The notes under the pieces were generated by a model. The model worked only from the letters and a program-made list of their open reading frames with translations, did no database searches and had not been told where the DNA came from. From the NCBI RefSeq assembly GCF_900129755.1, contig NZ_FQWT01000001.1, positions 186,001-250,000 on the forward strand: DNA of 64,000 nucleotides, written 5' to 3'. The stretch's first letter is position 1; each line of letters opens with the position of its first letter. Below, piece by piece: positions 1 to 64,000 of this stretch. Source of the stretch: Chryseobacterium oranimense. Lineage in GTDB: Bacteria; Bacteroidota; Bacteroidia; Flavobacteriales; Weeksellaceae. Both the position numbers and the translations under genes were made by a program.

Positions 1-164
1 TAAAAATCTACGGTTTGCTAAGCTGTTCTTCTGGCAAAAGAATGAAAATGGAAAACAGGGTCTTTTTTAAATCTGAAGAAGAAGCGCTGGAAAATAATTA
101 CCGCCCATGCGGACACTGCATGAAAGAAAAGTACAAACAATGGAAAAATAATCTTTATCCATAA
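1..164 (+). CDS. Ada-type metal-binding domain protein, C-terminal fragment
   Basis: Partial: the gene begins left of the window, and the reading frame opens at base 3 and stops at 162-164. The 53 visible residues resemble the zinc-binding domain of the Ada methylphosphotriester repair protein: an S-C-S-S-G-K-R segment, then N-R-V-F-F, E-E-A, Y-R-P and the C-G-H-C pair that supplies two zinc ligands. In Escherichia coli Ada the first pair is C-x3-C; here the first position of that pair reads Gly (Y-G-L-L-S-C), so only three of the four cysteines are present. The protein stops soon after the motif, with no AraC or methyltransferase domain, so it is a small stand-alone domain protein. The fold assignment is fairly safe; DNA-repair function is uncertain. 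Confidence 0.6.
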   Translation, partial: KIYGLLSCSSGKRMKMENRVFFKSEEEALENNYRPCGHCMKEKYKQWKNNLYP

Positions 165-230
165 AAAATATAGAAATTCTGTCATGTTACATCGCTTTTT
201 TTTAATACCATTGTATTAGAATGTACAGTC

Positions 231-1010
231 ATGAAAATTAAAATATTTGGATTTCTTATTTCCGGTATTATATCAGCGTATGGCCAAACAGCAGTGATTG
301 AAGTGAATTATGAGACTAAAATCATTCAGGACAGCATCAACAAAAGCCAGATTAATATATATTCCTCCACTTTATGGTGCAATAACCTGGAATCGTCCTA
401 TTACAGCCGGGAAGCTAAAGCTTACTATAATGGAAATTCCAATCAAACTAAAATGGCAGGCACAATCAATACCAGTTACGGAGCTATTCCCAAATATCCT
501 AAGTCGGTAAGCAGTGTTTATAAAAACAAAGAAAGTTTATTGGTATCCATGCCTGTAGGAAGACATATTTTCACTTATGAGGAACCTCAGCTGAAATGGG
601 AAATACTGAACGAGAAAAAAGAAATAAAAGGCTTTAAAAGCCAGCTGGCCAAAACCACAACCGATACCGGCGATACTTTTTTTGCCTGGTTTACTGAGGA
701 AATAGCAATTCCCGACGGACCTTTCAGGTTCAAAGGCTTATCCGGTCTGATACTTGAAGTATACAATAAAAACAAAACCATTGAAATTTATGCTACGGAT
801 ATTAAGAAATCTGAAGAAATAATAGAGCCCTTAAATTATGTGACCAATGTCAAGACCAAATCTAAAAATCAGTTTTTAGAAGCAAGAAAGACTTATCAGG
901 AAAATCCATCTGTTTACAATGGAAATATGAGAATATTTGATGAAAATGGTAATGAAACCACTAAAAAGATGACCGATCGTATAAAAAATCAAACCACTTT
1001 TCTGGATTAA
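231..1010 (+). CDS. GLPGLI family protein
   Basis: A 259-residue protein with an N-terminal signal peptide (hydrophobic to about residue 18, then A-Y-G-Q), so it is exported. The central G-P-F-R-F-K-G-L-S-G-L-I-L-E-V segment matches the signature of the GLPGLI family, a Bacteroidetes-restricted family of secreted proteins of unknown function; the signature is slightly altered here (GLSGLI). The protein is close to the usual family length and looks intact. A sequence resembling a -7 element (TACCATTG, one mismatch) lies shortly upstream, and a strong hairpin terminator follows, so it is probably transcribed alone. The biochemical role is unknown. Confidence 0.85.
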   Translation: MKIKIFGFLISGIISAYGQTAVIEVNYETKIIQDSINKSQINIYSSTLWCNNLESSYYSREAKAYYNGNSNQTKMAGTINTSYGAIPKYPKSVSSVYKNKESLLVSMPVGRHIFTYEEPQLKWEILNEKKEIKGFKSQLAKTTTDTGDTFFAWFTEEIAIPDGPFRFKGLSGLILEVYNKNKTIEIYATDIKKSEEIIEPLNYVTNVKTKSKNQFLEARKTYQENPSVYNGNMRIFDENGNETTKKMTDRIKNQTTFLD

Positions 1011-1056
1011 AAGCTGAATTTTAAATCAGATGCCATTTATATAAATAGTATAAAAA

Positions 1057-1089
1057 ACAAAAGAAGCAATAAAGTATTGCTTCTTTTGT
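1057..1089. terminator. Bidirectional hairpin terminator
   Basis: Perfect 15-bp stem (1057-1071 with 1075-1089) and a three-base loop, A-rich on one side and T-rich on the other. It sits between the GLPGLI gene on the plus strand and the tRNA array on the minus strand and can terminate both. Confidence 0.85.
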
Positions 1090-1094
1090 CTTAG

Positions 1095-1167
<73 letters not shown>

Positions 1168-1206
1168 GTGTATCTTTAGAGTGCTTACCGAAAGCACTTA
1201 GCTTAG

Positions 1207-1279
<73 letters not shown>

Positions 1280-1318
1280 GTGTATCTTTAGAGTGCTTAC
1301 CGAAAGCACTTAGCTTAG

Positions 1319-1391
<73 letters not shown>

Positions 1392-1429
1392 GTGTATCTT
1401 TAGAGTGCTTACCGAAAGCACTTGCTTAG

Positions 1430-1502
<73 letters not shown>

Positions 1503-1514
1503 ATATTGTGAGTG

Positions 1515-1522
1515 CAAAGATA
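1515..1522 (-). promoter_or_regulatory. -7 promoter element of the tRNA-fMet array
   Basis: TATCTTTG on the minus strand, an exact match to the Bacteroidetes TAnnTTTG element, ending 12 bases before the first tRNA. No clear -33 element. Confidence 0.65.
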
Positions 1523-1592
1523 CGGCTATTTTTTGAAAATCCTAATTTTTCTTTTAAATAAAGGACTTTTATGAAAACTATTTTATTATTTG

Positions 1593-1600
1593 TATCTTTG
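1593..1600 (+). promoter_or_regulatory. -7 promoter element of the Sua5-family gene
   Basis: TATCTTTG on the plus strand, only four bases before the ATG at 1605. Transcription would start at or next to the start codon, implying a leaderless message. It also rules out the upstream TTG at 1590 as the start, because that codon lies across the promoter. Confidence 0.6.
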
Positions 1601-1604
1601 TTTT

Positions 1605-2216
1605 ATGGCAAAAATACTGAAAATTTATCCGGACAACCCTCAGGAAAATCTTGTGAATGAGGTGATTAAAACCTTACAAAACGGCGGGCTTATTATCTAC
1701 CCTTCAGATACGATCTATGCCCTGGGATGTAATATTTTTGATATAAAAGCCATGGAGAAACTGGCTCAGCTCAAAAAAGTAAAGCTTGAGAAGTCTCAGT
1801 TTTCGATTATCTGTAATGATTTAAGCCATCTTTCAGATTTTACCAGGCCTATTGATACCTCCGTATTCAGGTTTCTGAAAAGCCATCTTCCGGGACCTTT
1901 TACTTTTATTCTGGATGCCAATAAGAGTCTTCCGCTGGCTTATAAAAATCATAAAACCATCGGTATCCGTGTTCCTGACCATCCGATTCCGCAGCTTATT
2001 GTAGAAAAGCTGGGACATCCTATTGCATCAACCTCTATCAAGGATGATGACGAAATCATTGAATACTCTACCGACCCTGAACTGATCGCTGAAAAATATG
2101 ACCACCTCGTGGATATTGTCATCGATTCCGGATATGGGGATAATGTGGCTTCCACCATTGTGGACCTTACCTCCGGAGAACCGGAAATCATCCGTCAGGG
2201 AAAAGGAATTATTTAG
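1605..2216 (+). CDS. Sua5/YciO/YrdC family L-threonylcarbamoyladenylate synthase
   Basis: A 203-residue single-domain protein of the YrdC fold. The family makes threonylcarbamoyl-AMP from threonine, bicarbonate and ATP, the first step of the t6A37 modification of ANN-decoding tRNAs. Visible motifs are Y-P-S-D-T-I-Y-A-L-G (about 33-42), the K-S-Q-F-S-I segment, L-P-G-P-F-T-F (about 95-101), I-G-I-R-V-P-D-H-P, and a C-terminal S-T-I-V-D-L...I-I-R-Q-G. It lacks the extra C-terminal Sua5 domain, so it is TsaC/YciO-sized. The ATG at 1605 is preferred because the upstream in-frame TTG falls in the promoter. YciO-type paralogs have weak activity, so the exact role is not certain. Confidence 0.85.
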   Translation: MAKILKIYPDNPQENLVNEVIKTLQNGGLIIYPSDTIYALGCNIFDIKAMEKLAQLKKVKLEKSQFSIICNDLSHLSDFTRPIDTSVFRFLKSHLPGPFTFILDANKSLPLAYKNHKTIGIRVPDHPIPQLIVEKLGHPIASTSIKDDDEIIEYSTDPELIAEKYDHLVDIVIDSGYGDNVASTIVDLTSGEPEIIRQGKGII

Positions 2217-2235
2217 TGAAGGTTAATGGCTGAGA

Positions 2236-2952
2236 GTGATCGTTAGGGATATAAGTTTGAACGGAAAATACGCGACAGGAATTCTTTTAACTTTTGTGCT
2301 TCTTGCTGCGGCAATGCTTTATTCTTTTCCGGTCATATATTCTGTTACAGGGGTAAAAGCATTTACAGCAGTTAATTTTTTTTACACAAGGATTGCCCTG
2401 TGGATAGTTCTTCTTTTTATTATTCTGTACAATTTTTTCATAGAAAAAGATTCCTTTCTACTATGGAAAGAGAAAAAATATCCGGTATTGTTTTACATTA
2501 AAGCTGTAGTAACCCTATATCTGATCTGCGCTTTCGGCGGAGCTTTTCTGAATTTTATCGTCCAGATTTTTATCCATGAGAATCTAAGCAGAAAGATCGT
2601 TCAGATAGCCTCGCTCTTCAGAAATAATTTCCCGTTGATTATCTCCATCTGCCTTACAGCAGGGATTGTGGAAGAGCTTCTCATGCGTGGATATATCCAG
2701 CCGAGAATTGAAAAAATATACCATAACCAATACCTGGGGATTTTTGTTTCAGCTATGCTATTTGGTATTCTACACAGTACTTACGGAACGATCGGACAGG
2801 TCATAATCCCTTTCTTTATCGGAACTGTTTTTGCTGTATTTTATAAAAAATATTCAAACATAAAAATCCTTATCATCTGCCATTTCATGTATGATTTTGT
2901 CTCGATGATGATAATGAATTTTATTGACATTAAACATTTATCTGCACTCTAA
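2236..2952 (+). CDS. CPBP-family intramembrane glutamic endopeptidase
   Basis: A 238-residue protein with several predicted membrane helices. The three motifs of the CAAX protease/bacteriocin-processing (CPBP, Abi) family are present: E-E-L-L-M-R-G with the catalytic glutamates at about 146-147, F-G-I-L-H with His180, and H-F-M-Y-D with His216. Members cleave within or near the membrane; substrates of bacterial members are mostly unknown, and some act on peptides or confer immunity. The GTG at 2236 is the longest start, 19 bases after the Sua5 stop; a later start is possible. It lies in a plus-strand run with the genes on either side and is probably co-transcribed. Confidence 0.8.
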   Translation: MIVRDISLNGKYATGILLTFVLLAAAMLYSFPVIYSVTGVKAFTAVNFFYTRIALWIVLLFIILYNFFIEKDSFLLWKEKKYPVLFYIKAVVTLYLICAFGGAFLNFIVQIFIHENLSRKIVQIASLFRNNFPLIISICLTAGIVEELLMRGYIQPRIEKIYHNQYLGIFVSAMLFGILHSTYGTIGQVIIPFFIGTVFAVFYKKYSNIKILIICHFMYDFVSMMIMNFIDIKHLSAL

Positions 2953-2957
2953 ACATT

Positions 2958-3716
2958 ATGAAAATTATAACTTCTCCAGCGAAATTGATGAACGTTGAGA
3001 ATTCAACAGACTTTTTAAAATCAACCACTCCGAAATTCATCGAAGAAGCCGCTTTTATCCAGTCTTATTTAAAGCATAAATCCCCGAAATATCTTTCCGA
3101 ACTTATGGAAATATCTTCCAAGCTTGCTGATGAAAACTGGGAAAGAAACCAGAAATGGAAAGCCAAACCGACTGCCAAAGAATCTGCCCCTGCCCTATTT
3201 GCATTTACAGGAGAGGTTTACAGAGGTTTGGATGCCAAAACACTCAATAAAGAGGCCGTTGATTATTTGCAGAAAAATCACAGGATGCTTTCCGGATTGT
3301 ACGGACTACTCAAACCATCCGATAAAGTCATGCTTTACAGGCTGGAAATGGGACGCCATTTTGAATTCGATCAATATAAAAATCTTTATGAATTCTGGAG
3401 GGAAAAAATTACTGACCAGCTTAATTCCGAAATGAAAAAAGGTGAAATTCTCCTTCATCTGGCCAGCAACGAATACGGAAAGGTTATAGACAGAAAAAAG
3501 CTGAACCATAAGGTGATTGATTTTGATTTCTATGAACTGAAAGACGGAAAACTGAAAACCATCGTAGTTTACACCAAGCATGCAAGAGGTCTCGTGGTAA
3601 GGTTCTGTGCAGAAACCAATGCCAAAACGCTGGATGATGTAAAAGCATTCAACTATGAGGGCTACCTGATCAATGAGGAAAAATCTACAGACACAAAACT
3701 GGTTTTCACAAGATAA
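2958..3716 (+). CDS. yaaA: Peroxide stress protein YaaA (DUF328/UPF0246)
   Basis: A 252-residue cytoplasmic protein matching YaaA along its length: the start M-K-I-I-T-S-P-A-K, the central F-T-G-E-V-Y-R-G-L-D, the L-S-G-L-Y-G-L-L-K-P segment, N-E-Y-G-K-V-I, and the C-terminal A-R-G-L-V-V-R. In Escherichia coli YaaA lowers intracellular unincorporated iron during hydrogen peroxide stress, and it has a DNA-binding helix-hairpin-helix-like element. It begins five bases after the CPBP stop and its own stop abuts the prmC start, so the genes are likely one transcript. It looks intact. Confidence 0.9.
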   Translation: MKIITSPAKLMNVENSTDFLKSTTPKFIEEAAFIQSYLKHKSPKYLSELMEISSKLADENWERNQKWKAKPTAKESAPALFAFTGEVYRGLDAKTLNKEAVDYLQKNHRMLSGLYGLLKPSDKVMLYRLEMGRHFEFDQYKNLYEFWREKITDQLNSEMKKGEILLHLASNEYGKVIDRKKLNHKVIDFDFYELKDGKLKTIVVYTKHARGLVVRFCAETNAKTLDDVKAFNYEGYLINEEKSTDTKLVFTR

Positions 3717-4568
3717 ATGACAGTATCAGAATTCAAAAAATATTTTAAATCGGAACTTTCCCCATTGTATAATGATTCGGAAAGTACTTTTTTATGCTCC
3801 GTTTTTATACAGAAAATTGTGGGGCTTAACTCATTTCACCAGAGAAAATTAGCTGATCAGCCGCTTCTCATTGATGATGAACAAAAGCTTATTGCAGCGG
3901 TTTCGGAGTTAAAAACCGGCAGACCCTACCAGCAGATCCTTGGCGAAACGGAGTTTTATGGAATGCTGTTCTTCGTAGATGAACATGTACTGATTCCCCG
4001 TCCGGAAACGGAGGAACTGCTTGAAATGGCAATCCGTACCATCCGGAATTCAGGATTTCAGACTCAAAATCTTAAGATCCTGGATATAGGAACCGGAAGC
4101 GGCGTCATTCCTCTGGTCTTAAAAAAGCATTTTCCGGAAGCGGAAATTTCATCCGTTGATTTTTCTGAAAAAGCTTTGGAAACAGCAAAAAGAAATGCTG
4201 AATATCATCAACTTGAAATTAATTTCATTCATACAGATTATCTGAATTCAGAATTAACTGAGGTCTATGATGTCATTATTTCCAACCCTCCTTACATCGG
4301 AATGGAAGAGGAAACTGAGATTGCAGATTCCGTAAAAGAGTTTGAGCCTAAAATAGCGCTGTTCTCTCCTGTTCAGGACGCCCTCATTTTTTACCGAAAA
4401 ATTGCTGCAGATTCAAAGCAACATCTCAAAGATAACGGTCTTCTGTTTTTGGAAATCAATCAAAAACTGGGCCCGGAAACACTGGATTTATACATTGATT
4501 CTTTTGCTGAAGCTCAACTTATCAAAGATTTATCTGAAAATGACCGTTTTATCTTTGGACGGAAATAA
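3717..4568 (+). CDS. prmC: Peptide chain release factor N5-glutamine methyltransferase PrmC
   Basis: A 283-residue protein that methylates the glutamine of the GGQ motif of release factors RF1 and RF2, using SAM. The N-terminal helical domain contains the R-P-Y-Q-Q-I-L-G segment that binds the release factor, followed by V-L-I-P-R-P-E-T-E. The SAM-binding loop is L-D-I-G-T-G-S-G (about 122-129), and the catalytic N-P-P-Y is at 190-193. The ATG directly follows the yaaA TAA with no gap, suggesting coupled translation. Length and motifs are normal for the family. Confidence 0.93.
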   Translation: MTVSEFKKYFKSELSPLYNDSESTFLCSVFIQKIVGLNSFHQRKLADQPLLIDDEQKLIAAVSELKTGRPYQQILGETEFYGMLFFVDEHVLIPRPETEELLEMAIRTIRNSGFQTQNLKILDIGTGSGVIPLVLKKHFPEAEISSVDFSEKALETAKRNAEYHQLEINFIHTDYLNSELTEVYDVIISNPPYIGMEEETEIADSVKEFEPKIALFSPVQDALIFYRKIAADSKQHLKDNGLLFLEINQKLGPETLDLYIDSFAEAQLIKDLSENDRFIFGRK

Positions 4569-4578
4569 CAACCGAATT

Positions 4579-4938
4579 ATGGAAATCATCACACATCTTG
4601 CCAACAACATAAAAATTGCCGAAATTATTTCTGATCAGATAGTTATCCGGTCTGTTCAGGACGGACTGGACCTTCTTGGAGACCTATATTACCAGGGTTT
4701 CGATAAATTAATTATTTATGAGAAAAACCTCACTCCTGAATTCTTCGATCTGAAAACAAAAATAGCCGGGGATATCCTGCAGAAGTTCTCCAATTACCGG
4801 GTAAGCCTTGCCATCGTGGGAGATTTTGGAAAATACGAAAGCAAAAGCATCCGGGATTTTATATTTGAAAGCAATAAAACTAAACATATCAACTTCACAG
4901 AAACATTGGAAGATGCTTTGAACAGAATTGTAAACTGA
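4579..4938 (+). CDS. DUF4180 domain-containing protein
   Basis: A 119-residue cytoplasmic protein beginning at the ATG at 4579; an in-frame upstream extension only overlaps prmC out of frame and is rejected. The pattern (I-R-S-V-Q-D-G-L-D-L-L-G-D-L-Y-Y-Q-G-F-D, then F-F-D-L-K-T-K-I-A-G-D-I-L-Q-K-F-S-N-Y and S-K-S-I-R-D-F-I-F-E-S-N) fits the DUF4180 family. These proteins may be related to STAS-like folds, but their function is unknown. It follows prmC by 10 bases and is the last gene of the plus-strand run. Confidence 0.75.
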   Translation: MEIITHLANNIKIAEIISDQIVIRSVQDGLDLLGDLYYQGFDKLIIYEKNLTPEFFDLKTKIAGDILQKFSNYRVSLAIVGDFGKYESKSIRDFIFESNKTKHINFTETLEDALNRIVN

Positions 4939-4953
4939 TTTTTTTTGATAAAC

Positions 4954-5019
4954 CACTAATTACACAGATTTACACAAATATATCCACAAATAAAATCTGC
5001 GTAATCTGCTTAATTTGTG
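4954..5019. repeat. Imperfect 26-base inverted repeat
   Basis: Arms at 4954-4979 and 4994-5019 pair over most of their length; both contain CAGATT and AATTA blocks. The arms flank a 14-base spacer in the gap between convergent genes. The left arm also has a direct-repeat texture (ACACAGATTTACACA). It resembles extragenic repeats that I associate with Bacteroidetes intergenic regions (from memory, not checked). The rest of the 4939-5163 gap shows no gene. Confidence 0.55.
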
Positions 5020-5163
5020 AGAGAAATAAAAACTACTAAAGAATTTTTCTAACGCAAAGTTTTACTTTTATTACTGCTTATTTAAAGATGGCAAAGGTAG
5101 GATCAACAAGTTGATCTGATGAAGCGCATGGATAAGTAAAAGCTCTTAAAATTGCTATTAAGC

Positions 5164-6132
5164 TTAGAATTGCTTCCTTTCAAAAAAGCGGATGGCATCT
5201 TTTATTGCCTTATCAATGGACTGATACCTGATTCCAAGCTCCTCCACTGATTTCTTATTTGAATAAAAATTATCAATCCTCAATGCTTTCATATTGGCAG
5301 AGCTTAAACCGGTCTTTATTTTAAGCTTCCGCAGACCATCACCAATCACTCCCAGCATGACCAGAACCGAATCAGGTATCGGAATCATGACAGGGTTCTG
5401 GCCGGTTATAGTGTTTATTTTTCTGAAAAACTCTTTATAGGTAAGGTTTTCGCTGGCTAACAGGTATTTCTCGCCTCCTTTTCCCTGTTCAACAGCTTTT
5501 ATAATTCCTTCTGCAGCATCTTCCGCATGCACGAAATTTTTTGCCCCTTTAGGATAAAAGACTACCTTCTTTTTCCAGGCCCATAAAATGATTTTCCCCG
5601 AACTCGGTTTGTGATCATAGGCTCCTATCATAAAAGTAGGGTTTACAATAATCACATTGGTCTTCCTGCCTTGTTGAAGGAGATAATTCTCTGCTTCCAG
5701 CTTGCTTTTCGCGTAGTAAGAACGGGTGAAAGGATAAAGCTGTGGAGCCTGTTCATTTCCCCGGTCTGCAGAAATTCCATACCCCAAAGTATTGGCGGTG
5801 CTTACGAACAGGAACTTTTTCACTTCCGCTTTCGTAGCTTGTGCAAAAAGGTGTGCTGTTGCATCATAATTCGTTTTTTTGTAATCCTTGTAATTCAGTA
5901 GATCCTGACCGGTTTCTGCAGCAATATGGATAACGGCATCCATATCCTGCAGATATTCTGAAATATCTGAGAACAGACCACCTTCTATAAGTCGGAGATG
6001 TTCGCTTTTTTCGCCCAACCAGCTGCTTTTTTTGCGCACCAGAGCAGTAACAGAATAATCATATTGTAATAATTTAATGACAGTATTAGTCCCCAGGAGC
6101 CCTGTGGCTCCGGTCACGAAAACTTTTTTCAT
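5164..6132 (-). CDS. NAD-dependent epimerase/dehydratase (extended SDR) family protein
   Basis: A 322-residue Rossmann-fold protein. The nucleotide-binding loop T-G-A-T-G-L-L-G is at 7-14 and the catalytic Y-x3-K is Y140/K144, with an S-T-A segment near 111-113. The family includes dihydroflavonol-reductase-like and 3-beta-HSD-like enzymes acting on ketones or alcohols; the substrate cannot be read from sequence. The ATG at 6132 is chosen because the glycine loop then lies at the expected N-terminal position; the longer frame runs into the preceding gene. The start overlaps the upstream SDR stop as ATGA, so the two are translationally coupled. Confidence 0.85.
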   Translation of the reverse strand: MKKVFVTGATGLLGTNTVIKLLQYDYSVTALVRKKSSWLGEKSEHLRLIEGGLFSDISEYLQDMDAVIHIAAETGQDLLNYKDYKKTNYDATAHLFAQATKAEVKKFLFVSTANTLGYGISADRGNEQAPQLYPFTRSYYAKSKLEAENYLLQQGRKTNVIIVNPTFMIGAYDHKPSSGKIILWAWKKKVVFYPKGAKNFVHAEDAAEGIIKAVEQGKGGEKYLLASENLTYKEFFRKINTITGQNPVMIPIPDSVLVMLGVIGDGLRKLKIKTGLSSANMKALRIDNFYSNKKSVEELGIRYQSIDKAIKDAIRFFERKQF

Positions 6133-6914
6133 GCTTCTATTTCTTTTTTTATGGCACTGGTCATCAGAGGCAGTTTGATCCATATCGGCAGGATTTTCAT
6201 CACCAGCCAACTGACAGGATTTACCATAATAACGGAATCTCTTCTGAAAAGTTGCCTGATACAATAAGCAGCTACTTTATCCGGATCCAGGAGGGTGAGT
6301 TTTCCTAAAATACCTTGCTTTTCGATTCTTTTGCAGACATCTTTATTGGTTTTCATGGCACCGGGATTCACAACGCTTACAAAAACGTTTGTATCTTTCA
6401 GCTCTTCATGAAGCCCTCTTGAAAATGAATGAATAAAGGTTTTGGAAGCCGGATACACCGTTTTGAAACCTATGGGTGAAAAAGCAGCCATACTTGATAC
6501 ATTCAGAATATAAGCTTCAGGCTGTTTTAAAAGATTGGGTAAGAGCTGATGCGTGATCAGGGATGTTGCCGTGACATTGACCTGAAGAATAGTATTGATG
6601 TAAGCCGGGGATGCCTCCACGAATTTTTGGGTTCCTCCAAGACCTGCGTTATTGATCAGTATATGAATTCTAAAGGATTTATTCAGCCATTCCGTTAATT
6701 TCAATACGTTTTCATTCACCGAAAGATCTGTTTCATAATAGGGCGCCCTGATCCGGTAAGTCTCTTCAAGCTGCCGGGACAGTTCTTTAAGCTGCTGACC
6801 CGGAAGACTTATCAAAATAACATTAATATTCTTTCCTGCCAGATTTTCGGCGAATGCTTTTCCTAGTCCCTGGCTCGCTCCGGTTACTACAGCATATGAT
6901 TCTTTGGTATCCAT
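6129..6914 (-). CDS. Classical SDR family NAD(P)-dependent oxidoreductase
   Basis: A 261-residue short-chain dehydrogenase. It has the cofactor loop T-G-A-S-Q-G-L-G (11-18), N-N-A-G (88-91), the catalytic serines near 140-141, and Y154/K158. After the catalytic region comes an extended C-terminus with hydrophobic stretches, as in membrane-associated SDRs of the DltE/HSD17B12 type. It is the first gene of a two-gene unit with the epimerase-like gene, sharing a 4-base ATGA overlap. A TAGCTTTG promoter element lies 17 bases upstream. The substrate is unknown. Confidence 0.85.
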   Translation of the reverse strand: MDTKESYAVVTGASQGLGKAFAENLAGKNINVILISLPGQQLKELSRQLEETYRIRAPYYETDLSVNENVLKLTEWLNKSFRIHILINNAGLGGTQKFVEASPAYINTILQVNVTATSLITHQLLPNLLKQPEAYILNVSSMAAFSPIGFKTVYPASKTFIHSFSRGLHEELKDTNVFVSVVNPGAMKTNKDVCKRIEKQGILGKLTLLDPDKVAAYCIRQLFRRDSVIMVNPVSWLVMKILPIWIKLPLMTSAIKKEIEA

Positions 6915-6931
6915 AACACAATTTTATGGTA

Positions 6932-6939
6932 CAAAGCTA
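6932..6939 (-). promoter_or_regulatory. -7 promoter element of the two-gene SDR operon
   Basis: TAGCTTTG on the minus strand matches TAnnTTTG and lies just before the SDR start at 6914. It makes the SDR pair independent of the AraC gene upstream. Confidence 0.55.
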
Positions 6940-7057
6940 TCCTGTAAAGAAGTGTTGAATGTTCAGGATTATCTGAGTGAACACATTTCCTGTCAAAAAA
7001 TCAAAGACATTTAAATAATTGAAAAACAACAATTTAAATAAACAGGAACGTTAAAAC

Positions 7058-8167
7058 TTATAAATCCGAACCATTTTTATATTCAGATGGAGTCTGGCCG
7101 GTCAGTTTTTTAAAGGTGGTATTGAAAGAAGTTTTGGAATTGAATCCGGATTCGTAGGCAATTCCTAAAATTGATAATTTACTTTGAGAATCTTTAAGAA
7201 GTTTTTTCGCATATCCGATTCTGTATTCATTAACGTACTGGAAAAAGTTCTTTTTAAAACCGGTATTGATCACATACGAAAGATGATGTGTAGAAACGGA
7301 AAGCATTTCGGAAAGCCTGATAAGATTAAGCTCACTGTCCAGGTATGGTTTCTGCCTGTTCATGATGTCTTCCAGCTGGGTTTTGATTCTTATGAGTTCT
7401 TCATCGGAAATCAGTTTTTTCTTTACCTCTTCTGTTTCCTGATCTTCATCAATAGAGATCAGCTCTTCACGCTGCTTTTCTTCCAAAGGATAGATTTCTT
7501 TCTGTTTTAAAGAATAATAACCTACAGAATAGATAACCAGCAGAAAAGCTCCGTTAATGAAAAAATTCAGCGCCTTTGAATCATAGGATAAATTATAAAC
7601 AACGTAGACAATATTGATGATAAAAATAATTATAGTGATATACTCCAGCCAGTTCAGATTGATCCCTTCCGTATTGGCAGAAAACTGCTGGATCCTTTTT
7701 TTATGCTTCTGAATGGTAAAGTATGAAAGGGCGGTATAGAATATGGCCTGGAAAAGAATGAGACCTATGAAGACATAATTAAAAAACGTCTGATCTTCAA
7801 ATCCTCCAAAACGCTGCAATAAGATATTGATCCAGAAGATAACCGGAAGAATAAAGTACTTCAGATCTGAAATTTTAAATTTAAAGGAAGGATTGGTATA
7901 AAATAATACACTGAAATAAAACATAACCGGAGTCAGAAACTGAATGATCTGAACCGGAATTATAGACTGAACATCCACCTGAGTTCCTTTTACAAGTGTA
8001 AGAATCTCATCCAACCAGAAACTCGACCACAAAAACAGAAATATCCCGAACCAGAAATTGGCTTTCCGGTTTACTTTTAACGGATTGGACAGTTTCAGTA
8101 AAGAAAGCAGAACCAATGAACCATAGATTAATACAACGATGAAACGGTTTAATTCTGATGTGTTCAT
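7058..8167 (-). CDS. AraC-family regulator with N-terminal membrane domain
   Basis: A 369-residue protein with two parts. Residues 1 to about 220 hold seven or so hydrophobic segments. A charged linker (E-E-K-Q-R-E-E-L...E-E-V-K-K-K) leads to a C-terminal AraC DNA-binding domain (about 265-365) with both helix-turn-helix units: L-I-R-L-S-E-M-L-S-V-S and G-I-A-Y-E-S-G-F-N-S-K-T-S-F-N-T-T-F-K-K-L-T-G-Q-T-P-S-E-Y. This is a common Bacteroidetes design for sensing at the membrane. It follows the rhomboid gene by 30 bases and precedes the SDR operon, which may be its target (inference from position only). Confidence 0.87.
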   Translation of the reverse strand: MNTSELNRFIVVLIYGSLVLLSLLKLSNPLKVNRKANFWFGIFLFLWSSFWLDEILTLVKGTQVDVQSIIPVQIIQFLTPVMFYFSVLFYTNPSFKFKISDLKYFILPVIFWINILLQRFGGFEDQTFFNYVFIGLILFQAIFYTALSYFTIQKHKKRIQQFSANTEGINLNWLEYITIIIFIINIVYVVYNLSYDSKALNFFINGAFLLVIYSVGYYSLKQKEIYPLEEKQREELISIDEDQETEEVKKKLISDEELIRIKTQLEDIMNRQKPYLDSELNLIRLSEMLSVSTHHLSYVINTGFKKNFFQYVNEYRIGYAKKLLKDSQSKLSILGIAYESGFNSKTSFNTTFKKLTGQTPSEYKNGSDL

Positions 8168-8197
8168 TGGTTCTGATATTTTAGTTAAAGATAATCT

Positions 8198-8851
8198 TTA
8201 TCCTATTCTTTTCCTGACAAAAATTTCGTAGCCCAGATAAATCAGCGGAAGTGACATGATTCCCAGGTACAGGGCATTATGCATTGCCGTATCCGGAGCC
8301 ACCACTATTGCATACACCAACCCGAAAAAGGCGCCTCCAAGGTGGGCAGCATGTCCTATATTATCATGTTGTCTCGGATTCATCATCATATAGACCGAAT
8401 ATCCGAAATATAAAAGTCCGAAAAGATATCCTTTAACCGGAATCGGAATAAAGAAGATGTAAATACCAATATCCGGGATCATGGCTATGGACGCAAACAA
8501 TATCCCTGAAACACCTCCACTCGCTCCTACAGCAGAATACCATGGCTGTTTCTGATAAATATAGAGCGAAAGAAAATTCCCCAGCAATATAGAACCCAAA
8601 TATATGATGGTAAAACCTATGTTCCCAAAAGTCTGGATCACAATAGGGCCAAAGAAATACAGGGTCATCATATTAAATACAAGGTGCATGATGTCGGCAT
8701 GCAGGAATCCTGATGAAAGCAAACGGATGTATTCTTTTCTGTGCAGGATAGCTCCTACACTGAACTTATATTTTTCAGTAATACCGGGATTGTTAAAGGC
8801 AACAAAACTGATAATAGCTGTGATGATAATAAATAGGATGAGAATATTCAT
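8198..8851 (-). CDS. Rhomboid-family intramembrane serine protease
   Basis: A 217-residue polytopic membrane protein with about six transmembrane helices. Hallmarks are the H-A-D-I-M-H-L-V-F-N-M segment (51-61), the catalytic serine in G-A-S-G (Ser111) and the catalytic histidine in A-H-L-G-G (His170). It should cleave transmembrane substrates; the substrate is unknown. It lies 11 bases after parC and 30 bases before the AraC gene, within a long minus-strand run that starts at parE. Confidence 0.92.
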   Translation of the reverse strand: MNILILFIIITAIISFVAFNNPGITEKYKFSVGAILHRKEYIRLLSSGFLHADIMHLVFNMMTLYFFGPIVIQTFGNIGFTIIYLGSILLGNFLSLYIYQKQPWYSAVGASGGVSGILFASIAMIPDIGIYIFFIPIPVKGYLFGLLYFGYSVYMMMNPRQHDNIGHAAHLGGAFFGLVYAIVVAPDTAMHNALYLGIMSLPLIYLGYEIFVRKRIG

Positions 8852-8862
8852 AAGTTTAATTC

Positions 8863-11451
8863 TTAGTTTTCGGGTTCTCCTGATTCGAACAAGTCTCCAA
8901 TGACAGTACGGTCGTCATCTACAATACCGTCTCCTGTTTCTGGTTCTTCATATACTTCCGGTTCTTCTTCAACAGGTTCAGGAACGGTGATATTGATTGC
9001 TTTGACTTTAAATTTCGTAAACTGATTTCCGATCGCCTTGATTCCTTTTACTGCAATGAATTCATCAATCTGTATGGTTTCAGGATCGCGTTCCTTACCT
9101 TTATCTTTAGCAAAAACGATCTCGGCCGTGGCTCCATCTGCTACAATTACATTTTCAATAAATGATTTCGGATGTTCCGAAGGCATGAAAGTCTGTATAT
9201 TCACCGTATTTTCCAGCAGGAATCTTTTGATAAAATACATTTCCTTTTCTCCGTCATAGTAAATGCAGGTTACCGGCTGTTGCGGTTTCCACTTTTCCAG
9301 GACCAGATATTCATCATCGAAGCGGTTGCCCAGATCGAAAGAGACCAGCTTTACTTCACCGTTTGTATTAATCGTCAGGATTCTGTCGTCTCCTTTAAAG
9401 CTTCCCAGAAGAGTCCCCCTGCCATCGGCATTCAGTCTTCTTACCGTATCGTCAAACCAGATTTTTCTAGGAGCGAGTGTAGAAACTCCTTCCTCTTTCA
9501 TATCTACTTTTTTCACGGAATATTTGGTCACGAGATTCCCTTTTGAATCCCTTCCTTTGATGGCCAGGTCGGAAAAGTCAATTTCCATTTTGTTTTTCCT
9601 GATTCTCGGATTCGGTTTTAAAAGGACAGTTACCGTTTCTGCTTCTCCATTAGGATTAGCAGAGAAATAAAGGGTTTCCGAACCTTTCTTATCGGAAGCC
9701 AGCGGATAATCCGTATTCCGGGTTACTGCCGTTACGGAAAAACGTTTCATATAGTAAGGTCCGTCCCTTCCTTCACGATAAATCATGTTGTAAACGGTTC
9801 TCTTATCGTTTTTCTTCCAGATAGCTACATGAAGAATATCTTTTCCGACGAATGTCTTAGCCTCTACCTTTACCACCTTCATGGTTCCGTCTTTTCTGAA
9901 TATAATAATGTCGTCAATATCTGAGCAGTCGAACAGATACTGGTCTTTTTTCAGTGACGTTCCAATAAATCCTTCCTCGAAATTGGCATAGAACTTTTCA
10001 TTAGCCACTGCTACTTTTGTGGCATCAATCGTATCGAAAATTCTCAACTCAGTTCTCCTCTGCCTGTCTTTTCCGTATTTCTTCTGGATATTCAGATAAT
10101 AGTCAATGGCATAGGCGATCAGGTTGGCAAGATGATGTTTTACCTGCTCTATTTTGCCTTCAAGGGCAGCAATATTTTCTTTAAATTTATCTAAATCGAA
10201 TCTTGATATTCTTTTGATCCTGATCTCGGTCAGCTTTAAAATATCCTCCTCCGTCACTGCTCTTAAAAGATGTTTGGTGTGAGGTTTTAATCCCGCATCA
10301 ATGGTTTTAATCACCTCTTCCCAGGTCTTTACTTCTTCAATATCATGATAGATCCTGTTTTCTATAAATATTCTTTCCAGTGAAGAAAAATGCCAGCTTT
10401 CCTGAAGCTCGTGAAGCTCGATTTCCAGTTCTTTTTTAAGCAGGGAAACGGTATGATCCGTATTCATTTTCAGAATATCGGAAACATTCATGAACATCGG
10501 TTTATCACCAACAATCACACATGCATTGGGCGAAATGGTTACCTGGCAGTCTGTAAATGCATACAATGCATCAATGGTTTTGTCCGGCGACACATCGTTA
10601 TGAAGATGAACAAGGATCTCTACGGTATCCGAGGTATTGTCTTCGATCTTTTTGATTTTGATCTTTCCTTTTTCATTGGCCTTCAGGATAGAATCGATCA
10701 GGTCGCTTGTCGTTTTAGAGAAAGGCAGCTCAGAAATTACCAGCGTATGTTTATCTGTCTGGGTGATTCTGGCTCTGGCTCTTACTTTTCCTCCTCTCTG
10801 CCCGTCATTGTATTCGGAGACATCAAGGTAACCTGCTGTCATAAAATCCGGGAACAGCTCGAATTTCTTTCCTTTCAAATAAGCAACAGAGGCATTGATC
10901 AGTTCATTGAAATTATGGGGAAGAATTTTCGTGGAAAGCCCCACACCAATTCCTTCCACTCCCTGTGCAAGCAGCAATGGAAATTTTACGGGAAGATCAA
11001 TAGGTTCGTTATTTCTGCCGTCGTAGGATTTTGCCCACTCCGTCGTTTTTGGGTTAAAGACCACTTCCAGTGCGAAAGGCGTCAGTCTGGCTTCAATATA
11101 TCTTGCCGCCGCCGCAGAGTCTCCGGTGTAGATATTCCCCCAGTTTCCCTGGGTGTCTATCAGGAGCTCTTTCTGGCCAATCTGTACCATAGCATCCGTA
11201 ATGGAAGCGTCCCCATGGGGATGATACTTCATGGTATTTCCTACGATATTGGCTACTTTGTTGTAACGGCCGTCTTCCAGCTCCCGCATAGAGTGCATGA
11301 TCCTTCTCTGAACAGGCTTAAGCCCATCATAGACGGAAGGAATCGCTCTATCCAGAATTACATAGGAAGCATAGTCCAGAAACCAGTCTTTATAAAGTCC
11401 AGAGACTTTCTTCAAGCTCTCACCTTCGTGCGAGTTTTCTTCTGTCGTCAT
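8863..11451 (-). CDS. parC: DNA topoisomerase IV subunit A
   Basis: An 862-residue GyrA/ParC-type protein. The N-terminal breakage-reunion domain includes P-V-Q-R-R-I-M-H, Y-H-P-H-G-D-A-S and the catalytic tyrosine in A-R-Y-I-E-A-R (Tyr118). A coiled-coil/tower region follows, then a C-terminal beta-pinwheel region from about 510 and an acidic tail rich in E and D. With ParE it decatenates sister chromosomes. Pairing with parE, separated only by one small gene, supports ParC rather than GyrA. The acidic tail (E-E-E-P-E...) is typical of the lineage. Confidence 0.95.
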   Translation of the reverse strand: MTTEENSHEGESLKKVSGLYKDWFLDYASYVILDRAIPSVYDGLKPVQRRIMHSMRELEDGRYNKVANIVGNTMKYHPHGDASITDAMVQIGQKELLIDTQGNWGNIYTGDSAAAARYIEARLTPFALEVVFNPKTTEWAKSYDGRNNEPIDLPVKFPLLLAQGVEGIGVGLSTKILPHNFNELINASVAYLKGKKFELFPDFMTAGYLDVSEYNDGQRGGKVRARARITQTDKHTLVISELPFSKTTSDLIDSILKANEKGKIKIKKIEDNTSDTVEILVHLHNDVSPDKTIDALYAFTDCQVTISPNACVIVGDKPMFMNVSDILKMNTDHTVSLLKKELEIELHELQESWHFSSLERIFIENRIYHDIEEVKTWEEVIKTIDAGLKPHTKHLLRAVTEEDILKLTEIRIKRISRFDLDKFKENIAALEGKIEQVKHHLANLIAYAIDYYLNIQKKYGKDRQRRTELRIFDTIDATKVAVANEKFYANFEEGFIGTSLKKDQYLFDCSDIDDIIIFRKDGTMKVVKVEAKTFVGKDILHVAIWKKNDKRTVYNMIYREGRDGPYYMKRFSVTAVTRNTDYPLASDKKGSETLYFSANPNGEAETVTVLLKPNPRIRKNKMEIDFSDLAIKGRDSKGNLVTKYSVKKVDMKEEGVSTLAPRKIWFDDTVRRLNADGRGTLLGSFKGDDRILTINTNGEVKLVSFDLGNRFDDEYLVLEKWKPQQPVTCIYYDGEKEMYFIKRFLLENTVNIQTFMPSEHPKSFIENVIVADGATAEIVFAKDKGKERDPETIQIDEFIAVKGIKAIGNQFTKFKVKAINITVPEPVEEEPEVYEEPETGDGIVDDDRTVIGDLFESGEPEN

Positions 11452-11456
11452 CTATT

Positions 11457-11933
11457 TTAATCGTTATTCTCTTTATTAGTTTTTACTACTTTATTCAGAG
11501 AGAGTTTTAAATTGTTTATTTCTTTTTGGCTCAGATAAGATATTTCATATTTGAGTATGGTAGAGCCTGTGTTTTTACTTGAAATGGTAACGTATAATCT
11601 TTTAATAAAAAAAATACGGACAATTTCATATTTTATCAGCTTATATTTAGGAAACTCATCATGAAGCGACCTGTCTAAAAAAGGAATGATATTCCTGTTC
11701 TTAAAATTCAGTGCTTCTCCATCACTGTCGTACTCAAATATCTGTCTGCCATTGAGGTGAAAAATCACCAGCAGCAAGATGGGGACAATAAGGAATATAT
11801 AACTTTCATCTCCTACAGCGTGGAATCTGTATTCATTTAACAAAAATGCTGCAATCCCAAATAAGGCCATCATCACTAGTAATGTATGAACAAAATTGTA
11901 AGCTGAAGCTTTGTTTCGGTTGCTGAGTCTCAT
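11457..11933 (-). CDS. Small membrane protein between parE and parC
   Basis: A 158-residue protein with two hydrophobic helices (about 15-35 and 43-60) and a cytoplasmic C-terminal domain of alternating beta-strand character (F-E-Y-D-S-D-G-E-A-L-N-F-K, Y-K-L-I-K-Y-E-I-V). This layout is reminiscent of bacterial PH-like domains, but no firm family is recognised. It sits 5 bases upstream of parC and 30 bases downstream of parE, so it should be expressed with topoisomerase IV. The function is unknown; a role at the membrane linked to chromosome segregation would be speculation. Confidence 0.7.
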   Translation of the reverse strand: MRLSNRNKASAYNFVHTLLVMMALFGIAAFLLNEYRFHAVGDESYIFLIVPILLLVIFHLNGRQIFEYDSDGEALNFKNRNIIPFLDRSLHDEFPKYKLIKYEIVRIFFIKRLYVTISSKNTGSTILKYEISYLSQKEINNLKLSLNKVVKTNKENND

Positions 11934-11963
11934 TTTTTGCTGTGGTATTTTTTAGTTTTTGGG

Positions 11964-13847
11964 TTAACCTGCTACCTCATCCAACATTTCCTTTTTATCA
12001 ATATCAGGATCTTCTATGACAAGGTTTTCAAGAATAAACACCTGTCTGTCAGGTGTATTCTTCCCCATATAGAATTCCAGCAACTGATCTATAGTCTGAT
12101 CTTTTCCTATTACTACGGGCTCTAAACGGATATCTTTGCCAATGAAATGCTTGAACTCATCGGGTGATATCTCTCCTAAACCTTTAAATCGGGTAATCTC
12201 CGGGTTTTTACCAAGTTCGTTCAGGGCCTTTATCCTTTCCGCTTCGGTGTAGCAGTATCTTGTTTCTTTTTTGTTTCTTACTCTGAATAACGGTGTCTGA
12301 AGAATATAAAGATGTCCATTCTTGATCAGATCAGGGAAAAACTGAAGGAAGAATGTAATCATCAGCAGACGGATGTGCATACCATCCACATCGGCATCGG
12401 TAGAGATAATCACCTGGTTGTACCGTAAGTCTTCAAGGCTTTCTTCAATATTCAAGGCGGCCTGAAGAAGGTTAAATTCTTCATTTTCGTATACCACTTT
12501 TTTGGTCAGTCCATAGCAGTTCAGTGGTTTTCCTTTTAATGAGAATACCGCCTGGGTTTCCACATCCCTGGATTTGGTAATAGATCCGGATGCTGAATCT
12601 CCCTCGGTAATAAAGATCTGGGTCTCCCCTTTTCTTTCATTTTTCTGGTCGTTATAATGCTGCCTGCAATCGCGGAGCTTTTTATTGTGAAGAGACACTT
12701 TTTTAGCCCTTTCTCTTGCCAGTTTCTGTATTCCTGAAAGTTCTTTCCTTTCTCTTTCTGAGATAAGGATCTTTCTTTGGATCGCTTCGGCAATTTCAGG
12801 ATTTTTATGAAGGAAATTATCCAGTTTGCTTTTCAGAAAATCAATGATGAATGTCCTTACAGTAGGGCCATTCGGTCCCATGTCATTGGATCCCAGTTTT
12901 GTTTTGGTCTGCGATTCGAAAACAGGCTCCTCTACGTTAATAGAGATGGCTGCAATAATAGATTTCCTGATGTCCGAAGCATCAAAATTTTTATTGAAAA
13001 ATTCGCGGATCGTTTTTACATAGGCTTCACGGAAGGCATTAAGGTGCGTTCCTCCCTGTGTCGTGTTCTGTCCGTTTACGAAAGAAAAATAAGTTTCTGT
13101 CTGCGATTTGTCGGAATGGGTGATCGCCACTTCTATATCGGTATCTTTCAGATGAACAATAGAGTATAGAATTTCGTTTTCCATTTCCTCTTCCAAAAGG
13201 TCTTTAAGACCGTTTTCAGAATAATAGGTTTCCCCATTGAAAAGTATTTTCAGTCCGGGATTCAGGTACGCATAGTTGCGGAGCATTTTCTCAATGTACT
13301 CCTTTCGGTATTTGAAATGAAGAAAGATATCTCCGTCCGGAATAAAGGAAATTTCAGTCCCATTACGGTCTGAGGTATCTTTTTCGTCGTAATTTTCGGT
13401 TATTATTCCTCTGGAAAACTCCGCCATCTTCATTTTCCCTTCCCGGAAAGATCTTACACGGAAATATTCCGAAAGGGCATTAACCGCTTTCGTACCTACC
13501 CCGTTCAGTCCAACCGATTTTTTGAAGGCCTTGCTGTCATACTTACCCCCCGTATTCATTTTGGAAACGGCATCTACAACTTTTCCCAAGGGAATCCCAC
13601 GGCCAAAGTCACGGATGGTAACTTTACCGTCATCCAGTTTTATTTCAATTCTTTTTCCTGCCTTCATCCTGAACTCATCGATAGAGTTGTCGAGAATTTC
13701 TTTCAGCAGAATATAAATACCATCGTCCGCAGAGGAGCCGTCCCCGAGCTTCCCGATGTACATTCCGGGGCGCAAACGGATGTGTTCCTGCCAGTCGAGG
13801 GTTCTGATATTATCTTCGGAGTAGATTGGATTTATTTCTTGTGACAT
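11964..13847 (-). CDS. parE: DNA topoisomerase IV subunit B
   Basis: A 627-residue GHKL ATPase/TOPRIM protein. Residues 1 to about 220 form the ATPase domain ([31 protein letters not shown]). The transducer follows, then the TOPRIM region with E-G-D-S-A-S-G and [10 protein letters not shown]. The start M-S-Q-E-I-N at 13847 is chosen over an in-frame TTG 15 bases upstream. It is the first gene of a run parE, small membrane protein, parC, rhomboid, AraC. A TACTTTTG promoter element lies upstream. Confidence 0.95.
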
Positions 13848-13867
13848 ATGTAATTTCAGCAAACATA

Positions 13868-13875
13868 CAAAAGTA
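13868..13875 (-). promoter_or_regulatory. -7 promoter element of parE
   Basis: TACTTTTG on the minus strand fits TAnnTTTG, 20 bases before the parE start. No convincing -33 element at the usual spacing. Confidence 0.5.
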
Positions 13876-14236
13876 CGAAATTGTACAAAATTATCCGAAT
13901 TTTTTCGATCTGTTTTTCAGTTTTAAACCTGAAATATTGTATTATTTTTAATCAAACTCTATATTTACATAATTATTCAATTAAAAGTGAAAAATATTTA
14001 CCATTTTCTCATTTTTTTCATTCCATTATTCTTAGGAGCAAATTGTATTTTTTTTAGAATCCGCCATAAGCATCGGGTTATTTTTCAAGTGAAAATATTT
14101 ATTGGTTCTGCTTAGGCAATTTTAACAGAAAGCATTGGTAATCGAAATTGGCACAATGATTTTCTACAGTCTTTTTATATCCTTCTGTTTCATGATTGCA
14201 AAAAATAAATTAAATTCGATCCATAAACCCATGTTC
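13876..14236. other. AT-rich intergenic region, divergent
   Basis: This gap between divergent parE and the aminotransferase holds no ORF with coding character. The longer in-frame extension of the aminotransferase to 14135 is hydrophobic and unlike the family, so it is treated as non-coding. No clear plus-strand promoter was found. Confidence 0.5.
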
Positions 14237-15385
14237 ATGATACAACTTCCATTATCCAAACTCTCAGATGTAGGAACTACTATTTTCAGCCAGATGACAC
14301 AGCTTGCCAATGAAAATGAAGCCATCAACCTTTCCCAGGGATTTCCGGATTTCATGCCGGATCCTGAATTGCTGGATCTGGTCAACAGTTTTATTCAAAA
14401 AGGATTCAACCAATATGCTCCGATGGGTGGAATGATGCCGCTTAAGGAGGAAATTGCCAGGAAAATAGAGAACAGCCACAGCGCTGTTTACCATCCCGAT
14501 TCTGAGATTACTGTCACTGCCGGAGGAACACAGGCTATTTTCACAGCCATTGCTACTTTTGTAAAGAAAGATGATGAAGTTATTATTTTTGAGCCGGCTT
14601 ATGACTGTTACGAACCTACGGTAGAACTTTTTGGAGGAATTGTAAAGCGTTTTGAAATGAAAGCTCCGGACTATGAGATCGACTGGAATACGGTAAAAGG
14701 CCTCGTGAGTGATAAAACCAAAATGATCATCCTGAATAATCCGAATAATCCTTCCGGAAAAATTTTAAAAGAGAATGACCTGCAGGAACTGATCAAACTG
14801 GTAAAAGATACTTCAATCCTTATTCTGAGTGACGAGGTGTACGAGAATATTGTGTTTGACGGAAAACAACATCTGAGCATCTGCCGATATCCTGAACTTA
14901 AGGAAAGAAGTCTTCTGGTTGCTTCTTTCGGAAAGCTTTTCCATGTTACAGGCTGGAAAACCGGTTATTGTGCCGCTCCTAAAAATCTCACTGATGAATT
15001 CAGAAAAGTACACCAGTTCAATGTTTTCTGTGTAAATACCCCAATTCAGCTTGCTTTGGCAGAATACATGAAAAATGAGGAACATTACAGCCAACTGAAC
15101 AGTTTTTTTCAGGAAAAAAGAGATTTCCTGAGAAAAGGTCTCGCAGGAACTTCTTTCGGACTTCTGGATTGTGAAGGAACCTATTTTCAGGCTCTTACCT
15201 ATGATGAAATATCCGATAAAAACGATTTCGATTTTGCTTCCGAGCTTACGATCCGTCATAAAGTGGCAAGTGTTCCCTTTTCATCCTTCTATAAAAACAA
15301 AAGGAATGATCATGTAATCCGGCTGTGCTTTGCAAAAAAACAGGAAACACTGGAAAAAGCCATAGAAAATCTTTCCAGGCTCTAA
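14237..15385 (+). CDS. Class I/II PLP-dependent aminotransferase (methionine aminotransferase-like)
   Basis: A 382-residue fold-type I aminotransferase. The start M-I-Q-L-P-L-S-K-L (14237) gives the family's normal N-terminus; the ATG at 14231 is equally possible. Motifs are I-N-L-S-Q-G-F-P-D-F, Q-Y-A-P-M-G-G, N-N-P-N-N-P-S-G, S-D-E-V-Y-E, and the PLP lysine in S-F-G-K-L-F-H-V-T-G-W-K (Lys233). It resembles Escherichia coli YbdL, which prefers methionine, and kynurenine aminotransferase-type enzymes. It is convergent with the cardiolipin synthase gene; only three bases separate the stops. Confidence 0.88.
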   Translation: MIQLPLSKLSDVGTTIFSQMTQLANENEAINLSQGFPDFMPDPELLDLVNSFIQKGFNQYAPMGGMMPLKEEIARKIENSHSAVYHPDSEITVTAGGTQAIFTAIATFVKKDDEVIIFEPAYDCYEPTVELFGGIVKRFEMKAPDYEIDWNTVKGLVSDKTKMIILNNPNNPSGKILKENDLQELIKLVKDTSILILSDEVYENIVFDGKQHLSICRYPELKERSLLVASFGKLFHVTGWKTGYCAAPKNLTDEFRKVHQFNVFCVNTPIQLALAEYMKNEEHYSQLNSFFQEKRDFLRKGLAGTSFGLLDCEGTYFQALTYDEISDKNDFDFASELTIRHKVASVPFSSFYKNKRNDHVIRLCFAKKQETLEKAIENLSRL

Positions 15386-15388
15386 GTT

Positions 15389-16855
15389 TTAGATCAGCGG
15401 GGAAAGAAGCCTGGCCATGTGCTCGAAGAAGACCTTGTATTTTGGTCTTTTCTTCCATGAATCGTAATGAATTTCTTCACAGTCGTTCATATCTCCATGA
15501 AACAGACTCTGAAGTTTTTCATTGATCTCTTTATTAAAAATCAGTGCATTGACCTCAAAATTCAGTTCCTGGCTTCTGACATCCATATTGGCTGTGCCTA
15601 CACATGAAAAATCGTCGTCTATGATCATCGTTTTTGCATGAATAAAGCCTTTTTTGTAAAAGAAAACCCTCACCTTATTCTCAAGCAGCTCTTCGTAGTA
15701 AGAATATGCCGCTGCATTTACCACTCTTGAATCACCGGATTTAGGAACCATAAGCCTTACATCGACTCCGGAAAGAGCAGCCTGCTTAATTGCATTCAGC
15801 ACTGTCTCTACCGGAATAAAATAAGGAGTGACAATGTATACCCGTTTTTTAGCGGAAAGCACTGCCGATGCGGTACTCAGCATAATGGAAGGCTTGGTAT
15901 CCGGGCCGCTGGCCGCCGTCTGAATAAGTGAGTTTCCTTTTTCCTTGCTTTTATGATCAAAGTAAAGCTGGGAAATTTCAGGAATTTTCTCTGTGGCAAA
16001 AATCCAGTTGCTGAAAAATAAAAACTGAAAATAAAAAGCCGCCTCGCCTTTAATATAAAGATGGGTATCTCTCCAGTACTGCCGGGGATTAGGATTAATA
16101 TACTTATCAGAAACATTGATTCCGCCAGTAAAAACTTCTGCTCCATCCACAATGATGATCTTTCTGTGATCTCTGTAATTCACCCTGTTGGCCAATAGCC
16201 TGAAAGTAATCTTGTTTACCGGAGATACCTGGACGCCTCCTTCCTTCAGCCTTTTCAAAAGTTTACGGCCGATTTTCCCACTGCCCATATCGTCATAGAG
16301 AAAACGGATGATCACCCCTTCTCCTGCCTTTTTTATAAGCAGATCAGCAAGTCTGTTGCCTATCCTGTCGTTATCATAAATATAATATTCCAGATGGATA
16401 TGGTGAACTGCTCCTTCAATGACTTTAAAAACTTTTTCAAATTTTCCTTCCCCGTTGATCAGTATTTCCGCATGGTTTCCCTGTGACAGTGGAGAATGCC
16501 CTGCATTATAGAGAAAATTAACCGTAGTTAGAAACGGCTCTATCTCATCTTTATACTTTTCTAATGTTTTGTAATGGGTTTCCCGGATATAAGTGCTCAC
16601 AGCCTGATAAACCTGCTTGTTGCGTTCTATTTTGAAAGTATAAAATTTATTTTTCCGGTAATTGACGCCAAATACAAAGTAGATAATAATCCCAACAACC
16701 GGCAGAAAGATGATCAGCAAGAGATAAGCCAGAGTTTTACTGGTATTTTTAGTATCCATGATGATTTTACCGGCGAGAAAGATAATTCCTGCAAGATAAA
16801 GAATCTCTAACCCTACAAGGATATAGGGAAACTGGTCGAAAAACTCTTTTATCAT
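15389..16855 (-). CDS. cls: Cardiolipin synthase
   Basis: A 488-residue phospholipase D-superfamily protein with two N-terminal membrane helices (about 10-33 and 41-63) and two HKD motifs: H230-K232-D237 (H-R-K-I-I-I-V-D-G) and H406-K408-D413 (H-A-K-T-M-I-I-D-D). It condenses two phosphatidylglycerols into cardiolipin at the inner membrane. Length and domain order are those of the bacterial Cls family. It ends three bases from the convergent aminotransferase stop, with no terminator visible between them. A near-match -7 element (TATCTTTA) lies upstream. Confidence 0.93.
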   Translation of the reverse strand: MIKEFFDQFPYILVGLEILYLAGIIFLAGKIIMDTKNTSKTLAYLLLIIFLPVVGIIIYFVFGVNYRKNKFYTFKIERNKQVYQAVSTYIRETHYKTLEKYKDEIEPFLTTVNFLYNAGHSPLSQGNHAEILINGEGKFEKVFKVIEGAVHHIHLEYYIYDNDRIGNRLADLLIKKAGEGVIIRFLYDDMGSGKIGRKLLKRLKEGGVQVSPVNKITFRLLANRVNYRDHRKIIIVDGAEVFTGGINVSDKYINPNPRQYWRDTHLYIKGEAAFYFQFLFFSNWIFATEKIPEISQLYFDHKSKEKGNSLIQTAASGPDTKPSIMLSTASAVLSAKKRVYIVTPYFIPVETVLNAIKQAALSGVDVRLMVPKSGDSRVVNAAAYSYYEELLENKVRVFFYKKGFIHAKTMIIDDDFSCVGTANMDVRSQELNFEVNALIFNKEINEKLQSLFHGDMNDCEEIHYDSWKKRPKYKVFFEHMARLLSPLI

Positions 16856-16932
16856 AGGAATGGCTTTGTGATTACTAAAGATAGTTAATTTTGTTAAAAG
16901 AACTGTGACTTTGTAACTTTATTATATTCAAA

Positions 16933-16959
16933 AAACCAGTCCGTTTTCAGAACTGGTTT
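16933..16959 (-). terminator. Rho-independent terminator of the SDR gene
   Basis: Stem AAACCAGT/ACTGGTTT (8 bp) followed on the minus strand by a T-run. It lies 51 bases after the SDR stop. Its stem is nearly identical to that at 21223-21248. Confidence 0.75.
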
Positions 16960-17009
16960 ATTTTTGTCTTATTTTAAAGATTAGCTGTAACTCCAGAAAA
17001 CAATTGTTT

Positions 17010-17774
17010 CTACAGGAACATTCCTCCCGAAGCTTCTATTCTCTGTCCATTGATCCATCCTGCATCGTCGGTACACAGAAAAGCCACAACTCCCCCAATA
17101 TCATCCGGGAGCCCGGCTCTTCCCAATGCAGTAACGCCGGAAATCATTGAATTCACATTCTGATCATCTCTTGTTCTTCCACCTCCAAAATCCGTTTCAA
17201 TAGCGCCCGGTGCAATAACATTTGCTTTTATTTTACGGGAACCAAGCTCTTTTGCCATATATTTGGTCAGCATTTCCACGCCGGCTTTGATAGAGCCGTA
17301 AACAGACGATCCAGGAAGGGCAAATCTTGCAAGTCCTGATGAAATATTGATAATTCCCCCACCGTCATTAATGAAAGGAAGCATTTTCTGAGTCAGAAAG
17401 AAAACACCTTTAAAATGAACGTTGATAATGTCGTCCAACTGCTCTTCCGTAGTTTCTGTAATAGGAGAATATAAAGCTGTTCCTGCATTGTTGACCAGAA
17501 AATCTATGTTTGGGCTTCCCGTTTCAGTCTTCAGGTGATCTGTAATATTTTTCACAAAGGCATCAAAGCTTTTTACATCTCTGGTATCCAGCTGGTAAGC
17601 AGCGGCTTTCTGTCCCAATGCTTTTATTTCATTGACCACCGCATCAGCTTCTTCACGGCTGTTTTTATAGGTGATAATAACATCCAATCCTTTCTGGGCA
17701 ATCTTAAGGGCTGCATTTTTTCCAAGTCCGCGGCTTCCTCCGGTGATTAACGCAATTTTCGTTTTTGTATTCAT
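17010..17774 (-). CDS. SDR family oxidoreductase
   Basis: A 254-residue classical short-chain dehydrogenase. It has T-G-G-S-R-G-L-G at 11-18, N-N-A-G-T-A, I-I-N-I-S-S-G, a Y-G-S-I-K catalytic pair, and the C-terminal G-W-I-N-G-Q-R-I-E-A-S-G-G typical of FabG-like SDRs. It probably reduces a small carbonyl substrate with NAD(P)H; the substrate is unknown. The adjacent upstream AraC regulator in the same orientation, 96 bases away, is a likely controller. Annotation as FabG itself is not justified without fatty-acid gene context. Confidence 0.88.
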   Translation of the reverse strand: MNTKTKIALITGGSRGLGKNAALKIAQKGLDVIITYKNSREEADAVVNEIKALGQKAAAYQLDTRDVKSFDAFVKNITDHLKTETGSPNIDFLVNNAGTALYSPITETTEEQLDDIINVHFKGVFFLTQKMLPFINDGGGIINISSGLARFALPGSSVYGSIKAGVEMLTKYMAKELGSRKIKANVIAPGAIETDFGGGRTRDDQNVNSMISGVTALGRAGLPDDIGGVVAFLCTDDAGWINGQRIEASGGMFL

Positions 17775-17870
17775 CTTTTATTTTATTTGGTAAATTTTAC
17801 TGGTACAAAGTTGAAGAATTCTAAAGAGGGAATGTTTGCCCGAATCAATCTGAAATTTGCAAAATTCAAA

Positions 17871-18809
17871 TCATGAACGGAATTCCATAGGAGTAAAAGA
17901 AGTTTTTCTTTTGAAAAAGTTGGAAAAATGGGCAATCTCTTCAAAACCCAGCGCATAGGATATTTCGGAAACGTTCCATTTTGTCTGCTTTAAAAGAATC
18001 TTAGCTTCCTGGATCAGACGGTCTGCAATAAATTCAGTGGTTGTTTTTCCGGTACTTTCTTTTAGTTTTTTATTCAGATAATTTACATGAACGGCGAGCC
18101 GGTCCGCATAATCTTTTGCGGTTTTCAGTTCCAGTCTCTGATCTGAAGATTCGATTGGAAACTGTCTTTCCAGAAGCTCTATAAATAACGAAACTACTCG
18201 TAATGAAGCATCATTTGAAGCGGAAAGCTTGGCTGCAGGCTGCAGTTTCTGTCCATAATGAATCAGTTCCAGAACATAGTTACGGATCAAGTCATACTTA
18301 AAAATATAGTCGGACGCTATTTCATTTTTTATTTTTGTAAACAGAATTTCTATTTCGTCCGCCAGCTCATCATCAATTTCAAACACAGGGATATTGCCCG
18401 GCTGAAAAATCGGAAGGTCTTCCAGCGAAAACCTGGATTGTGCCTTAATGAAGAAATCTTCTGTAAATACACAGAAGCTTCCCGACTGATCAGGATCTTC
18501 AGGAACCCAATGATAAGGAACCTTTGGTGTAGCAAATAATAAAGCATTTTTCCTGATCGCAATGACTTTATCTGCATATTCTGCCCTGTTCTTTCCCCTG
18601 ATAAGGCTTATTTTATAGTATTTCCTCCTGTTATACGGCATTTCTGCAGTATTCTTCACTCTTTCAATGGTCTGCCGGATATCAAATACGTTAAAATGCC
18701 CGATATCTTTATGAAGTCCTTTCGGAAAAATACTTTCAAGATCTTTTCCCAGTTTGGCCGTCATCTCTTTATAAAAATCTTCAAGAGACGTATGAGTGAT
18801 TTTTTCCAT
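17871..18809 (-). CDS. AraC-family transcriptional regulator
   Basis: A 312-residue soluble regulator. An N-terminal cupin-like sensing domain (about 40-150) contains P-Y-N-R-R-K-Y-Y-K-I-S and F-C-V-F-T-E-D-F-F. The C-terminal AraC helix-turn-helix domain (about 210-310) contains K-D-Y-A-D-R-L-A-V-H-V-N-Y-L-N-K and I-S-Y-A-L-G-F-E-E-I-A-H-F-S-N-F-F-K-R. It is clearly paralogous to the protein at 35200-36114. It precedes an SDR gene in the same direction and probably regulates it. Confidence 0.88.
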   Translation of the reverse strand: MEKITHTSLEDFYKEMTAKLGKDLESIFPKGLHKDIGHFNVFDIRQTIERVKNTAEMPYNRRKYYKISLIRGKNRAEYADKVIAIRKNALLFATPKVPYHWVPEDPDQSGSFCVFTEDFFIKAQSRFSLEDLPIFQPGNIPVFEIDDELADEIEILFTKIKNEIASDYIFKYDLIRNYVLELIHYGQKLQPAAKLSASNDASLRVVSLFIELLERQFPIESSDQRLELKTAKDYADRLAVHVNYLNKKLKESTGKTTTEFIADRLIQEAKILLKQTKWNVSEISYALGFEEIAHFSNFFKRKTSFTPMEFRS

Positions 18810-18829
18810 AACTGACGATTTGTAAAATT

Positions 18830-18845
18830 CAAATATACAAAGTTA
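18830..18845 (-). promoter_or_regulatory. Two overlapping -7 type elements upstream of the AraC gene
   Basis: On the minus strand TAACTTTG (18838-18845) is directly followed by TATATTTG (18830-18837), both matching TAnnTTTG. Either could serve the AraC gene at 18809. Confidence 0.5.
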
Positions 18846-18954
18846 GCGGATTTGAACCCGGAAAAATATTTTTACATTTTTCCACATCATGTGACATACC
18901 TATAGATATTTTTCTTACCTTAGTTTTTAACTAACTCATTAAAAATTAAAACTT

Positions 18955-19116
18955 ATGAAAAATCAAAATTTAGCCAAAGGAAAAAAACTGAACAAAAAGC
19001 AATTAAGAAGCATTACAGGTGGATTAATGGACTGCATTGATCCTATGACCGGCGCCTGCAGCAAAATATCAATAGGCTGTGCACAGCTGCAATGCAGACC
19101 AGGAATAGAGCCTTAA
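18955..19116 (+). CDS. Orphan double-glycine-leader peptide (bacteriocin/RiPP-like precursor)
   Basis: A 53-residue ORF. Residues 1-23 form a basic leader ending in the double-glycine motif L-x4-L-x2-I-x-G-G (L12...L17, I20, G22-G23), the site cut by C39-peptidase exporters. The predicted core (24-53) has four cysteines at 27, 35, 42 and 47, plus several Pro and Gly. No modification enzyme or exporter is adjacent: its neighbours are an AraC gene and ychF, both on the other strand. It could be processed in trans by the C39 exporter at 41910-44120 (inference). It is followed by its own terminator, supporting a real transcript. Whether the cysteines form disulfides or are modified is unknown. 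Confidence 0.75.
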   Translation: MKNQNLAKGKKLNKKQLRSITGGLMDCIDPMTGACSKISIGCAQLQCRPGIEP

Positions 19117-19129
19117 TAAAATCAAAAAG

Positions 19130-19157
19130 AGCCATTCTCCATAAGGATGGCTTTTTT
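19130..19157 (+). terminator. Terminator of the orphan peptide gene
   Basis: Stem AGCCAT/ATGGCT followed by TTTTT on the plus strand, 13 bases after the stop codon. Confidence 0.75.
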
Positions 19158-19167
19158 AACGATAAAA

Positions 19168-19204
19168 AGAAAATGCTTCAGAGATTATCCCTGAAGCATT
19201 TTCT
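19168..19204. terminator. Bidirectional terminator, mainly for ychF
   Basis: Perfect 14-bp stem (19168-19181 with 19191-19204) around a nine-base loop. It is 26 bases after the ychF stop on the minus strand and also backs up the plus-strand terminator. Confidence 0.8.
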
Positions 19205-19229
19205 ATTACAAACTAACTTTAATATTTTC

Positions 19230-20321
19230 TTATACGTTGAATCTGAAGTGCATGATGTCGCCATCCTGAACAATATATTCTTTACCTTCTACAGAAAGCT
19301 TTCCAGCTTCTTTAACCTTCACTTCGGAACCGTAAGTGATATAATCGTTATACTTGATTACTTCTGCACGGATAAATCCTTTTTCAAAATCGGTGTGAAT
19401 TACCCCTGCAGCCTGCGGAGCGGTCCATCCCTGTCCGATTGTCCATGCTCTTACTTCTTTTACACCTGCTGTAAAATAGGTCTGAAGTTTCAATAAGTCG
19501 TAAGCTTTTCTGATCAGACGGTTTACTCCCGGCTCTTCAAGTCCCAATTCTTCAAGGAATATCTCTCTTTCTTCAAAAGTTTCCAACTCATTGATATCTG
19601 CTTCTATCTGTGCTGCCAGAACAACAATCTCTGCACCTTCATTTTTAGCCATTGCTTCGATCTTTTCTACCCATTCGTTACCGTTTTTAATAGAATTCTC
19701 GTCTACATTACAAACATATAATACAGGCTTTTTTGTTAAAAGCTGGATATCATCAATGATGGCCTGAGTCATATCGTTTACAGGAAATTCTCTTGCATTT
19801 TTACCGTCTTCAATAAATTTTTCCAGGCTTTGAAGGGTTTCGTAAACAAGAATATCGTCTTTTTTACCTGATTTAATAAATTTTTTAGCTTTTTCAACAG
19901 CTTTTCCAACCGTTTCAAGGTCTTTAAGCTGCAATTCGATGTCAATAATTTCCTTATCTCTCATCGGATCTACAGAACCTTCAACGTGGATGATATTTCC
20001 ATTGTCAAAGCATCTTAAAACGTGGATAATGGCTTCACATTCACGGATATTGGCAAGGAACTGATTTCCCAACCCTTCTCCTTTGCTGGCACCTTTCACA
20101 AGGCCAGCAATATCAACGATTTCCACTACAGCAGGCAATACTCTCTCCGGGTTCACTATTTTTTCAAGCTCAAATAATCTCTGATCCGGTACAGATACCG
20201 TTCCCAAGTTCGGTTCTATCGTACAGAAAGGATAGTTTGCGGACTGTGCTTTAGCATTGCTTAAGCAGTTAAAAAGAGTTGATTTACCTACATTCGGAAG
20301 GCCTACAATTCCACATTTCAT
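19230..20321 (-). CDS. ychF: Redox-regulated ATPase YchF (OLA1 family)
   Basis: A 363-residue Obg-family P-loop protein. The G1 loop is G-L-P-N-V-G-K-S-T (7-15), the switch region holds N-L-G-T-V, G3 is D-I-A-G-L, and the G4 position reads N-V-D-E in place of N-K-x-D, which is the YchF hallmark for ATP preference. A coiled-coil insert follows, then a C-terminal TGS domain. It binds ribosomes and takes part in stress and start-site control. Length is normal. It is single, with its own promoter and terminator. Confidence 0.96.
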   Translation of the reverse strand: MKCGIVGLPNVGKSTLFNCLSNAKAQSANYPFCTIEPNLGTVSVPDQRLFELEKIVNPERVLPAVVEIVDIAGLVKGASKGEGLGNQFLANIRECEAIIHVLRCFDNGNIIHVEGSVDPMRDKEIIDIELQLKDLETVGKAVEKAKKFIKSGKKDDILVYETLQSLEKFIEDGKNAREFPVNDMTQAIIDDIQLLTKKPVLYVCNVDENSIKNGNEWVEKIEAMAKNEGAEIVVLAAQIEADINELETFEEREIFLEELGLEEPGVNRLIRKAYDLLKLQTYFTAGVKEVRAWTIGQGWTAPQAAGVIHTDFEKGFIRAEVIKYNDYITYGSEVKVKEAGKLSVEGKEYIVQDGDIMHFRFNV

Positions 20322-20432
20322 ATTGTAAAATTCAAAGTTTAATATTCAATGATGCTATTCAGGTGACAGGTTCAAAGTCTGATGTTTAAAGTTTTTTCTT
20401 TATCAGCTTTGGACCCCTGAACTTTCAGCCTG

Positions 20433-20440
20433 CAAAGATA
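20433..20440 (-). promoter_or_regulatory. -7 promoter element of ychF
   Basis: TATCTTTG on the minus strand, 112 bases upstream of the start, implying a leader of about 100 bases. Confidence 0.55.
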
Positions 20441-20469
20441 GTGATTTTAAAAGGAGTTTCATAATAAAA

Positions 20470-20494
20470 AAATCTGCCGGTAATTGGCAGATTT
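20470..20494 (-). terminator. Terminator of the ferritin gene
   Basis: Stem AAATCTGCC/GGCAGATTT with a T-run on the minus strand, 31 bases after the ferritin stop. Confidence 0.85.
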
Positions 20495-20524
20495 TGAATA
20501 ATTTTTTGTTCACCCATTTGGTTT

Positions 20525-21076
20525 TTATGGGTTATCTCCGGTAGCTTCCTGTGCTAAAGGCACATCGTTGGGAGTTTCCTGTAGTGTTTTATCTAGAGTG
20601 AATAAAGATTCATCCGTAGCACGGTCACCACCTGCAATTTTCAGTTTATCGATCAGGTTGCTGGCCAGTGTTTCTTCTTCGATCTGTTCCTGTACGAACC
20701 ACTGCATAAAGTTCCAGGTAGCCCAGTCTTTTTCTTCCAGCGCCAGGTCTACAATTCTGTAAATGGCTGTAGTATTGTCAACTTCGTGTTTAAATACACC
20801 GTCAAAACATGCTGTTAAAGATTCAGGGTCTGCAGGAGGAGCCGGTATGGCATCTACTTTTGGTTTTCCTCCCCTGTTGAGCACGTATTCCATAAATTTA
20901 ATAGAATGATTTCTTTCTTCCTGAGCATGTCTGTAAAGGAAATTGGCAATTCCCTGATATCCTTTATCATCTGCCCAGATCCCGTACGATAAAAAAACAT
21001 GAGATGCATGAATTTCTTTGTTCATCTGATCGCTCAATGCTTTTTCAATGGTCGGGGAAAGTCTGTTGGTATTCAT
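20525..21076 (-). CDS. Ferritin
   Basis: A 183-residue four-helix-bundle ferritin of the non-haem FtnA type. Ferroxidase ligands are visible in the helix with H-A-Q-E-E-R-N-H-S-I-K (about 50-60), an N-terminal Glu near 17, and the later E-Q-I-E-E-E segment. It stores iron in a 24-mer shell and limits Fenton chemistry. It is slightly longer than typical (about 165-175), with an unstructured Pro/Asp-containing tail. Monocistronic, with its own terminator. The N-terminal N-R-L-S-P-T-I-E-K-A-L-S-D-Q-M-N-K-E-I-H matches the Bacteroidetes ferritin start. Confidence 0.94.
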   Translation of the reverse strand: MNTNRLSPTIEKALSDQMNKEIHASHVFLSYGIWADDKGYQGIANFLYRHAQEERNHSIKFMEYVLNRGGKPKVDAIPAPPADPESLTACFDGVFKHEVDNTTAIYRIVDLALEEKDWATWNFMQWFVQEQIEEETLASNLIDKLKIAGGDRATDESLFTLDKTLQETPNDVPLAQEATGDNP

Positions 21077-21222
21077 AATGATATATTTTTTGGTGATTAT
21101 GGAAATATTAATGCAAAAATGGTTCCGTCCGGAGTTTATTTTTAACCATTTACTTTAAATTCCATTTATATACAACTGATTTTCATTCGTTTGAGCTAAT
21201 AATTTATAGTTATTCTAAAATA

Positions 21223-21248
21223 AAAACCAGTCCTTCTGAACTGGTTTT
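21223..21248 (-). terminator. Terminator of the GHL10 gene
   Basis: Stem AAAACCAGT/ACTGGTTTT (9 bp) followed by a T-run on the minus strand, 22 bases after the stop. Confidence 0.82.
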
Positions 21249-21269
21249 CTTTATTTTCTTAAATTGTTT

Positions 21270-22886
21270 TTATTTAATTTTCCTTGCCATATAGTCGCTT
21301 TCATTTCCAAGTCTGTCTACTGCTTTTATGGCAACTGCATTCAGCTTTCTGCTGCCTTTAGATTTCGGGATATCTCTTGAAAGATTGTCTAATGTAAGAA
21401 TTTCCGTTTCCCAGACTCCGTCGTATTGGGTAAAAAGAATCCATTGGAAAACATTTCCTATATTTTTGGTACTCCAGCTGGCCTGTACAAAACTGCCATT
21501 ATCCGCTGTAAATAATGTTGGGGTTTGTAATGGAACAGCTTTTATCCAAGGTGTTTTGGGAACTAATGCTTTCTCGCTGTAAGGGCCGTTTTTCAGGGTT
21601 GGCAGCATGTTTGCGTTTTTCGTTAACCCTGCAATACTCCAGTGAATTTCTCCGGCATCATTCTTTAAAACCTGTCTGGAAATTTGAATCTGGTTTTTAA
21701 TTTCTGTTGGCCGGTCTGATACTTTAATCTCAACGGTATTGAGTCCCGGCCAGAGGTGGCGGTTCATTGTATTTTCAGATTTCCACCAGTTCAGCAATGC
21801 TTCAAAACCCTGACCCTGGGCATCTATCGGCCAGTAAAGCTGTGGAGAAAAATAATCCACCCAACCCTTATTCAGCCATAATTTTGCATCTGCATATAAT
21901 TCGTCGTATTGCGAGGATCCTACAATTCCTGCCGGGTATCCGGGTTTCCAGATCCCAAAAGGACTGATCCCAAATTTTACATAATCTTTCTCAGCATGGA
22001 TTTCTTTGTAAATTCTTTCTACAAATTTATTAACGTTATCTCTTCTCCAGTCTGCTCTGGATAATGTTCCTCCATTTTTCAGGTATTCGTTCCAGGTTGC
22101 ATTATCGGGAAAATCCGCTCCCCTGTTGTAAGTGGCATAAGGGTAAAAATAATCATCAAAATGAATGGCATCGATATCATATCTCTTCACAATATCTTTT
22201 ACAACATTGGAAACGTGGCCCTGCGTTTTAGGGTTAGCAGGATCGAACCAATACATTCCGTTCTTTAGCCTTACAACAATATCAGAAAGTTTATTAACCA
22301 TAGAAAGGCTGTTTACCGCTCCCCCATTGGTATGATGGGCACGGTAAGGGTTTAGCCATACATGAAGCTCCAGACCTCTTTTATGGGCTTCTTCAATCCA
22401 GAACTGAAGAGGATCATAGTTCGGGTATGGGGCGGTACCTGTCTGACCGGTCAGAAAATATGACCACGGTTCTATATTACTTGTGTAAAGGGCATCGGCA
22501 GAAGGTCTGATCTGGAAGATCGCCGCATTGAAGTTATTATCTTTCAGCATATCGAGCATGCTGATGGCTTCTGCTTTCTGCTGATCAACCGTTAAATTAT
22601 TTCTTGAAGGCCAGTTGATATTGGCTACACTTGCGATCCAGGCTCCGCGGAATTCTCTTTTAACTTCCGGAAGAACCGTTCTGAAGTTTTCATCCGCAGG
22701 TGGTACTGGTGTTACAGGTTTTACTGTGGTAACCGGATCTTTTGGTTTTACAGGATTATTGGGTTTGGAAGTATTTTTAGCCGGAGTTGTTTTTATAGTA
22801 TTGTTCTGTACGGAGCAACTGGTATATGATGCAAAAACGCCGGCCAGAACGGTAAGCTTTATAATATTCATTTTCATCGTCTGCAA
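21270..22886 (-). CDS. GHL10 (DUF187) family glycosylhydrolase, lipoprotein
   Basis: A 538-residue exported protein. The N-terminus is a signal with a candidate lipidation Cys near residue 24, then a Thr/Pro/Lys-rich linker (to about 65). The catalytic TIM-barrel starts at F-R-G-A-W-I-A-S-V and includes the family segments H-V-W-L-N-P-Y-R-A-H, D-A-I-H-F-D-D-Y-F-Y-P, F-G-I-S-P-F-G-I-W and Y-F-S-P-Q-L-Y-W. A fibronectin-like C-terminal part follows. GHL10 enzymes are thought to cleave uncross-linked peptidoglycan or glycan chains (as with YngK and DigH). The exact start (22886, 22877 or 22871) is uncertain. Confidence 0.88.
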   Translation of the reverse strand: MQTMKMNIIKLTVLAGVFASYTSCSVQNNTIKTTPAKNTSKPNNPVKPKDPVTTVKPVTPVPPADENFRTVLPEVKREFRGAWIASVANINWPSRNNLTVDQQKAEAISMLDMLKDNNFNAAIFQIRPSADALYTSNIEPWSYFLTGQTGTAPYPNYDPLQFWIEEAHKRGLELHVWLNPYRAHHTNGGAVNSLSMVNKLSDIVVRLKNGMYWFDPANPKTQGHVSNVVKDIVKRYDIDAIHFDDYFYPYATYNRGADFPDNATWNEYLKNGGTLSRADWRRDNVNKFVERIYKEIHAEKDYVKFGISPFGIWKPGYPAGIVGSSQYDELYADAKLWLNKGWVDYFSPQLYWPIDAQGQGFEALLNWWKSENTMNRHLWPGLNTVEIKVSDRPTEIKNQIQISRQVLKNDAGEIHWSIAGLTKNANMLPTLKNGPYSEKALVPKTPWIKAVPLQTPTLFTADNGSFVQASWSTKNIGNVFQWILFTQYDGVWETEILTLDNLSRDIPKSKGSRKLNAVAIKAVDRLGNESDYMARKIK

Positions 22887-22956
22887 ACTGCTTTAAATTT
22901 ATTTTTTCTAAGAGATTATTATGCCAAAATAAACATTTTAAGACATAGTCTAATAA

Positions 22957-22984
22957 AAAAGCCCCGAAAAATTCGAGGCTTTTC
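22957..22984 (-). terminator. Terminator of typA
   Basis: Hairpin AAAAGCC...GGCTTTT with inner CGAA/TTCG pairing; a T-run follows on the minus strand. It is 20 bases after the typA stop. Confidence 0.82.
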
Positions 22985-23003
22985 TATTATATATAAGAAT
23001 TTC

Positions 23004-24809
23004 TTATGCTTTCGCTGATCTTTCCACTCTTTTTCTTTCTTCTTCGGAAAGGAGTTTCTTTCTCATTCTGATGAAGTTTGGAGTTACTTCAATGGCTTCA
23101 TCACCCTGGATATATTCCATACATTCTTCCAGTGAGAATAAGATTTTAGGTGCAACACCTGTATCTTTGTCTTTTCCTGAAGCTCTCATGTTGTTCAGCT
23201 GTTTTGCTTCTACGATGTTTACCACCAGGTCTCCAGGTTTGTTTTGTTCACCAATGATCATCCCTGCATAGATTTCCTCACCCGGATCAACAAAGAATTT
23301 ACCTCTGTCCTGTAGTTTGGCAATAGAATATTCTGTAGCAGGACCTTGAGTTTTGCTGATCAATACCCCGTTGTTTCTTCCAGGAATTGCTCCTTTGAAA
23401 GGCTTATATTCTGTGAAACGGTGAGCCATAATAGCTTCACCTGCAGTAGCAGTTAACATCTGAGAACGTAGTCCGATCAAACCTCTTGAAGGAATTTCGA
23501 ATTCCATATGCTGCATTTCACCTTTAGTTTCCATGATGTGAAGATCACCTTTTCTCTGAGTAGCCAAATCGATAACTCTTGAAGCATATTCTTCAGGAAC
23601 GTCAACAACCAAAGATTCATAAGGCTCACATTTTTCACCGTCAATTTCTCTCAGGATAACCTGTGGCTGACCGATAGTCATTTCGTAACCTTCTCTTCTC
23701 ATTGTTTCGATCAAAACTGACAAGTGAAGAATACCTCTACCAAAAACAAGGAACGTGTTGGCATCATCAGTCTGCTGAACTCTTAACGCAAGGTTTTTCT
23801 CAAGTTCTTTTGTCAATCTTTCTTTAAGGTGGTTAGACGTTACATATTTACCGTCTTTTCCGAAGAAAGGTGAATTGTTGATGGAGAACGTCATGTTCAA
23901 TGTAGGCTCATCAATAGCAGTTCTTTCCAATGGCTCAGGATTTTCAAGATCTACAAATGAATCCCCGATCTGGAAGGAATCGAAACCAACAACAGCACAG
24001 ATATCTCCTGCCTGTACTTCAGTTACTTTTTTCTTTCCTAAACCTTCGAAAACATAAAGTTCCTTTACTTTTCCTTTTACCACTTTTCCGTCTGCCTGTG
24101 CAAGACCGATCCATTGAGATTCTTTAAGTTCACCTCTTGTTACTTTCCCGATTGCAATTCTTCCTAAGAATGAAGAATAATCAAGGGAAGTGATCTGCAT
24201 CTGAAGGTTACCTTCCGTTACTTTCGGTGCAGGAACATATTGTAAAATGCCATCTAATAATGGTAAAATATCTTCAGTTTGCTCTAATGAAGTGTTGAAC
24301 CAACCTTGTTTTGAAGATCCGTAGAATGTTGGGAAATCCAACTGCTCTTCAGTAGCTTCAAGGTTGAAGAATAAGTCGAATACCTGATCGTGAACTTCGT
24401 CCGGACGACAGTTAGGTTTATCTACTTTGTTGATCACCACTAAAGGTCTAAGTCCTAATTCCAATGCTTTCTGAAGTACGAATCTTGTCTGAGGCATAGG
24501 TCCTTCAAAGGCATCAACCAATAGAATTACCCCATCCGCCATTTTCAAAACTCTTTCTACCTCACCACCGAAATCGGCGTGACCAGGAGTATCGATTACA
24601 TTAATCTTAGTATCTTTATAGGTAACAGAAATATTTTTGGATAAGATCGTAATCCCTCTTTCTCTTTCAAGGTCATTGTTATCCATTATTAATTCTCCAC
24701 TTTCCTGATTTTCTCTGAAAATGTTTGTAGCATGAATAATCTTGTCAACCAAAGTCGTCTTCCCGTGGTCAACGTGTGCGATAATCGCAATATTTCTAAT
24801 GTTTTGCAT
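23004..24809 (-). CDS. typA: Translational GTPase TypA/BipA
   Basis: A 601-residue elongation-factor-like GTPase. It has G1 A-H-V-D-H-G-K-T-T (about 11-19), G2 R-G-I-T-I, G3 D-T-P-G-H, and G4 N-K-V-D. EF-G-like domains II, III and V follow, then the TypA-specific C-terminal domain with G-A-I-P-G-R-N-N-G-V-L-I. It binds the 70S ribosome and aids 50S assembly and stress or low-temperature growth. Length is normal. It has a strong promoter and its own terminator, so it is monocistronic. Confidence 0.96.
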   Translation of the reverse strand: MQNIRNIAIIAHVDHGKTTLVDKIIHATNIFRENQESGELIMDNNDLERERGITILSKNISVTYKDTKINVIDTPGHADFGGEVERVLKMADGVILLVDAFEGPMPQTRFVLQKALELGLRPLVVINKVDKPNCRPDEVHDQVFDLFFNLEATEEQLDFPTFYGSSKQGWFNTSLEQTEDILPLLDGILQYVPAPKVTEGNLQMQITSLDYSSFLGRIAIGKVTRGELKESQWIGLAQADGKVVKGKVKELYVFEGLGKKKVTEVQAGDICAVVGFDSFQIGDSFVDLENPEPLERTAIDEPTLNMTFSINNSPFFGKDGKYVTSNHLKERLTKELEKNLALRVQQTDDANTFLVFGRGILHLSVLIETMRREGYEMTIGQPQVILREIDGEKCEPYESLVVDVPEEYASRVIDLATQRKGDLHIMETKGEMQHMEFEIPSRGLIGLRSQMLTATAGEAIMAHRFTEYKPFKGAIPGRNNGVLISKTQGPATEYSIAKLQDRGKFFVDPGEEIYAGMIIGEQNKPGDLVVNIVEAKQLNNMRASGKDKDTGVAPKILFSLEECMEYIQGDEAIEVTPNFIRMRKKLLSEEERKRVERSAKA

Positions 24810-24827
24810 GAATGATTTTTACGGGTG

Positions 24828-24860
24828 CAAAAATAGTGTTTTTTAATGAATAATGAGCAA
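24828..24860 (-). promoter_or_regulatory. Promoter of typA
   Basis: On the minus strand TTG (24858-24860), a 22-base spacer, then TATTTTTG (24828-24835), 18 bases before the typA start. It fits the Bacteroidetes promoter in both sequence and spacing. Confidence 0.65.
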
Positions 24861-24961
24861 GAATATGGATTAATTAACAAATTCATAATGAGAAATTTAT
24901 GCAAAATCTTTTAAAAACTCGGATAAAATAATATACGTCAAGTTCTGGCGCTGACCGCATT

Positions 24962-24993
24962 TATCTTTGCTCCAGTAGTTTTCCTGCAGGAAA
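24962..24993 (+). promoter_or_regulatory. Promoter element and leader palindrome of the beta-helix gene
   Basis: TATCTTTG (24962-24969) matches TAnnTTTG. Eleven bases later the predicted leader contains the perfect 14-base palindrome TTTCCTGCAGGAAA (24980-24993), which could be a protein-binding site or a small 5'-end hairpin. The start codon is at 25024. Confidence 0.55.
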
Positions 24994-25023
24994 CAAATAT
25001 AATAACATAAAAAACGAAAAAAA

Positions 25024-26631
25024 ATGGCAACAATTGAATTAAATGATCCATTTACAGGTGAATGGACCTGTTTTTTAGAAACAGAACATGCCTATGATGA
25101 AACAACAGATATTGATGATAATATGTGTGATGATATCATCTATAAGAAAATCAACAATAAATATTACAGAAGAATACTAGTTGATGACACGGTAAATGTA
25201 AAGTGGTTTGGAGCTAAGGGCGATGGTGAAACAGATGACACGCAAGCGATAAAAAACGCTATCCGTTCTTCCCATTCGGTAAGATTAGACCCTGGTCAAT
25301 ATATCATCAATTCTACTATTGAAATTCCGATGGAATTTTCAGGACTTAGCATTTCAGGCAGCGGCAGTGATATATGGGATAAAAACAGTACTATTCTTAC
25401 AACAAAAAACTCAAATACGCTTTTTAGAGGTGCAGAAGGACTAAATACTTTCAAAATTTCAAATCTTATTTTTAACGGAAAACATGATGATCATGCTATC
25501 ACATCAGGAACTATTGCCATGGATTTTACAGAAGGCGGCGGATTGATTCTGGACAGAGTAGCGGTAAAAAACTTCTCTGAATATGGTTTATATTCCAAAA
25601 GAGGTCTGTTAAGAATAGAAAACTGTTATTTTCGGGATAATAAAGTTGGTGCTCAAATCTATTCGGACAGCAGTATCTCAAATTCTGAATTCGCTGCAGG
25701 AGATATTCCTTTAAGACTGGTTGCCGGAGGAAACAGATTAGTCAATGTTTGGTGTAATTCAGGAAAGATCTCATGTCTGGATATCGAGCCTCTGGATACT
25801 AATACAGGTCATCAAAACACGTCTATCACTAATTTATATATTGGTGAAGTGGATAGTCCAACCGAAGCGTATGCTATTCGGATCAGAGGTAATGATATTA
25901 AAAGAGTACAGCAGGTTCAGATCAGCAATTCATTCTTCGTTCATGCTGCCGGTAACTCAATAAACGGACTCGTGTATGCAGACAAAGCTGACGAAATTAT
26001 TCTGAATGGTATTAATGTTTTAGGTAGGGGGCTGTATTCAACGGCAAGTGATTATACCAGTCATTTTATTAAAGGAATTAATTCCAATAGAATTACAATT
26101 TCCTCAAGTGTCATTAATGGTATCAATAAAAATGCTATATATCAAGGAAGTAATTGCTATGATTGGGAAATATTTAATAACGTCTTCAATAACTGTGGTG
26201 ATCATATTGCCGTTAATGATGAGGGAGCAAATATTTACGTAGCTGAAACACTGGGTAGAACCTCCGTGATCGGCAACAAGTTTTTAGTAGCAAGCGGAAG
26301 TTCCGTTCCATATGCTGCCTATGTTTCCAGTATTGACAGTTTGAACTGGGACAGCAATTTCATTTCTTATCCTAACGCTATCATTGTAAAAGACCCAACT
26401 TATACCGGTTCGTCTGAAAACAATTTTTCCGGTTCTTTTTACAGAAATGGAAATGACTTTAAAACAATAAACAAAGCAGCTCTGACAGCCAGTTATTTCG
26501 ATCATGGATTTGTACGTCCGAACAAAAACTTAAAACATGCACAATTCTTTTACGATAATAATCTCAAAAAACCAATTTGGTATGACGGTCTGGATTCGAC
26601 GTGGAAAGATAGCACAGGAACAGTAGTATAA
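25024..26631 (+). CDS. Pectate-lyase-superfamily beta-helix protein (tailspike-like), no signal peptide
   Basis: A 535-residue protein. After an acidic N-terminal 60 residues comes V-K-W-F-G-A-K-G-D-G-E-T-D-D-T-Q-A-I (about 59-76), the entry signature of pectate-lyase-3/GH28-type right-handed beta-helices. Repeated turns of N, G and hydrophobic residues follow to about 480. The C-terminus (K-K-P-I-W-Y-D-G, then W-K-D-S-T-G-T-V-V) resembles tails seen on phage tailspike or appendage proteins. No signal peptide or T9SS C-terminal domain is evident, so it is not exported by the usual routes. No phage genes flank it. It is a single-gene unit with its own promoter and terminator. Function unknown; a glycan-binding or cleaving spike is a reasonable guess. 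Confidence 0.75.
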   Translation: MATIELNDPFTGEWTCFLETEHAYDETTDIDDNMCDDIIYKKINNKYYRRILVDDTVNVKWFGAKGDGETDDTQAIKNAIRSSHSVRLDPGQYIINSTIEIPMEFSGLSISGSGSDIWDKNSTILTTKNSNTLFRGAEGLNTFKISNLIFNGKHDDHAITSGTIAMDFTEGGGLILDRVAVKNFSEYGLYSKRGLLRIENCYFRDNKVGAQIYSDSSISNSEFAAGDIPLRLVAGGNRLVNVWCNSGKISCLDIEPLDTNTGHQNTSITNLYIGEVDSPTEAYAIRIRGNDIKRVQQVQISNSFFVHAAGNSINGLVYADKADEIILNGINVLGRGLYSTASDYTSHFIKGINSNRITISSSVINGINKNAIYQGSNCYDWEIFNNVFNNCGDHIAVNDEGANIYVAETLGRTSVIGNKFLVASGSSVPYAAYVSSIDSLNWDSNFISYPNAIIVKDPTYTGSSENNFSGSFYRNGNDFKTINKAALTASYFDHGFVRPNKNLKHAQFFYDNNLKKPIWYDGLDSTWKDSTGTVV

Positions 26632-26667
26632 ATAAAAATATCCCGGAGTTTATAATCTCATTATATA

Positions 26668-26698
26668 AAAGAGCTGCTTTTCTGGAAAGCAGTTCTTT
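26668..26698 (+). terminator. Terminator of the beta-helix gene
   Basis: Imperfect stem AAAGAGCTGCTTT / AAAGCAGTTCTTT (one mismatch) followed by T-rich sequence, 37 bases after the stop. Confidence 0.72.
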
Positions 26699-26755
26699 AT
26701 TTTCTTATTTAACATTTTTTAGCCTTACATCAACAGGAATTTTAGTGTTTTTGCT

Positions 26756-27031
26756 TTAAAGATTGATCTTGATAATATTTTTCAAAAAATAAATACATAT
26801 AGCCTGAATCAAAACGATAAGCGCAAATTTCAATAAAAAAGATGTTTTTGAAATTTTATGCCTGAAAATAAGCATTCCTAAAACGGCTCCCAAAGTTCCT
26901 CCTATAAAAGTTATTCCTAAAAGCGTATTTTCCGGAATTCTTCTTTTATGTTTGACTGAAAGCCTTTTGTCCCATCCAAAAACGATGAACGTAAACAGGT
27001 TTAATGTAAGCAGGATATATAAAATGATCAT
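26756..27031 (-). CDS. DUF1294 domain-containing membrane protein
   Basis: A 91-residue membrane protein starting M-I-I-L-Y-I-L-L (27031). The DUF1294 pattern is visible: G-W-D-K-R-L-S, then R-R-I-P-E-N-T-L-L, G-G-T-L-G-A-V-L-G-M, and the R-H-K-I-S-K-T-S-F motif, with about three hydrophobic segments. A longer frame up to 27118 runs through the YceI terminator and is rejected. Function unknown. It lies downstream of the YceI gene in the same direction but beyond that gene's terminator. Confidence 0.85.
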   Translation of the reverse strand: MIILYILLTLNLFTFIVFGWDKRLSVKHKRRIPENTLLGITFIGGTLGAVLGMLIFRHKISKTSFLLKFALIVLIQAICIYFLKNIIKINL

Positions 27032-27080
27032 AGTGCAAAAATAATTAAATAAACGCTGGATTGATTTTCCCGGATTACAT

Positions 27081-27110
27081 AAAAAAAGCTGCTTTTTATA
27101 AAAAAGCAGC
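27081..27110 (-). terminator. Terminator of the YceI gene
   Basis: Perfect stem GCTGCTTTTT / AAAAAGCAGC (27088-27097 with 27101-27110) followed by a seven-T run on the minus strand. Confidence 0.85.
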
Positions 27111-27135
27111 CTTCGCATTATTTGTATCTAACAAA

Positions 27136-27813
27136 TTATTTTTTAGCCTTTACATCAACACCAATTTCGATGTCTTTGCTGATCATCCATTCAGCAGGAT
27201 CTGCTTCTGAAGTACCGAATTTAAGTCCCCAGTCTGCTCTGTTTACTGTAAATTTAGCCTGAACAGAAGCTGAATTATCTGTTACCTCTACTTTAGCAGG
27301 GAACGTTACATTCACTGTTTTTCCTGATAATGTAAGGTTTCCGCTTACTGTTTTATTAGCTCCTGCAATTGCATCTTTAGGCGCATCTTTCAGATCTGTA
27401 ACACTTGTAATTTTGAAATCTGAAGTAGGGTTTTTCGCTACATCAAAGAAGTCAGGGTTTTTCAGGTGAGCTTCAAGATCTCCAGGTTTTTTATCTTTTT
27501 CAGTTACTGAAGCAGGATCTACTTTGATAGTGTTCATATCGATTACAAAGTTTCCAGCAGTTAACTGACCTCCTTCAACGCTAAGATCTCCTGATTTTAC
27601 GTTAAGTGTTCCCCAACGAGGAGCCATTCCTCCTTTGTGGAAAGCTTTCCAGTTAACTACTGAAGTAGCAACATCCACTGCCAGTACCTCTCCTTTACTT
27701 TCTGCCACTTTCTGTTCTGTAGCTGTAGCAGCAGTATCTGCTGATTTTTCTTTATTACAAGATGCTGCAAGCAATCCTACTCCTACCAATGCAATTACAC
27801 TAAGTTTTTTCAT
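27136..27813 (-). CDS. YceI family lipoprotein
   Basis: A 225-residue exported protein. The N-terminal signal ends in the lipobox L-A-A-S-C (Cys19), so it should be lipidated. A short Lys/Ala/Thr linker leads to the YceI lipocalin-like beta-barrel (about 45-223), with V-N-W-K-A-F-H-K-G-G near its start, D-L-E-A-H-L-K-N-P-D-F-F-D, and N-R-A-D-W-G-L-K-F near its end. YceI proteins bind polyisoprenoids or other hydrophobic ligands; the physiological role is unclear. It is single, with a TATTTTTG promoter element upstream. Confidence 0.92.
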   Translation of the reverse strand: MKKLSVIALVGVGLLAASCNKEKSADTAATATEQKVAESKGEVLAVDVATSVVNWKAFHKGGMAPRWGTLNVKSGDLSVEGGQLTAGNFVIDMNTIKVDPASVTEKDKKPGDLEAHLKNPDFFDVAKNPTSDFKITSVTDLKDAPKDAIAGANKTVSGNLTLSGKTVNVTFPAKVEVTDNSASVQAKFTVNRADWGLKFGTSEADPAEWMISKDIEIGVDVKAKK

Positions 27814-27862
27814 ATTATTTATTGTTTTAAAAAAATTTAATTAAAATTTAAATTTCAGGATT

Positions 27863-27870
27863 CAAAAATA
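27863..27870 (-). promoter_or_regulatory. -7 promoter element of the YceI gene
   Basis: TATTTTTG on the minus strand, 50 bases before the start codon; fits TAnnTTTG. Confidence 0.55.
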
Positions 27871-28014
27871 GAAAAACCATACCACATATTATCTTAACAT
27901 ACATCAAGAAATGAAAAATTTTATTCTTACTTAAGATATGGCAGCCTGAAATGACCATCCGAAATTATTTCACTCCATAGCAAAATTGCCTATTTTAGCT
28001 GTTTAAAATTTAAA

Positions 28015-30138
28015 ATGAACACAACAAGCTATATAAAACAAATTCTTGATATCCCTGAAAAAAGCATCAGCAACACCCTTCAATTATTGGCAGAAGACTG
28101 CACCATTCCTTTTATTTCCCGTTACAGGAAAGATAAGACCGGAAATCTTGATGAAGTCCAGATCGAACAGATCTCAAAAATAAGCAAACAGTTTGAAGAA
28201 ATTATAAAGCGAAAGGAAAGTATTTTAAAATCAATTGAAGAACAGAACGCTTTAACCTCAGAATTAAAACAGAGAATAGAAGAAAGCTTCGACATCGTAG
28301 AGCTTGAAGATTTATATCTGCCATTCAAAAAACGTAGAAAAACAAAGGCGGATACTGCAAAAGAAAAAGGATTAGAGCCCTTAGCAAAGATCATTATGAG
28401 CCAGAAAAATAACGACTTCGCGTTTCTGGCATCAAAATACCTCAATAATGATGTTCCTTCTGAAGAAGAAGCACTTCAGGGAGCAAGGGACATCATGGCG
28501 GAATGGATTAACGAAAATATGTATGTGCGTAAAAACCTGCGCCGTCTGTTTCAGCGTAAGGCTATAATCACTTCCAAAGCCGTTAAAGCCAAAAAAGATG
28601 AAGAAGAAGCTCAGAAATTCTCCCAATATTTTGAATGGGAAGAGAATCTTAACAGAACTCCTTCTCACAGGCTTCTGGCCATGCTCAGAGCCGAAACAGA
28701 AGGTTTTGTAAAACTGAATATCGGGATTGACAAGGAAGAAGCCGTTGATTTTATCGAAAAAGCCATCATCAAATCTAATAATGAAAGTTCAGAACAGATT
28801 GCTCTGGCTATAAGAGACAGCTACAAAAGACTTCTGGAACCTGCTATTTCCAATGAAGCTTTGCAGGAAGCTAAAGAAAAAGCCGATAAAAAAGCAATTG
28901 AGATATTTTCTGAAAACCTGAGCCAGCTGCTTCTGGCCCCACCTTTAGGCGAAAAAAGAATTCTGGCAATTGATCCGGGATACAAAAGCGGCTGTAAAGT
29001 AGTCTGTCTTGATGAAAAGGGAGACCTTCTGCATAATGAAACCCTCTACCCTCACGCTCCGCAGAATGAAAGCGGAATGGCCATGAAAAAGATCCGTTCT
29101 ATGGTCAATGCCTACAATATTGAAGCAATTTCTATAGGCAACGGAACCGCAAGCCGTGAAACAGAGTTCTTCATTAAAAAAATTGCTTTTGACAGGCCGT
29201 TGCAGGTTTTCGTGGTTTCGGAGGCCGGCGCATCGGTGTATTCTGCAAGTAAAATTGCAAGGGATGAATTTCCGTCTTATGATGTGACGGTACGCGGTGC
29301 TGTTTCAATCGGGAGAAGACTGGCCGACCCTCTGGCAGAACTGGTGAAAATTGATGCAAAATCCATTGGAGTGGGACAATACCAGCATGATGTAGACCAG
29401 ACACAATTGAAAAACGAACTCGATTCTACCGTTATGAAGTGTGTAAATTCTGTAGGAATCAACTTGAATACTGCAAGTAAATCACTTTTGAGCTACGTTT
29501 CAGGAATTGGAGAGAAAATGGCGGAAAATATCATCAGTTACCGGACAGAAAACGGAGCCTTTGAAGACAGAAAGCAACTAAAGAAAGTACCGAGACTTGG
29601 CGAAAAAGCCTATCAGCAGGCAGCTGCCTTTGTAAGAATTGCCAATGCCAAAAACCCGCTCGACAATTCTGCCGTACACCCTGAAGCTTATGGAATTGTA
29701 GAAAAAATGGCCAAAGATTTGGGAATTAAAACCAATGAACTGATTGCCAGCAAAGAAAAAACAGCTTTGGTAAAACCTGAAAATTATGTGACGGAGGAAA
29801 TAGGGATTTTAGGCATTAAAGATATTTTAAAAGAGCTTGAAAAACCGGGATTAGACCCAAGAAAAGCGGCTAAAGTATTTGAATTTGATCCCAATGTAAA
29901 GAGCATAAAAGATTTAAAACCCGGAATGATCCTTCCCGGAATTGTCAATAACATTACAGCTTTCGGATGTTTTGTAGATATGGGAATTAAGGAAAGCGGA
30001 CTGGTTCATATTTCCCAGCTGAAAGACGGCTTTGTTTCCGATGTGAACGAGGTGGTAAAGCTTCATCAGCATGTCCGTGTAAAAGTAACGGAAGTAGATG
30101 AAGCCAGAAAAAGAGTACAGCTAAGCATGATTTTATAG
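28015..30138 (+). CDS. tex: Tex-family RNA-binding transcriptional accessory protein
   Basis: A 707-residue protein with the full Tex order. An N-terminal helical region contains F-I-S-R-Y-R-K-D-K-T-G-N-L-D-E. A YqgF-like RNase H fold follows (L-A-I-D-P-G-Y-K-S-G, about 320-330), then helix-hairpin-helix repeats (N-T-A-S-K-S-L-L-S-Y-V-S-G-I-G, about 485-500), and a C-terminal S1 RNA-binding domain (G-M-I-L-P-G-I-V-N-N-I-T-A-F-G-C-F-V-D, about 640-660). It binds nucleic acid and influences transcription. Length is slightly shorter than the Gammaproteobacterial form (about 770), as usual in this phylum. Confidence 0.94.
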   Translation: MNTTSYIKQILDIPEKSISNTLQLLAEDCTIPFISRYRKDKTGNLDEVQIEQISKISKQFEEIIKRKESILKSIEEQNALTSELKQRIEESFDIVELEDLYLPFKKRRKTKADTAKEKGLEPLAKIIMSQKNNDFAFLASKYLNNDVPSEEEALQGARDIMAEWINENMYVRKNLRRLFQRKAIITSKAVKAKKDEEEAQKFSQYFEWEENLNRTPSHRLLAMLRAETEGFVKLNIGIDKEEAVDFIEKAIIKSNNESSEQIALAIRDSYKRLLEPAISNEALQEAKEKADKKAIEIFSENLSQLLLAPPLGEKRILAIDPGYKSGCKVVCLDEKGDLLHNETLYPHAPQNESGMAMKKIRSMVNAYNIEAISIGNGTASRETEFFIKKIAFDRPLQVFVVSEAGASVYSASKIARDEFPSYDVTVRGAVSIGRRLADPLAELVKIDAKSIGVGQYQHDVDQTQLKNELDSTVMKCVNSVGINLNTASKSLLSYVSGIGEKMAENIISYRTENGAFEDRKQLKKVPRLGEKAYQQAAAFVRIANAKNPLDNSAVHPEAYGIVEKMAKDLGIKTNELIASKEKTALVKPENYVTEEIGILGIKDILKELEKPGLDPRKAAKVFEFDPNVKSIKDLKPGMILPGIVNNITAFGCFVDMGIKESGLVHISQLKDGFVSDVNEVVKLHQHVRVKVTEVDEARKRVQLSMIL

Positions 30139-30159
30139 TTATCTGTAAGATCTCAATAA

Positions 30160-30819
<660 letters not shown>

Positions 30820-30831
30820 ACCAAAAAACTC

Positions 30832-30871
30832 AAAAAAAAAGCTGCACAATAATCTGTGCAGCCTTTATTTT
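30832..30871. terminator. Bidirectional terminator between the HAD and M28 genes
   Basis: Perfect 8-bp stem GCTGCACA/TGTGCAGC (30841-30862) with nine A on one side and a T-rich stretch on the other. The minus-strand orientation, with nine T, is the stronger. Confidence 0.85.
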
Positions 30872-30922
30872 TGAGCCTAGAAACTCATATCAATCTAATC
30901 TGTTGTCTGACATCAGATATCT

Positions 30923-32494
30923 TTATTTGAAATCTTTAGAATCTCTTCTTGGTACCTTTACTTCCGGCCATTTTACTGTTTCTCCTTTATCATCCTGAGG
31001 CAGTATTCTTTTTTCTCTGCTGGTGAATTCAGGGTCTTCAGATGCCATGTAAGCCAATGCTGCCGTTAAAACCACATTGTTTTTTACCTCGTCAAAAACA
31101 ATTTTATCATATGTATCTTTCGTTGTGTGCCAGGTGTACCCGAAATATCCCCAGTTCAGGGAACTTAAAGAAAATCCCGGCACTCCTGCCGCTACGAATG
31201 ATGCATGGTCGGAACCCCCGCCGCCCGGCGTTCCCGGGAAATCTGTTTTAATCTGGTCTCTTACCGTTTTCGGAACTCCGTTCAGCCATTTCCCGATATA
31301 GTTGTAAGAATCTACGAATCCCTGGCCACTGATATTAACCACCCGTCCCGTTCCGTTATCCTGATTGAATACTGCCTGTACTCCTTTTATAATCTGCGGA
31401 TTATCTGCAACAAATCCCCGCGAACCGTTTAATCCCTGCTCTTCACTACCCCACAGCCCTATCACTATAGTCCTTTTATTGTTCGGGTAATATTTTTTCA
31501 ATATTCTCATGGTTTCCAGCATCGTCAGGGTTCCTGTTCCGTTGTCTGTTGCTCCCTGAGCTCCGTCCCAGGAGTCCAGATGCGCAGAAAGAATCACATA
31601 TTCTTCAGGCTTTTCTTTTCCTTTGATGATTCCGATCGTGTTAAAACTTTTCGCTTCAGGAAGAACCTTAGACTGTGTTTCGATTTTAATTTTGGGCTTT
31701 GCCCCTTTTTCTGCCATTCTGTAAAGCATTCCGTAATCTTCCACATCAATGTCGATCATTGGGATCTTTGATGTTTTAGCTCCGAAAATCCTGTTGGCTC
31801 CCATGATTCCGGTCCAGTTGGAAATGGCAATTCCTGCTGCTCCTGCTTTTTCCAAAGCTTCGGGAAGAGTATTGTTGTCATACCCGATATTTTTCACATA
31901 GTCACGAAAGTCTTTTCCTGCCTGCTCCTTTTCTGCTTTCAGTTTTTCGTACAGCTCCGGGGTTGCAAATTCCTTGATCTGCTCATCGGAACGCCCGATC
32001 TTCTGATATTGTGCTATCAGAACAATTTTCCCTTTCGCTGAGGGAATCCATGCATCAAATTCAGCTTTGGAAGAAACTTTCGGAAGGATAATCACTTCGG
32101 CTTCCACTGCTTTTTTCGTTGCCGGGCTCCATGCAAGCTGTGTTGCTGTTAATGATTTTACGCGCGGGTACACCATATCTACGTGGGTAATTCCACGCTG
32201 CCATCCTTTCCAGGTTCCAAACTGCTGAAGGCTGGATTCTATCCCCCAGGAACGGAGTTTAGCGGCAGACCATTCGTTGGCGGCTAACATTTCCGGCGTT
32301 CCCACCAGTCGGGGACCAATACCGTCCAGAAGTTCATAAGCCATATTTTCCAGCTGAGAACTGTTGTTGATTTCATCTACAAAGCTTTTTACGACAGGAT
32401 CCAGCTTTTCTTTAGGATCAACCTTCACCTGAGCCCATGAGAACTGGGCGGCCAGCACAATGGCAGGCACAGCAAAAAATCTATTTATCTTCAT
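30923..32494 (-). CDS. M28-family zinc metallopeptidase with PA domain
   Basis: A 523-residue exported protein with a signal peptide (cleavage after S-W-A, about residue 21). A protease-associated (PA) insert occupies roughly 120-270. The M28 catalytic core has zinc-binding segments S-A-H-L-D-S-W-D (first His and Asp), G-A-T-D-N-G-T-G (bridging Asp), G-S-E-E-Q-G-L-N-G-S (catalytic Glu pair), and G-G-G-S-D-H-A-S-F plus a later H-T-T-K-D. This is an aminopeptidase/carboxypeptidase Q-like layout. It should degrade peptides in the periplasm or outside the cell. A near-match promoter element (TATCTTTA) lies upstream. Confidence 0.93.
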   Translation of the reverse strand: MKINRFFAVPAIVLAAQFSWAQVKVDPKEKLDPVVKSFVDEINNSSQLENMAYELLDGIGPRLVGTPEMLAANEWSAAKLRSWGIESSLQQFGTWKGWQRGITHVDMVYPRVKSLTATQLAWSPATKKAVEAEVIILPKVSSKAEFDAWIPSAKGKIVLIAQYQKIGRSDEQIKEFATPELYEKLKAEKEQAGKDFRDYVKNIGYDNNTLPEALEKAGAAGIAISNWTGIMGANRIFGAKTSKIPMIDIDVEDYGMLYRMAEKGAKPKIKIETQSKVLPEAKSFNTIGIIKGKEKPEEYVILSAHLDSWDGAQGATDNGTGTLTMLETMRILKKYYPNNKRTIVIGLWGSEEQGLNGSRGFVADNPQIIKGVQAVFNQDNGTGRVVNISGQGFVDSYNYIGKWLNGVPKTVRDQIKTDFPGTPGGGGSDHASFVAAGVPGFSLSSLNWGYFGYTWHTTKDTYDKIVFDEVKNNVVLTAALAYMASEDPEFTSREKRILPQDDKGETVKWPEVKVPRRDSKDFK

Positions 32495-32642
32495 AACATA
32501 TATTGAATGCTTAAAGATAACAGAATTTGCCTGAATAAAGAAGAAAATTCACGGATAAGAGGAATATTTTACAGGTTTTCCGGTTTGATTTCCACAAAAA
32601 AATATCTCAAAGTGATCGTCTTAAAGTTTAATTCAATATTTA

Positions 32643-33791
32643 TTATTTTTCATTGATAAAGGCCTGTTCATCTGCGGAAAGAAGTATTGCATCTTCTTTT
32701 TCTTCTTTCACGGGAACATTCTCCCAGATGTTCTTACCGAAATCTACTTTCTGGGAAAGACCTTCCTTATTTGATTTTTCAAAAGTGTTATAGATAATTT
32801 CCCGGCTGAATTTTCTTTCATGTTTCTTGCCGAGATAGAAAGCAGAATATTTATCCCCTTCGAATCTGGTAAGCGCCGGTAAATACATTCCGTCTTTCTT
32901 ATAAAAATCAAAGATGAGCGAGGCATCTCCAAGCTGGTAATCGTATTCTACCCCATCAGCTGTTTTTCTTCTTACCGGAGGATAGCCCGTCTGAACATAA
33001 TGTACTTCGAAGTAAGTAATCACCTTATCGGTTTTATTATATTTAAACTCTCCTTCCAATTCGATCCTTACACCGGATTTGATTTTAAACTTAATCAGCT
33101 GTTCATCGCCCTCTTCAAAGATCATCTTTCCTGAATATTTTGCCCCGTCACTTTTTATGTGATTAAGCGTACGGTTCAGTTCAAAATTGAAGAAATAATT
33201 CCCCATATACTCATGGGAAAATTCATTGGTCCCGGTTGTAAAAATACTGTCTCCTTTTACGTTCTTCAGGTACTTTACATTATTCAGCTGCATCTGGAGG
33301 ATCTCATCATAATTTTTCCTGATACCATCCTTGTAATTGTAATGATTGCTTTTGCTCCACAATTTTGTTTCAGCAATGACGAGGAAATAGAGTTTATTGT
33401 TATCCAGCTTTTTTTCTTTATAAACCACATCATACAGGGAAGGCTCGTTATAATATCTTTTATGGTAATTCTTGCTTACATCTCCGAGAAGCTTCCTGAT
33501 ATCTACGCTGACTATTTTTACTTCTCCAACATTTTTGTAAGCAGGAGTCAGCTTAATCCGGGAATTAAAAACTGTAATTATTTTCTTCTGATACCCTGAA
33601 GCCGAAATTTCAAAATTCCGGGCATCCTGGCTTACGGGTGCAAATCCGTCCTCATTGGTATAAACAACCTGATTGGAAAGAATGACTCTTGCATGCGGTA
33701 TAGCTTTATCATTTTCAGAATCGATTACTTTTAACCTCTGAGCAGAACAAAGCCCAGCGAAAAGAATCATTAAAAGATAAGAGTATTTCAT
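32643..33791 (-). CDS. Exported carboxypeptidase-regulatory-like domain protein
   Basis: A 382-residue protein with a signal peptide (cleavage near C-S-A-Q, about residue 17). A short beta-sandwich of the CarboxypepD_reg-like type follows (K-V-I-D-S-E-N-D-K-A-I-P-H-A-R-V-I-L-S, then Y-T-N-E-D-G-F, about 19-85). The rest is beta-rich, without a recognised catalytic motif. Such N-terminal domains occur on outer-membrane-associated proteins of Bacteroidetes. There is no TonB-dependent barrel, so it is not a receptor. Function unknown. Confidence 0.78.
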   Translation of the reverse strand: MKYSYLLMILFAGLCSAQRLKVIDSENDKAIPHARVILSNQVVYTNEDGFAPVSQDARNFEISASGYQKKIITVFNSRIKLTPAYKNVGEVKIVSVDIRKLLGDVSKNYHKRYYNEPSLYDVVYKEKKLDNNKLYFLVIAETKLWSKSNHYNYKDGIRKNYDEILQMQLNNVKYLKNVKGDSIFTTGTNEFSHEYMGNYFFNFELNRTLNHIKSDGAKYSGKMIFEEGDEQLIKFKIKSGVRIELEGEFKYNKTDKVITYFEVHYVQTGYPPVRRKTADGVEYDYQLGDASLIFDFYKKDGMYLPALTRFEGDKYSAFYLGKKHERKFSREIIYNTFEKSNKEGLSQKVDFGKNIWENVPVKEEKEDAILLSADEQAFINEK

Positions 33792-33926
33792 GGTTGGAAA
33801 TTACTTTTAAATCAACTTCCACAAATATATGCCCGGACAGGGAACTAAGATAATGGTCTAATGAAATTTAATAGTATTTTAACTATAAAGCCCACCTAAA
33901 TTGTAAGGCGGGAAAGACATAAAAAA

Positions 33927-33945
33927 GCCGGCTCTGTGAGCCGGC
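33927..33945 (-). terminator. Terminator of the histone H1-like gene
   Basis: Perfect GC-rich stem GCCGGCTC/GAGCCGGC with a three-base loop, followed by six T on the minus strand, 11 bases after the stop. Confidence 0.92.
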
Positions 33946-33956
33946 CGGGGAACGAA

Positions 33957-34133
33957 TTATTTTTTAGCTTCTTCTACAGAAACTTTTCTGAATTCTTTGA
34001 ACAGTTTGCTAAGTTCCAATGCTGATTTACGAGCTCTTGTCCCTGCCGCTTTGTTTCCTTTTTCTGCTTGTTGGTTAGCCTCAGTTGCGAACGCTTCGAA
34101 TTCAGCGTTAATTTTTTCAATTAGTTCTTTCAT
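33957..34133 (-). CDS. Histone H1-like small basic protein
   Basis: A 58-residue Lys/Ala/Glu-rich protein (start M-K-E-L-I-E-K-I-N-A-E-F). The segment E-K-G-N-K-A-A-G-T-R-A-R-K-S-A-L-E-L-S-K-L-F-K-E-F-R-K is typical of the short histone-H1-like proteins of Flavobacteriia, related to chlamydial Hc1; they are thought to bind DNA or the nucleoid. Too short for many gene callers, but supported by an exact TATATTTG promoter element upstream and a strong GC-rich terminator directly after it. Likely highly expressed and monocistronic. Confidence 0.92.
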   Translation of the reverse strand: MKELIEKINAEFEAFATEANQQAEKGNKAAGTRARKSALELSKLFKEFRKVSVEEAKK

Positions 34134-34153
34134 TATTTTTAAAATTTAGGCTG

Positions 34154-34161
34154 CAAATATA
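34154..34161 (-). promoter_or_regulatory. -7 promoter element of the histone H1-like gene
   Basis: TATATTTG on the minus strand, 21 bases before the start codon; exact TAnnTTTG match. Confidence 0.65.
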
Positions 34162-34525
34162 GGTTTTATGGTAATTCCAGCCTAACCGTGAAAGAAAAAG
34201 TTTGAGTTAAAATGCTATTTTTTTCTGCTATTTCACGATCCTTTTGGTTTTCTTTACATTAAAATTAAAAATTCAGGGCTTTCTTTAAATTTTACAAGGC
34301 CTGGAAACCATAATTCAACTATTTTTCATTGATTAATCTGATCTATTTATTCTTATTCCAAAGTTGCAGAATTTTGAACCATATCTGTCAATACCTGTAA
34401 CTAATAACATATATATATTATCCATTACTAAATGAAGATTTTTATAAAAACTGTAATGATTAAATTAATGAAACTGTATCCTTTTTTGAATACAATAATC
34501 TTCTAAATTTGAATAAAAAAGATTC
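34162..34525. other. AT-rich intergenic region with GNAT promoter
   Basis: No gene visible. Near its right end are TTTG (34485-34488), a 15-base spacer and TAAATTTG (34504-34511), a probable promoter for the GNAT gene at 34526. The spacer is slightly short for the consensus. Confidence 0.5.
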
Positions 34526-35041
34526 ATGAATATAATTTCAAAATTTACTGTGGGTTCTGAAGAAGGCATTTCTGATCTTATAACCATTATCGATTCATCA
34601 GTTTATACCCTTCACAAAGAACGGGTTCCTGAAGAAAATATTAAAAAATACATAGCCAACGAGATTGATCCCAGAAAAATGATCAATGACCTGAATGATC
34701 TCTCCAATCAGCTTATAATTACTTATGCAGATGAAAAACCTGCCGGATACAGCATTCTGAAGAGCGGTTCCACTCATGCTGCACTGCCTGAAGGAAAAAG
34801 AGCAACCGAAATCAGCTTTTTTATACTTTCCGAGTTTGATTCACCGGAAATCCGACAGTCGCTTTGGAAAAAATGCCGTTCTGCAGCCAGCTTTACGGAT
34901 ATTATATGGATAAATATAATGGTTCATGATCCTCTTTTGGAGTTTTTTAAAGAATCGGGGTTCATTATTGTTGCTGATGCCACTGCCGGACCTTTCCATC
35001 TGCCATCTCACATCTTGAGTCTGGAAATCAATAAGAATTAA
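34526..35041 (+). CDS. GNAT-like N-acetyltransferase
   Basis: A 171-residue cytoplasmic protein with a GNAT-like layout: a helical N-terminus (V-Y-T-L-H-K-E-R-V-P-E-E-N-I-K-K-Y-I), a central strand pair (L-I-I-T-Y-A-D-E-K-P-A-G-Y-S-I-L), and C-terminal I-W-I-N-I-M-V-H-D-P-L-L-E-F-F-K-E-S-G-F. The acetyl-CoA loop (usually Q/R-x-x-G-x-G/A) is poorly preserved, so catalysis is not assured. It stands alone between the histone-like gene and an AraC gene. Confidence 0.62.
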   Translation: MNIISKFTVGSEEGISDLITIIDSSVYTLHKERVPEENIKKYIANEIDPRKMINDLNDLSNQLIITYADEKPAGYSILKSGSTHAALPEGKRATEISFFILSEFDSPEIRQSLWKKCRSAASFTDIIWINIMVHDPLLEFFKESGFIIVADATAGPFHLPSHILSLEINKN

Positions 35042-35171
35042 TTTTTCAGGAAATTATCAAATCAATCTACATAATATGGCAAGATAAAGGGTTTTGAAGA
35101 AAATTGACAAAAACTATCGTATTCATTATGATTACGTTAATCAGATAACTTTAAATTCATACAGGTTTACT

Positions 35172-35179
35172 TATCTTTG
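35172..35179 (+). promoter_or_regulatory. -7 promoter element of the AraC gene at 35200
   Basis: TATCTTTG, 20 bases before the start codon; exact TAnnTTTG match. Confidence 0.6.
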
Positions 35180-35199
35180 ATTTTTATAATTTTGATATC

Positions 35200-36114
35200 A
35201 TGAGCGATCAGCTGGAAACTATTGGGGATTATTACAAACGTGTGCGGAACGAGCAGATTAAAATGTTTGATTCCGATGATTTTGAAACGGGAAAATCCCA
35301 TTTCAATGTTTCAATGCGGAGATACTGTAGTTTTAAAAGCCCTTACAACCGCCGTGATTATTATAAAGTAAGCTTTATTATCGGGAAAGGTACATTCCAG
35401 TATGGTCATCATAAGCTGTATGTTGATCGTCCTGCCCTCTTTTTTCCGTCACCTAATATTCCATACTCCTGGGAATGTGAGGGGAATTTTCAGGAAGGAT
35501 ATTTCTGCCTCTTCAATCAGGAATTTTTCAGCGGAAATACGGAATTCAATCTATTTAAAAAGACTTCACTTTTCAAGGAATGGAGCAAACCCATTGTATT
35601 TTTAACAGATGAGCAGACACAGCTGGCAACCCTCTATTTTGAGCAGATGTACAAGTTGAATAACTCAACCTATCCATTCCGGTGCAGCAGTATCAAAAGT
35701 CATCTCGCCTCTGTGATGCATCTTGCCTTGGAGAACCGTGTAGATGACATTCATCCTAATGAGCTTCCGGCCAACATCCGTTTATACCGCTTATTTGATG
35801 AGCTTCTCAACAAGCAGTTTCCTCTGGATTCCCCAGCCTATCCACTGGCTTTGAAAACAGCTTCTGATTTTGCCGATCATCTTAACGTACATGTCAATCA
35901 TCTGAATTCTTCAGTAAAATCGGTAACACAGCTTACCACTACGCAGATCATCAAGGAAAGGGTATTTGAAGAGTCCAAAAATCTGCTGAAATACACTAAC
36001 TGGGACATCGCCGAAATAGGATATACTCTTGGGTTTGAGCAGCCATCTCATTTCAACAATTTCTTTAAAAAGCATGCCGAAGTTTCACCATTGAAATTTA
36101 AAAACGCATTTTAA
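35200..36114 (+). CDS. AraC-family transcriptional regulator
   Basis: A 304-residue soluble regulator. The N-terminal cupin-like domain (about 40-150) has P-Y-N-R-R-D-Y-Y-K-V-S and F-C-L-F-N-Q-E-F-F. The C-terminal helix-turn-helix pair has A-S-D-F-A-D-H-L-N-V-H-V-N-H-L-N and I-G-Y-T-L-G-F-E-Q-P-S-H-F-N-N-F-F-K-K. It is a paralog of the protein at 17871-18809. It lies 84 bases upstream of an MFS drug exporter in the same direction and likely controls it. The exporter promoter contains an inverted repeat that could be the binding site. Confidence 0.88.
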   Translation: MSDQLETIGDYYKRVRNEQIKMFDSDDFETGKSHFNVSMRRYCSFKSPYNRRDYYKVSFIIGKGTFQYGHHKLYVDRPALFFPSPNIPYSWECEGNFQEGYFCLFNQEFFSGNTEFNLFKKTSLFKEWSKPIVFLTDEQTQLATLYFEQMYKLNNSTYPFRCSSIKSHLASVMHLALENRVDDIHPNELPANIRLYRLFDELLNKQFPLDSPAYPLALKTASDFADHLNVHVNHLNSSVKSVTQLTTTQIIKERVFEESKNLLKYTNWDIAEIGYTLGFEQPSHFNNFFKKHAEVSPLKFKNAF

Positions 36115-36152
36115 ATCTTTGATTTTTGTAATTTTTACTTTGTCTTTTAAAA

Positions 36153-36182
36153 TTGGTTTCAGGTATTCCTGATTTATTTTTG
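36153..36182 (+). promoter_or_regulatory. Promoter of the MFS exporter with inverted repeat in the spacer
   Basis: TTG (36153-36155), a 19-base spacer, TATTTTTG (36175-36182). Within the spacer lies TCAGG-TATT-CCTGA (36159-36172), a perfect 5+5 inverted repeat positioned to block or guide RNA polymerase. Confidence 0.65.
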
Positions 36183-36198
36183 CATAGTAAAATAACGA

Positions 36199-37413
36199 AT
36201 GATTATGTTATTGAAAGAAGCATCTGAAAAAAGAATCAGATTAATAACCATTATGGCCTTTGTGTCGATCCCGCTTTCCGGGTTTGTCACAGATATTTAT
36301 TTGCCTTCCTTCCCATCGATGGCAAAGGAGATGCATGTCTCTGAAAAAGATATCCAGATCACATTAACGTCTTATTTACTCAGCTATGGAATTTCACAGC
36401 TTTTTGTCGGAGGAATTCTGGATAGTATCGGGCGCTACCGTCCAAAGCTTGTTGCCTTGTTCCTTCTGATCATCAGCAGTATTCTGATTACGATGACGGA
36501 CAGTATTCTGCTGATCTGCCTGCTGCGTATTCTCCAGGGAGCCGCAGTTTCTGTACTGGTTGTAGCTACACGGGCTATTTTTGTAGATCTCTATGATTCT
36601 GAAAAAGTAAAACATTATTTGAGCTATTTCACGATCGTCTGGTCGTGTGGTCCTATCCTTGCTCCATTTTTAGGAGGATATCTTGAAAAGCTGTTTAACT
36701 GGCATGCCAACTTTTATTTTCTTGCTTTTTATGCGGGAATGCTGTTCCTTTTTGAATGGTTTTTCAGTGGTGAAAGTCTGCCTGAAAGAAAGAAACTTAA
36801 TCTTTCCGAGAACATCAGTCTTTATAAAATGATGCTGAAAAACAGGATTTTTATGCTGGGGATTTTCATTTTAGGACTTAGTTACTCTATTGTGATGCTT
36901 TTCAATATCACAGGTCCTTTTATCATTGAAAATACGTTTCATTTTACGCCGGTTATTATCGGATACTGTACCCTGATATTAGGATTTTCATGGATGATTG
37001 GCGGTTTTATCGGAAAAAGAAGGCTAAAACTTGATTTTAAGGAAAGGATTTTACAGCCTATTATTTTACAGCTGATCCTGATTACAGGACTGATTGCAAC
37101 CAGCTTTTATGCAGAGAGTCTGTTCATCATGGTTCCTTTTGCCTTTTTTATTCATATCTGTTCGGGAATCCTGTTTACTTCATTTTTTACGACAAGTATG
37201 TTGTATTTCCCTAAAAATGCGGGTACAGCCGGCGGATTGATGGGTGGGCTGGTGTATGTGATCACGTCTATCACAAGTTTTATAATTTCGGTAAGCGGAA
37301 ACGTTACGGAACAGCAAGGCCTCGCCTGGCGCTATCTGGCAATTGCTATTATACTTTTAGGAATTATCCTGGTCATGCACCAGGCTGTTAAAAAAGAACA
37401 GGCAGAGAGTTAG
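36199..37413 (+). CDS. MFS transporter, Bcr/CflA drug-resistance family
   Basis: A 404-residue protein with about 12 membrane helices. The N-terminus P-L-S-G-F-V-T-D-I-Y-L-P-S-F-P and the T-L-T-S-Y-L-L-S-Y-G-I-S-Q-L-F-V-G-G-I-L-D-S-I-G-R-Y-R-P segment (MFS motif A region) match DHA1-type Bcr/CflA exporters. The R-I-L-Q-G-A-A-V-S motif follows. It would pump drugs or small metabolites out across the inner membrane by proton antiport. The AraC gene just upstream probably regulates it. A terminator overlaps its stop codon. Confidence 0.9.
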   Translation: MIMLLKEASEKRIRLITIMAFVSIPLSGFVTDIYLPSFPSMAKEMHVSEKDIQITLTSYLLSYGISQLFVGGILDSIGRYRPKLVALFLLIISSILITMTDSILLICLLRILQGAAVSVLVVATRAIFVDLYDSEKVKHYLSYFTIVWSCGPILAPFLGGYLEKLFNWHANFYFLAFYAGMLFLFEWFFSGESLPERKKLNLSENISLYKMMLKNRIFMLGIFILGLSYSIVMLFNITGPFIIENTFHFTPVIIGYCTLILGFSWMIGGFIGKRRLKLDFKERILQPIILQLILITGLIATSFYAESLFIMVPFAFFIHICSGILFTSFFTTSMLYFPKNAGTAGGLMGGLVYVITSITSFIISVSGNVTEQQGLAWRYLAIAIILLGIILVMHQAVKKEQAES

Positions 37414-37426
37414 TCTCTGCTTTTTT
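37402..37426 (+). terminator. Terminator overlapping the MFS stop codon
   Basis: Stem GCAGAGA/TCTCTGC with loop GTTAG, followed by TTTTTT. The stem begins inside the last codons of the MFS gene. Confidence 0.87.
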
Positions 37427-37438
37427 ATTTATCCATAT

Positions 37439-37755
37439 CTACTCTTCGGCAATCAGGTTACTTTTTAAGATAATATTTTTAATTAAAGCTTCTTCATAGC
37501 TCCAGTAATGACTATTTTTTGACACTGATTTCCGAATGATCACAAATAGCAAAGATATTAGCATCGTTCATTAAGTCAGTCGTATTTTTTATTTCATTAA
37601 AATAAGAATATTCCTGTGATTTTTCAGGAAAGGTAAAAAAATTGAATGGTTTGTTTTTATAGGAAATTTCAATTTATTTATTCATCTTTTTTTAAAATAG
37701 CTTTAGCAAATTCTAAATAAATCCCAATAAAGAGTATTATACATTTAAAAAACAT
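37439..37755 (-). pseudogene. Decayed gene, two frameshifts, family unknown
   Basis: Three minus-strand reading frames join into one protein-like sequence. Piece 1 (37755-37678) starts with ATG, is hydrophobic at first, and reads F-A-K-A-I-L-K-K-D-E before a stop. Piece 2 (37673-37512) reads K-P-F-N-F-F-T-F-P-E-K-S-Q-E-Y-S-Y-F-N-E-I-K and ends E-I-S-V-K-K-stop. Piece 3 (37513-37439) reads S-H-Y-W-S-Y-E-E-A-L-I-K and ends A-E-E-stop. The second shift is one extra base after an A-run. The residue content is typical of a real soluble protein, unlike spurious frames. I do not recognise the family. It fills most of the otherwise empty 480-base gap upstream of the peptide locus. Confidence 0.55.
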
Positions 37756-37815
37756 TTTATTTACAAGACATATTAATTTGTATTATAGATATTTATAAAA
37801 AATTTAATATTAAAT

Positions 37816-37846
37816 TTTGTTTTAAATATTTTTTTTATTTCCTTTG
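37816..37846 (+). promoter_or_regulatory. Putative promoter of the peptide-locus receptor gene
   Basis: TTTG (37816-37819), a 19-base spacer and TTCCTTTG (37839-37846), one mismatch from TAnnTTTG. Start codon 48 bases downstream. Confidence 0.45.
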
Positions 37847-37894
37847 CTAGGGATATAAAAAATCCAAAACTAAAAAAAACTTATAACCAATAAC

Positions 37895-40273
37895 ATGAGC
37901 TTTAAATTTCTTTGGCTTGCATTTTTTTGCTGCTTACCGGAATTTATATTTTCTCAAAACTATTCCATAAGCGGAAGAAGTGTTGAGGAAAATAAAGCGA
38001 TTGCTTATGCTTCATTAGTTCTAAAAAAAGATTCAGTAACAATCTCAGAAATCATATCAGATAGTATCGGGAATTATAAGTTCAGTGACCTTACTTCGGG
38101 ACATTATACTCTTTATGGAAGTTACTTGGGAATTAATATCCAAAAAGAAATTAACCTTACACAAAATCTGATACAAAACATAAACTTTCCTTCCGGAACT
38201 AACCAGATAGAAGAAGTAAGGATGACAGGAAAAAAGGCTTTGATTGAGCGAAAAGTTGACCGCCTGATCTTCAATGTGGAAAATTCCACTGCTGCTGCGG
38301 GAGGTGATGTAATGGATGTTCTTAGGGTCGCTCCACGAGTGAAGGTTCAGAATGACCAGATCTCAATGGTTGGCAAGAGTGGCTTATCCGTTATGGTGGA
38401 TGAAAGAATCATCCAGCTTACCGGTGATGATCTCATCAATTATCTAAAAACCATAAAGTCCGAAAATATAAAAAGTATTGAAATCATTACCCTGCCGCCT
38501 TCCAAATATAATGCGGAAGGAAACAGCGGAATTGTCAATATAAAAACAAAAAAGGCAAAATCCAATTCATGGAACGGAAATATCAGCACTACTTACAAAC
38601 AAGCAACATATGCTACGGGTTCAGGTTCTGCGTCCTATAACATGAAAAAAGATAAAATAACATTAAGCAGCTCGGCTTCATACATATATGGTTCGCTAGG
38701 TCCTACAGAAAGCAATAAAATTTACTACCCGGACCTGATATGGCAGGAAACAAATAACAGAAGAGACCGGACTAATTCTGCTTCATTCAATGTAGGACTG
38801 GATTATGAAATTTCCAAAAAATGGTCTATGGGGTTAGTATTTAACCATGCTAACAACAAGCCTGTTGTATTTGACAATAATATCAGTCAGCTGACTGATA
38901 CAGCAGGCAATAACATAGATTCACTTTTTATAACAAAGGGCAGAAATGAAAGAAAAAGAATTTCCAACCAGTTAAATTATCACGTTGTCTATCTGATAGA
39001 CTCTGTAGGACGAAAGCTTTCTCTGGACTACGACTTTTTCAATTATGTCAATGATTCCTATCGACCGTTTAACACAATAAAAACATTCTCGGGAAATTCG
39101 GTTCCTTTAACTTCTGCCATTAATAAAGGAGAACAGAATATCCGCAACAATTCCATTAATATCGATATGGAGCATCCGCTGGAGTGGATCAAGCTAAATT
39201 ATGGTGCCAGAGCATCTTTTATCACAACTGAAAATGATTTTAAATACTTTAAGGTTAACGATAATACCACAGAGCTAGATATTAATCAAAGTAATCTTTT
39301 CAACTATACAGAAAACACACAATCGTTGTATTTTTCAGGGTATAAAAAGATAGCTGATGAATGGGAAATTAAATTGGGGATGAGAATGGAAAACACTCAA
39401 ACCGAAGGTATTTCCGCAACGTTACAGGAAAGAAACAAAATGAAATTCACTAAATTTTTCCCAACTCTGTATGTTGTATACACCCCTAATAAAGACAATT
39501 CCCTTTCCATTAATTATGGAAGACGGATCCAAAGACCTTCTTATAATTTTCTAAATCCTTTCCGATGGATAACCTCACCATATATGTACTCGGAAGGAAA
39601 TCCTTTTTTACAGCCTTCGTTTACCGATAATATTGAATTGGGATACAGCTATAAAAACAATTATAACACAAATCTGTATTTTACTTATATAGATAAGGGC
39701 TTCGGACAGGTTACATTTTTAGATTCAAGTACAAATATTCAGCGTATATATCCGATTAATTATTTAGTGAACAAAACGATAGGTCTTAACCAGACCTTTT
39801 CTATAAATCCAGTTTCCTGGTTAAGCGCTAATTTAATTGTTGATATTTATTACAGTTATGCAAAATCTGAGATTGAAGCATTACTCCCGTCACTAAAAGG
39901 CTGGAATGGTGAATTTACTTTCAATACAGATATTATTTTTAATAAAAACAAAACTTTTTTTGCAAATATTAATTTTTTATATGTCACAGCAGGAACACTA
40001 GGTCTTGATAAAAATACAGCTTATAATCAACTTGATATTTCACTAAAAATGCTCTTGCTAAACAAAAAGCTTGTTTTGTCTCTACATTTAAATGATATGC
40101 TCAGCTCTAACCGTCCTACATATACAACATATACCAACTCGATTAAAAATTCAATTACCAATTATTACGATGACAGATTTGTAAGGTTCTCAATGTCTTA
40201 CAATTTTGGAAAATCTTTTAGTAATAAGATGAGAAAAGAAAAAAATACTGAAGAATTTAATCGGGTCAGATAA
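37895..40273 (+). CDS. Outer-membrane beta-barrel (TonB-dependent receptor superfamily) protein
   Basis: A 792-residue exported protein. After the signal peptide (to about residue 20, I-F-S-Q) comes a CarboxypepD_reg-like sandwich (about 22-105), then a plug-like domain (about 112-225, with G-G-D-V-M-D-V-L-R-V-A-P and S-I-E-I-I-T-L-P-P-S-K-Y-N-A-E-G-N-S-G-I-V-N-I-K). A long barrel of the OMP_b-brl_3 type runs to the C-terminus (Y-N-F-G-K-S-F near the end). Unlike SusC it has no partner SusD. It lies directly upstream of a double-glycine peptide gene and its export and modification genes, so it may move the mature peptide across the outer membrane or bind it (inference). Confidence 0.88.
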   Translation: MSFKFLWLAFFCCLPEFIFSQNYSISGRSVEENKAIAYASLVLKKDSVTISEIISDSIGNYKFSDLTSGHYTLYGSYLGINIQKEINLTQNLIQNINFPSGTNQIEEVRMTGKKALIERKVDRLIFNVENSTAAAGGDVMDVLRVAPRVKVQNDQISMVGKSGLSVMVDERIIQLTGDDLINYLKTIKSENIKSIEIITLPPSKYNAEGNSGIVNIKTKKAKSNSWNGNISTTYKQATYATGSGSASYNMKKDKITLSSSASYIYGSLGPTESNKIYYPDLIWQETNNRRDRTNSASFNVGLDYEISKKWSMGLVFNHANNKPVVFDNNISQLTDTAGNNIDSLFITKGRNERKRISNQLNYHVVYLIDSVGRKLSLDYDFFNYVNDSYRPFNTIKTFSGNSVPLTSAINKGEQNIRNNSINIDMEHPLEWIKLNYGARASFITTENDFKYFKVNDNTTELDINQSNLFNYTENTQSLYFSGYKKIADEWEIKLGMRMENTQTEGISATLQERNKMKFTKFFPTLYVVYTPNKDNSLSINYGRRIQRPSYNFLNPFRWITSPYMYSEGNPFLQPSFTDNIELGYSYKNNYNTNLYFTYIDKGFGQVTFLDSSTNIQRIYPINYLVNKTIGLNQTFSINPVSWLSANLIVDIYYSYAKSEIEALLPSLKGWNGEFTFNTDIIFNKNKTFFANINFLYVTAGTLGLDKNTAYNQLDISLKMLLLNKKLVLSLHLNDMLSSNRPTYTTYTNSIKNSITNYYDDRFVRFSMSYNFGKSFSNKMRKEKNTEEFNRVR

Positions 40274-40357
40274 AGATATTTCTTGCAAGAAAAGACCCAT
40301 AAGAGCTCCATGTCTATAAACTATAGCTCATAATTTTAAATTTTAAATTTTATAACA

Positions 40358-40510
40358 ATGAAAAACAAATCATTCAACGCAAAGAGTTTTCTAAATGCAA
40401 AAACTTTGTCACCACTAGACGAAAGCAAAATCAGAGGCGGATTATCTGCTGACGGAGTAAAAGTAAGTGTTAAAGAAACTGTTAAAGAAACAGTTACTGA
40501 GACTAACTAA
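40358..40510 (+). CDS. Double-glycine-leader precursor peptide (candidate RiPP)
   Basis: A 50-residue ORF. The leader (1-28) ends with L17-S18-x2-D21-E22-x2-I25-x-G27-G28, close to the LSxxELxxIxGG consensus cut by C39 peptidases. The predicted 22-residue core (29-50) starts L-S-A-D-G-V-K-V-S and then has three tandem units V-K-E-T (38-41), V-K-E-T (42-45) and V-T-E-T (46-49), ending in Asn50. It has no Cys. Directly downstream are a terminator, a JmjC-type oxygenase and a C39 exporter, which gives strong context for a modified, secreted peptide. Lys, Thr, Glu and Val of the repeats are possible modification sites. Confidence 0.85.
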   Translation: MKNKSFNAKSFLNAKTLSPLDESKIRGGLSADGVKVSVKETVKETVTETN

Positions 40511-40526
40511 TCAGCTTTATATTCAG

Positions 40527-40558
40527 GGCAATAGAATCTTGTATTCTATTGCCTTTTT
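40527..40558 (+). terminator. Terminator/attenuator after the precursor gene
   Basis: Perfect 11-bp stem GGCAATAGAAT/ATTCTATTGCC with a five-base loop and TTTTT. It lies 16 bases after the precursor stop and 37 before the oxygenase start. Partial read-through would make the peptide more abundant than its enzymes, a common RiPP arrangement. Confidence 0.9.
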
Positions 40559-40594
40559 ATATTTATACTCAAATCAAAAAAACAAAATAAAACT

Positions 40595-41866
40595 ATGAAC
40601 CTGGATAAACAATGGTGGGAAAATTTCACCCAGACCAATCAAAATTTTAGGAAAACATGTGTTATTAATGATGTTCTTTCTGCAGAAGAGATTGAAAATC
40701 TGACTAATGCAATAAATGAAGCATTGCTTGAAAAGCTGAAATCCGGAGAAAAGGGAGGGTTTCGTTTATATTTCCCTGAGGAAAATGCTGCCAAAGTAAA
40801 CAATAAATATAAGGACAAGATGTTTACGGATCACCCTCAGCCTGGTGAAACATTGCAGGAGTATTTTAAAAGATCCTTTGGTCAGAAATTCGGTATCATA
40901 TTTAATGCAGCAGAAAGATATTCCCCATATATTGCTGAAAAATTAATGATGTTTACCAAACCGCTTATTGATACCATCGGTTTACCAGCTGCCGGAATGC
41001 ATGCTACAGTATTTATTGGAGATTACGGATGGACTCCCCTTGGCATACACCAGGATCACAAAGGAGCCAATGTTATCCATTTTCATCTGGGACCGGGGGA
41101 AAAAACAATGTATACCTGGGAAGAAAATAAGTATAAAGAGCTTACAGGAGGAAAGCAAAATAACCACGACATCACCCCACTTTTAGAAGAAGCAGAGGTA
41201 TATACTTTTGGGACCGGAGATTTATATTATATGCCATGGGATCAGTTCCATATCGGCAAGAATGATGAATATTCGATTGGTATTACTTTCTGGTTCAACA
41301 ACCCAACCAAAGCCACTTATTTTGATAATGTGATGAATACTTTTTATACTCAATATATTGATGATAATAATGAAGAAGTAATTAATCCGCAGAAAGAGTA
41401 TGCTAAAAACCCAACCACATTTGATGATGTTATGACACTTTTTAAGTCTGATGAGATCATGAGCATGTCTGTAAAAGATTTTTTTCAGCGTATCCACTCA
41501 GATTATAAGTACAGTCTTATCAGCAACCATGGCTGGGAAAATACCCCGCAAACCCGTAAGCAACTTGATCAATATGAAATTGATGATTACGATCACCTAA
41601 AATCGAAAACAATAAAAGCTCCTCAGCCATTTAAAATTATTTACGATAATTCAAACGAAGATTCATTTGTATTTTATGTAAGAGGGTACAAAATGGAAAT
41701 CAGAAAAAACAATTTCCTTCCCGAAATCATTGATAAAATAAATTCTTTTGAACACGTAAACACCGAGGATTTGCTTGCCAATATAAATTCCGAATGGCCT
41801 GAAGAGGCAGGACTCTATTTCTTATCCATGATTTACGACAAAAGAGGATTCGATGTAGTACATTAA
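40595..41866 (+). CDS. JmjC/cupin-type 2-oxoglutarate-Fe(II) oxygenase, candidate peptide-modifying enzyme
   Basis: A 423-residue protein. A double-stranded beta-helix core (about 100-240) holds the iron triad: H152-x-D154 in G-I-H-Q-D-H and H219 in W-D-Q-F-H-I-G. The 67-residue spacing is close to that of JmjC ribosomal oxygenases (YcfD, MINA53). The C-terminal 80 residues (from about 340) read as three strands then helices (F-V-F-Y-V-R-G-Y-K-M-E-I, L-P-E-I-I-D-K-I-N, F-L-S-M-I-Y-D-K-R-G-F), a winged-helix pattern shared by ribosomal oxygenases and PqqD-like RiPP recognition elements. Between a precursor peptide and its exporter, it likely hydroxylates or otherwise oxidises the peptide (inference). 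A ribosomal-protein substrate is the alternative. Confidence 0.78.
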   Translation: MNLDKQWWENFTQTNQNFRKTCVINDVLSAEEIENLTNAINEALLEKLKSGEKGGFRLYFPEENAAKVNNKYKDKMFTDHPQPGETLQEYFKRSFGQKFGIIFNAAERYSPYIAEKLMMFTKPLIDTIGLPAAGMHATVFIGDYGWTPLGIHQDHKGANVIHFHLGPGEKTMYTWEENKYKELTGGKQNNHDITPLLEEAEVYTFGTGDLYYMPWDQFHIGKNDEYSIGITFWFNNPTKATYFDNVMNTFYTQYIDDNNEEVINPQKEYAKNPTTFDDVMTLFKSDEIMSMSVKDFFQRIHSDYKYSLISNHGWENTPQTRKQLDQYEIDDYDHLKSKTIKAPQPFKIIYDNSNEDSFVFYVRGYKMEIRKNNFLPEIIDKINSFEHVNTEDLLANINSEWPEEAGLYFLSMIYDKRGFDVVH

Positions 41867-41909
41867 GCAGCATTATACTGTGAAGAGATTTTAACACCCG
41901 ACATTAACT

Positions 41910-44120
41910 ATGCATTTTATTCCACAAAAAGATCAGATGGATTGTGGACCAGCATGTCTTGCCATGATAGCAAGACATTATGGTAAATCTTATTCTTTAA
42001 ACTATTTACGGGATCATTCTTTCATTTCCCGCGAAGGAGTCTCTTTATCGGGTATAAGTGAAGCTGCAAAATCTATTGGTATTGAAGCTGCTTCTTACTC
42101 CATCTCATTGGATGAGCTGAATCAGCATCAGAGTTTCCCCAGTATTATTCACTGGAATCAAAATCACTTTGTAGTACTTTACGCTATCAGAAAATCCCTG
42201 TTTACGGGGAAGAAAATATATAAAATTGCCGACCCCTCCCATGGATTGCTCTCATTATCTGAGGACAGATTCAAAAAATCCTGGATATCAAAAGATAATA
42301 AAGAGGGTATTGCTATGTATCTATCCCCTACAGATAATTTTTTTTCTGCAAAAGTTCATAATGAAAAAGAATTATCCATATCATTTTTATATAAATACCT
42401 CGTTCCTCACCGTAGTAAAATAGCATTATTATTTCTCTTACTGTTTGTTGGCACACTTATAACATTGATATTTCCGATTCTAACACAAAAATTGATCGAC
42501 GACGGGGTTGAGCCAAAAAATCTCAAAATCATTACCTATATTTTACTTGGCCAACTTTCTTTTTTCCTTGGAAATATAATTCTCAGTATCCTGAGAAACT
42601 GGATTCTTTTAGCAGTGGGAACTCAAATTAATATCCAGATTATTTCAGACTTTTTCAAAAAACTGTTGTTGCTTCCGGTTAAATTTTTTGATACGAGAAT
42701 GATGGGAGACTTTAATCAGCGGATTCAGGATCATGAGCGGATTGAACAGTTTTTAACGTCACAAGGTATCACTACTCTATTTTCGATACTTGTCTTCTCT
42801 GTATTTTTCGGAGTGCTCTGGTTTTATGATTTCCGGATTCTTATTGTTTATGTAGCCCTTACCTTTTTATCTGTAATATGGTCTTTAATCTGGATGAAAA
42901 AGCGTAAATCTCTTGATTATTTTCGCTTTCAGCAGCAAAGTCAGAACCAACAGTCCAATTTTGAAATATTAAACGGGGTTACCGAGCTTAAAATAAATCA
43001 ATACGAGACTTTAAAACTCCGCCAATGGGAAGAAATCCAGCACAAATTATATGATATCAATATGCGGATCCTTAAAAATGATCAGATACAGGTAGCAGGA
43101 TTTGACTTTCTAAATCAGTTAAAAAATATTCTGGTCACTTTTCTTGCCGCATCATTTGTTGTGAGCGGAAAAATGACTTTAGGTGGACTTTTGAGCGTTT
43201 CTTACATCATAGGACAGATGAATTCACCGGTCGCTCAGCTGATAGGCTTCTTCCGTTCTTTACAGGAAGCCAAATTAAGCTTATCCCGTCTAAATGAAGT
43301 TCAGAATCATCCTGATGAGGAACAAGCCAATTTAAAGCCATTGGATTTAAATACATTAAATTATAATGGAACTCAAGCAAAAAAGGGAATCCGCCTGAAC
43401 AATATTTCATTTCAGTACGAAGGCCCGAAATCTCCTTTCGTATTAAAAGACATTGATATTTTTATTCCTGAAGGAAAAATCACAGCTATCGTAGGATCCA
43501 GCGGCAGCGGAAAGACAACGCTTATGAAACTGCTTTTAAGATTTTATGATCCTACAGCCGGCGAAATCTTATATAACGATGATAATATACTTTCGCTATC
43601 TCCCAAAAGTATCCGGGAAAACTGCGGAGTAGTGATGCAGGACGGCTATATTTTTTCAGATACTATAAAAAGAAATATTGCAACGGGTGATGAACATATT
43701 GATACGCAGAAGCTTCATAATTCAGCCCGGATTGCGAATATTGAATCTTTTATTCTAAGTAATCCGTTGGAATATGAAACCAAAATCGGGGCCTCAGGAA
43801 ATGGGATATCGGGCGGGCAAAAGCAGCGGATTTTAATTGCAAGAGCGGTATATAAAAATCCTCATTATATTTTTTTTGATGAGGCAACGAGCGCGCTGGA
43901 TGCGGATAATGAAAAAATCATACACAATAATCTTCAGTCCTTTTTCAAGGATAAAACAGTAGTTATTATTGCGCACCGTCTGTCTACGGTAAAAAATGCG
44001 GATCAGATTATTGTTTTAAAAGACGGACAGGTTTCTGAACTCGGACACCATAATTATTTGGTGGAAAAGAAAGGAGAATATTTCAGCCTAGTTAAAAACC
44101 AACTGGAACTGGGAGCATAA
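41910..44120 (+). CDS. C39-peptidase-containing ABC exporter (PCAT type)
   Basis: A 736-residue protein with three parts in order. The N-terminal C39 cysteine peptidase (1 to about 130) has the full triad Cys12 (Q-M-D-C-G-P-A-C), His86 (N-H-F-V-V-L) and Asp108 (I-A-D-P-S-H-G). A six-helix ABC transmembrane domain follows (about 165-445). The nucleotide-binding domain has Walker A G-S-S-G-S-G-K-T-T (about 528-536), signature I-S-G-G-Q-K-Q-R, Walker B I-F-F-D-E-A-T-S-A-L-D and the H-loop I-A-H-R-L-S. It should cut the precursor after its double glycine and export the core. No HlyD-type adaptor or TolC is encoded nearby. Confidence 0.95.
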   Translation: MHFIPQKDQMDCGPACLAMIARHYGKSYSLNYLRDHSFISREGVSLSGISEAAKSIGIEAASYSISLDELNQHQSFPSIIHWNQNHFVVLYAIRKSLFTGKKIYKIADPSHGLLSLSEDRFKKSWISKDNKEGIAMYLSPTDNFFSAKVHNEKELSISFLYKYLVPHRSKIALLFLLLFVGTLITLIFPILTQKLIDDGVEPKNLKIITYILLGQLSFFLGNIILSILRNWILLAVGTQINIQIISDFFKKLLLLPVKFFDTRMMGDFNQRIQDHERIEQFLTSQGITTLFSILVFSVFFGVLWFYDFRILIVYVALTFLSVIWSLIWMKKRKSLDYFRFQQQSQNQQSNFEILNGVTELKINQYETLKLRQWEEIQHKLYDINMRILKNDQIQVAGFDFLNQLKNILVTFLAASFVVSGKMTLGGLLSVSYIIGQMNSPVAQLIGFFRSLQEAKLSLSRLNEVQNHPDEEQANLKPLDLNTLNYNGTQAKKGIRLNNISFQYEGPKSPFVLKDIDIFIPEGKITAIVGSSGSGKTTLMKLLLRFYDPTAGEILYNDDNILSLSPKSIRENCGVVMQDGYIFSDTIKRNIATGDEHIDTQKLHNSARIANIESFILSNPLEYETKIGASGNGISGGQKQRILIARAVYKNPHYIFFDEATSALDADNEKIIHNNLQSFFKDKTVVIIAHRLSTVKNADQIIVLKDGQVSELGHHNYLVEKKGEYFSLVKNQLELGA

Positions 44121-44173
44121 ATGGTATGAAACTTATTTTCCCTCCCCGTTAGTTTATAGTAATAAAAATATTT

Positions 44174-44803
44174 TTACAGATTCTCATAGGTCTGATCAAC
44201 TAAAAATGATACTGCCTTTTTAATTTTTTCACGGCCTTCGGACGTATTCAGATCTATGCCGCAAAAAATACTGCCATTTACGGAAGCATACATATTAAGA
44301 TAATAAAGTCCTGAAACCAGAATAGCCGATATTGCACGAAAATCCCACGAACGCTCTCCAAAATAGGGATCAGCAATCAGTTTAAAAAGGCTTTCCCCAC
44401 TCTCTTCCTGCATATTGGTAAGCTTGGTTAAAGATTTCCGGGATTCGGATAAACGCCACAGTAATAATTTTTGTAGCTCCTTGTTGCTGTGTACGTAATC
44501 ATATTGTTGTAGCAACATTTGTTCTACGGCAAATCTTCCACCGTCTCCTCTGTCAGGTAATACCTGATCGGTAGTCACATTGCTCCAGTAATCCTGTGAA
44601 CGGATATACTCATCCATAAGGCCATCCATTCCGCCAAAATAGGTATAGATCATCTTTTTATCTACCCCGGCAACGGCTGCGATATCATTTACCTTTAATG
44701 CTGCATATCCTTTCGACTTCAGAATTTTTCCAACGGCATCCAAAAACTTTTTTTTGCTGCGTTCCTTATTCCGGATACTGCCTGCTGCTGATTTTCTTTC
44801 CAT
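44174..44803 (-). CDS. TetR-family transcriptional regulator
   Basis: A 209-residue regulator. The N-terminal helix-turn-helix (about 17-62) has K-K-F-L-D-A-V-G-K-I-L, V-N-D-I-A-A-V-A-G-V-D-K-K-M-I-Y-T-Y-F-G. The C-terminal helical ligand-binding domain is generic. It is transcribed away from a short region holding a perfect palindrome (44850-44867) placed over the promoter of the opposite strand. That arrangement suggests autoregulation and control of the plus-strand unit (VOC gene). It is convergent with the C39 exporter, so a role in the peptide locus is possible but not shown. Confidence 0.87.
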   Translation of the reverse strand: MERKSAAGSIRNKERSKKKFLDAVGKILKSKGYAALKVNDIAAVAGVDKKMIYTYFGGMDGLMDEYIRSQDYWSNVTTDQVLPDRGDGGRFAVEQMLLQQYDYVHSNKELQKLLLWRLSESRKSLTKLTNMQEESGESLFKLIADPYFGERSWDFRAISAILVSGLYYLNMYASVNGSIFCGIDLNTSEGREKIKKAVSFLVDQTYENL

Positions 44804-44849
44804 GATTACAGATTCGATTATACAAGTTTAAGAAATTTTTAATTGTTTT

Positions 44850-44882
44850 AGACACTACATAGTGTCTTGTTTTGTATATTTG
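44850..44882. promoter_or_regulatory. TetR operator palindrome and overlapping plus-strand promoter
   Basis: Perfect palindrome AGACACTA-CA-TAGTGTCT (44850-44867), followed eight bases later by TATATTTG (44875-44882), a plus-strand -7 element. The palindrome occupies the space where RNA polymerase would contact between -33 and -7, 47 bases upstream of the TetR start. Confidence 0.7.
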
Positions 44883-44942
44883 CACAAACTAAACCATTTT
44901 ATATATATTTTTTAAAAACTATTTATGTTTTAAAAATGACTA

Positions 44943-45020
44943 ATGATGAGGTATTTAAAAGGAAAAGTGATTATCATGCCATTTCAAATACCAAATACAA
45001 AGGTAAAAACACTAATGTAA
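44943..45020 (+). CDS. Possible 25-residue small ORF
   Basis: Short ORF beginning ATG-ATG-AGG and ending at TAA 45018-45020, exactly where the next terminator begins. It lies 60 bases downstream of the TetR-controlled promoter. The sequence (R-Y-L-K-G-K-V-I-I-M-P-F-Q-I-P-N-T-K) is not recognised. It may be a chance ORF on a short RNA; position is the only support. Confidence 0.25.
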   Translation: MMRYLKGKVIIMPFQIPNTKVKTLM

Positions 45021-45048
45021 ACAGCACCATTTTAATGATGCTGTTTTT
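45020..45048 (+). terminator. Terminator between the TetR-controlled promoter and the VOC gene
   Basis: Stem AACAGCA/TGCTGTT, extended by CAT/ATG inside, followed by a run of T. It would end a transcript of about 160 bases started at the 44875 promoter. Confidence 0.8.
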
Positions 45049-45096
45049 CTATTTTAAGACAAATATTATTTTATTTAAATTAAATTTCAAACCTAC

Positions 45097-45131
45097 TGAC
45101 ACTCTCTTGTCACAACCTGACTTTACATTTG
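45097..45131 (+). promoter_or_regulatory. VOC gene promoter with second inverted repeat
   Basis: TACATTTG (45124-45131) matches TAnnTTTG, with TTG at 45107-45109 (spacer of 14, short). An inverted repeat TGACA-CTCTCT-TGTCA (45097-45112) shares the GACACT core of the 44850 palindrome, so TetR may bind here too. Confidence 0.5.
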
Positions 45132-45155
45132 TGGAGTATTTAAAAACTTTAAAAA

Positions 45156-45569
45156 ATGAATTTAGTATCAATCCGTATCATTACTTCCAACACCGAAAGC
45201 TTAGCAGCATTTTATGAGCAGATCACAGGGCTTTCAGCCATACGGTACACTCCGGATTTCGCGGAGCTGAAAACTCAGAATACCACTCTTGCTATCGGAA
45301 GCACTAAAACCCTCCAGTTTTTTGGCGGAGAAAGTATAGCTCAACCTGCTGAAAACCGCACTGCAATCATAGAATTTCTGGTTGATGATGTAGATAAGGA
45401 ATTTGAAAGGTTAAAAAGTTTTCTATCGTCTACAGTTGTTCAGGAGCCCACTGTAATGCCGTGGGGCAACAAGTCATTGCTTTTCAGGGATCCTGACGGT
45501 AATCTGGTCAACTTTTTTACTCCGGTAACAAAAGAATCAATAGAAAAATTTAAAACTGGACCTGAGTAA
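45156..45569 (+). CDS. VOC-family (glyoxalase/bleomycin resistance-like) protein
   Basis: A 137-residue single-domain vicinal-oxygen-chelate protein. It has the paired beta-alpha-beta-beta-beta modules: V-S-I-R-I-I-T-S-N-T-E-S-L-A-A-F-Y-E-Q-I-T-G-L, then E-F-L-V-D-D-V-D-K-E-F-E-R-L, and the end S-L-L-F-R-D-P-D-G-N-L-V-N-F-F. Members include metal-dependent lyases and drug-sequestering proteins; metal ligands are partly visible (Glu in I-I-E-F, Asn in L-V-N). Its promoter region shares a half-site with the divergent TetR gene's operator, so it is a probable TetR target. Confidence 0.9.
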   Translation: MNLVSIRIITSNTESLAAFYEQITGLSAIRYTPDFAELKTQNTTLAIGSTKTLQFFGGESIAQPAENRTAIIEFLVDDVDKEFERLKSFLSSTVVQEPTVMPWGNKSLLFRDPDGNLVNFFTPVTKESIEKFKTGPE

Positions 45570-45640
45570 ATATTGCTAAAATGAACGAGAATAGAAGCAA
45601 CTAACTTTACCCGTTCAGAAATTTGATTTAATTTTCTTAA

Positions 45641-45671
45641 AAAAGTGACCATTTGATAAATGGTCACTTTT
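45641..45671. terminator. Bidirectional terminator between the VOC gene and the polysaccharide locus
   Basis: Perfect 14-bp stem AAAAGTGACCATTT/AAATGGTCACTTTT with loop GAT. It ends the VOC transcript and the long minus-strand polysaccharide transcript. Confidence 0.9.
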
Positions 45672-45779
45672 ATTGATCTAGTCAGATGAAAAATATCAAC
45701 CTGAAAGAAAATATGTTTTTATATAAATGATTTGGTATTCATTATAATCAAACCAGCAATACCCAAACACCGATCCAGA

Positions 45780-46940
45780 TTACGATAAGACCGAATATTC
45801 TTTCTTATTTGAAAAAACATCAATCATTACCTTTGCAATTCTTTCTTTGTCCTCGTCAGAAAGATTGGAACCTGAAGGCAGGCACAAACTGTTTCCAAAT
45901 AGCTCCTCAGCTACTTTACCACCATAATATGGGGCATCTTTGAATATCGGCTGAAGGTGCATTGGCTTCCAGATAGGCCGGGATTCTATGTCATCTTTCA
46001 GGAATGCCAGACGCAGGTCCTCATAATTTTTTGATGTCTTTGTTTCATCAATGGTAATAACAGACAACCAGTGATTGCTGTAGAAATCGGAATTAGGTTC
46101 TGAAAACAGCTCCACTCCCTCGAAATTCTTACAAAGCTCAGCATAAAAGCTATGTACACCCCTGCGGCCTTCCACTCTTTCGTGCAAAACTTCCATCTGT
46201 CCGCGTCCTATTCCTGCACTGATGTTACTCATTCTGTAGTTATACCCAATTTCAGAGTGCTGGTAATGTGGCGCTTTATCTCTAGCCTGTGTAGAGAGAA
46301 ATACAGTTTTATCTTTATCTGCCTGTGAATGGCACACCAACGCGCCTCCTCCTGAAGTTGTAATAATTTTGTTTCCGTTAAATGATAAAATACCAAAACG
46401 CCCAAAAGTACCACAAGCTTTTCCTTTATAGGTGGAGCCTAATGACTCGGCAGCATCCTCGATTAAAGGAATATCATATTTTGCAGCAATTGATAAAATT
46501 TCATCCATTTTTGCAGGCATCCCATAAAGATGTACTACAATGATCGCTTTGGGTTTTTTACCTTTTGAAATCCTGTCCTCTATAGCTTCCTGTAAAGCCT
46601 CCGGACACATGTTCCAGGTATCTTTTTCGGAATCGATAAATACGGGAACAGCTCCCAGATAAACGATAGGGTTAGCTGAGGCGGAAAAGGTCATCGACTG
46701 GCAAATAACTTCATCTCCATGACCTACATTGCACTCAATTAATGCCAGGTGTAAAGCAGCAGTTCCGGCAGAAAGTGCAGCTACTTTAACATCTTCATTC
46801 AGGAATTTCTCCAAATCCCGTTCAAAACCATCAACATTTGGTCCTAAAGGTGCTACCCAATTGGCATCAAATGCTTCTTTGATGTACTTTAATTCGCTTC
46901 CTCCCAAATGGGGAGATGAAAGCCATACTTTTGATTTCAT
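45780..46940 (-). CDS. DegT/DnrJ/EryC1/StrS (PglE-like) sugar aminotransferase
   Basis: A 386-residue PLP-dependent nucleotide-sugar aminotransferase. It has the N-terminal W-L-S-S-P-H-L-G-G-S-E-L-K-Y-I, A-A-L-S-A-G-T-A-A-L-H-L-A-L, L-I-E-D-A-A-E-S-L-G-S and the PLP lysine in S-F-N-G-N-K-I-I-T-T (Lys191). The P-H-L-G-G start is typical of enzymes that aminate UDP-4-keto-6-deoxy-GlcNAc, as in bacillosamine synthesis (PglE). It sits next to NeuD/PglD-like and PglC-like genes, and a PglF/CapD-like dehydratase lies at the other end of the locus, completing a diacetamido-trideoxyhexose pathway. Last gene of the locus. Confidence 0.9.
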   Translation of the reverse strand: MKSKVWLSSPHLGGSELKYIKEAFDANWVAPLGPNVDGFERDLEKFLNEDVKVAALSAGTAALHLALIECNVGHGDEVICQSMTFSASANPIVYLGAVPVFIDSEKDTWNMCPEALQEAIEDRISKGKKPKAIIVVHLYGMPAKMDEILSIAAKYDIPLIEDAAESLGSTYKGKACGTFGRFGILSFNGNKIITTSGGGALVCHSQADKDKTVFLSTQARDKAPHYQHSEIGYNYRMSNISAGIGRGQMEVLHERVEGRRGVHSFYAELCKNFEGVELFSEPNSDFYSNHWLSVITIDETKTSKNYEDLRLAFLKDDIESRPIWKPMHLQPIFKDAPYYGGKVAEELFGNSLCLPSGSNLSDEDKERIAKVMIDVFSNKKEYSVLS

Positions 46941-46958
46941 ATTTCTACTTTTACTATT

Positions 46959-47561
46959 CTATATTTTTAAACTTCTACTCTTTATTACTTTTCCGGGATT
47001 ACCTACTACGGTAGAACCATCCGGGACATCGCTAATAATAACAGCTCCTGCACCAATGGTGCACCATTTTCCGATTTCTATTCCCTGTATTACGCTGGCT
47101 CCGATACCGATATGGGTTCCTTCACCTACATATACATTTCCTGCCAGTGCCACATTGGGAGAAATATGGACAAAATCTTCCAGAATACAGTCGTGATCAA
47201 TGGAAGCGTTGGTATTGATGATACAATGCTTCCCTATTTTTACGGCTGCATTTACAGTTGCACCCGGCATTGCAACAGTACCCTCCCCGATCTTTACTCT
47301 TTTGGATATAACCGTCTTAGGGTGAATGAGGGTAACGTAGTTGAAGAGTTCAGCCTGTTTTACTATTCTTTTGCGCGTTTTATTATTTCCTATGGAAATA
47401 AGGATATCTATTTCATGTTGAGGAACCTCGTGAAGAACAGGATAGCTTAACACTCTCTCCTTCAAAGGATTTTCATCAATATAAGCTTCTATTTTGTAAC
47501 CGGTTTCTTCAGCTACTTCAGCTACCACTTTGCCATGACCACTTGCTCCGTATAAATACAT
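46959..47561 (-). CDS. NeuD/PglD-family sugar O/N-acetyltransferase
   Basis: A 200-residue protein. An N-terminal Rossmann-like part (Y-L-Y-G-A-S-G-H-G-K-V-V-A-E-V, about 2-16) precedes a left-handed beta-helix of hexapeptide repeats (G-E-G-T-V-A-M-P-G-A-T-V-N-A, then G-K-W-C-T-I-G-A-G-A-V-I-I, about 95-185). It includes the N-x-x-A-S-I-D-H-D catalytic His segment of PglD. It would transfer acetyl from acetyl-CoA to the amino sugar made by the adjacent aminotransferase. Confidence 0.9.
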   Translation of the reverse strand: MYLYGASGHGKVVAEVAEETGYKIEAYIDENPLKERVLSYPVLHEVPQHEIDILISIGNNKTRKRIVKQAELFNYVTLIHPKTVISKRVKIGEGTVAMPGATVNAAVKIGKHCIINTNASIDHDCILEDFVHISPNVALAGNVYVGEGTHIGIGASVIQGIEIGKWCTIGAGAVIISDVPDGSTVVGNPGKVIKSRSLKI

Positions 47562-47579
47562 ATTCTAACTACATTTAAA

Positions 47580-48185
47580 TTAATTATTTCCGTTAAAAAC
47601 TTCTGCAGTTGCCTGCCCTGCCTGGTTTATACCTTCCTTTTTTATTACTTTTTTTAAAGTAAGAAAGATCACCTTGCAGTCTGTTTCAAAAGACAAATGA
47701 TCTATATACCAGATGTCCAATTCAAATTTTTTAGTCCACGAAATAGCATTTCTTCCATTCACCTGTGCCCAGCCTGTAATTCCCGGCCGTATTGTATGTC
47801 TGCGTTTTTGAGATTCATTATATAAAGGGAGATATTGCGGCAGCAGAGGTCGCGGACCTATAAGCGCCATGTCTCCTTTTAATACATTGATCAGTTGTGG
47901 AAGCTCATCCAGGGAAGTCTGACGGATAAAACTTCCAACCGGGGTCAAGCGTTCCGAATCGGGCAGAAAATTGCCCTTTTCATCCTTTCTGTCATTCATC
48001 GTCTTAAACTTGATGATATGAAATATCTTTTCATTAAGTCCCGGTCTGGCCTGAAAGAAGAATGGTTTTCCCTGGTTGGCAAAATACAGCAGGATGGTAA
48101 CCACTATAAAAACAGGCGATAATAAGATCAGTCCTATTAAAGCGATCAGAAAATCTATCATCCTTTTAAAAAAAAATTTATACAC
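47580..48185 (-). CDS. Initiating sugar-phosphate transferase (PglC/WcaJ catalytic family)
   Basis: A 201-residue monotopic membrane protein. One N-terminal hydrophobic segment (about 8-35, with a helix-breaking Ser-Pro) precedes the catalytic part: F-K-T-M-N-D-R-K-D, then R-Q-T-S-L-D-E-L-P-Q-L-I-N-V-L-K-G-D-M-A-L-I-G-P-R-P and R-P-G-I-T-G-W-A-Q-V-N-G-R-N. It transfers a sugar-1-phosphate from UDP-sugar to undecaprenyl phosphate, starting each repeat unit. The short PglC-size form fits a bacillosamine-type first sugar. Its start overlaps the upstream glycosyltransferase by eight bases. Confidence 0.93.
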   Translation of the reverse strand: MYKFFFKRMIDFLIALIGLILLSPVFIVVTILLYFANQGKPFFFQARPGLNEKIFHIIKFKTMNDRKDEKGNFLPDSERLTPVGSFIRQTSLDELPQLINVLKGDMALIGPRPLLPQYLPLYNESQKRRHTIRPGITGWAQVNGRNAISWTKKFELDIWYIDHLSFETDCKVIFLTLKKVIKKEGINQAGQATAEVFNGNN

Positions 48186-49347
48186 GATATTCTCTTTCTT
48201 TAACCAGTTTATTATATTCTCCTAATAAAGCCTCCCAAACCAATGACTGCTCGTAACGGGACTGAATCATAGATCTTGCATTGATTTTTAACTGATCATA
48301 ATAATTCTGGTCCGACATTATTTTTGTCATTGCCTCTCTGAGCTTTTCACTATTTTTTACCGGAACAATTACTCCGTTCTGGTTTTCTATGATAATTTCA
48401 TTGCATCCGTTGATATCGGAAACAATACTTGGCAACCCCATTGCCCCCGCCTGCATCACTACATTGGGAAACCCTTCCCGATAACTTGGAAAAGCAAGTG
48501 CATGGGAAACCGCGAAATAAGGACGGACATCTTTCTGAAAACCTACAGAAAGGATATCGGGATTACGTTCTATTTCTTTCAGGGTGTCCGGATGCAACGG
48601 ATCCAGCTCCTGCTCCAGAGGACCTACCAACAATAATTTGGAACGACGCTGTGGATTTTCTGCCTTAGTTAAAAGAGAAAATGCTTCAACCAACTCATTA
48701 ATTCCTTTGTCGCCCACCAAACGGCCTACAAATACAAACACAAAATCTGTATCGTGTATGTCCAGTTCCTTTTTTAAATTTTCTTTCTGCTCATCAGTGA
48801 TCTGTTCAGGCGAGAAATAGTTCAGATCGATTCCATTCACATTCCCGTTCCCGATAACTTTTAAAGGCTTTGACGTGATTCTGTAATTGAGCAAATCCTT
48901 TTTAACACCCTCTCCTTCAGGATAAATATGGGTAGCCGCCCAACATAACAACTGATCCATACTGATAAGAAGCTTCTGCACCGCACCTTTTCTTGTAGGG
49001 AAAATAAGCCCCGTAAAAGTGTGGATACGGATAGGCACACCGGCAATCTTACCTGCCAGCATGGTTAAAAGTCCCGCTTTAGGAGTGATGGAATGCACAA
49101 TGACCGGTTTTTCTATTTTTAAAATTTTATACAATCGGCATAGAGAAACCAAGTCTTTCCAGGGACTTATTCCTCTTTCCATATTTACTTCAATCGTTTT
49201 TATACCTTCTCTCTGCTTCAGCTCGTCAAGCAAATGCCCTTCAGAAGTTATTCCCACAACTTCATAGAACTCATTGAGGAACTTTAACTGCCCTTTTAAC
49301 AGAACATTTAAAGACAATGGTATGGTTGATGTCCGAATTAGTTTCAT
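48178..49347 (-). CDS. Glycosyltransferase family 4 (GT-B fold)
   Basis: A 389-residue protein with the PglA/WbpH-like N-terminus (I-R-T-S-T-I-P-L-S-L, then H-S-I-T-P-K-A-G-L-L-T-M-L). The GT4 C-terminal signature is F-V-F-V-G-R-L-V-G-D-K-G-I-N-E-L and, later, F-P-S-Y-R-E-G-F-P-N-V-V-M-Q-A-G-A-M-G-L-P-S. PglA-type enzymes add GalNAc to the lipid-linked bacillosamine, so it may add the second sugar. It overlaps the sugar transferase start and follows the pyruvyltransferase by two bases. Confidence 0.9.
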   Translation of the reverse strand: MKLIRTSTIPLSLNVLLKGQLKFLNEFYEVVGITSEGHLLDELKQREGIKTIEVNMERGISPWKDLVSLCRLYKILKIEKPVIVHSITPKAGLLTMLAGKIAGVPIRIHTFTGLIFPTRKGAVQKLLISMDQLLCWAATHIYPEGEGVKKDLLNYRITSKPLKVIGNGNVNGIDLNYFSPEQITDEQKENLKKELDIHDTDFVFVFVGRLVGDKGINELVEAFSLLTKAENPQRRSKLLLVGPLEQELDPLHPDTLKEIERNPDILSVGFQKDVRPYFAVSHALAFPSYREGFPNVVMQAGAMGLPSIVSDINGCNEIIIENQNGVIVPVKNSEKLREAMTKIMSDQNYYDQLKINARSMIQSRYEQSLVWEALLGEYNKLVKEREYRV

Positions 49348-49349
49348 GT

Positions 49350-50675
49350 TTAGTATAAGGATTGAATATCTTTCAACAATCTATTTCTGCTTTCTGTAAC
49401 CAGGCTCATCGACTGGTCCAGCTTCGATTTTATATGATCGTATTCTGAAATTGCCTGATCAAACATCTTGATCAGCAAATCAGGCTGCACATCCTGAATC
49501 TGAACTACATAATCATCCAGATTAAAGTCTCCCATTATGCCCAAGGCCTTGTTTCCTCCATATCCTATGGCAATGGAAGGAACCAGAGAGGTCAGTGAAA
49601 ATATAATGGAATGAAAACGGGTCCCCACGAAAAAGTAGAAATTGGAATAAACCGCTTTCAGTATATCGCAGGATAAATTCTCATTGATCCAGATGATATT
49701 GGGATCCTGAATCTTGTCAAGTAAATCTCTTATAGCATTACGGTCATCTTCATGAGAATTCGGACCTAATGACTGGTTACACAATGCTACTTTATATCCT
49801 TTATCCAACAAATGCTTCGTAAGGGCTACCACTGAGTCTATGTATTTTTTGTACAGCGCTTCCGGATTCGACAGACCGGGAAAACGCCATGGACGGATCG
49901 TCACTCCTACAATTTTGTCCTCTTTTGTCAGATTATATTTCTGCAATATCTTTAGTGCCTCATCCTGGCTTCCTTTTTCCAGGAAAAATCCAAGATCCAT
50001 TTCTACAGGGATATTTTTTTCCAGCAACTGACCTAAGCTTTTTGAAGAAACATTCTCACGCGCATAAACCAAATCCAACTGGTTGAATACGGTGCGCACC
50101 TGCTGTTTAACTGTCAGTCCAATAAAAGGTCCATATGAATTAGGAAGGAAGACAACTTTCTTTCCTAATGCTTTGGCAAGCCTTACATAAAACAAGAAGT
50201 ACCACATTAGGTAAGGTGCTGTTTTTTCGCCATAAGCATGGATAAAACCGCCTCCTTTTACAAAAATGGTTTTTGCTTCATGAAACTGTTTAACCGTTTG
50301 GTAGGTTTTATCATCAAAGGATTTTTTTACTTTTTCCAGATCATTGCATATTTTAATTAAATGCCTGGTATTTTTAAAATCCATTCCTGCATTTCTAATT
50401 TGCTTTAAAAGCTCAAGTTTGGATTCTTTTATATGCTGATCAGCCTTATGCTGTCCTCTTCTGGGATGCTTTAGTATATTGGCCAACAACTTAAAACCAT
50501 GATCCTCGGACTGTTGACACAACAATGCTCTTTCTTCGTCATTTTCACCTGCGTCCAGTATATATACTTCATCATAAAGTCCGGTATCTTTTGCCAGCCT
50601 CCAACTTTCCCAGACCAATGCCTGATCTCCTTTATTCAAATCCGTTACTCCCGGTACTATAATAGCATTATTCAT
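49350..50675 (-). CDS. Polysaccharide pyruvyl transferase family protein
   Basis: A 441-residue cytoplasmic protein of the WcaK/CsaB family. Family segments are the N-terminal D-L-N-K-G-D-Q-A-L-V-W-E, F-V-K-G-G-G-F-I-H-A-Y-G, L-P-N-S-Y-G-P-F, V-G-V-T-I-R-P-W, and F-F-V-G-T-R-F-H-S-I-I-F-S. It would add a pyruvate ketal from phosphoenolpyruvate to a sugar of the repeat unit, giving an acidic polymer. Length is normal. It is tightly packed between two glycosyltransferase genes. Confidence 0.9.
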   Translation of the reverse strand: MNNAIIVPGVTDLNKGDQALVWESWRLAKDTGLYDEVYILDAGENDEERALLCQQSEDHGFKLLANILKHPRRGQHKADQHIKESKLELLKQIRNAGMDFKNTRHLIKICNDLEKVKKSFDDKTYQTVKQFHEAKTIFVKGGGFIHAYGEKTAPYLMWYFLFYVRLAKALGKKVVFLPNSYGPFIGLTVKQQVRTVFNQLDLVYARENVSSKSLGQLLEKNIPVEMDLGFFLEKGSQDEALKILQKYNLTKEDKIVGVTIRPWRFPGLSNPEALYKKYIDSVVALTKHLLDKGYKVALCNQSLGPNSHEDDRNAIRDLLDKIQDPNIIWINENLSCDILKAVYSNFYFFVGTRFHSIIFSLTSLVPSIAIGYGGNKALGIMGDFNLDDYVVQIQDVQPDLLIKMFDQAISEYDHIKSKLDQSMSLVTESRNRLLKDIQSLY

Positions 50676-50676
50676 T

Positions 50677-51588
50677 CTATATCAATTTTCCTTGTTTAAT
50701 CCTGTGTGTATTTTGCTTTACTTTGCGGCTGATGTATACGTTCAGCAATACGCCGAAGGGAATAGCTATTAACGTATACAACTTATTAGGAGAGCCTTTA
50801 AAAAAATTCCATTTTTTGGCAAAAAGACAAGAGGATATATAGTGTATTGAGTTCTTCAGCACAACTTTTTTGTTGATCCCATACTTCATTTTTATTTTTC
50901 TGTATTCAATAAATGAGTTGGGGCTGTCTTTATATCTTTTATATAATCCGTTGGACAATCCGTCCTGTTGGTATTCTATAATGCAATATATTTCGTTTGA
51001 AAGAAGAAATTTATGATTCTGGTCAATCAGGGTAAAGATCCAGCTGACTTCATGAAAAATTTCATTTTCAAAATAAGGATACGGCAGGTACTTTTTATAG
51101 ACTTCCGTATCAAAAATATATTTTTTGTCACCTTTGATTTTGTAGAGGTCTACCAATTCAGAATAGGTGGATTCTTTTTTATCAGGTAATTGTTCACCCG
51201 CTACAGAACCATCTTCATAAGCATCCAGACCGATGATTCCGGCAGAATCGGCTTTTTTATTAGCCTTCCAGAATCTCAGTATTTTTTCAACGGCATCATC
51301 CGGTATATAATCATCAGAGTCGATACATGTAAATAATTCAGTATCTATATAGTTTAAAGCTAAAATCTGGGCCGCCAGCTTTCCTTTATTCTTCTGATAG
51401 TAGTATTGTATTTCTATTTTACCTTCTTCTATCCACTGCTGAACCTTGTCGGAGGTATGATCGCCGGAGCCGTCATCCACAATGATCCATTTGAAATCAG
51501 GATTACTCTGACTGCATAAAGAGTTATAAAGTCTTCCTAAAGTCTTTTCTCTGTTAAAAGTTGGTGTAAAAATGGTGATAGACTTCAT
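50677..51588 (-). CDS. Glycosyltransferase family 2 (GT-A fold)
   Basis: A 303-residue protein. The GT2 core is at the N-terminus: I-F-T-P-T-F-N-R-E-K-T-L (6-17), W-I-I-V-D-D-G-S-G-D-H-T, and the metal-binding C-I-D-S-D-D-Y-I-P-D (about 93-102). It transfers a sugar onto the growing lipid-linked unit; donor and linkage cannot be told. It overlaps the upstream gene by four bases (ATGA type). Confidence 0.9.
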   Translation of the reverse strand: MKSITIFTPTFNREKTLGRLYNSLCSQSNPDFKWIIVDDGSGDHTSDKVQQWIEEGKIEIQYYYQKNKGKLAAQILALNYIDTELFTCIDSDDYIPDDAVEKILRFWKANKKADSAGIIGLDAYEDGSVAGEQLPDKKESTYSELVDLYKIKGDKKYIFDTEVYKKYLPYPYFENEIFHEVSWIFTLIDQNHKFLLSNEIYCIIEYQQDGLSNGLYKRYKDSPNSFIEYRKIKMKYGINKKVVLKNSIHYISSCLFAKKWNFFKGSPNKLYTLIAIPFGVLLNVYISRKVKQNTHRIKQGKLI

Positions 51589-52751
51589 GATGCACTCAAT
51601 TTTTTAAAGATTTTATCAAACTCCTCTACCTGGTTTTTCTTATCATAGTTATTGACGATCAATGCTTTTCCATTACCGGCAATAAAATTATACAGGTCCC
51701 TGTCATAGTATAGCTTACAGATGTACTCATAATAATCGTCTACATTATTATGGGTAGCGATATAGCCTGTAAAGTTGTGCAGGATATAATCTGTGACCCC
51801 TCCCACCGGATTGGCAATAACAGGAATTTCAAATGCCAAAGCTTCCATAATTACACGGGGTAATCCCTCAGTATCAGATGGATGAATGAGAATATCGCTG
51901 CTTTTAAAAATGCTGTATGGATCTTTCTGATTGAGCAGAATTTCTACATGACTGTCAAGTTTATACTGGCTAATCTCTGTGCGGATCTTATTTAAAAAAT
52001 TCTCTGACACAGGGGTATCATATACGGCCCCCATCAGGATGATTTTAAAATTAATGTTATTATCCTTTAATTTTCTGGCTAAAGAAATTGACAGATCCTG
52101 CCCTTTTGCCGGTAAAAAACCACCGCAATGTAAAATCACTACAGGATCGCCTTCCTTACGTGCTACCCGTTCTCTTTTGTACTGTTCAACTTTCGTTAAA
52201 TCAATTGCATTAGGTACAACAAATATTTTTTCTAACGGAGCCAAACCTCCTGTATAAATTGCCTGTCTTGTAGATTGAGATACTCCGATAAAGTAATCGG
52301 AATTATACTTAAACATCAGCTTTTTAAGAAAGCCTATCGAATTATAAGCGAACCAGCCTCTTGCAAAATATGCGATCTTATAATTTTTCCCTTTCTTTAG
52401 AATCGAATTGGTTTTGATATTATTAATAATAACCACATCCGGTTTAAAGGTGTTCTGAAATTTTTTAAATTCTTTTTTCAGCCTCACCCAATCCAATAAA
52501 AACGAAATAATGTTTACCCCAATTTTAAAGGGATTTTTGGTACTAAAAATCGCAATAGGACTATCGTTCTTCTTTAAAATATGTATTGGGATTTTATTGG
52601 CCTGTACATCTTCTACAAACTCACTGCAACTCCCCCAGAAATCTACGATAACCGAATTATGCCCCTCTTCATTTAGTCGTTTCGCCAATTCTATGGTACT
52701 TTTACGAGCACCACCATGAATTTGAACGGCTTCAAGGAAAATTATATTCAT
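51585..52751 (-). CDS. Glycosyltransferase family 4 (GT-B fold)
   Basis: A 388-residue GT-B enzyme. N-terminal G-G-A-R-K-S-T-I-E-L-A binds the acceptor side. The donor-binding part has V-V-I-L-H-C-G-G-F-L-P-A-K-G-Q-D-L-S and the E-x7-E region I-H-P-S-D-T-E-G-L-P-R-V-I-M-E-A-L-A-F-E-I-P-V. It is the first gene after an internal promoter (53029-53058) with a leader of roughly 270 bases. Confidence 0.9.
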   Translation of the reverse strand: MNIIFLEAVQIHGGARKSTIELAKRLNEEGHNSVIVDFWGSCSEFVEDVQANKIPIHILKKNDSPIAIFSTKNPFKIGVNIISFLLDWVRLKKEFKKFQNTFKPDVVIINNIKTNSILKKGKNYKIAYFARGWFAYNSIGFLKKLMFKYNSDYFIGVSQSTRQAIYTGGLAPLEKIFVVPNAIDLTKVEQYKRERVARKEGDPVVILHCGGFLPAKGQDLSISLARKLKDNNINFKIILMGAVYDTPVSENFLNKIRTEISQYKLDSHVEILLNQKDPYSIFKSSDILIHPSDTEGLPRVIMEALAFEIPVIANPVGGVTDYILHNFTGYIATHNNVDDYYEYICKLYYDRDLYNFIAGNGKALIVNNYDKKNQVEEFDKIFKKLSAS

Positions 52752-53125
52752 TTTTATATCACTTTCATTATTGTTATATAATTAGATAAAAATTGAGTTA
52801 TAAGTTTTTTTTAAAGCTAAGTTTCACATGAATCAATAACCATCATCCCTTCAGGGCTAAAAGCCTGAAAATGTTATGATTATTTTCAATAATTAAAATG
52901 ATTTTTTTTCAAATCTGTGTGTGCAGATATCAATAGCGATGTAACAAAAATTATCTTTAAAATAATGCAATTATTTAATTAATTTGTTACAATAATCACA
53001 TTATGAATGAATTTTCTACTACATAAAACAAATATACAAAAAAATAATATCTCACAAATATTTGAATCAAAGTTTATTTTCAATAACTTAAGCAAAAAAT
53101 TAAAATTTACACTCAAATATTAAAT
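52752..53125. other. AT-rich gap and long leader inside the polysaccharide locus
   Basis: No ORF. It contains the promoter at 53029-53058 and, near 52850-52873, an imperfect hairpin made of TTCAG-G-GCT and AGC-CTGAA arms. The hairpin lacks a T-run in either direction, so it is not an obvious terminator. It may be a leader structure or an extragenic repeat. Confidence 0.5.
53029..53058 (-). promoter_or_regulatory. Internal promoter of the polysaccharide locus
   Basis: On the minus strand TTTG (53055-53058), an 18-base spacer, TATATTTG (53029-53036): exact matches to both Bacteroidetes elements with ideal spacing. It drives the seven genes from 52751 to 45780. Confidence 0.78.
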
Positions 53126-54154
53126 TTATGTGAACTCATTTAAAAAATTATGAACAATTTCATATTCCAGATTCACCTTAGATTCATTCCAATTGAGGGC
53201 TGGATCGAAGAATCCCTGGCACTGATCATAAACATACGGCTGAAATCCATAACTGATTTCTACCATTAAAGGCCGGTCTTCAGAATCAAATATAAAATCG
53301 TACGCAACGCATATCATTTTCAGCTGCCGGGCAGTTTTAAATGCGATATCCACTGCTTCAAGATTGAATTTTCCCGGTGCAAATTCCAGCCTGCCACTGC
53401 CGGATGCCCTGAAATCATTATCCCTGGTATTTCTTTTAAGATAATAGCACTTATCCCCAATTACAATAAGCCTTATATCATAAGTCAGTCCCGGGATAAA
53501 TTCCTGGAAATAGACATAATTTCTCTGTTTAGGAAAAACCTTGTATTGTCGATCTACAAAAATCCCTTTGAATCCCCATTTCAGGACTCTGAGAAAATTG
53601 TGTGTGGTCTTCTGCCTCCAGAATCTCTCGATCGTATCAGTAAAAACCGTCCAGGAATCAAATGCAGCAAACCCGCTTCCAAATGCCTGGTTTACGATTT
53701 TTCTGGCCTGGCTTTTCGTTTTAATAAGCTTTACATTAATGGATCCCGCCCCACCTTTTAATTTAAAGACTTTCGGAAAAGATGTCTTTTCTATATACTC
53801 TTCCGCTTCTTTCTTATGGTAAAAAACATCTGCCTTTACCAACGGTACTTCCAATGCTTCCAAAAGATATTTCTGGGCCACTTTATCATCAAAATGCCAA
53901 TAGGCGTCTTCACTCGGAAATGTCTTTATCCCGATCTGGCTGATGGATCTGAACAAGGTTCTCGCATGCAGCATATCTTCATAATAATTCTGGTTGAAAT
54001 GCCACATAAAGTGGGTTACCTGATGTTCTTTTACCTGTGCAATGATATCATTATCAAAGGCATTTAATAAAACATACGGTATATTTTTCTCTTCCAGATA
54101 CTCGATCCAGCGATCGGAAAAACTTCCTTTACGGTGATGTATTGCTATCTTCAT
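53126..54154 (-). CDS. ATP-grasp (RimK-like) protein in the polysaccharide locus
   Basis: A 342-residue cytoplasmic protein. The N-terminal part is Rossmann-like. An ATP-grasp core follows: the lysine-bearing strand V-F-K-L-K-G-G-A-G-S-I-N-V (about 131-143), Q-E-F-I-P-G-L-T-Y-D-I-R-L-I-V-I-G-D (about 225-242), and the Mg-binding A-Y-D-F-I-F-D and V-E-I-S-Y-G-F segments. The family joins carboxylates to amines or other nucleophiles at the cost of ATP. In this setting it may attach an amino acid to a uronic-acid residue or precursor (inference). It overlaps the flippase gene by four bases. Confidence 0.8.
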   Translation of the reverse strand: MKIAIHHRKGSFSDRWIEYLEEKNIPYVLLNAFDNDIIAQVKEHQVTHFMWHFNQNYYEDMLHARTLFRSISQIGIKTFPSEDAYWHFDDKVAQKYLLEALEVPLVKADVFYHKKEAEEYIEKTSFPKVFKLKGGAGSINVKLIKTKSQARKIVNQAFGSGFAAFDSWTVFTDTIERFWRQKTTHNFLRVLKWGFKGIFVDRQYKVFPKQRNYVYFQEFIPGLTYDIRLIVIGDKCYYLKRNTRDNDFRASGSGRLEFAPGKFNLEAVDIAFKTARQLKMICVAYDFIFDSEDRPLMVEISYGFQPYVYDQCQGFFDPALNWNESKVNLEYEIVHNFLNEFT

Positions 54155-55389
54155 TTCTTCTTTCTAAAAAATTTATAAAATAATCCTCCACCCATTATGC
54201 ATCTGGCTAAAGACAAATTAATAGCAGCTCCCAATACAGAGTAAAAATGAATCAGGGGGTATGCCAAAATAAAACCTAAAACAGAAGCAAATAAGGTATT
54301 CGTCATGACTAATTTATCCTGGCGGTGAACAATAAAATAATTGAGCCCGAAAATATTATAGAGGGTATAACCAAACAATCCTATGGCCAGTATCAACAGT
54401 ATCCAGAATGCATTTTCGTAGTTCACATTCAGATACCAGAAGATTAATTTATTAAAAACCAATACTCCGATGATCATAATGCTTATGGTGATCAGCATCA
54501 TATTTTTGTACCATTGGAAGGCATCTTTTTTACGGTTCAGGAATGGAAAGAACACGCGGGAAAGAATTTCAATCAGGGTAACAATAAGATTCACTACCGT
54601 TAAAATAGCCTGATAAATCCCCACCAATTTCGGCGTTCCTAAAATTCCCAGCAGGAAAGTACTGGTGTTATTATACAGGTTAGGCACAAACTGGTTGATG
54701 AAAATCGGTGAGTTTGTTTTTATGGTTTTAATGATCAGTTTATAAGGCAGGAAAATGAATTTCAGCTTATATTTCTTTACCAGCACATACTGCCCCACCA
54801 AACCTGCTCCTACATAACCTGCACTTTGCAGCAGAGGATAGATCCAGAAATCACTTTCTTTTTTAATAAAAATAAAAACACACAGCGTAAAAAACAGTTT
54901 AATCCCCAGGTTCAGATAGGTAATGTAACGCATTTTTTCAATGCCCTGAAAGAACCATTCCGGGAATAATACATAGCCCAGCAAAAGGAGACTTGTATAA
55001 AAATAAATTTCCTTGTTTTCGTAAAAAGGCGGATACAGGAAGACTGCAATGGCAATAATAAGCCATGAAAGCAGCAGGAAAAGAGTTTTAATGGTTAAGA
55101 CCTTACTGTAAATGATATTAAGCTTTTTCGGGCTGTCCCGGTAAATAGCCACATCGCGGGTAGCCGTGATCCTGAAACTGAAATCCGTTAAAGCCGTAAA
55201 ATAAGCAATAAGCGATGCTGAAAAAACAATAACTCCATATTTTTCAAAGCCGATTACCCTTAAGATATAAGGCAGGGTAACCAGTGGCAACAACATTCCT
55301 ATTAACTGCAATGCAGATAACGAAACGAAGTTTTCCAACAGCGCCTTCTTGTCTTTCGTATTAAAAATCTTTTTTATCCTGTTCACCAT
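54151..55389 (-). CDS. wzx: Oligosaccharide flippase (Wzx)
   Basis: A 412-residue membrane protein with about 12 helices. It belongs to the MOP/PST superfamily, as shown by the N-terminus F-V-S-L-S-A-L-Q-L-I-G-M-L-L-P-L-V-T-L-P-Y-I-L-R-V-I-G. It moves undecaprenyl-linked repeat units to the periplasmic face. Its start codon overlaps the stop of the upstream beta-helix lipoprotein gene, and it overlaps the ATP-grasp gene by four bases downstream, indicating one tight operon. Confidence 0.93.
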   Translation of the reverse strand: MVNRIKKIFNTKDKKALLENFVSLSALQLIGMLLPLVTLPYILRVIGFEKYGVIVFSASLIAYFTALTDFSFRITATRDVAIYRDSPKKLNIIYSKVLTIKTLFLLLSWLIIAIAVFLYPPFYENKEIYFYTSLLLLGYVLFPEWFFQGIEKMRYITYLNLGIKLFFTLCVFIFIKKESDFWIYPLLQSAGYVGAGLVGQYVLVKKYKLKFIFLPYKLIIKTIKTNSPIFINQFVPNLYNNTSTFLLGILGTPKLVGIYQAILTVVNLIVTLIEILSRVFFPFLNRKKDAFQWYKNMMLITISIMIIGVLVFNKLIFWYLNVNYENAFWILLILAIGLFGYTLYNIFGLNYFIVHRQDKLVMTNTLFASVLGFILAYPLIHFYSVLGAAINLSLARCIMGGGLFYKFFRKKK

Positions 55390-56486
55390 TATTTCAAGGT
55401 AATCGTTTCGGTATTATTTTTAAATCGCTGATCAAAGCCGTTTGCATTCCTGGAAGTTGCTCCCAGTTTTCCAAAGTCCATTTTCACATTAACCTGGTGG
55501 GAAGCTCCCTTAAATGATCTGAATTTTGCCGTTGCATTATTTTGTGATGAAAAATTACTGACCGTTATATTTCCATTTAGTTGAGGGAAACCTGCATTGG
55601 GCTTATCCCTTGTCATCGCCAGTCCAAAGCCTATTTTGGACCCGTTGTCTTTAAAATTGTTTATGGCTACTGAAATGGCCTTCTGCTGTTTGCCCACCAT
55701 ATTTCCCGGGGAAATAATGAGTCCGTAGTTGCCGTTGTTTTCAGTCTCAATATTGTTAAGTTTAACATTTTTTACTTCATAAGAATTGCTGTCCGGCTCA
55801 ATGTCTATACCGGCCTGAGGATTGGTTCCTGAGGTGTTGGCAATGTAAGCGTTTTCAAGCAGCAGGTTGACCACTCCCCCAATGGTTAATCCGTTTCTGC
55901 GGTTATCTTTTAAGATGACATTCTTGATCGTTATATCTGAAGAATTAATGTTGTTCCTGCTTCCGATACAGATCCCGTCTCCCCAGTTGCTTTCAAAATA
56001 AGATCCGGTAATGTTGATCTGGCTGGACGACAAAATATAGATCCCCATTCCCCATTCTCCGGTAGTGGATAAGTGTTTGTGCTTATCTCCGGTAATGGTG
56101 GGATAATAGATATCTACATTCTGGATATTGAACAAATTTAGCATCCCGTTGCGGTCTTTGCTGTTGGGTTTCATAATCAGCTTCGAATTCTTCTGGAAGA
56201 GGATTTTCTGATTGGATTTCAATGCAAGCCCGTTCTCATTAATAAGAACCGGAAAATCAGGCATGATAAGGGTAGAGTTCTCATTGATCCCTTTCTGGAT
56301 ATAGGAAGTATAATCCGTATCTCCTTTTTTAGAATATCCTGCCGGCAAATAAGCCGTTAGATCCTTCGCTTTTTGAAAGTATGTATTTTTGACTGTATCA
56401 TATCCCGAAAAACGGTCTTTAACATAATATTGACAGCTTCCTAAAAAATATATCAGTACGAAAAATAATAAGATCGGCTTTTTCAT
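55389..56486 (-). CDS. Right-handed beta-helix lipoprotein in the polysaccharide locus
   Basis: A 365-residue exported protein. The signal peptide ends in L-G-S-C (Cys18), a lipobox. The body is a parallel beta-helix (about 50-330) with repeated N-rich turns such as G-D-G-I-C-I-G-S-R-N-N-I-N-S-S-D-I and R-R-N-G-L-T-I-G-G. This is the fold of pectate lyases, alginate C5-epimerases and some polysaccharide-trimming enzymes. Its place between polymerase and flippase genes suggests it acts on the same polymer in the periplasm. It overlaps both neighbours by one to four bases. Confidence 0.85.
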   Translation of the reverse strand: MKKPILLFFVLIYFLGSCQYYVKDRFSGYDTVKNTYFQKAKDLTAYLPAGYSKKGDTDYTSYIQKGINENSTLIMPDFPVLINENGLALKSNQKILFQKNSKLIMKPNSKDRNGMLNLFNIQNVDIYYPTITGDKHKHLSTTGEWGMGIYILSSSQINITGSYFESNWGDGICIGSRNNINSSDITIKNVILKDNRRNGLTIGGVVNLLLENAYIANTSGTNPQAGIDIEPDSNSYEVKNVKLNNIETENNGNYGLIISPGNMVGKQQKAISVAINNFKDNGSKIGFGLAMTRDKPNAGFPQLNGNITVSNFSSQNNATAKFRSFKGASHQVNVKMDFGKLGATSRNANGFDQRFKNNTETITLK

Positions 56487-57862
56487 TTTGCTAGATTTAA
56501 TTTGTTAATCATTGTAAAGAATGGTATAAACACAACTAAGTTGATAAATAACGTAGCGGAAAGGGAACCAATATTAATCATCATGGATGTTGCACAGCCA
56601 AAAGCTAAAATGATATATAAGAAAAATAAAACCGGTGAATTTGTGGTATAAGCTTTTGTCTCGAATTTAAAGGCCAGGATAGATAAAACAAAGATATAAA
56701 TGTAAAAGAAGTACATAGAAAAATGATAAAGTCCCGCCACAGAAACCGGTACAATCTGATCCCTGGAACGTCCTGCTCCATAGATATGATTATTGAATTT
56801 AATGTTGGTCTTATAATTATCATTTGAAAACTTCGACAGTACAGGTATATTCTGTGTGATATCGGATATAAAATAATAGTATTTGTCAAAAGGGTTTACC
56901 TGGTTCTTCTGGTAGGAATCGAATCCTATGGCATAGTTGGCTACTCCGCCAAAATAAGCGTTCAGCTGATAGAGCTTAAAAAAGCCTCCCACATCAGCAC
57001 TTTTTGCATTACTTGAAAATTTAGCCAGTGATGCTACCAGTAGAATAAGCACAAAGAAAGAAGAGGTATAGGTAACTATTTTCCTTCTGTAAACCGGGTA
57101 GAAATAAATAAGCAACAGGATTAAAGGAAAAGAAGCATATACAATACTGAAGCGGCTGATCCCGATAATAATGGTTGCATTGATCAATACAATCAGTATC
57201 GAAAGCATCAGCTTTGCGCCCTGCTTTATCTTAAACGAATTGATTAAAGAGAAAATATAAAGAACAATATAGGCCCTCATCACCGGGAACATAATACTGA
57301 CTAAAGGAGAAACACTTTCCAGATCCCCTGAAATTTTAAGCTTTAAATAAGTAGCAATGTCCCATACGAAGCTTAATTTGTGTAGGAAACTCCTGTTGGT
57401 TGCTATAATCAGGATAAACAGGAAGAAAAGGCCGGTGCTAACCGTGTTTAAAGGTAAAAAATCCAGTTTCCCTTTCTGCGGTTTCGGTTCTTTTGATAAA
57501 GTACAGATATGATAGGCAATCAGTATAAACAGCAGCTCAATCAGCATCATAGCAACTGCGTAAGCTTCATTAACCGTTGTACTGCCGAATTTCAGCTTGT
57601 CTCCCGTGATAAAAAGAAAAGGAATCACCACGTACCGTACAATCTGCTGAATGGTAATGATCCAGAAAATAAAATAGGATTTAAGCTTTACAAAGATGTT
57701 TGAAATAAATAAAGTGAAAAAACCTAAACCTATGGGCAAAAAATAAACATCCTGATAGGAAGTATTACTGATCTTCCCATAGATAAAGAAACCTATAGAG
57801 AAAAACAAAAAACTTAAAGTGAATAAAACTAACTTATATGATTTATTTACCTCCATGCTCAA
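56483..57862 (-). CDS. wzy: O-antigen/capsule polymerase (Wzy-like)
   Basis: A 459-residue membrane protein with about 12 helices and a large periplasmic loop (roughly 300-370, with F-D-S-Y-Q-K-N-Q and Y-G-A-G-R-S-R-D-Q). Wzy proteins are poorly conserved, so the call rests on topology, size and place next to wzx. It would join repeat units in the periplasm. First gene after the terminator at 57936-57978. No convincing promoter is visible in the 73-base gap, so read-through is likely. Confidence 0.8.
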   Translation of the reverse strand: MSMEVNKSYKLVLFTLSFLFFSIGFFIYGKISNTSYQDVYFLPIGLGFFTLFISNIFVKLKSYFIFWIITIQQIVRYVVIPFLFITGDKLKFGSTTVNEAYAVAMMLIELLFILIAYHICTLSKEPKPQKGKLDFLPLNTVSTGLFFLFILIIATNRSFLHKLSFVWDIATYLKLKISGDLESVSPLVSIMFPVMRAYIVLYIFSLINSFKIKQGAKLMLSILIVLINATIIIGISRFSIVYASFPLILLLIYFYPVYRRKIVTYTSSFFVLILLVASLAKFSSNAKSADVGGFFKLYQLNAYFGGVANYAIGFDSYQKNQVNPFDKYYYFISDITQNIPVLSKFSNDNYKTNIKFNNHIYGAGRSRDQIVPVSVAGLYHFSMYFFYIYIFVLSILAFKFETKAYTTNSPVLFFLYIILAFGCATSMMINIGSLSATLFINLVVFIPFFTMINKLNLAK

Positions 57863-57935
57863 CAGGCTGCTTACTTCTCAGTTTAAATAAATAGTATAAT
57901 ACGGTACAAACATTTCACAACGGAACAAGTCCGGA

Positions 57936-57978
57936 AAAGCCGGGAGAAAAAGCAACTTTAGCCTCTTCTCCCGGCTTT
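57936..57978 (-). terminator. Terminator after the UDP-sugar dehydrogenase gene
   Basis: Stem AAAGCCGGGAGAA/TTCTCCCGGCTTT (13 bp) with a 17-base loop, seven bases after the dehydrogenase stop and 74 before the polymerase start. The T-run on the minus strand is short, so partial read-through is plausible. Confidence 0.72.
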
Positions 57979-57984
57979 ATTATA

Positions 57985-59277
57985 TTACAGTCTGGAATCA
58001 CATTCTTCCAGAACTCCCTTTACATCATAAATAATCCCTTCTTCCTTTAAATAATGGCTCAGATCCATATCCATAAATTCTTTGTGTGCAACCGTAAGGA
58101 TAATGGCATCGAATTTTTCGTCCGGAATTTCATTAACGACATTCAGATCATACTCATGCTTTACCTCTTCCGGTTTTGCCCATGGATCAAACGTTGTAAC
58201 GTGTAAAGCGTAGTCCTCAAGCCCGTGAATCACGTCTACAGCTTTGGTATTCCTTACATCAGGACAGTTTTCTTTAAAGGTAATCCCCAGGTTTAAAACT
58301 CTCGCCCCATTGATCGTGATTTTCTTCTTGATCATGGTTTTTACCAGCTGGGAAGCCACATACTGCCCCATAGAATCATTAAGACGGCGTCCTGCCAGAA
58401 TAATTTCCGGGTGATATCCGTTTTCCTGAGCTTTCTGTGCCAGGTAATAAGGATCCACACCTATACAATGCCCGCCTACAAGTCCCGGTTTGAAAGGAAG
58501 GAAATTCCATTTCGTTCCTGCAGCTTCCAATACCGCATGGGTATCAATATCTAATAGATTGAAAATTTTGGCCAGCTCATTCACAAAAGCGATATTAATA
58601 TCCCTCTGTGAGTTTTCAATAACCTTGGCAGCCTCTGCAACCTTGATGGTCGGAGCCAAATGGGTTCCTGCAACGATCACAGATTTATACAGGTTATTTA
58701 CAACTTCTCCTATTTCCGGTGTAGAACCTGAAGTCACCTTCAGAATCTTCTCTACCGTATGCTCTTTATCTCCCGGATTGATACGTTCCGGCGAATATCC
58801 CGCGAAAAAGTCTTCATTGAATTTCAATCCTGAAACTTTTTCCAGAACAGGAATACATTCTTCTTCAGTAACGCCCGGATACACGGTGGATTCATAAATC
58901 ACGATATCTCCTTTGGATAATACTTTTGCTACCGTTTCCGAAGATTTATATAATGGAGTCAGGTCAGGACGGTTATGCTTGTCAACCGGAGTAGGAACCG
59001 TAACAATGTAAATATTTGCATCCTGAATATCCCTGATATCTGCCGAGCAGTACAATCCGTTTTCAGAAGGCTGATTAAAAGGATTTTCCTGCTTTAATAC
59101 AGCTTGTAATATTTCATTTTCCACTTCCAGAGTATTATCTACTCCTTTATTCAGCTCCTCAATCCTTCCCTGATTGATATCGAAACCTACCACCGGATAC
59201 TGGGTTGCAAATAATCGTGCTAAAGGCAGACCTACATATCCTAAACCGATAACGGCAATTTTATATTGTTTTTCCAC
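57985..59277 (-). CDS. Nucleotide-sugar dehydrogenase (TviB/WbpO type)
   Basis: A 430-residue UDP-sugar 6-dehydrogenase. N-terminal NAD loop [11 protein letters not shown] (about 10-20), the segment [10 protein letters not shown], the catalytic cysteine in [11 protein letters not shown], and a C-terminal substrate lobe with [20 protein letters not shown] and the family size point to UDP-N-acetylhexosamine (TviB/WbpO) rather than UDP-glucose. With the adjacent epimerase it would give UDP-GalNAcA. It is 21 bases from that gene. Confidence 0.92.
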
Positions 59278-59298
59278 AAAAAGTCTATTTAAACTTGT

Positions 59299-60267
59299 TT
59301 ATTTTAAATTTTCCCAATACCAGCTGATGGCTTCTTTCAAACCTTTCTCTATGGTATGGGTTGGCTGATACCCTAATAATTTTTCTGCTTTTTCCACTGA
59401 TGCCAGAGAATGCGGGATATCTCCCACACGGTTCGGCCCGTAAATAACTTCTACATCGGCAATCTTCTCGTCGAATTCGCTTAGATAGGTCTTAAGGTAT
59501 CCGATCAGGCTGTTCAGAGTTGTACGGTCTCCTACGGCTGTATTATACACGGTATTCACCGCTTCAGGATTATCCGTAAGCATTGCACGCTCGTTCATCT
59601 GAATCACATTATCGATATAGGTAAAATCACGTGAATAATCTCCTGTTCCGTTAATTGTAGGAGATTCGTGGTTGATCAGCTGCTTCACAAACAAAGGAAT
59701 CACAGCGGCATAAGCTCCGTTCGGATCCTGTCTGCGTCCAAATACATTGAAATACCTCAGACCAATACATTCTATTCCGTAAGTTTTTCCAAATACATCA
59801 GCATACAGCTCATTCACATATTTGGTAATGGCATAGGGTGATAACGGCTTCCCGATCACGTCCTCCACTTTAGGCAATGATGCCGAATCTCCATAGGTAG
59901 AAGATGATGCTGCATATACAAAACGCTTTACTTTAGCATCACGTGCGGCAATCAGCATGTTCAAAAAGCCGGAAACATTCACATCGTTACTCGTAGCAGG
60001 ATCTTTGATAGACCTTGGAACCGAACCCAATGCTGCCTGATGCAAAACGTAATCTACATTTTCCACCGCTTTCCGACAAACTTCCAAATCACGGATATCC
60101 CCTTCAATGAGCTTATAGTTCGGATTTTCCAGAAAAGGCTCAATATTATGACGGTGTCCTGTTGCAAAATTGTCCAGGCAAACAACATAATGTCCTTTAT
60201 TTAAAAAATACTCCGTTAAGTTAGAGCCGATAAAGCCCGCTCCGCCTGTAATTAAAATTTTATGCAT
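59299..60267 (-). CDS. UDP-GlcNAc 4-epimerase-like protein (TviC/WbpP type)
   Basis: A 322-residue extended SDR. NAD loop T-G-G-A-G-F-I-G (7-14), H-Q-A-A-L-G-S-V-P-R-S, the catalytic serines in A-A-S-S-S-T-Y-G-D, and Y-A-I-T-K. The S-V-P-R-S motif is typical of UDP-N-acetylglucosamine 4-epimerases of the WbpP/TviC group. It interconverts UDP-GlcNAc and UDP-GalNAc, which the next enzyme can oxidise. It starts three bases after the tyrosine kinase stop. Confidence 0.92.
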   Translation of the reverse strand: MHKILITGGAGFIGSNLTEYFLNKGHYVVCLDNFATGHRHNIEPFLENPNYKLIEGDIRDLEVCRKAVENVDYVLHQAALGSVPRSIKDPATSNDVNVSGFLNMLIAARDAKVKRFVYAASSSTYGDSASLPKVEDVIGKPLSPYAITKYVNELYADVFGKTYGIECIGLRYFNVFGRRQDPNGAYAAVIPLFVKQLINHESPTINGTGDYSRDFTYIDNVIQMNERAMLTDNPEAVNTVYNTAVGDRTTLNSLIGYLKTYLSEFDEKIADVEVIYGPNRVGDIPHSLASVEKAEKLLGYQPTHTIEKGLKEAISWYWENLK

Positions 60268-60269
60268 TT

Positions 60270-62606
60270 CTATGATTTAAAAATTTTCTTCCACCAGCTA
60301 TTTTTATCCTTGGTCTGGCTATATCCATAACCGTAGCTATAGTTGTATCCATATCCTCCTGCCCGTCTTGAAACATCATTGATGACAAAAGATACATTAG
60401 AAAGTTTAGAATCCCTCACCAGATCGTTGGCGAAATCTATCAGTATATTTTTTGATATTCCTGATCTTACCACATATAATGTTGCATCTGCCGTATCTGC
60501 AATGCTCAGGGTATCTGAAACCAGCATCAATGGTGCAGAGTCAATAATAATATAAGCATACCTGGCTGACATCTGCTCAATAAGCTTTTGGTAACGGCCA
60601 TTGGAAAGCAGCTCCTGTGGATTTGGAGGAATAGTTCCGGCATAGATAACGTCACATGAAGGGTTGGTGGTTGAAGTATGAACAAGATCTTCCACATTTA
60701 CCGAATCATCATATAAGAACTCTGTAAGACCTTTTCTTTTTACCGGTTCACTGTCGTATCTCTGGATCTGGGGATTACGGATATCCGAACCAATCAGAAG
60801 GGCTCTTCCGTTTTTATTTGCTATCGTGAGAGCAAGGTTAACGGATACCAGGGTTTTTCCCTCTCCTTTTACAGAAGAAGTTACCATGATTACTTTAGCC
60901 GAATCTTTAGCCGGAAGAACAAATTTAAGGTTTGAAACCAGAACCCTGAACGCTTCTGCCAACTCAGAAAAGTCGTTTTTCTGCACCAGATGGTTTTCAT
61001 TGTCCTTAAGTGACGGAATATCTACCAGCACGCCCAGTCGGGAACGTTCTTTGATGTCGTCTCTGCTGTAAATTTTGTCATCCAAAAGGAACAACAGATA
61101 GAAAATGGCAAAAGGAATTAAAATTCCCAGGAAAAAAGCACCTGGAAAAATAATATCTTTTTTAGGAGATACTGCTGCGTCTTCAGTAAATGCCGGGTTA
61201 ACAATTTTAGCTTTCGGAACATCTACAGACAGATTAATTGCATTTTCCTCTCTTTTCTGAAGAAGGAATAAGAAAAGCTGTTCTTTAAGATTCTGCTGAC
61301 GTTCAATTCCCCTGTATACTTTAGATTGTCCGGGAACTTTTTCTATAACACTATTGTTTGTTGTGATTTGATTTTGAAGCTGGGAGATCCCTGTCTGTAC
61401 GGTTTGTTTCTGCTCACGGATATTATCACGGATAACATCTTTTAAAGAAGCAATTTCCCTGTTCATTTCTATAACAGCCGGGTTTTCATTCGTAGCCTGC
61501 TTCAGGGTTTTATTTCTGCTGATAACAAGTAAATTATACTGAGAAATCGTTTGCTCCAGTGAAGGATTAAGCCCCAGGTTTGAAGGCATAAGCTGGTTGT
61601 TACTTTTGGAAGCTTCCGCCGACAGCGAATTCAGAAGATCCAGCTGAGCCTGCTGCTGAAGAAGTGCCTTGGTGTTTTCGCTGGTATTCTGCAAGGCCAG
61701 CTCTGCCTGAGCCTGTAAATCAACAATACGGTTGCGGTTCTGGAAATCTTCTTTCTGGTTTTCTACTCCGGAAAGGTCTTTGGTGATTACTTCCAGCCTT
61801 TTATCGATAAATTCCTGGGTATTCTGAGCCTGAAGGTTTTTATCTCTCTGCCCGTCCAGGTTATATTGTTTGGTAACTTCGTTAAGAATAGCTTCGGATT
61901 TTTCAGGAAGAGTTCCTATCAGGCTGATGTCCATTAGCATAGCCTTTTCATCCGGCAGATTTACCTGAATTGTTTTTTCAAGTTTTTTTACTTTTTCAAT
62001 AGGGTTCCAGAAGATAATTTTATACTCCGATTTTGCAGCAATTGGAGAGTTTCTCTGAAGAATCACTGTTCCGAAATCCAATCTTACAGGAACATTGAAG
62101 CTTCCTGTGAATTCCTTTTTTTTATCGTTTTGAAGGGTAAACTGGTCACCCTTTATTTCTGTAATGGTATAAGCGGCCGATACAAACTTTTCTTTGGTAT
62201 AGTCTAATATCTTTGCCGTAATAGGTACTTTGGAAAAGAGCTGTGAATCTTTGATCTCCCCCGCACTATAGTATTCTACATTCAGATTAAGGTTTTTCAC
62301 CACCTGCATAAGGATGGGCCTCGAATTCACAACAGCAGCTTCACTTTTCAGCTCATCTGAATTGCCCAGTCCTATTCCCAGGTTATCGAGATCTGCTAAC
62401 GCTGAAGAAAGATCGTTCTGTTTTTTATCAAATTTAAGCGTGGTTTTGGACTGGTATTTAGGCACACTATACCTCAGATAGATATAAGCACCTGATAAAA
62501 AGATCAAAATAGAGGCAATAAACCACGGCCATTTATAGAGGTATTTGGAAATGGTTTTTCTGATGTTCAATTTTTCCTCTTTAGCCTGAAATTCTGTCTG
62601 CTGCAT
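60270..62606 (-). CDS. wzc: Polysaccharide co-polymerase and tyrosine autokinase (Wzc)
   Basis: A 778-residue inner-membrane protein. The N-terminal helix (about 30-50) and a second helix (about 490-510) flank a periplasmic Wzz domain with coiled coils (about 250-420). The cytoplasmic BY-kinase domain has Walker A V-K-G-E-G-K-T (Lys584), Walker A' L-L-I-G-S-D-I-R-N-P and Walker B I-I-I-D-S-A-P. The C-terminal tail carries a tyrosine cluster (alternating G-Y over about 14 residues) that is autophosphorylated. It controls chain length and export together with Wza. The fused form is the Gram-negative type. Confidence 0.95.
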   Translation of the reverse strand: MQQTEFQAKEEKLNIRKTISKYLYKWPWFIASILIFLSGAYIYLRYSVPKYQSKTTLKFDKKQNDLSSALADLDNLGIGLGNSDELKSEAAVVNSRPILMQVVKNLNLNVEYYSAGEIKDSQLFSKVPITAKILDYTKEKFVSAAYTITEIKGDQFTLQNDKKKEFTGSFNVPVRLDFGTVILQRNSPIAAKSEYKIIFWNPIEKVKKLEKTIQVNLPDEKAMLMDISLIGTLPEKSEAILNEVTKQYNLDGQRDKNLQAQNTQEFIDKRLEVITKDLSGVENQKEDFQNRNRIVDLQAQAELALQNTSENTKALLQQQAQLDLLNSLSAEASKSNNQLMPSNLGLNPSLEQTISQYNLLVISRNKTLKQATNENPAVIEMNREIASLKDVIRDNIREQKQTVQTGISQLQNQITTNNSVIEKVPGQSKVYRGIERQQNLKEQLFLFLLQKREENAINLSVDVPKAKIVNPAFTEDAAVSPKKDIIFPGAFFLGILIPFAIFYLLFLLDDKIYSRDDIKERSRLGVLVDIPSLKDNENHLVQKNDFSELAEAFRVLVSNLKFVLPAKDSAKVIMVTSSVKGEGKTLVSVNLALTIANKNGRALLIGSDIRNPQIQRYDSEPVKRKGLTEFLYDDSVNVEDLVHTSTTNPSCDVIYAGTIPPNPQELLSNGRYQKLIEQMSARYAYIIIDSAPLMLVSDTLSIADTADATLYVVRSGISKNILIDFANDLVRDSKLSNVSFVINDVSRRAGGYGYNYSYGYGYSQTKDKNSWWKKIFKS

Positions 62607-62609
62607 ATT

Positions 62610-63401
62610 TTATCGTCTTGTTAAAGCAATAATAAGTGTACCCGCAGTGAGCAAAGCACCAATAATCTGGAATGTAAGTGCCCTGTTCGGGTTGGAATTC
62701 GCCTGCACCTGCTTGTTTTTATCCGGCTGTACGTACAATATGTCATTTTGCTTCATATAATAGTACGGCGAGCTTACGATATCCGACCTGGTAAGATCAA
62801 TATTAACCACCTGATCAGCCCCATCCTCTCCTGTGCGGATAAGCTTCACGTTTGTTCGGTCTCCAAAATCCGTCATATCACCTGCAAGACCAAGCGCCTG
62901 GAAAACATTAATTTTTTGGGAAACACTAACTTTTTGCCCCGGTTCTTTCACTTCGCCCAAAACACTTACGTTGAAATTTTTCAGGCTAATGGACACCATG
63001 GGATCTGTAAGATATCTTTTAAGACGGGTTTCCAGCTCCTGTTTAAGCTGTACCTGCGTCATTCCCTTAGTATATATGTTTCCTAATACCGGAAAAGATA
63101 TGTATCCCTCTTCATTCACCAGATATTCACTTGGCTGTACATACTGGTTGATTCCTGTATTAGTATCGCTTCCTACCTTATTGGCTGTATTAAGGTTGAA
63201 TGGTTTTACTGCAATTTCATCAAGTGCAGAAACCAGGATAAGGAGAACATCTCCTTCCTGAATATGTAAACCCTGAAACTTTGCCCTGGACACTTCCTCT
63301 TCCATATTATCCTTCGACATGTATACCATATTCTGTTTGGGCTTACACGATAGTAAAACAACTGATAACAGGATTAGATACGTAATAATAGTTTTATTCA
63401 T
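62610..63401 (-). CDS. wza: Outer-membrane polysaccharide export protein (Wza)
   Basis: A 263-residue lipoprotein. The signal ends in V-L-L-S-C (Cys19). A Poly_export domain (about 45-145, with I-Q-E-G-D-V-L-L-I and F-P-V-L-G-N-I-Y) is followed by a SLBB domain (about 145-235, with V-L-G-E-V-K-E-P-G-Q). The end has a hydrophobic helix (about 240-260) for the outer membrane. It forms the export channel that docks on Wzc, encoded three bases downstream. Shorter than Escherichia coli Wza, as usual for the phylum. Confidence 0.94.
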   Translation of the reverse strand: MNKTIITYLILLSVVLLSCKPKQNMVYMSKDNMEEEVSRAKFQGLHIQEGDVLLILVSALDEIAVKPFNLNTANKVGSDTNTGINQYVQPSEYLVNEEGYISFPVLGNIYTKGMTQVQLKQELETRLKRYLTDPMVSISLKNFNVSVLGEVKEPGQKVSVSQKINVFQALGLAGDMTDFGDRTNVKLIRTGEDGADQVVNIDLTRSDIVSSPYYYMKQNDILYVQPDKNKQVQANSNPNRALTFQIIGALLTAGTLIIALTRR

Positions 63402-63632
63402 ATGTTTTTTTAATCTATTGTTTTAACGCTCAGGTTATTAGAATTTATCATATATGGAGCGTACTACGAATATTTTTATTTATTATTTAAATCTCACGTA
63501 TACGTGAAAATCTATGACGTGCTCTATTATTTAAAGATTAATTCTTTTCGTAGCAATTTTCGTTCCGATTAAAAGAAATCAGCAAAAATATTTGATTATT
63601 TTTATTTCTTTTTTTACATAATTAAAACTATG
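63402..63632. other. Leader region upstream of wza
   Basis: No gene. It contains a 14-base perfect palindrome (63494-63507) inside an 11-base direct repeat (TATTATTTAAA at 63481-63491 and 63525-63535). No clear TAnnTTTG element on the minus strand, and no terminator after the upstream dehydratase gene. Confidence 0.5.
63494..63507. promoter_or_regulatory. Palindrome upstream of wza, candidate operator
   Basis: TCACGTATACGTGA reads the same on both strands. It lies 93 bases upstream of the wza start in otherwise AT-rich DNA and is flanked by direct repeats. A regulator-binding site is the likeliest reading. Confidence 0.5.
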
Positions 63633-64000
63633 TTACTGACACACTTCATGTTCCGGTGTTTTATCCAAAATTTCAAATTCTGAATTATTGCTTATAAATT
63701 CCGGAACAATTACTTTTAAAATTTTCACGACCTGCAAACTGTCCTTTTTTATAGCCGAACGCATAATCTGCTTACATAAAATCTCGATATCTTCAAACTC
63801 CATCAAAGGATCCCTTGAGATCATTATTTTTTCATGATGGGTTGGAATAGTTGTGGAGTTATCTGTTAACAGCTCTTCATACAGTTTTTCACCCGGCCTT
63901 AAACCGATAAACTCTATCTTTATATCTACATCCGGTGTATACCCGGACAGCTTTATCATTCTTTTGGCCAGATCCAGAATTTTAACCGGTTTTCCCATAT
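63633..64000 (-). CDS. CapD/PglF/WbpM-family nucleotide-sugar dehydratase, C-terminal part
   Basis: Partial: the gene continues beyond the right edge; only about 122 C-terminal residues are visible. The pattern M-G-K-P-V-K-I-L-D-L-A-K-R-M-I-K-L-S-G, then I-K-I-E-F-I-G-L-R-P-G-E-K-L-Y-E-E-L-L is the signature end of the FlaA1/CapD/PglF/WbpM family. These convert UDP-GlcNAc to UDP-4-keto-6-deoxy sugars. It would feed the PglE-like and PglD-like enzymes at the far end of the locus. First visible gene of the polysaccharide locus, 231 bases upstream of wza. Confidence 0.9.
   Translation of the reverse strand, partial: MGKPVKILDLAKRMIKLSGYTPDVDIKIEFIGLRPGEKLYEELLTDNSTTIPTHHEKIMISRDPLMEFEDIEILCKQIMRSAIKKDSLQVVKILKVIVPEFISNNSEFEILDKTPEHEVCQ

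Follow-up and report, generated by a model that had tools for sequence, protein, structure and literature searches.

A conserved gene set linking a predicted JmjC-fold oxygenase to double-glycine precursor peptides in Chryseobacterium and related Bacteroidota

A short gene cluster in a 4.6-Mb Chryseobacterium genome places a predicted oxygenase between a 50-residue peptide with a double-glycine (GG) leader and a peptidase-containing exporter. This arrangement raises the question of whether the genes form a pathway for a ribosomally synthesised and post-translationally modified peptide (RiPP), and whether the oxygenase is the enzyme that modifies it. The analysed DNA was a stretch of 64 kb, referred to here as the window, and coordinates are positions on its forward strand unless another locus is named. 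The four consecutive plus-strand genes reported in a preliminary description were all recovered as open reading frames (Table 1), and no further plausible gene was found among the window ORFs between them.

Table 1. Features of the cluster in the window, and small proteins of related poly-Gln loci (positions preceded by the locus number).
Feature	Position	Strand	Basis
TonB-receptor-like outer-membrane barrel (OMP_b-brl_3), optional partner	37895-40273	+	792 aa ORF; Pfam PF14905
Precursor peptide	40358-40510	+	50 aa ORF; leader conserved, GG end
Precursor leader MKNKSFNAKSFLNAKTLSPLDESKIRGG, 28 aa, predicted cut after GG	40358-40441	+	invariant leader residues; C39 specificity
Precursor core LSADGVKVSVKETVKETVTETN, 22 aa, repetitive, Cys-free, predicted substrate region	40442-40507	+	sequence; family low complexity
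Terminator-like hairpin directly 3' of precursor gene, perhaps an attenuator	40525-40555	+	13 pairs, T run
JmjC-fold oxygenase, predicted Fe(II)/2OG	40595-41866	+	423 aa; H152, D154, H219, K170; AF2 fold
C-terminal RRE-like winged helix (bbb-aaa), predicted leader-binding domain of oxygenase	41606-41863	+	domain model
Peptidase-containing ABC exporter (C39 + ABC)	41910-44120	+	736 aa; Pfam; C12/H86/D108
Small proteins	L034:8740-9171, L035:8777-9208, L045:10823-11224, L048:10378-10737, L051:7286-7729, L062:10183-10560

The exporter combines a peptidase domain (Peptidase_C39, 112.6 bits) with transmembrane and ATPase domains (ABC_membrane and ABC_tran, both above cut-off), and the Cys-His-Asp triad previously called intact was found in full. 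The barrel matched OMP_b-brl_3 (PF14905) with 287.9 bits and TonB_dep_Rec more weakly. A known major RiPP enzyme within the cluster was considered and rejected, as Pfam searches of the four genes and the translations revealed no LanB, LanC, radical SAM, YcaO or ATP-grasp protein. Likewise, no MNIO, B12 radical SAM or arginase was detected by Pfam among the four genes, the neighbouring translations being judged by eye. Elsewhere in the window, a second short ORF with a GG leader and Cys in its core (MKNQNLAKGKKLNKKQLRSITGGLMDC...) was observed at 18955 (+), distant from the cluster, and a long locus of polysaccharide type by eye, with glycosyltransferases, an aminotransferase, a flippase and a chain-length protein, occupies 45780-63401 (-).

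The JmjC label of the oxygenase rests on fold and not on sequence family, because its score against Pfam JmjC_2 (PF08007) is 15.4 bits against a gathering cut-off of 22, and a PF08007 search of the window's genome picks a different gene. Among six homologs, five matched this model below the cut-off and one had no match. Fold comparison was used because a sequence search of the PDB gave nothing useful. The AF2 model (pLDDT 92.4) shows a confident JmjC fold, and its best matches were YcfD, followed by NO66 and MINA53, over the full length, comprising the JmjC domain and a C-terminal winged helix. The iron triad H152, D154 and H219, earlier described as intact, was found in the window oxygenase and is invariant across a 26-row alignment, as is K170, the probable 2OG ligand from its motif. 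The earlier assignment to the JmjC type thus stands by fold and by the HxD...H triad, but not by Pfam family score, and the protein is predicted to be a JmjC Fe(II)/2OG enzyme. A PHROGs search gave no result, and no NCBIfam model scored above cut-off for the precursor, the oxygenase or five precursor relatives.

A single-sequence contig scan with the oxygenase returned one close relative only, from Chryseobacterium sp. BLS98, which at 97% is the closest among the matches listed; whole-genome profile searches took its place. Profile A1, representing the oxygenase, matched 16 of 173 genomes of the genus. In samples that overlap one another, it also matched 9 of 166 genomes in the genus of G794 (seven of them distant), 1 of 9 in the genus of G352 and, with the top few candidates scored per genome and misses possible, at least 21 of 316 family genomes, at least 11 of 395 order genomes (two distant) and at least 2 of 395 phylum genomes. 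Of the 26 loci read from the close clade, the genus contributed 16 and other genomes nine, and the last lies on a Bergeyella plasmid with its genes in pieces. A precursor lies upstream on the same strand in all 25 loci where this can be tested, and a C39 exporter follows the oxygenase downstream in every testable locus as well (25 of 25); L061 begins within the oxygenase and has no upstream, while L059 stops before any exporter. Precursor positions were taken by hand from ORF lists, L001 and L031 were taken as one genome and counted once, and L046 held no oxygenase ORF. The check proposed in the preliminary description, a genome search for the oxygenase beside GG-leader ORFs and C39 transporters, accordingly came out in its favour. 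Profile A2, for the precursor, picked out exactly these 16 genomes among the 173 of the genus; since it was built partly from those 16, the telling part is the other 157, which have neither gene.

As a control, ordinary JmjC loci of the genus were examined, 30 out of 66 JmjC_2 matches, some with shorter flanks. In none of the 30 did the flanks, up to 1.5 kb long, include a C39 exporter, and the two with a GG pattern had it within the JmjC stretch. When the script behind this control was run on 25 oxygenase loci with short flanks, it found the GG pattern and the exporter in 19 loci each; what it missed were two distant members, additional tandem copies and loci where genes intervene or do not fit the pattern. 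In 12 positive genomes, 12 of the 31 C39 matches adjoin the oxygenase; several of the remaining matches lie next to GG peptides that are Cys-rich and carry a different leader. Co-localisation by chance was rejected because the arrangement recurs throughout the testable loci, because the two genes occupy the same genomes of the genus, and by the JmjC_2 control. The gene set is real and conserved.

C39 peptidases cleave after GG, and the leader, which had been described as matching the double-glycine consensus, proved to be conserved through the GG in 16 aligned precursors, with M1, F11, L12, L20, G27 and G28 invariant and the cores diverging. Two elements of a RiPP system were therefore found, namely a ribosomal precursor with a conserved leader and a variable core, and a candidate modifying enzyme genetically linked to it (25/25 testable loci). 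A public search with the precursor yielded 77 proteins including itself, and the gene neighbourhood was seen for a minority of them. The core types were V/Q/R, T/V/K, poly-Gln, GSHHHDGRHHHD and VKKEKKK, with one CKCKCKCK core among the six tandem precursors of L166; repeats such as TVTVTV, poly-Gln, HHHDGRHHHD, KKEKKK and CKCKCK were observed. The median normalised entropy of the core was 0.63 (0.43-0.85) in 26 family precursors versus 0.85 (0.79-0.91) in 17 other GG precursors (p 1.5e-7), the latter being hand-picked, free of near-duplicates and of ORFs without a plain GG leader, and also longer (median 36 vs 24 residues). Cysteine makes up 1.1% of core residues in the same 26 precursors and 9.9% in the same 17. 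No target residue is common to all 93 cores; Val (87/93) and Asp (85/93) are the most widespread, and His and Cys occur in 12 and 10 cores, respectively.

The type of core follows the oxygenase clade. Core classes were named by eye before tree building, and 11 public oxygenases were included in the tree by pairing them to precursors on contigs of the same length. On this quickly built tree, which came with long-branch warnings, the core class of 34 labelled oxygenases requires five changes, the minimum possible, compared with a mean of 19.3 for shuffled labels (0 of 200 as low as five). Each core type forms one side of a branch, except T/V/K, which takes two changes. As the window's genus carries three core types, the pattern follows the enzyme and not the host genus. 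Inheritance of the cluster as a block would yield the same pattern without direct matching of enzyme and core.

A possible means of recognising the leader was observed at the C-terminus of the oxygenase. Residues 320-423 (41552-41863), folded alone, gave a model with pLDDT 89.7, in which strands 30-32, 38-43 and 46-51 are followed by helices 56-63, 71-75 and 84-96, the bbb-aaa order, with an extra short strand (20-22) ahead of them. The top Foldseek matches were TigE, PqqD and ThcOx, and RiPP enzymes or RiPP recognition elements (RREs) filled 19 of the 22 best rows (10 different proteins), with weak E-values. Pfam PqqD (PF05402) did not match residues 320-423 at E 10; RREs diverge in sequence. 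The domain weakly resembles RREs in its modelled fold, and for this reason the oxygenase may itself bind the leader of the precursor.

Beyond the three linked genes, the loci vary. The barrel, one of the four genes described at the outset, was rejected as a core part, since a P0004-like match occurs in only 12 of 26 loci and is absent in 14; one further locus, L048, has a barrel-like protein by eye. Tandem oxygenase copies were identified in L030 (two) and L047 (three). A module of ThiF (E1-like), LuxR and GNAT-like genes was observed upstream of the precursor in L026, L027, L029, L036, L047 and L166, and LuxR alone next to the precursor in L021-L025 and L028. ThiF and LuxR were confirmed by Pfam, and the GNAT-like label relies on a below-cut-off FeeM match together with similarity among loci. 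A role of the module in regulating the cluster, or in acylating the peptide, is conceivable. Because some relatives have two or three oxygenases or this upstream module, the proposal that the oxygenase is the sole tailoring enzyme fits the window cluster and would not necessarily extend to the family. In poly-Gln loci, small diverged proteins lie between precursor and oxygenase (Table 1). Several of them start with what looks by eye like a signal sequence, five of the six show recognisable similarity to the L034 protein, and an immunity function is possible. In L028, a transposase-like ORF (10320-11099, by eye) separates precursor and oxygenase.

With regard to expression signals, the hairpin after the window precursor (-15.9 kcal/mol, z -4.08) has by far the longest stem among the five terminator-like sites of the scanned region, where 3.5 were expected. 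In 17 of 25 loci the precursor gene is followed by a hairpin with a T run whose stem has at least nine pairs, a raw count without a shuffled control. Partial termination at such a site would give precursor in excess of enzyme. A scan for sigma-70-type promoters found 29, against 28.0 expected from shuffles.

Taken as a whole, the cluster is very probably a RiPP pathway of known general logic. We consider it likely that the oxygenase binds the leader and hydroxylates the repetitive core, and that the C39 exporter cuts after the GG and exports the product; modification of the peptide is a candidate activity of the enzyme. After gene expression, the leader would dock on the RRE-like C-terminal domain, and the JmjC site, using Fe(II), O2 and 2OG, would hydroxylate the core at one or more residues. 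The beta carbon (C3) would be the most likely position, in line with known JmjC hydroxylases, because those nearest in fold act there. YcfD acts at this position. The same is described for MINA53 and NO66 (PMC9994133). The exporter would then cleave after the double glycine and move the core out, to act outside the cytoplasm, and the barrel, dispensable in the family, may serve passage, uptake or immunity.

It is quite unlikely that the peptide is exported unmodified and that the oxygenase acts on the barrel, a ribosomal protein, a free amino acid or some other substrate. The case for this comes from distant relatives of the oxygenase (L049, L050, L052, L053, L054 and L167-L173) and from other GG peptides in these genomes, which adjoin C39 exporters with no such oxygenase near. 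No exporter match or family precursor is adjacent in L049 and L050, two loci from another family, or in L167-L173, seven loci from the genus of G794, three of which have GG peptides of a different type about 4 kb off. Three of 25 plasmid records (Nostoc, Streptomyces and Klebsiella) likewise have neither one adjacent, and a fourth that was read (Bergeyella) falls inside the clade. The relatives on the first three plasmids adjoin DUF3865, glycine amidinotransferase, arginase or an adenylation protein; no precursor was recognised there, and the neighbours hint at free amino-acid chemistry. Homologs lying mostly away from GG peptides, named in the preliminary description as evidence against a role on the peptide, were not the pattern within the clade (25/25 testable loci), although the more distant relatives do lie outside such clusters. 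Against an unrelated substrate also stand the 16 genomes that carry both genes, the barrel match missing from more than half of the loci and the repeat type that tracks the oxygenase clade. Since 2OG oxygenases are versatile enzymes, and the tandem copies of L030 and L047 point to more than a single reaction, the repeat might undergo another oxidation, for example desaturation, cross-linking or backbone oxidation. This is unlikely, as YcfD, NO66 and MINA53, to which the fold comes closest, are named hydroxylases, and both tested JmjC RiPP enzymes, BipG and PbsQ, are described as adding 16 Da to the peptide (PMC12707348, PMC12257519).

Assignment to a known RiPP class, such as a class I lanthipeptide whose main enzyme is encoded elsewhere and to which the oxygenase is accessory, appears very improbable. 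The window exporter is 64% identical to that of a LanB/LanC cluster in the same genus, and the NCBIfam lantibiotic leader model matches the precursor weakly (11.5 bits, cut-off 22); however, the window cluster contains none of the enzymes searched for above, LanB and LanC included, the family cores are nearly Cys-free, and the precursors adjoining that LanB carry a different leader. A question of function, on which the proposed pathway would still hold, is whether the product is a signal or a metal-binding peptide and not an antibacterial. This is a real possibility, if somewhat doubtful: the TonB-like barrel match (12/26 loci), a His-rich core type and the LuxR neighbours of 12 loci out of 26, six of which also have ThiF and GNAT-like genes, favour it, but His and Cys are confined to the few cores counted above, and neither LuxR nor GNAT-like genes have a match in the window locus.

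If the oxygenase decorates the peptide and the exporter cuts it, the family would represent a little-explored kind of bacterial natural product, made by a minimal one-enzyme pathway on unusual repeat cores (poly-Gln, TVTV, HHHDGRHHHD). Three genes would provide a simple genomic handle, transferable to E. coli with +16 Da steps as the readout, and the clades would amount to a ready-made set of enzymes, each suited to its own kind of repeat. A broader proposal, to which we give even chances, is that these clusters form a new Bacteroidota RiPP class in which one RRE-bearing ribosomal oxygenase hydroxylates near-homopolymeric cores repeat by repeat, each clade matched to its own chemistry (Thr-Val, poly-Gln, His-Asp, Lys-Glu or Cys-Lys), and in which the winged helix of ribosomal oxygenases and the RRE are one structural idea. 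Such a reading suggests kinship between the two domains, which would explain the turn from a ribosome-modifying to a peptide-tailoring enzyme.

The family and its core make-up are apparently new. The preliminary description did not recognise a described class, and no description of a Bacteroidota family joining a JmjC enzyme to GG precursors was found in open-licence PMC literature, but JmjC enzymes in RiPP pathways are known. BipG, BpmG and PbsQ are described as JmjC ornithine hydroxylases of biphenomycin-type RiPPs (PMC12707348, PMC12257519), with BipG hydroxylating a residue in the RiPP precursor (PMC12707348). They share with the window family the pairing of a JmjC Fe(II)/2OG oxygenase, here predicted, with a ribosomal precursor. 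BipG is, by its description, one of several enzymes (MNIO, B12 radical SAM, arginase and a TldD-type protease), whereas the window oxygenase is the sole candidate recognised in its cluster; the GG leader, C39 exporter and repetitive cores further separate the two. RRE-JmjC fusions were described by Bregman et al. 2025 (PMC12710340), who place the closest bacterial homologs (about 30% identity) in RiPP-like contexts and report eukaryotic proteins with no precursor nearby. The fusions resemble the window oxygenase in joining a JmjC domain to a bbb-aaa RRE-like domain; section 6 of that paper names no bacterial family or precursors, and its main text has no words starting with Bacteroid or Flavobacter. 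In proteusins, the 2OG oxygenase PoyI/EreI is assigned to hydroxylating Val (and N-methyl Asn) in the cores (PMC9505594), differing, by description, in a nitrile-hydratase-like leader and several more enzymes. Within the genus, L134/L141 hold a class I lanthipeptide cluster with LanB, LanC and five near-identical precursors, which shares the related exporter and GG leader type with the window cluster and differs in its enzymes and its Cys/Thr-containing cores. Finally, the oxygenase is like YcfD, NO66 and MINA53 in its full-length fold, JmjC domain and winged helix included, and unlike the ribosomal oxygenases in its low identity to YcfD (12-14%), its patchy distribution (16/173 genus genomes) and its linkage to a precursor gene, a context that argues for a peptide rather than a ribosomal protein as its substrate.
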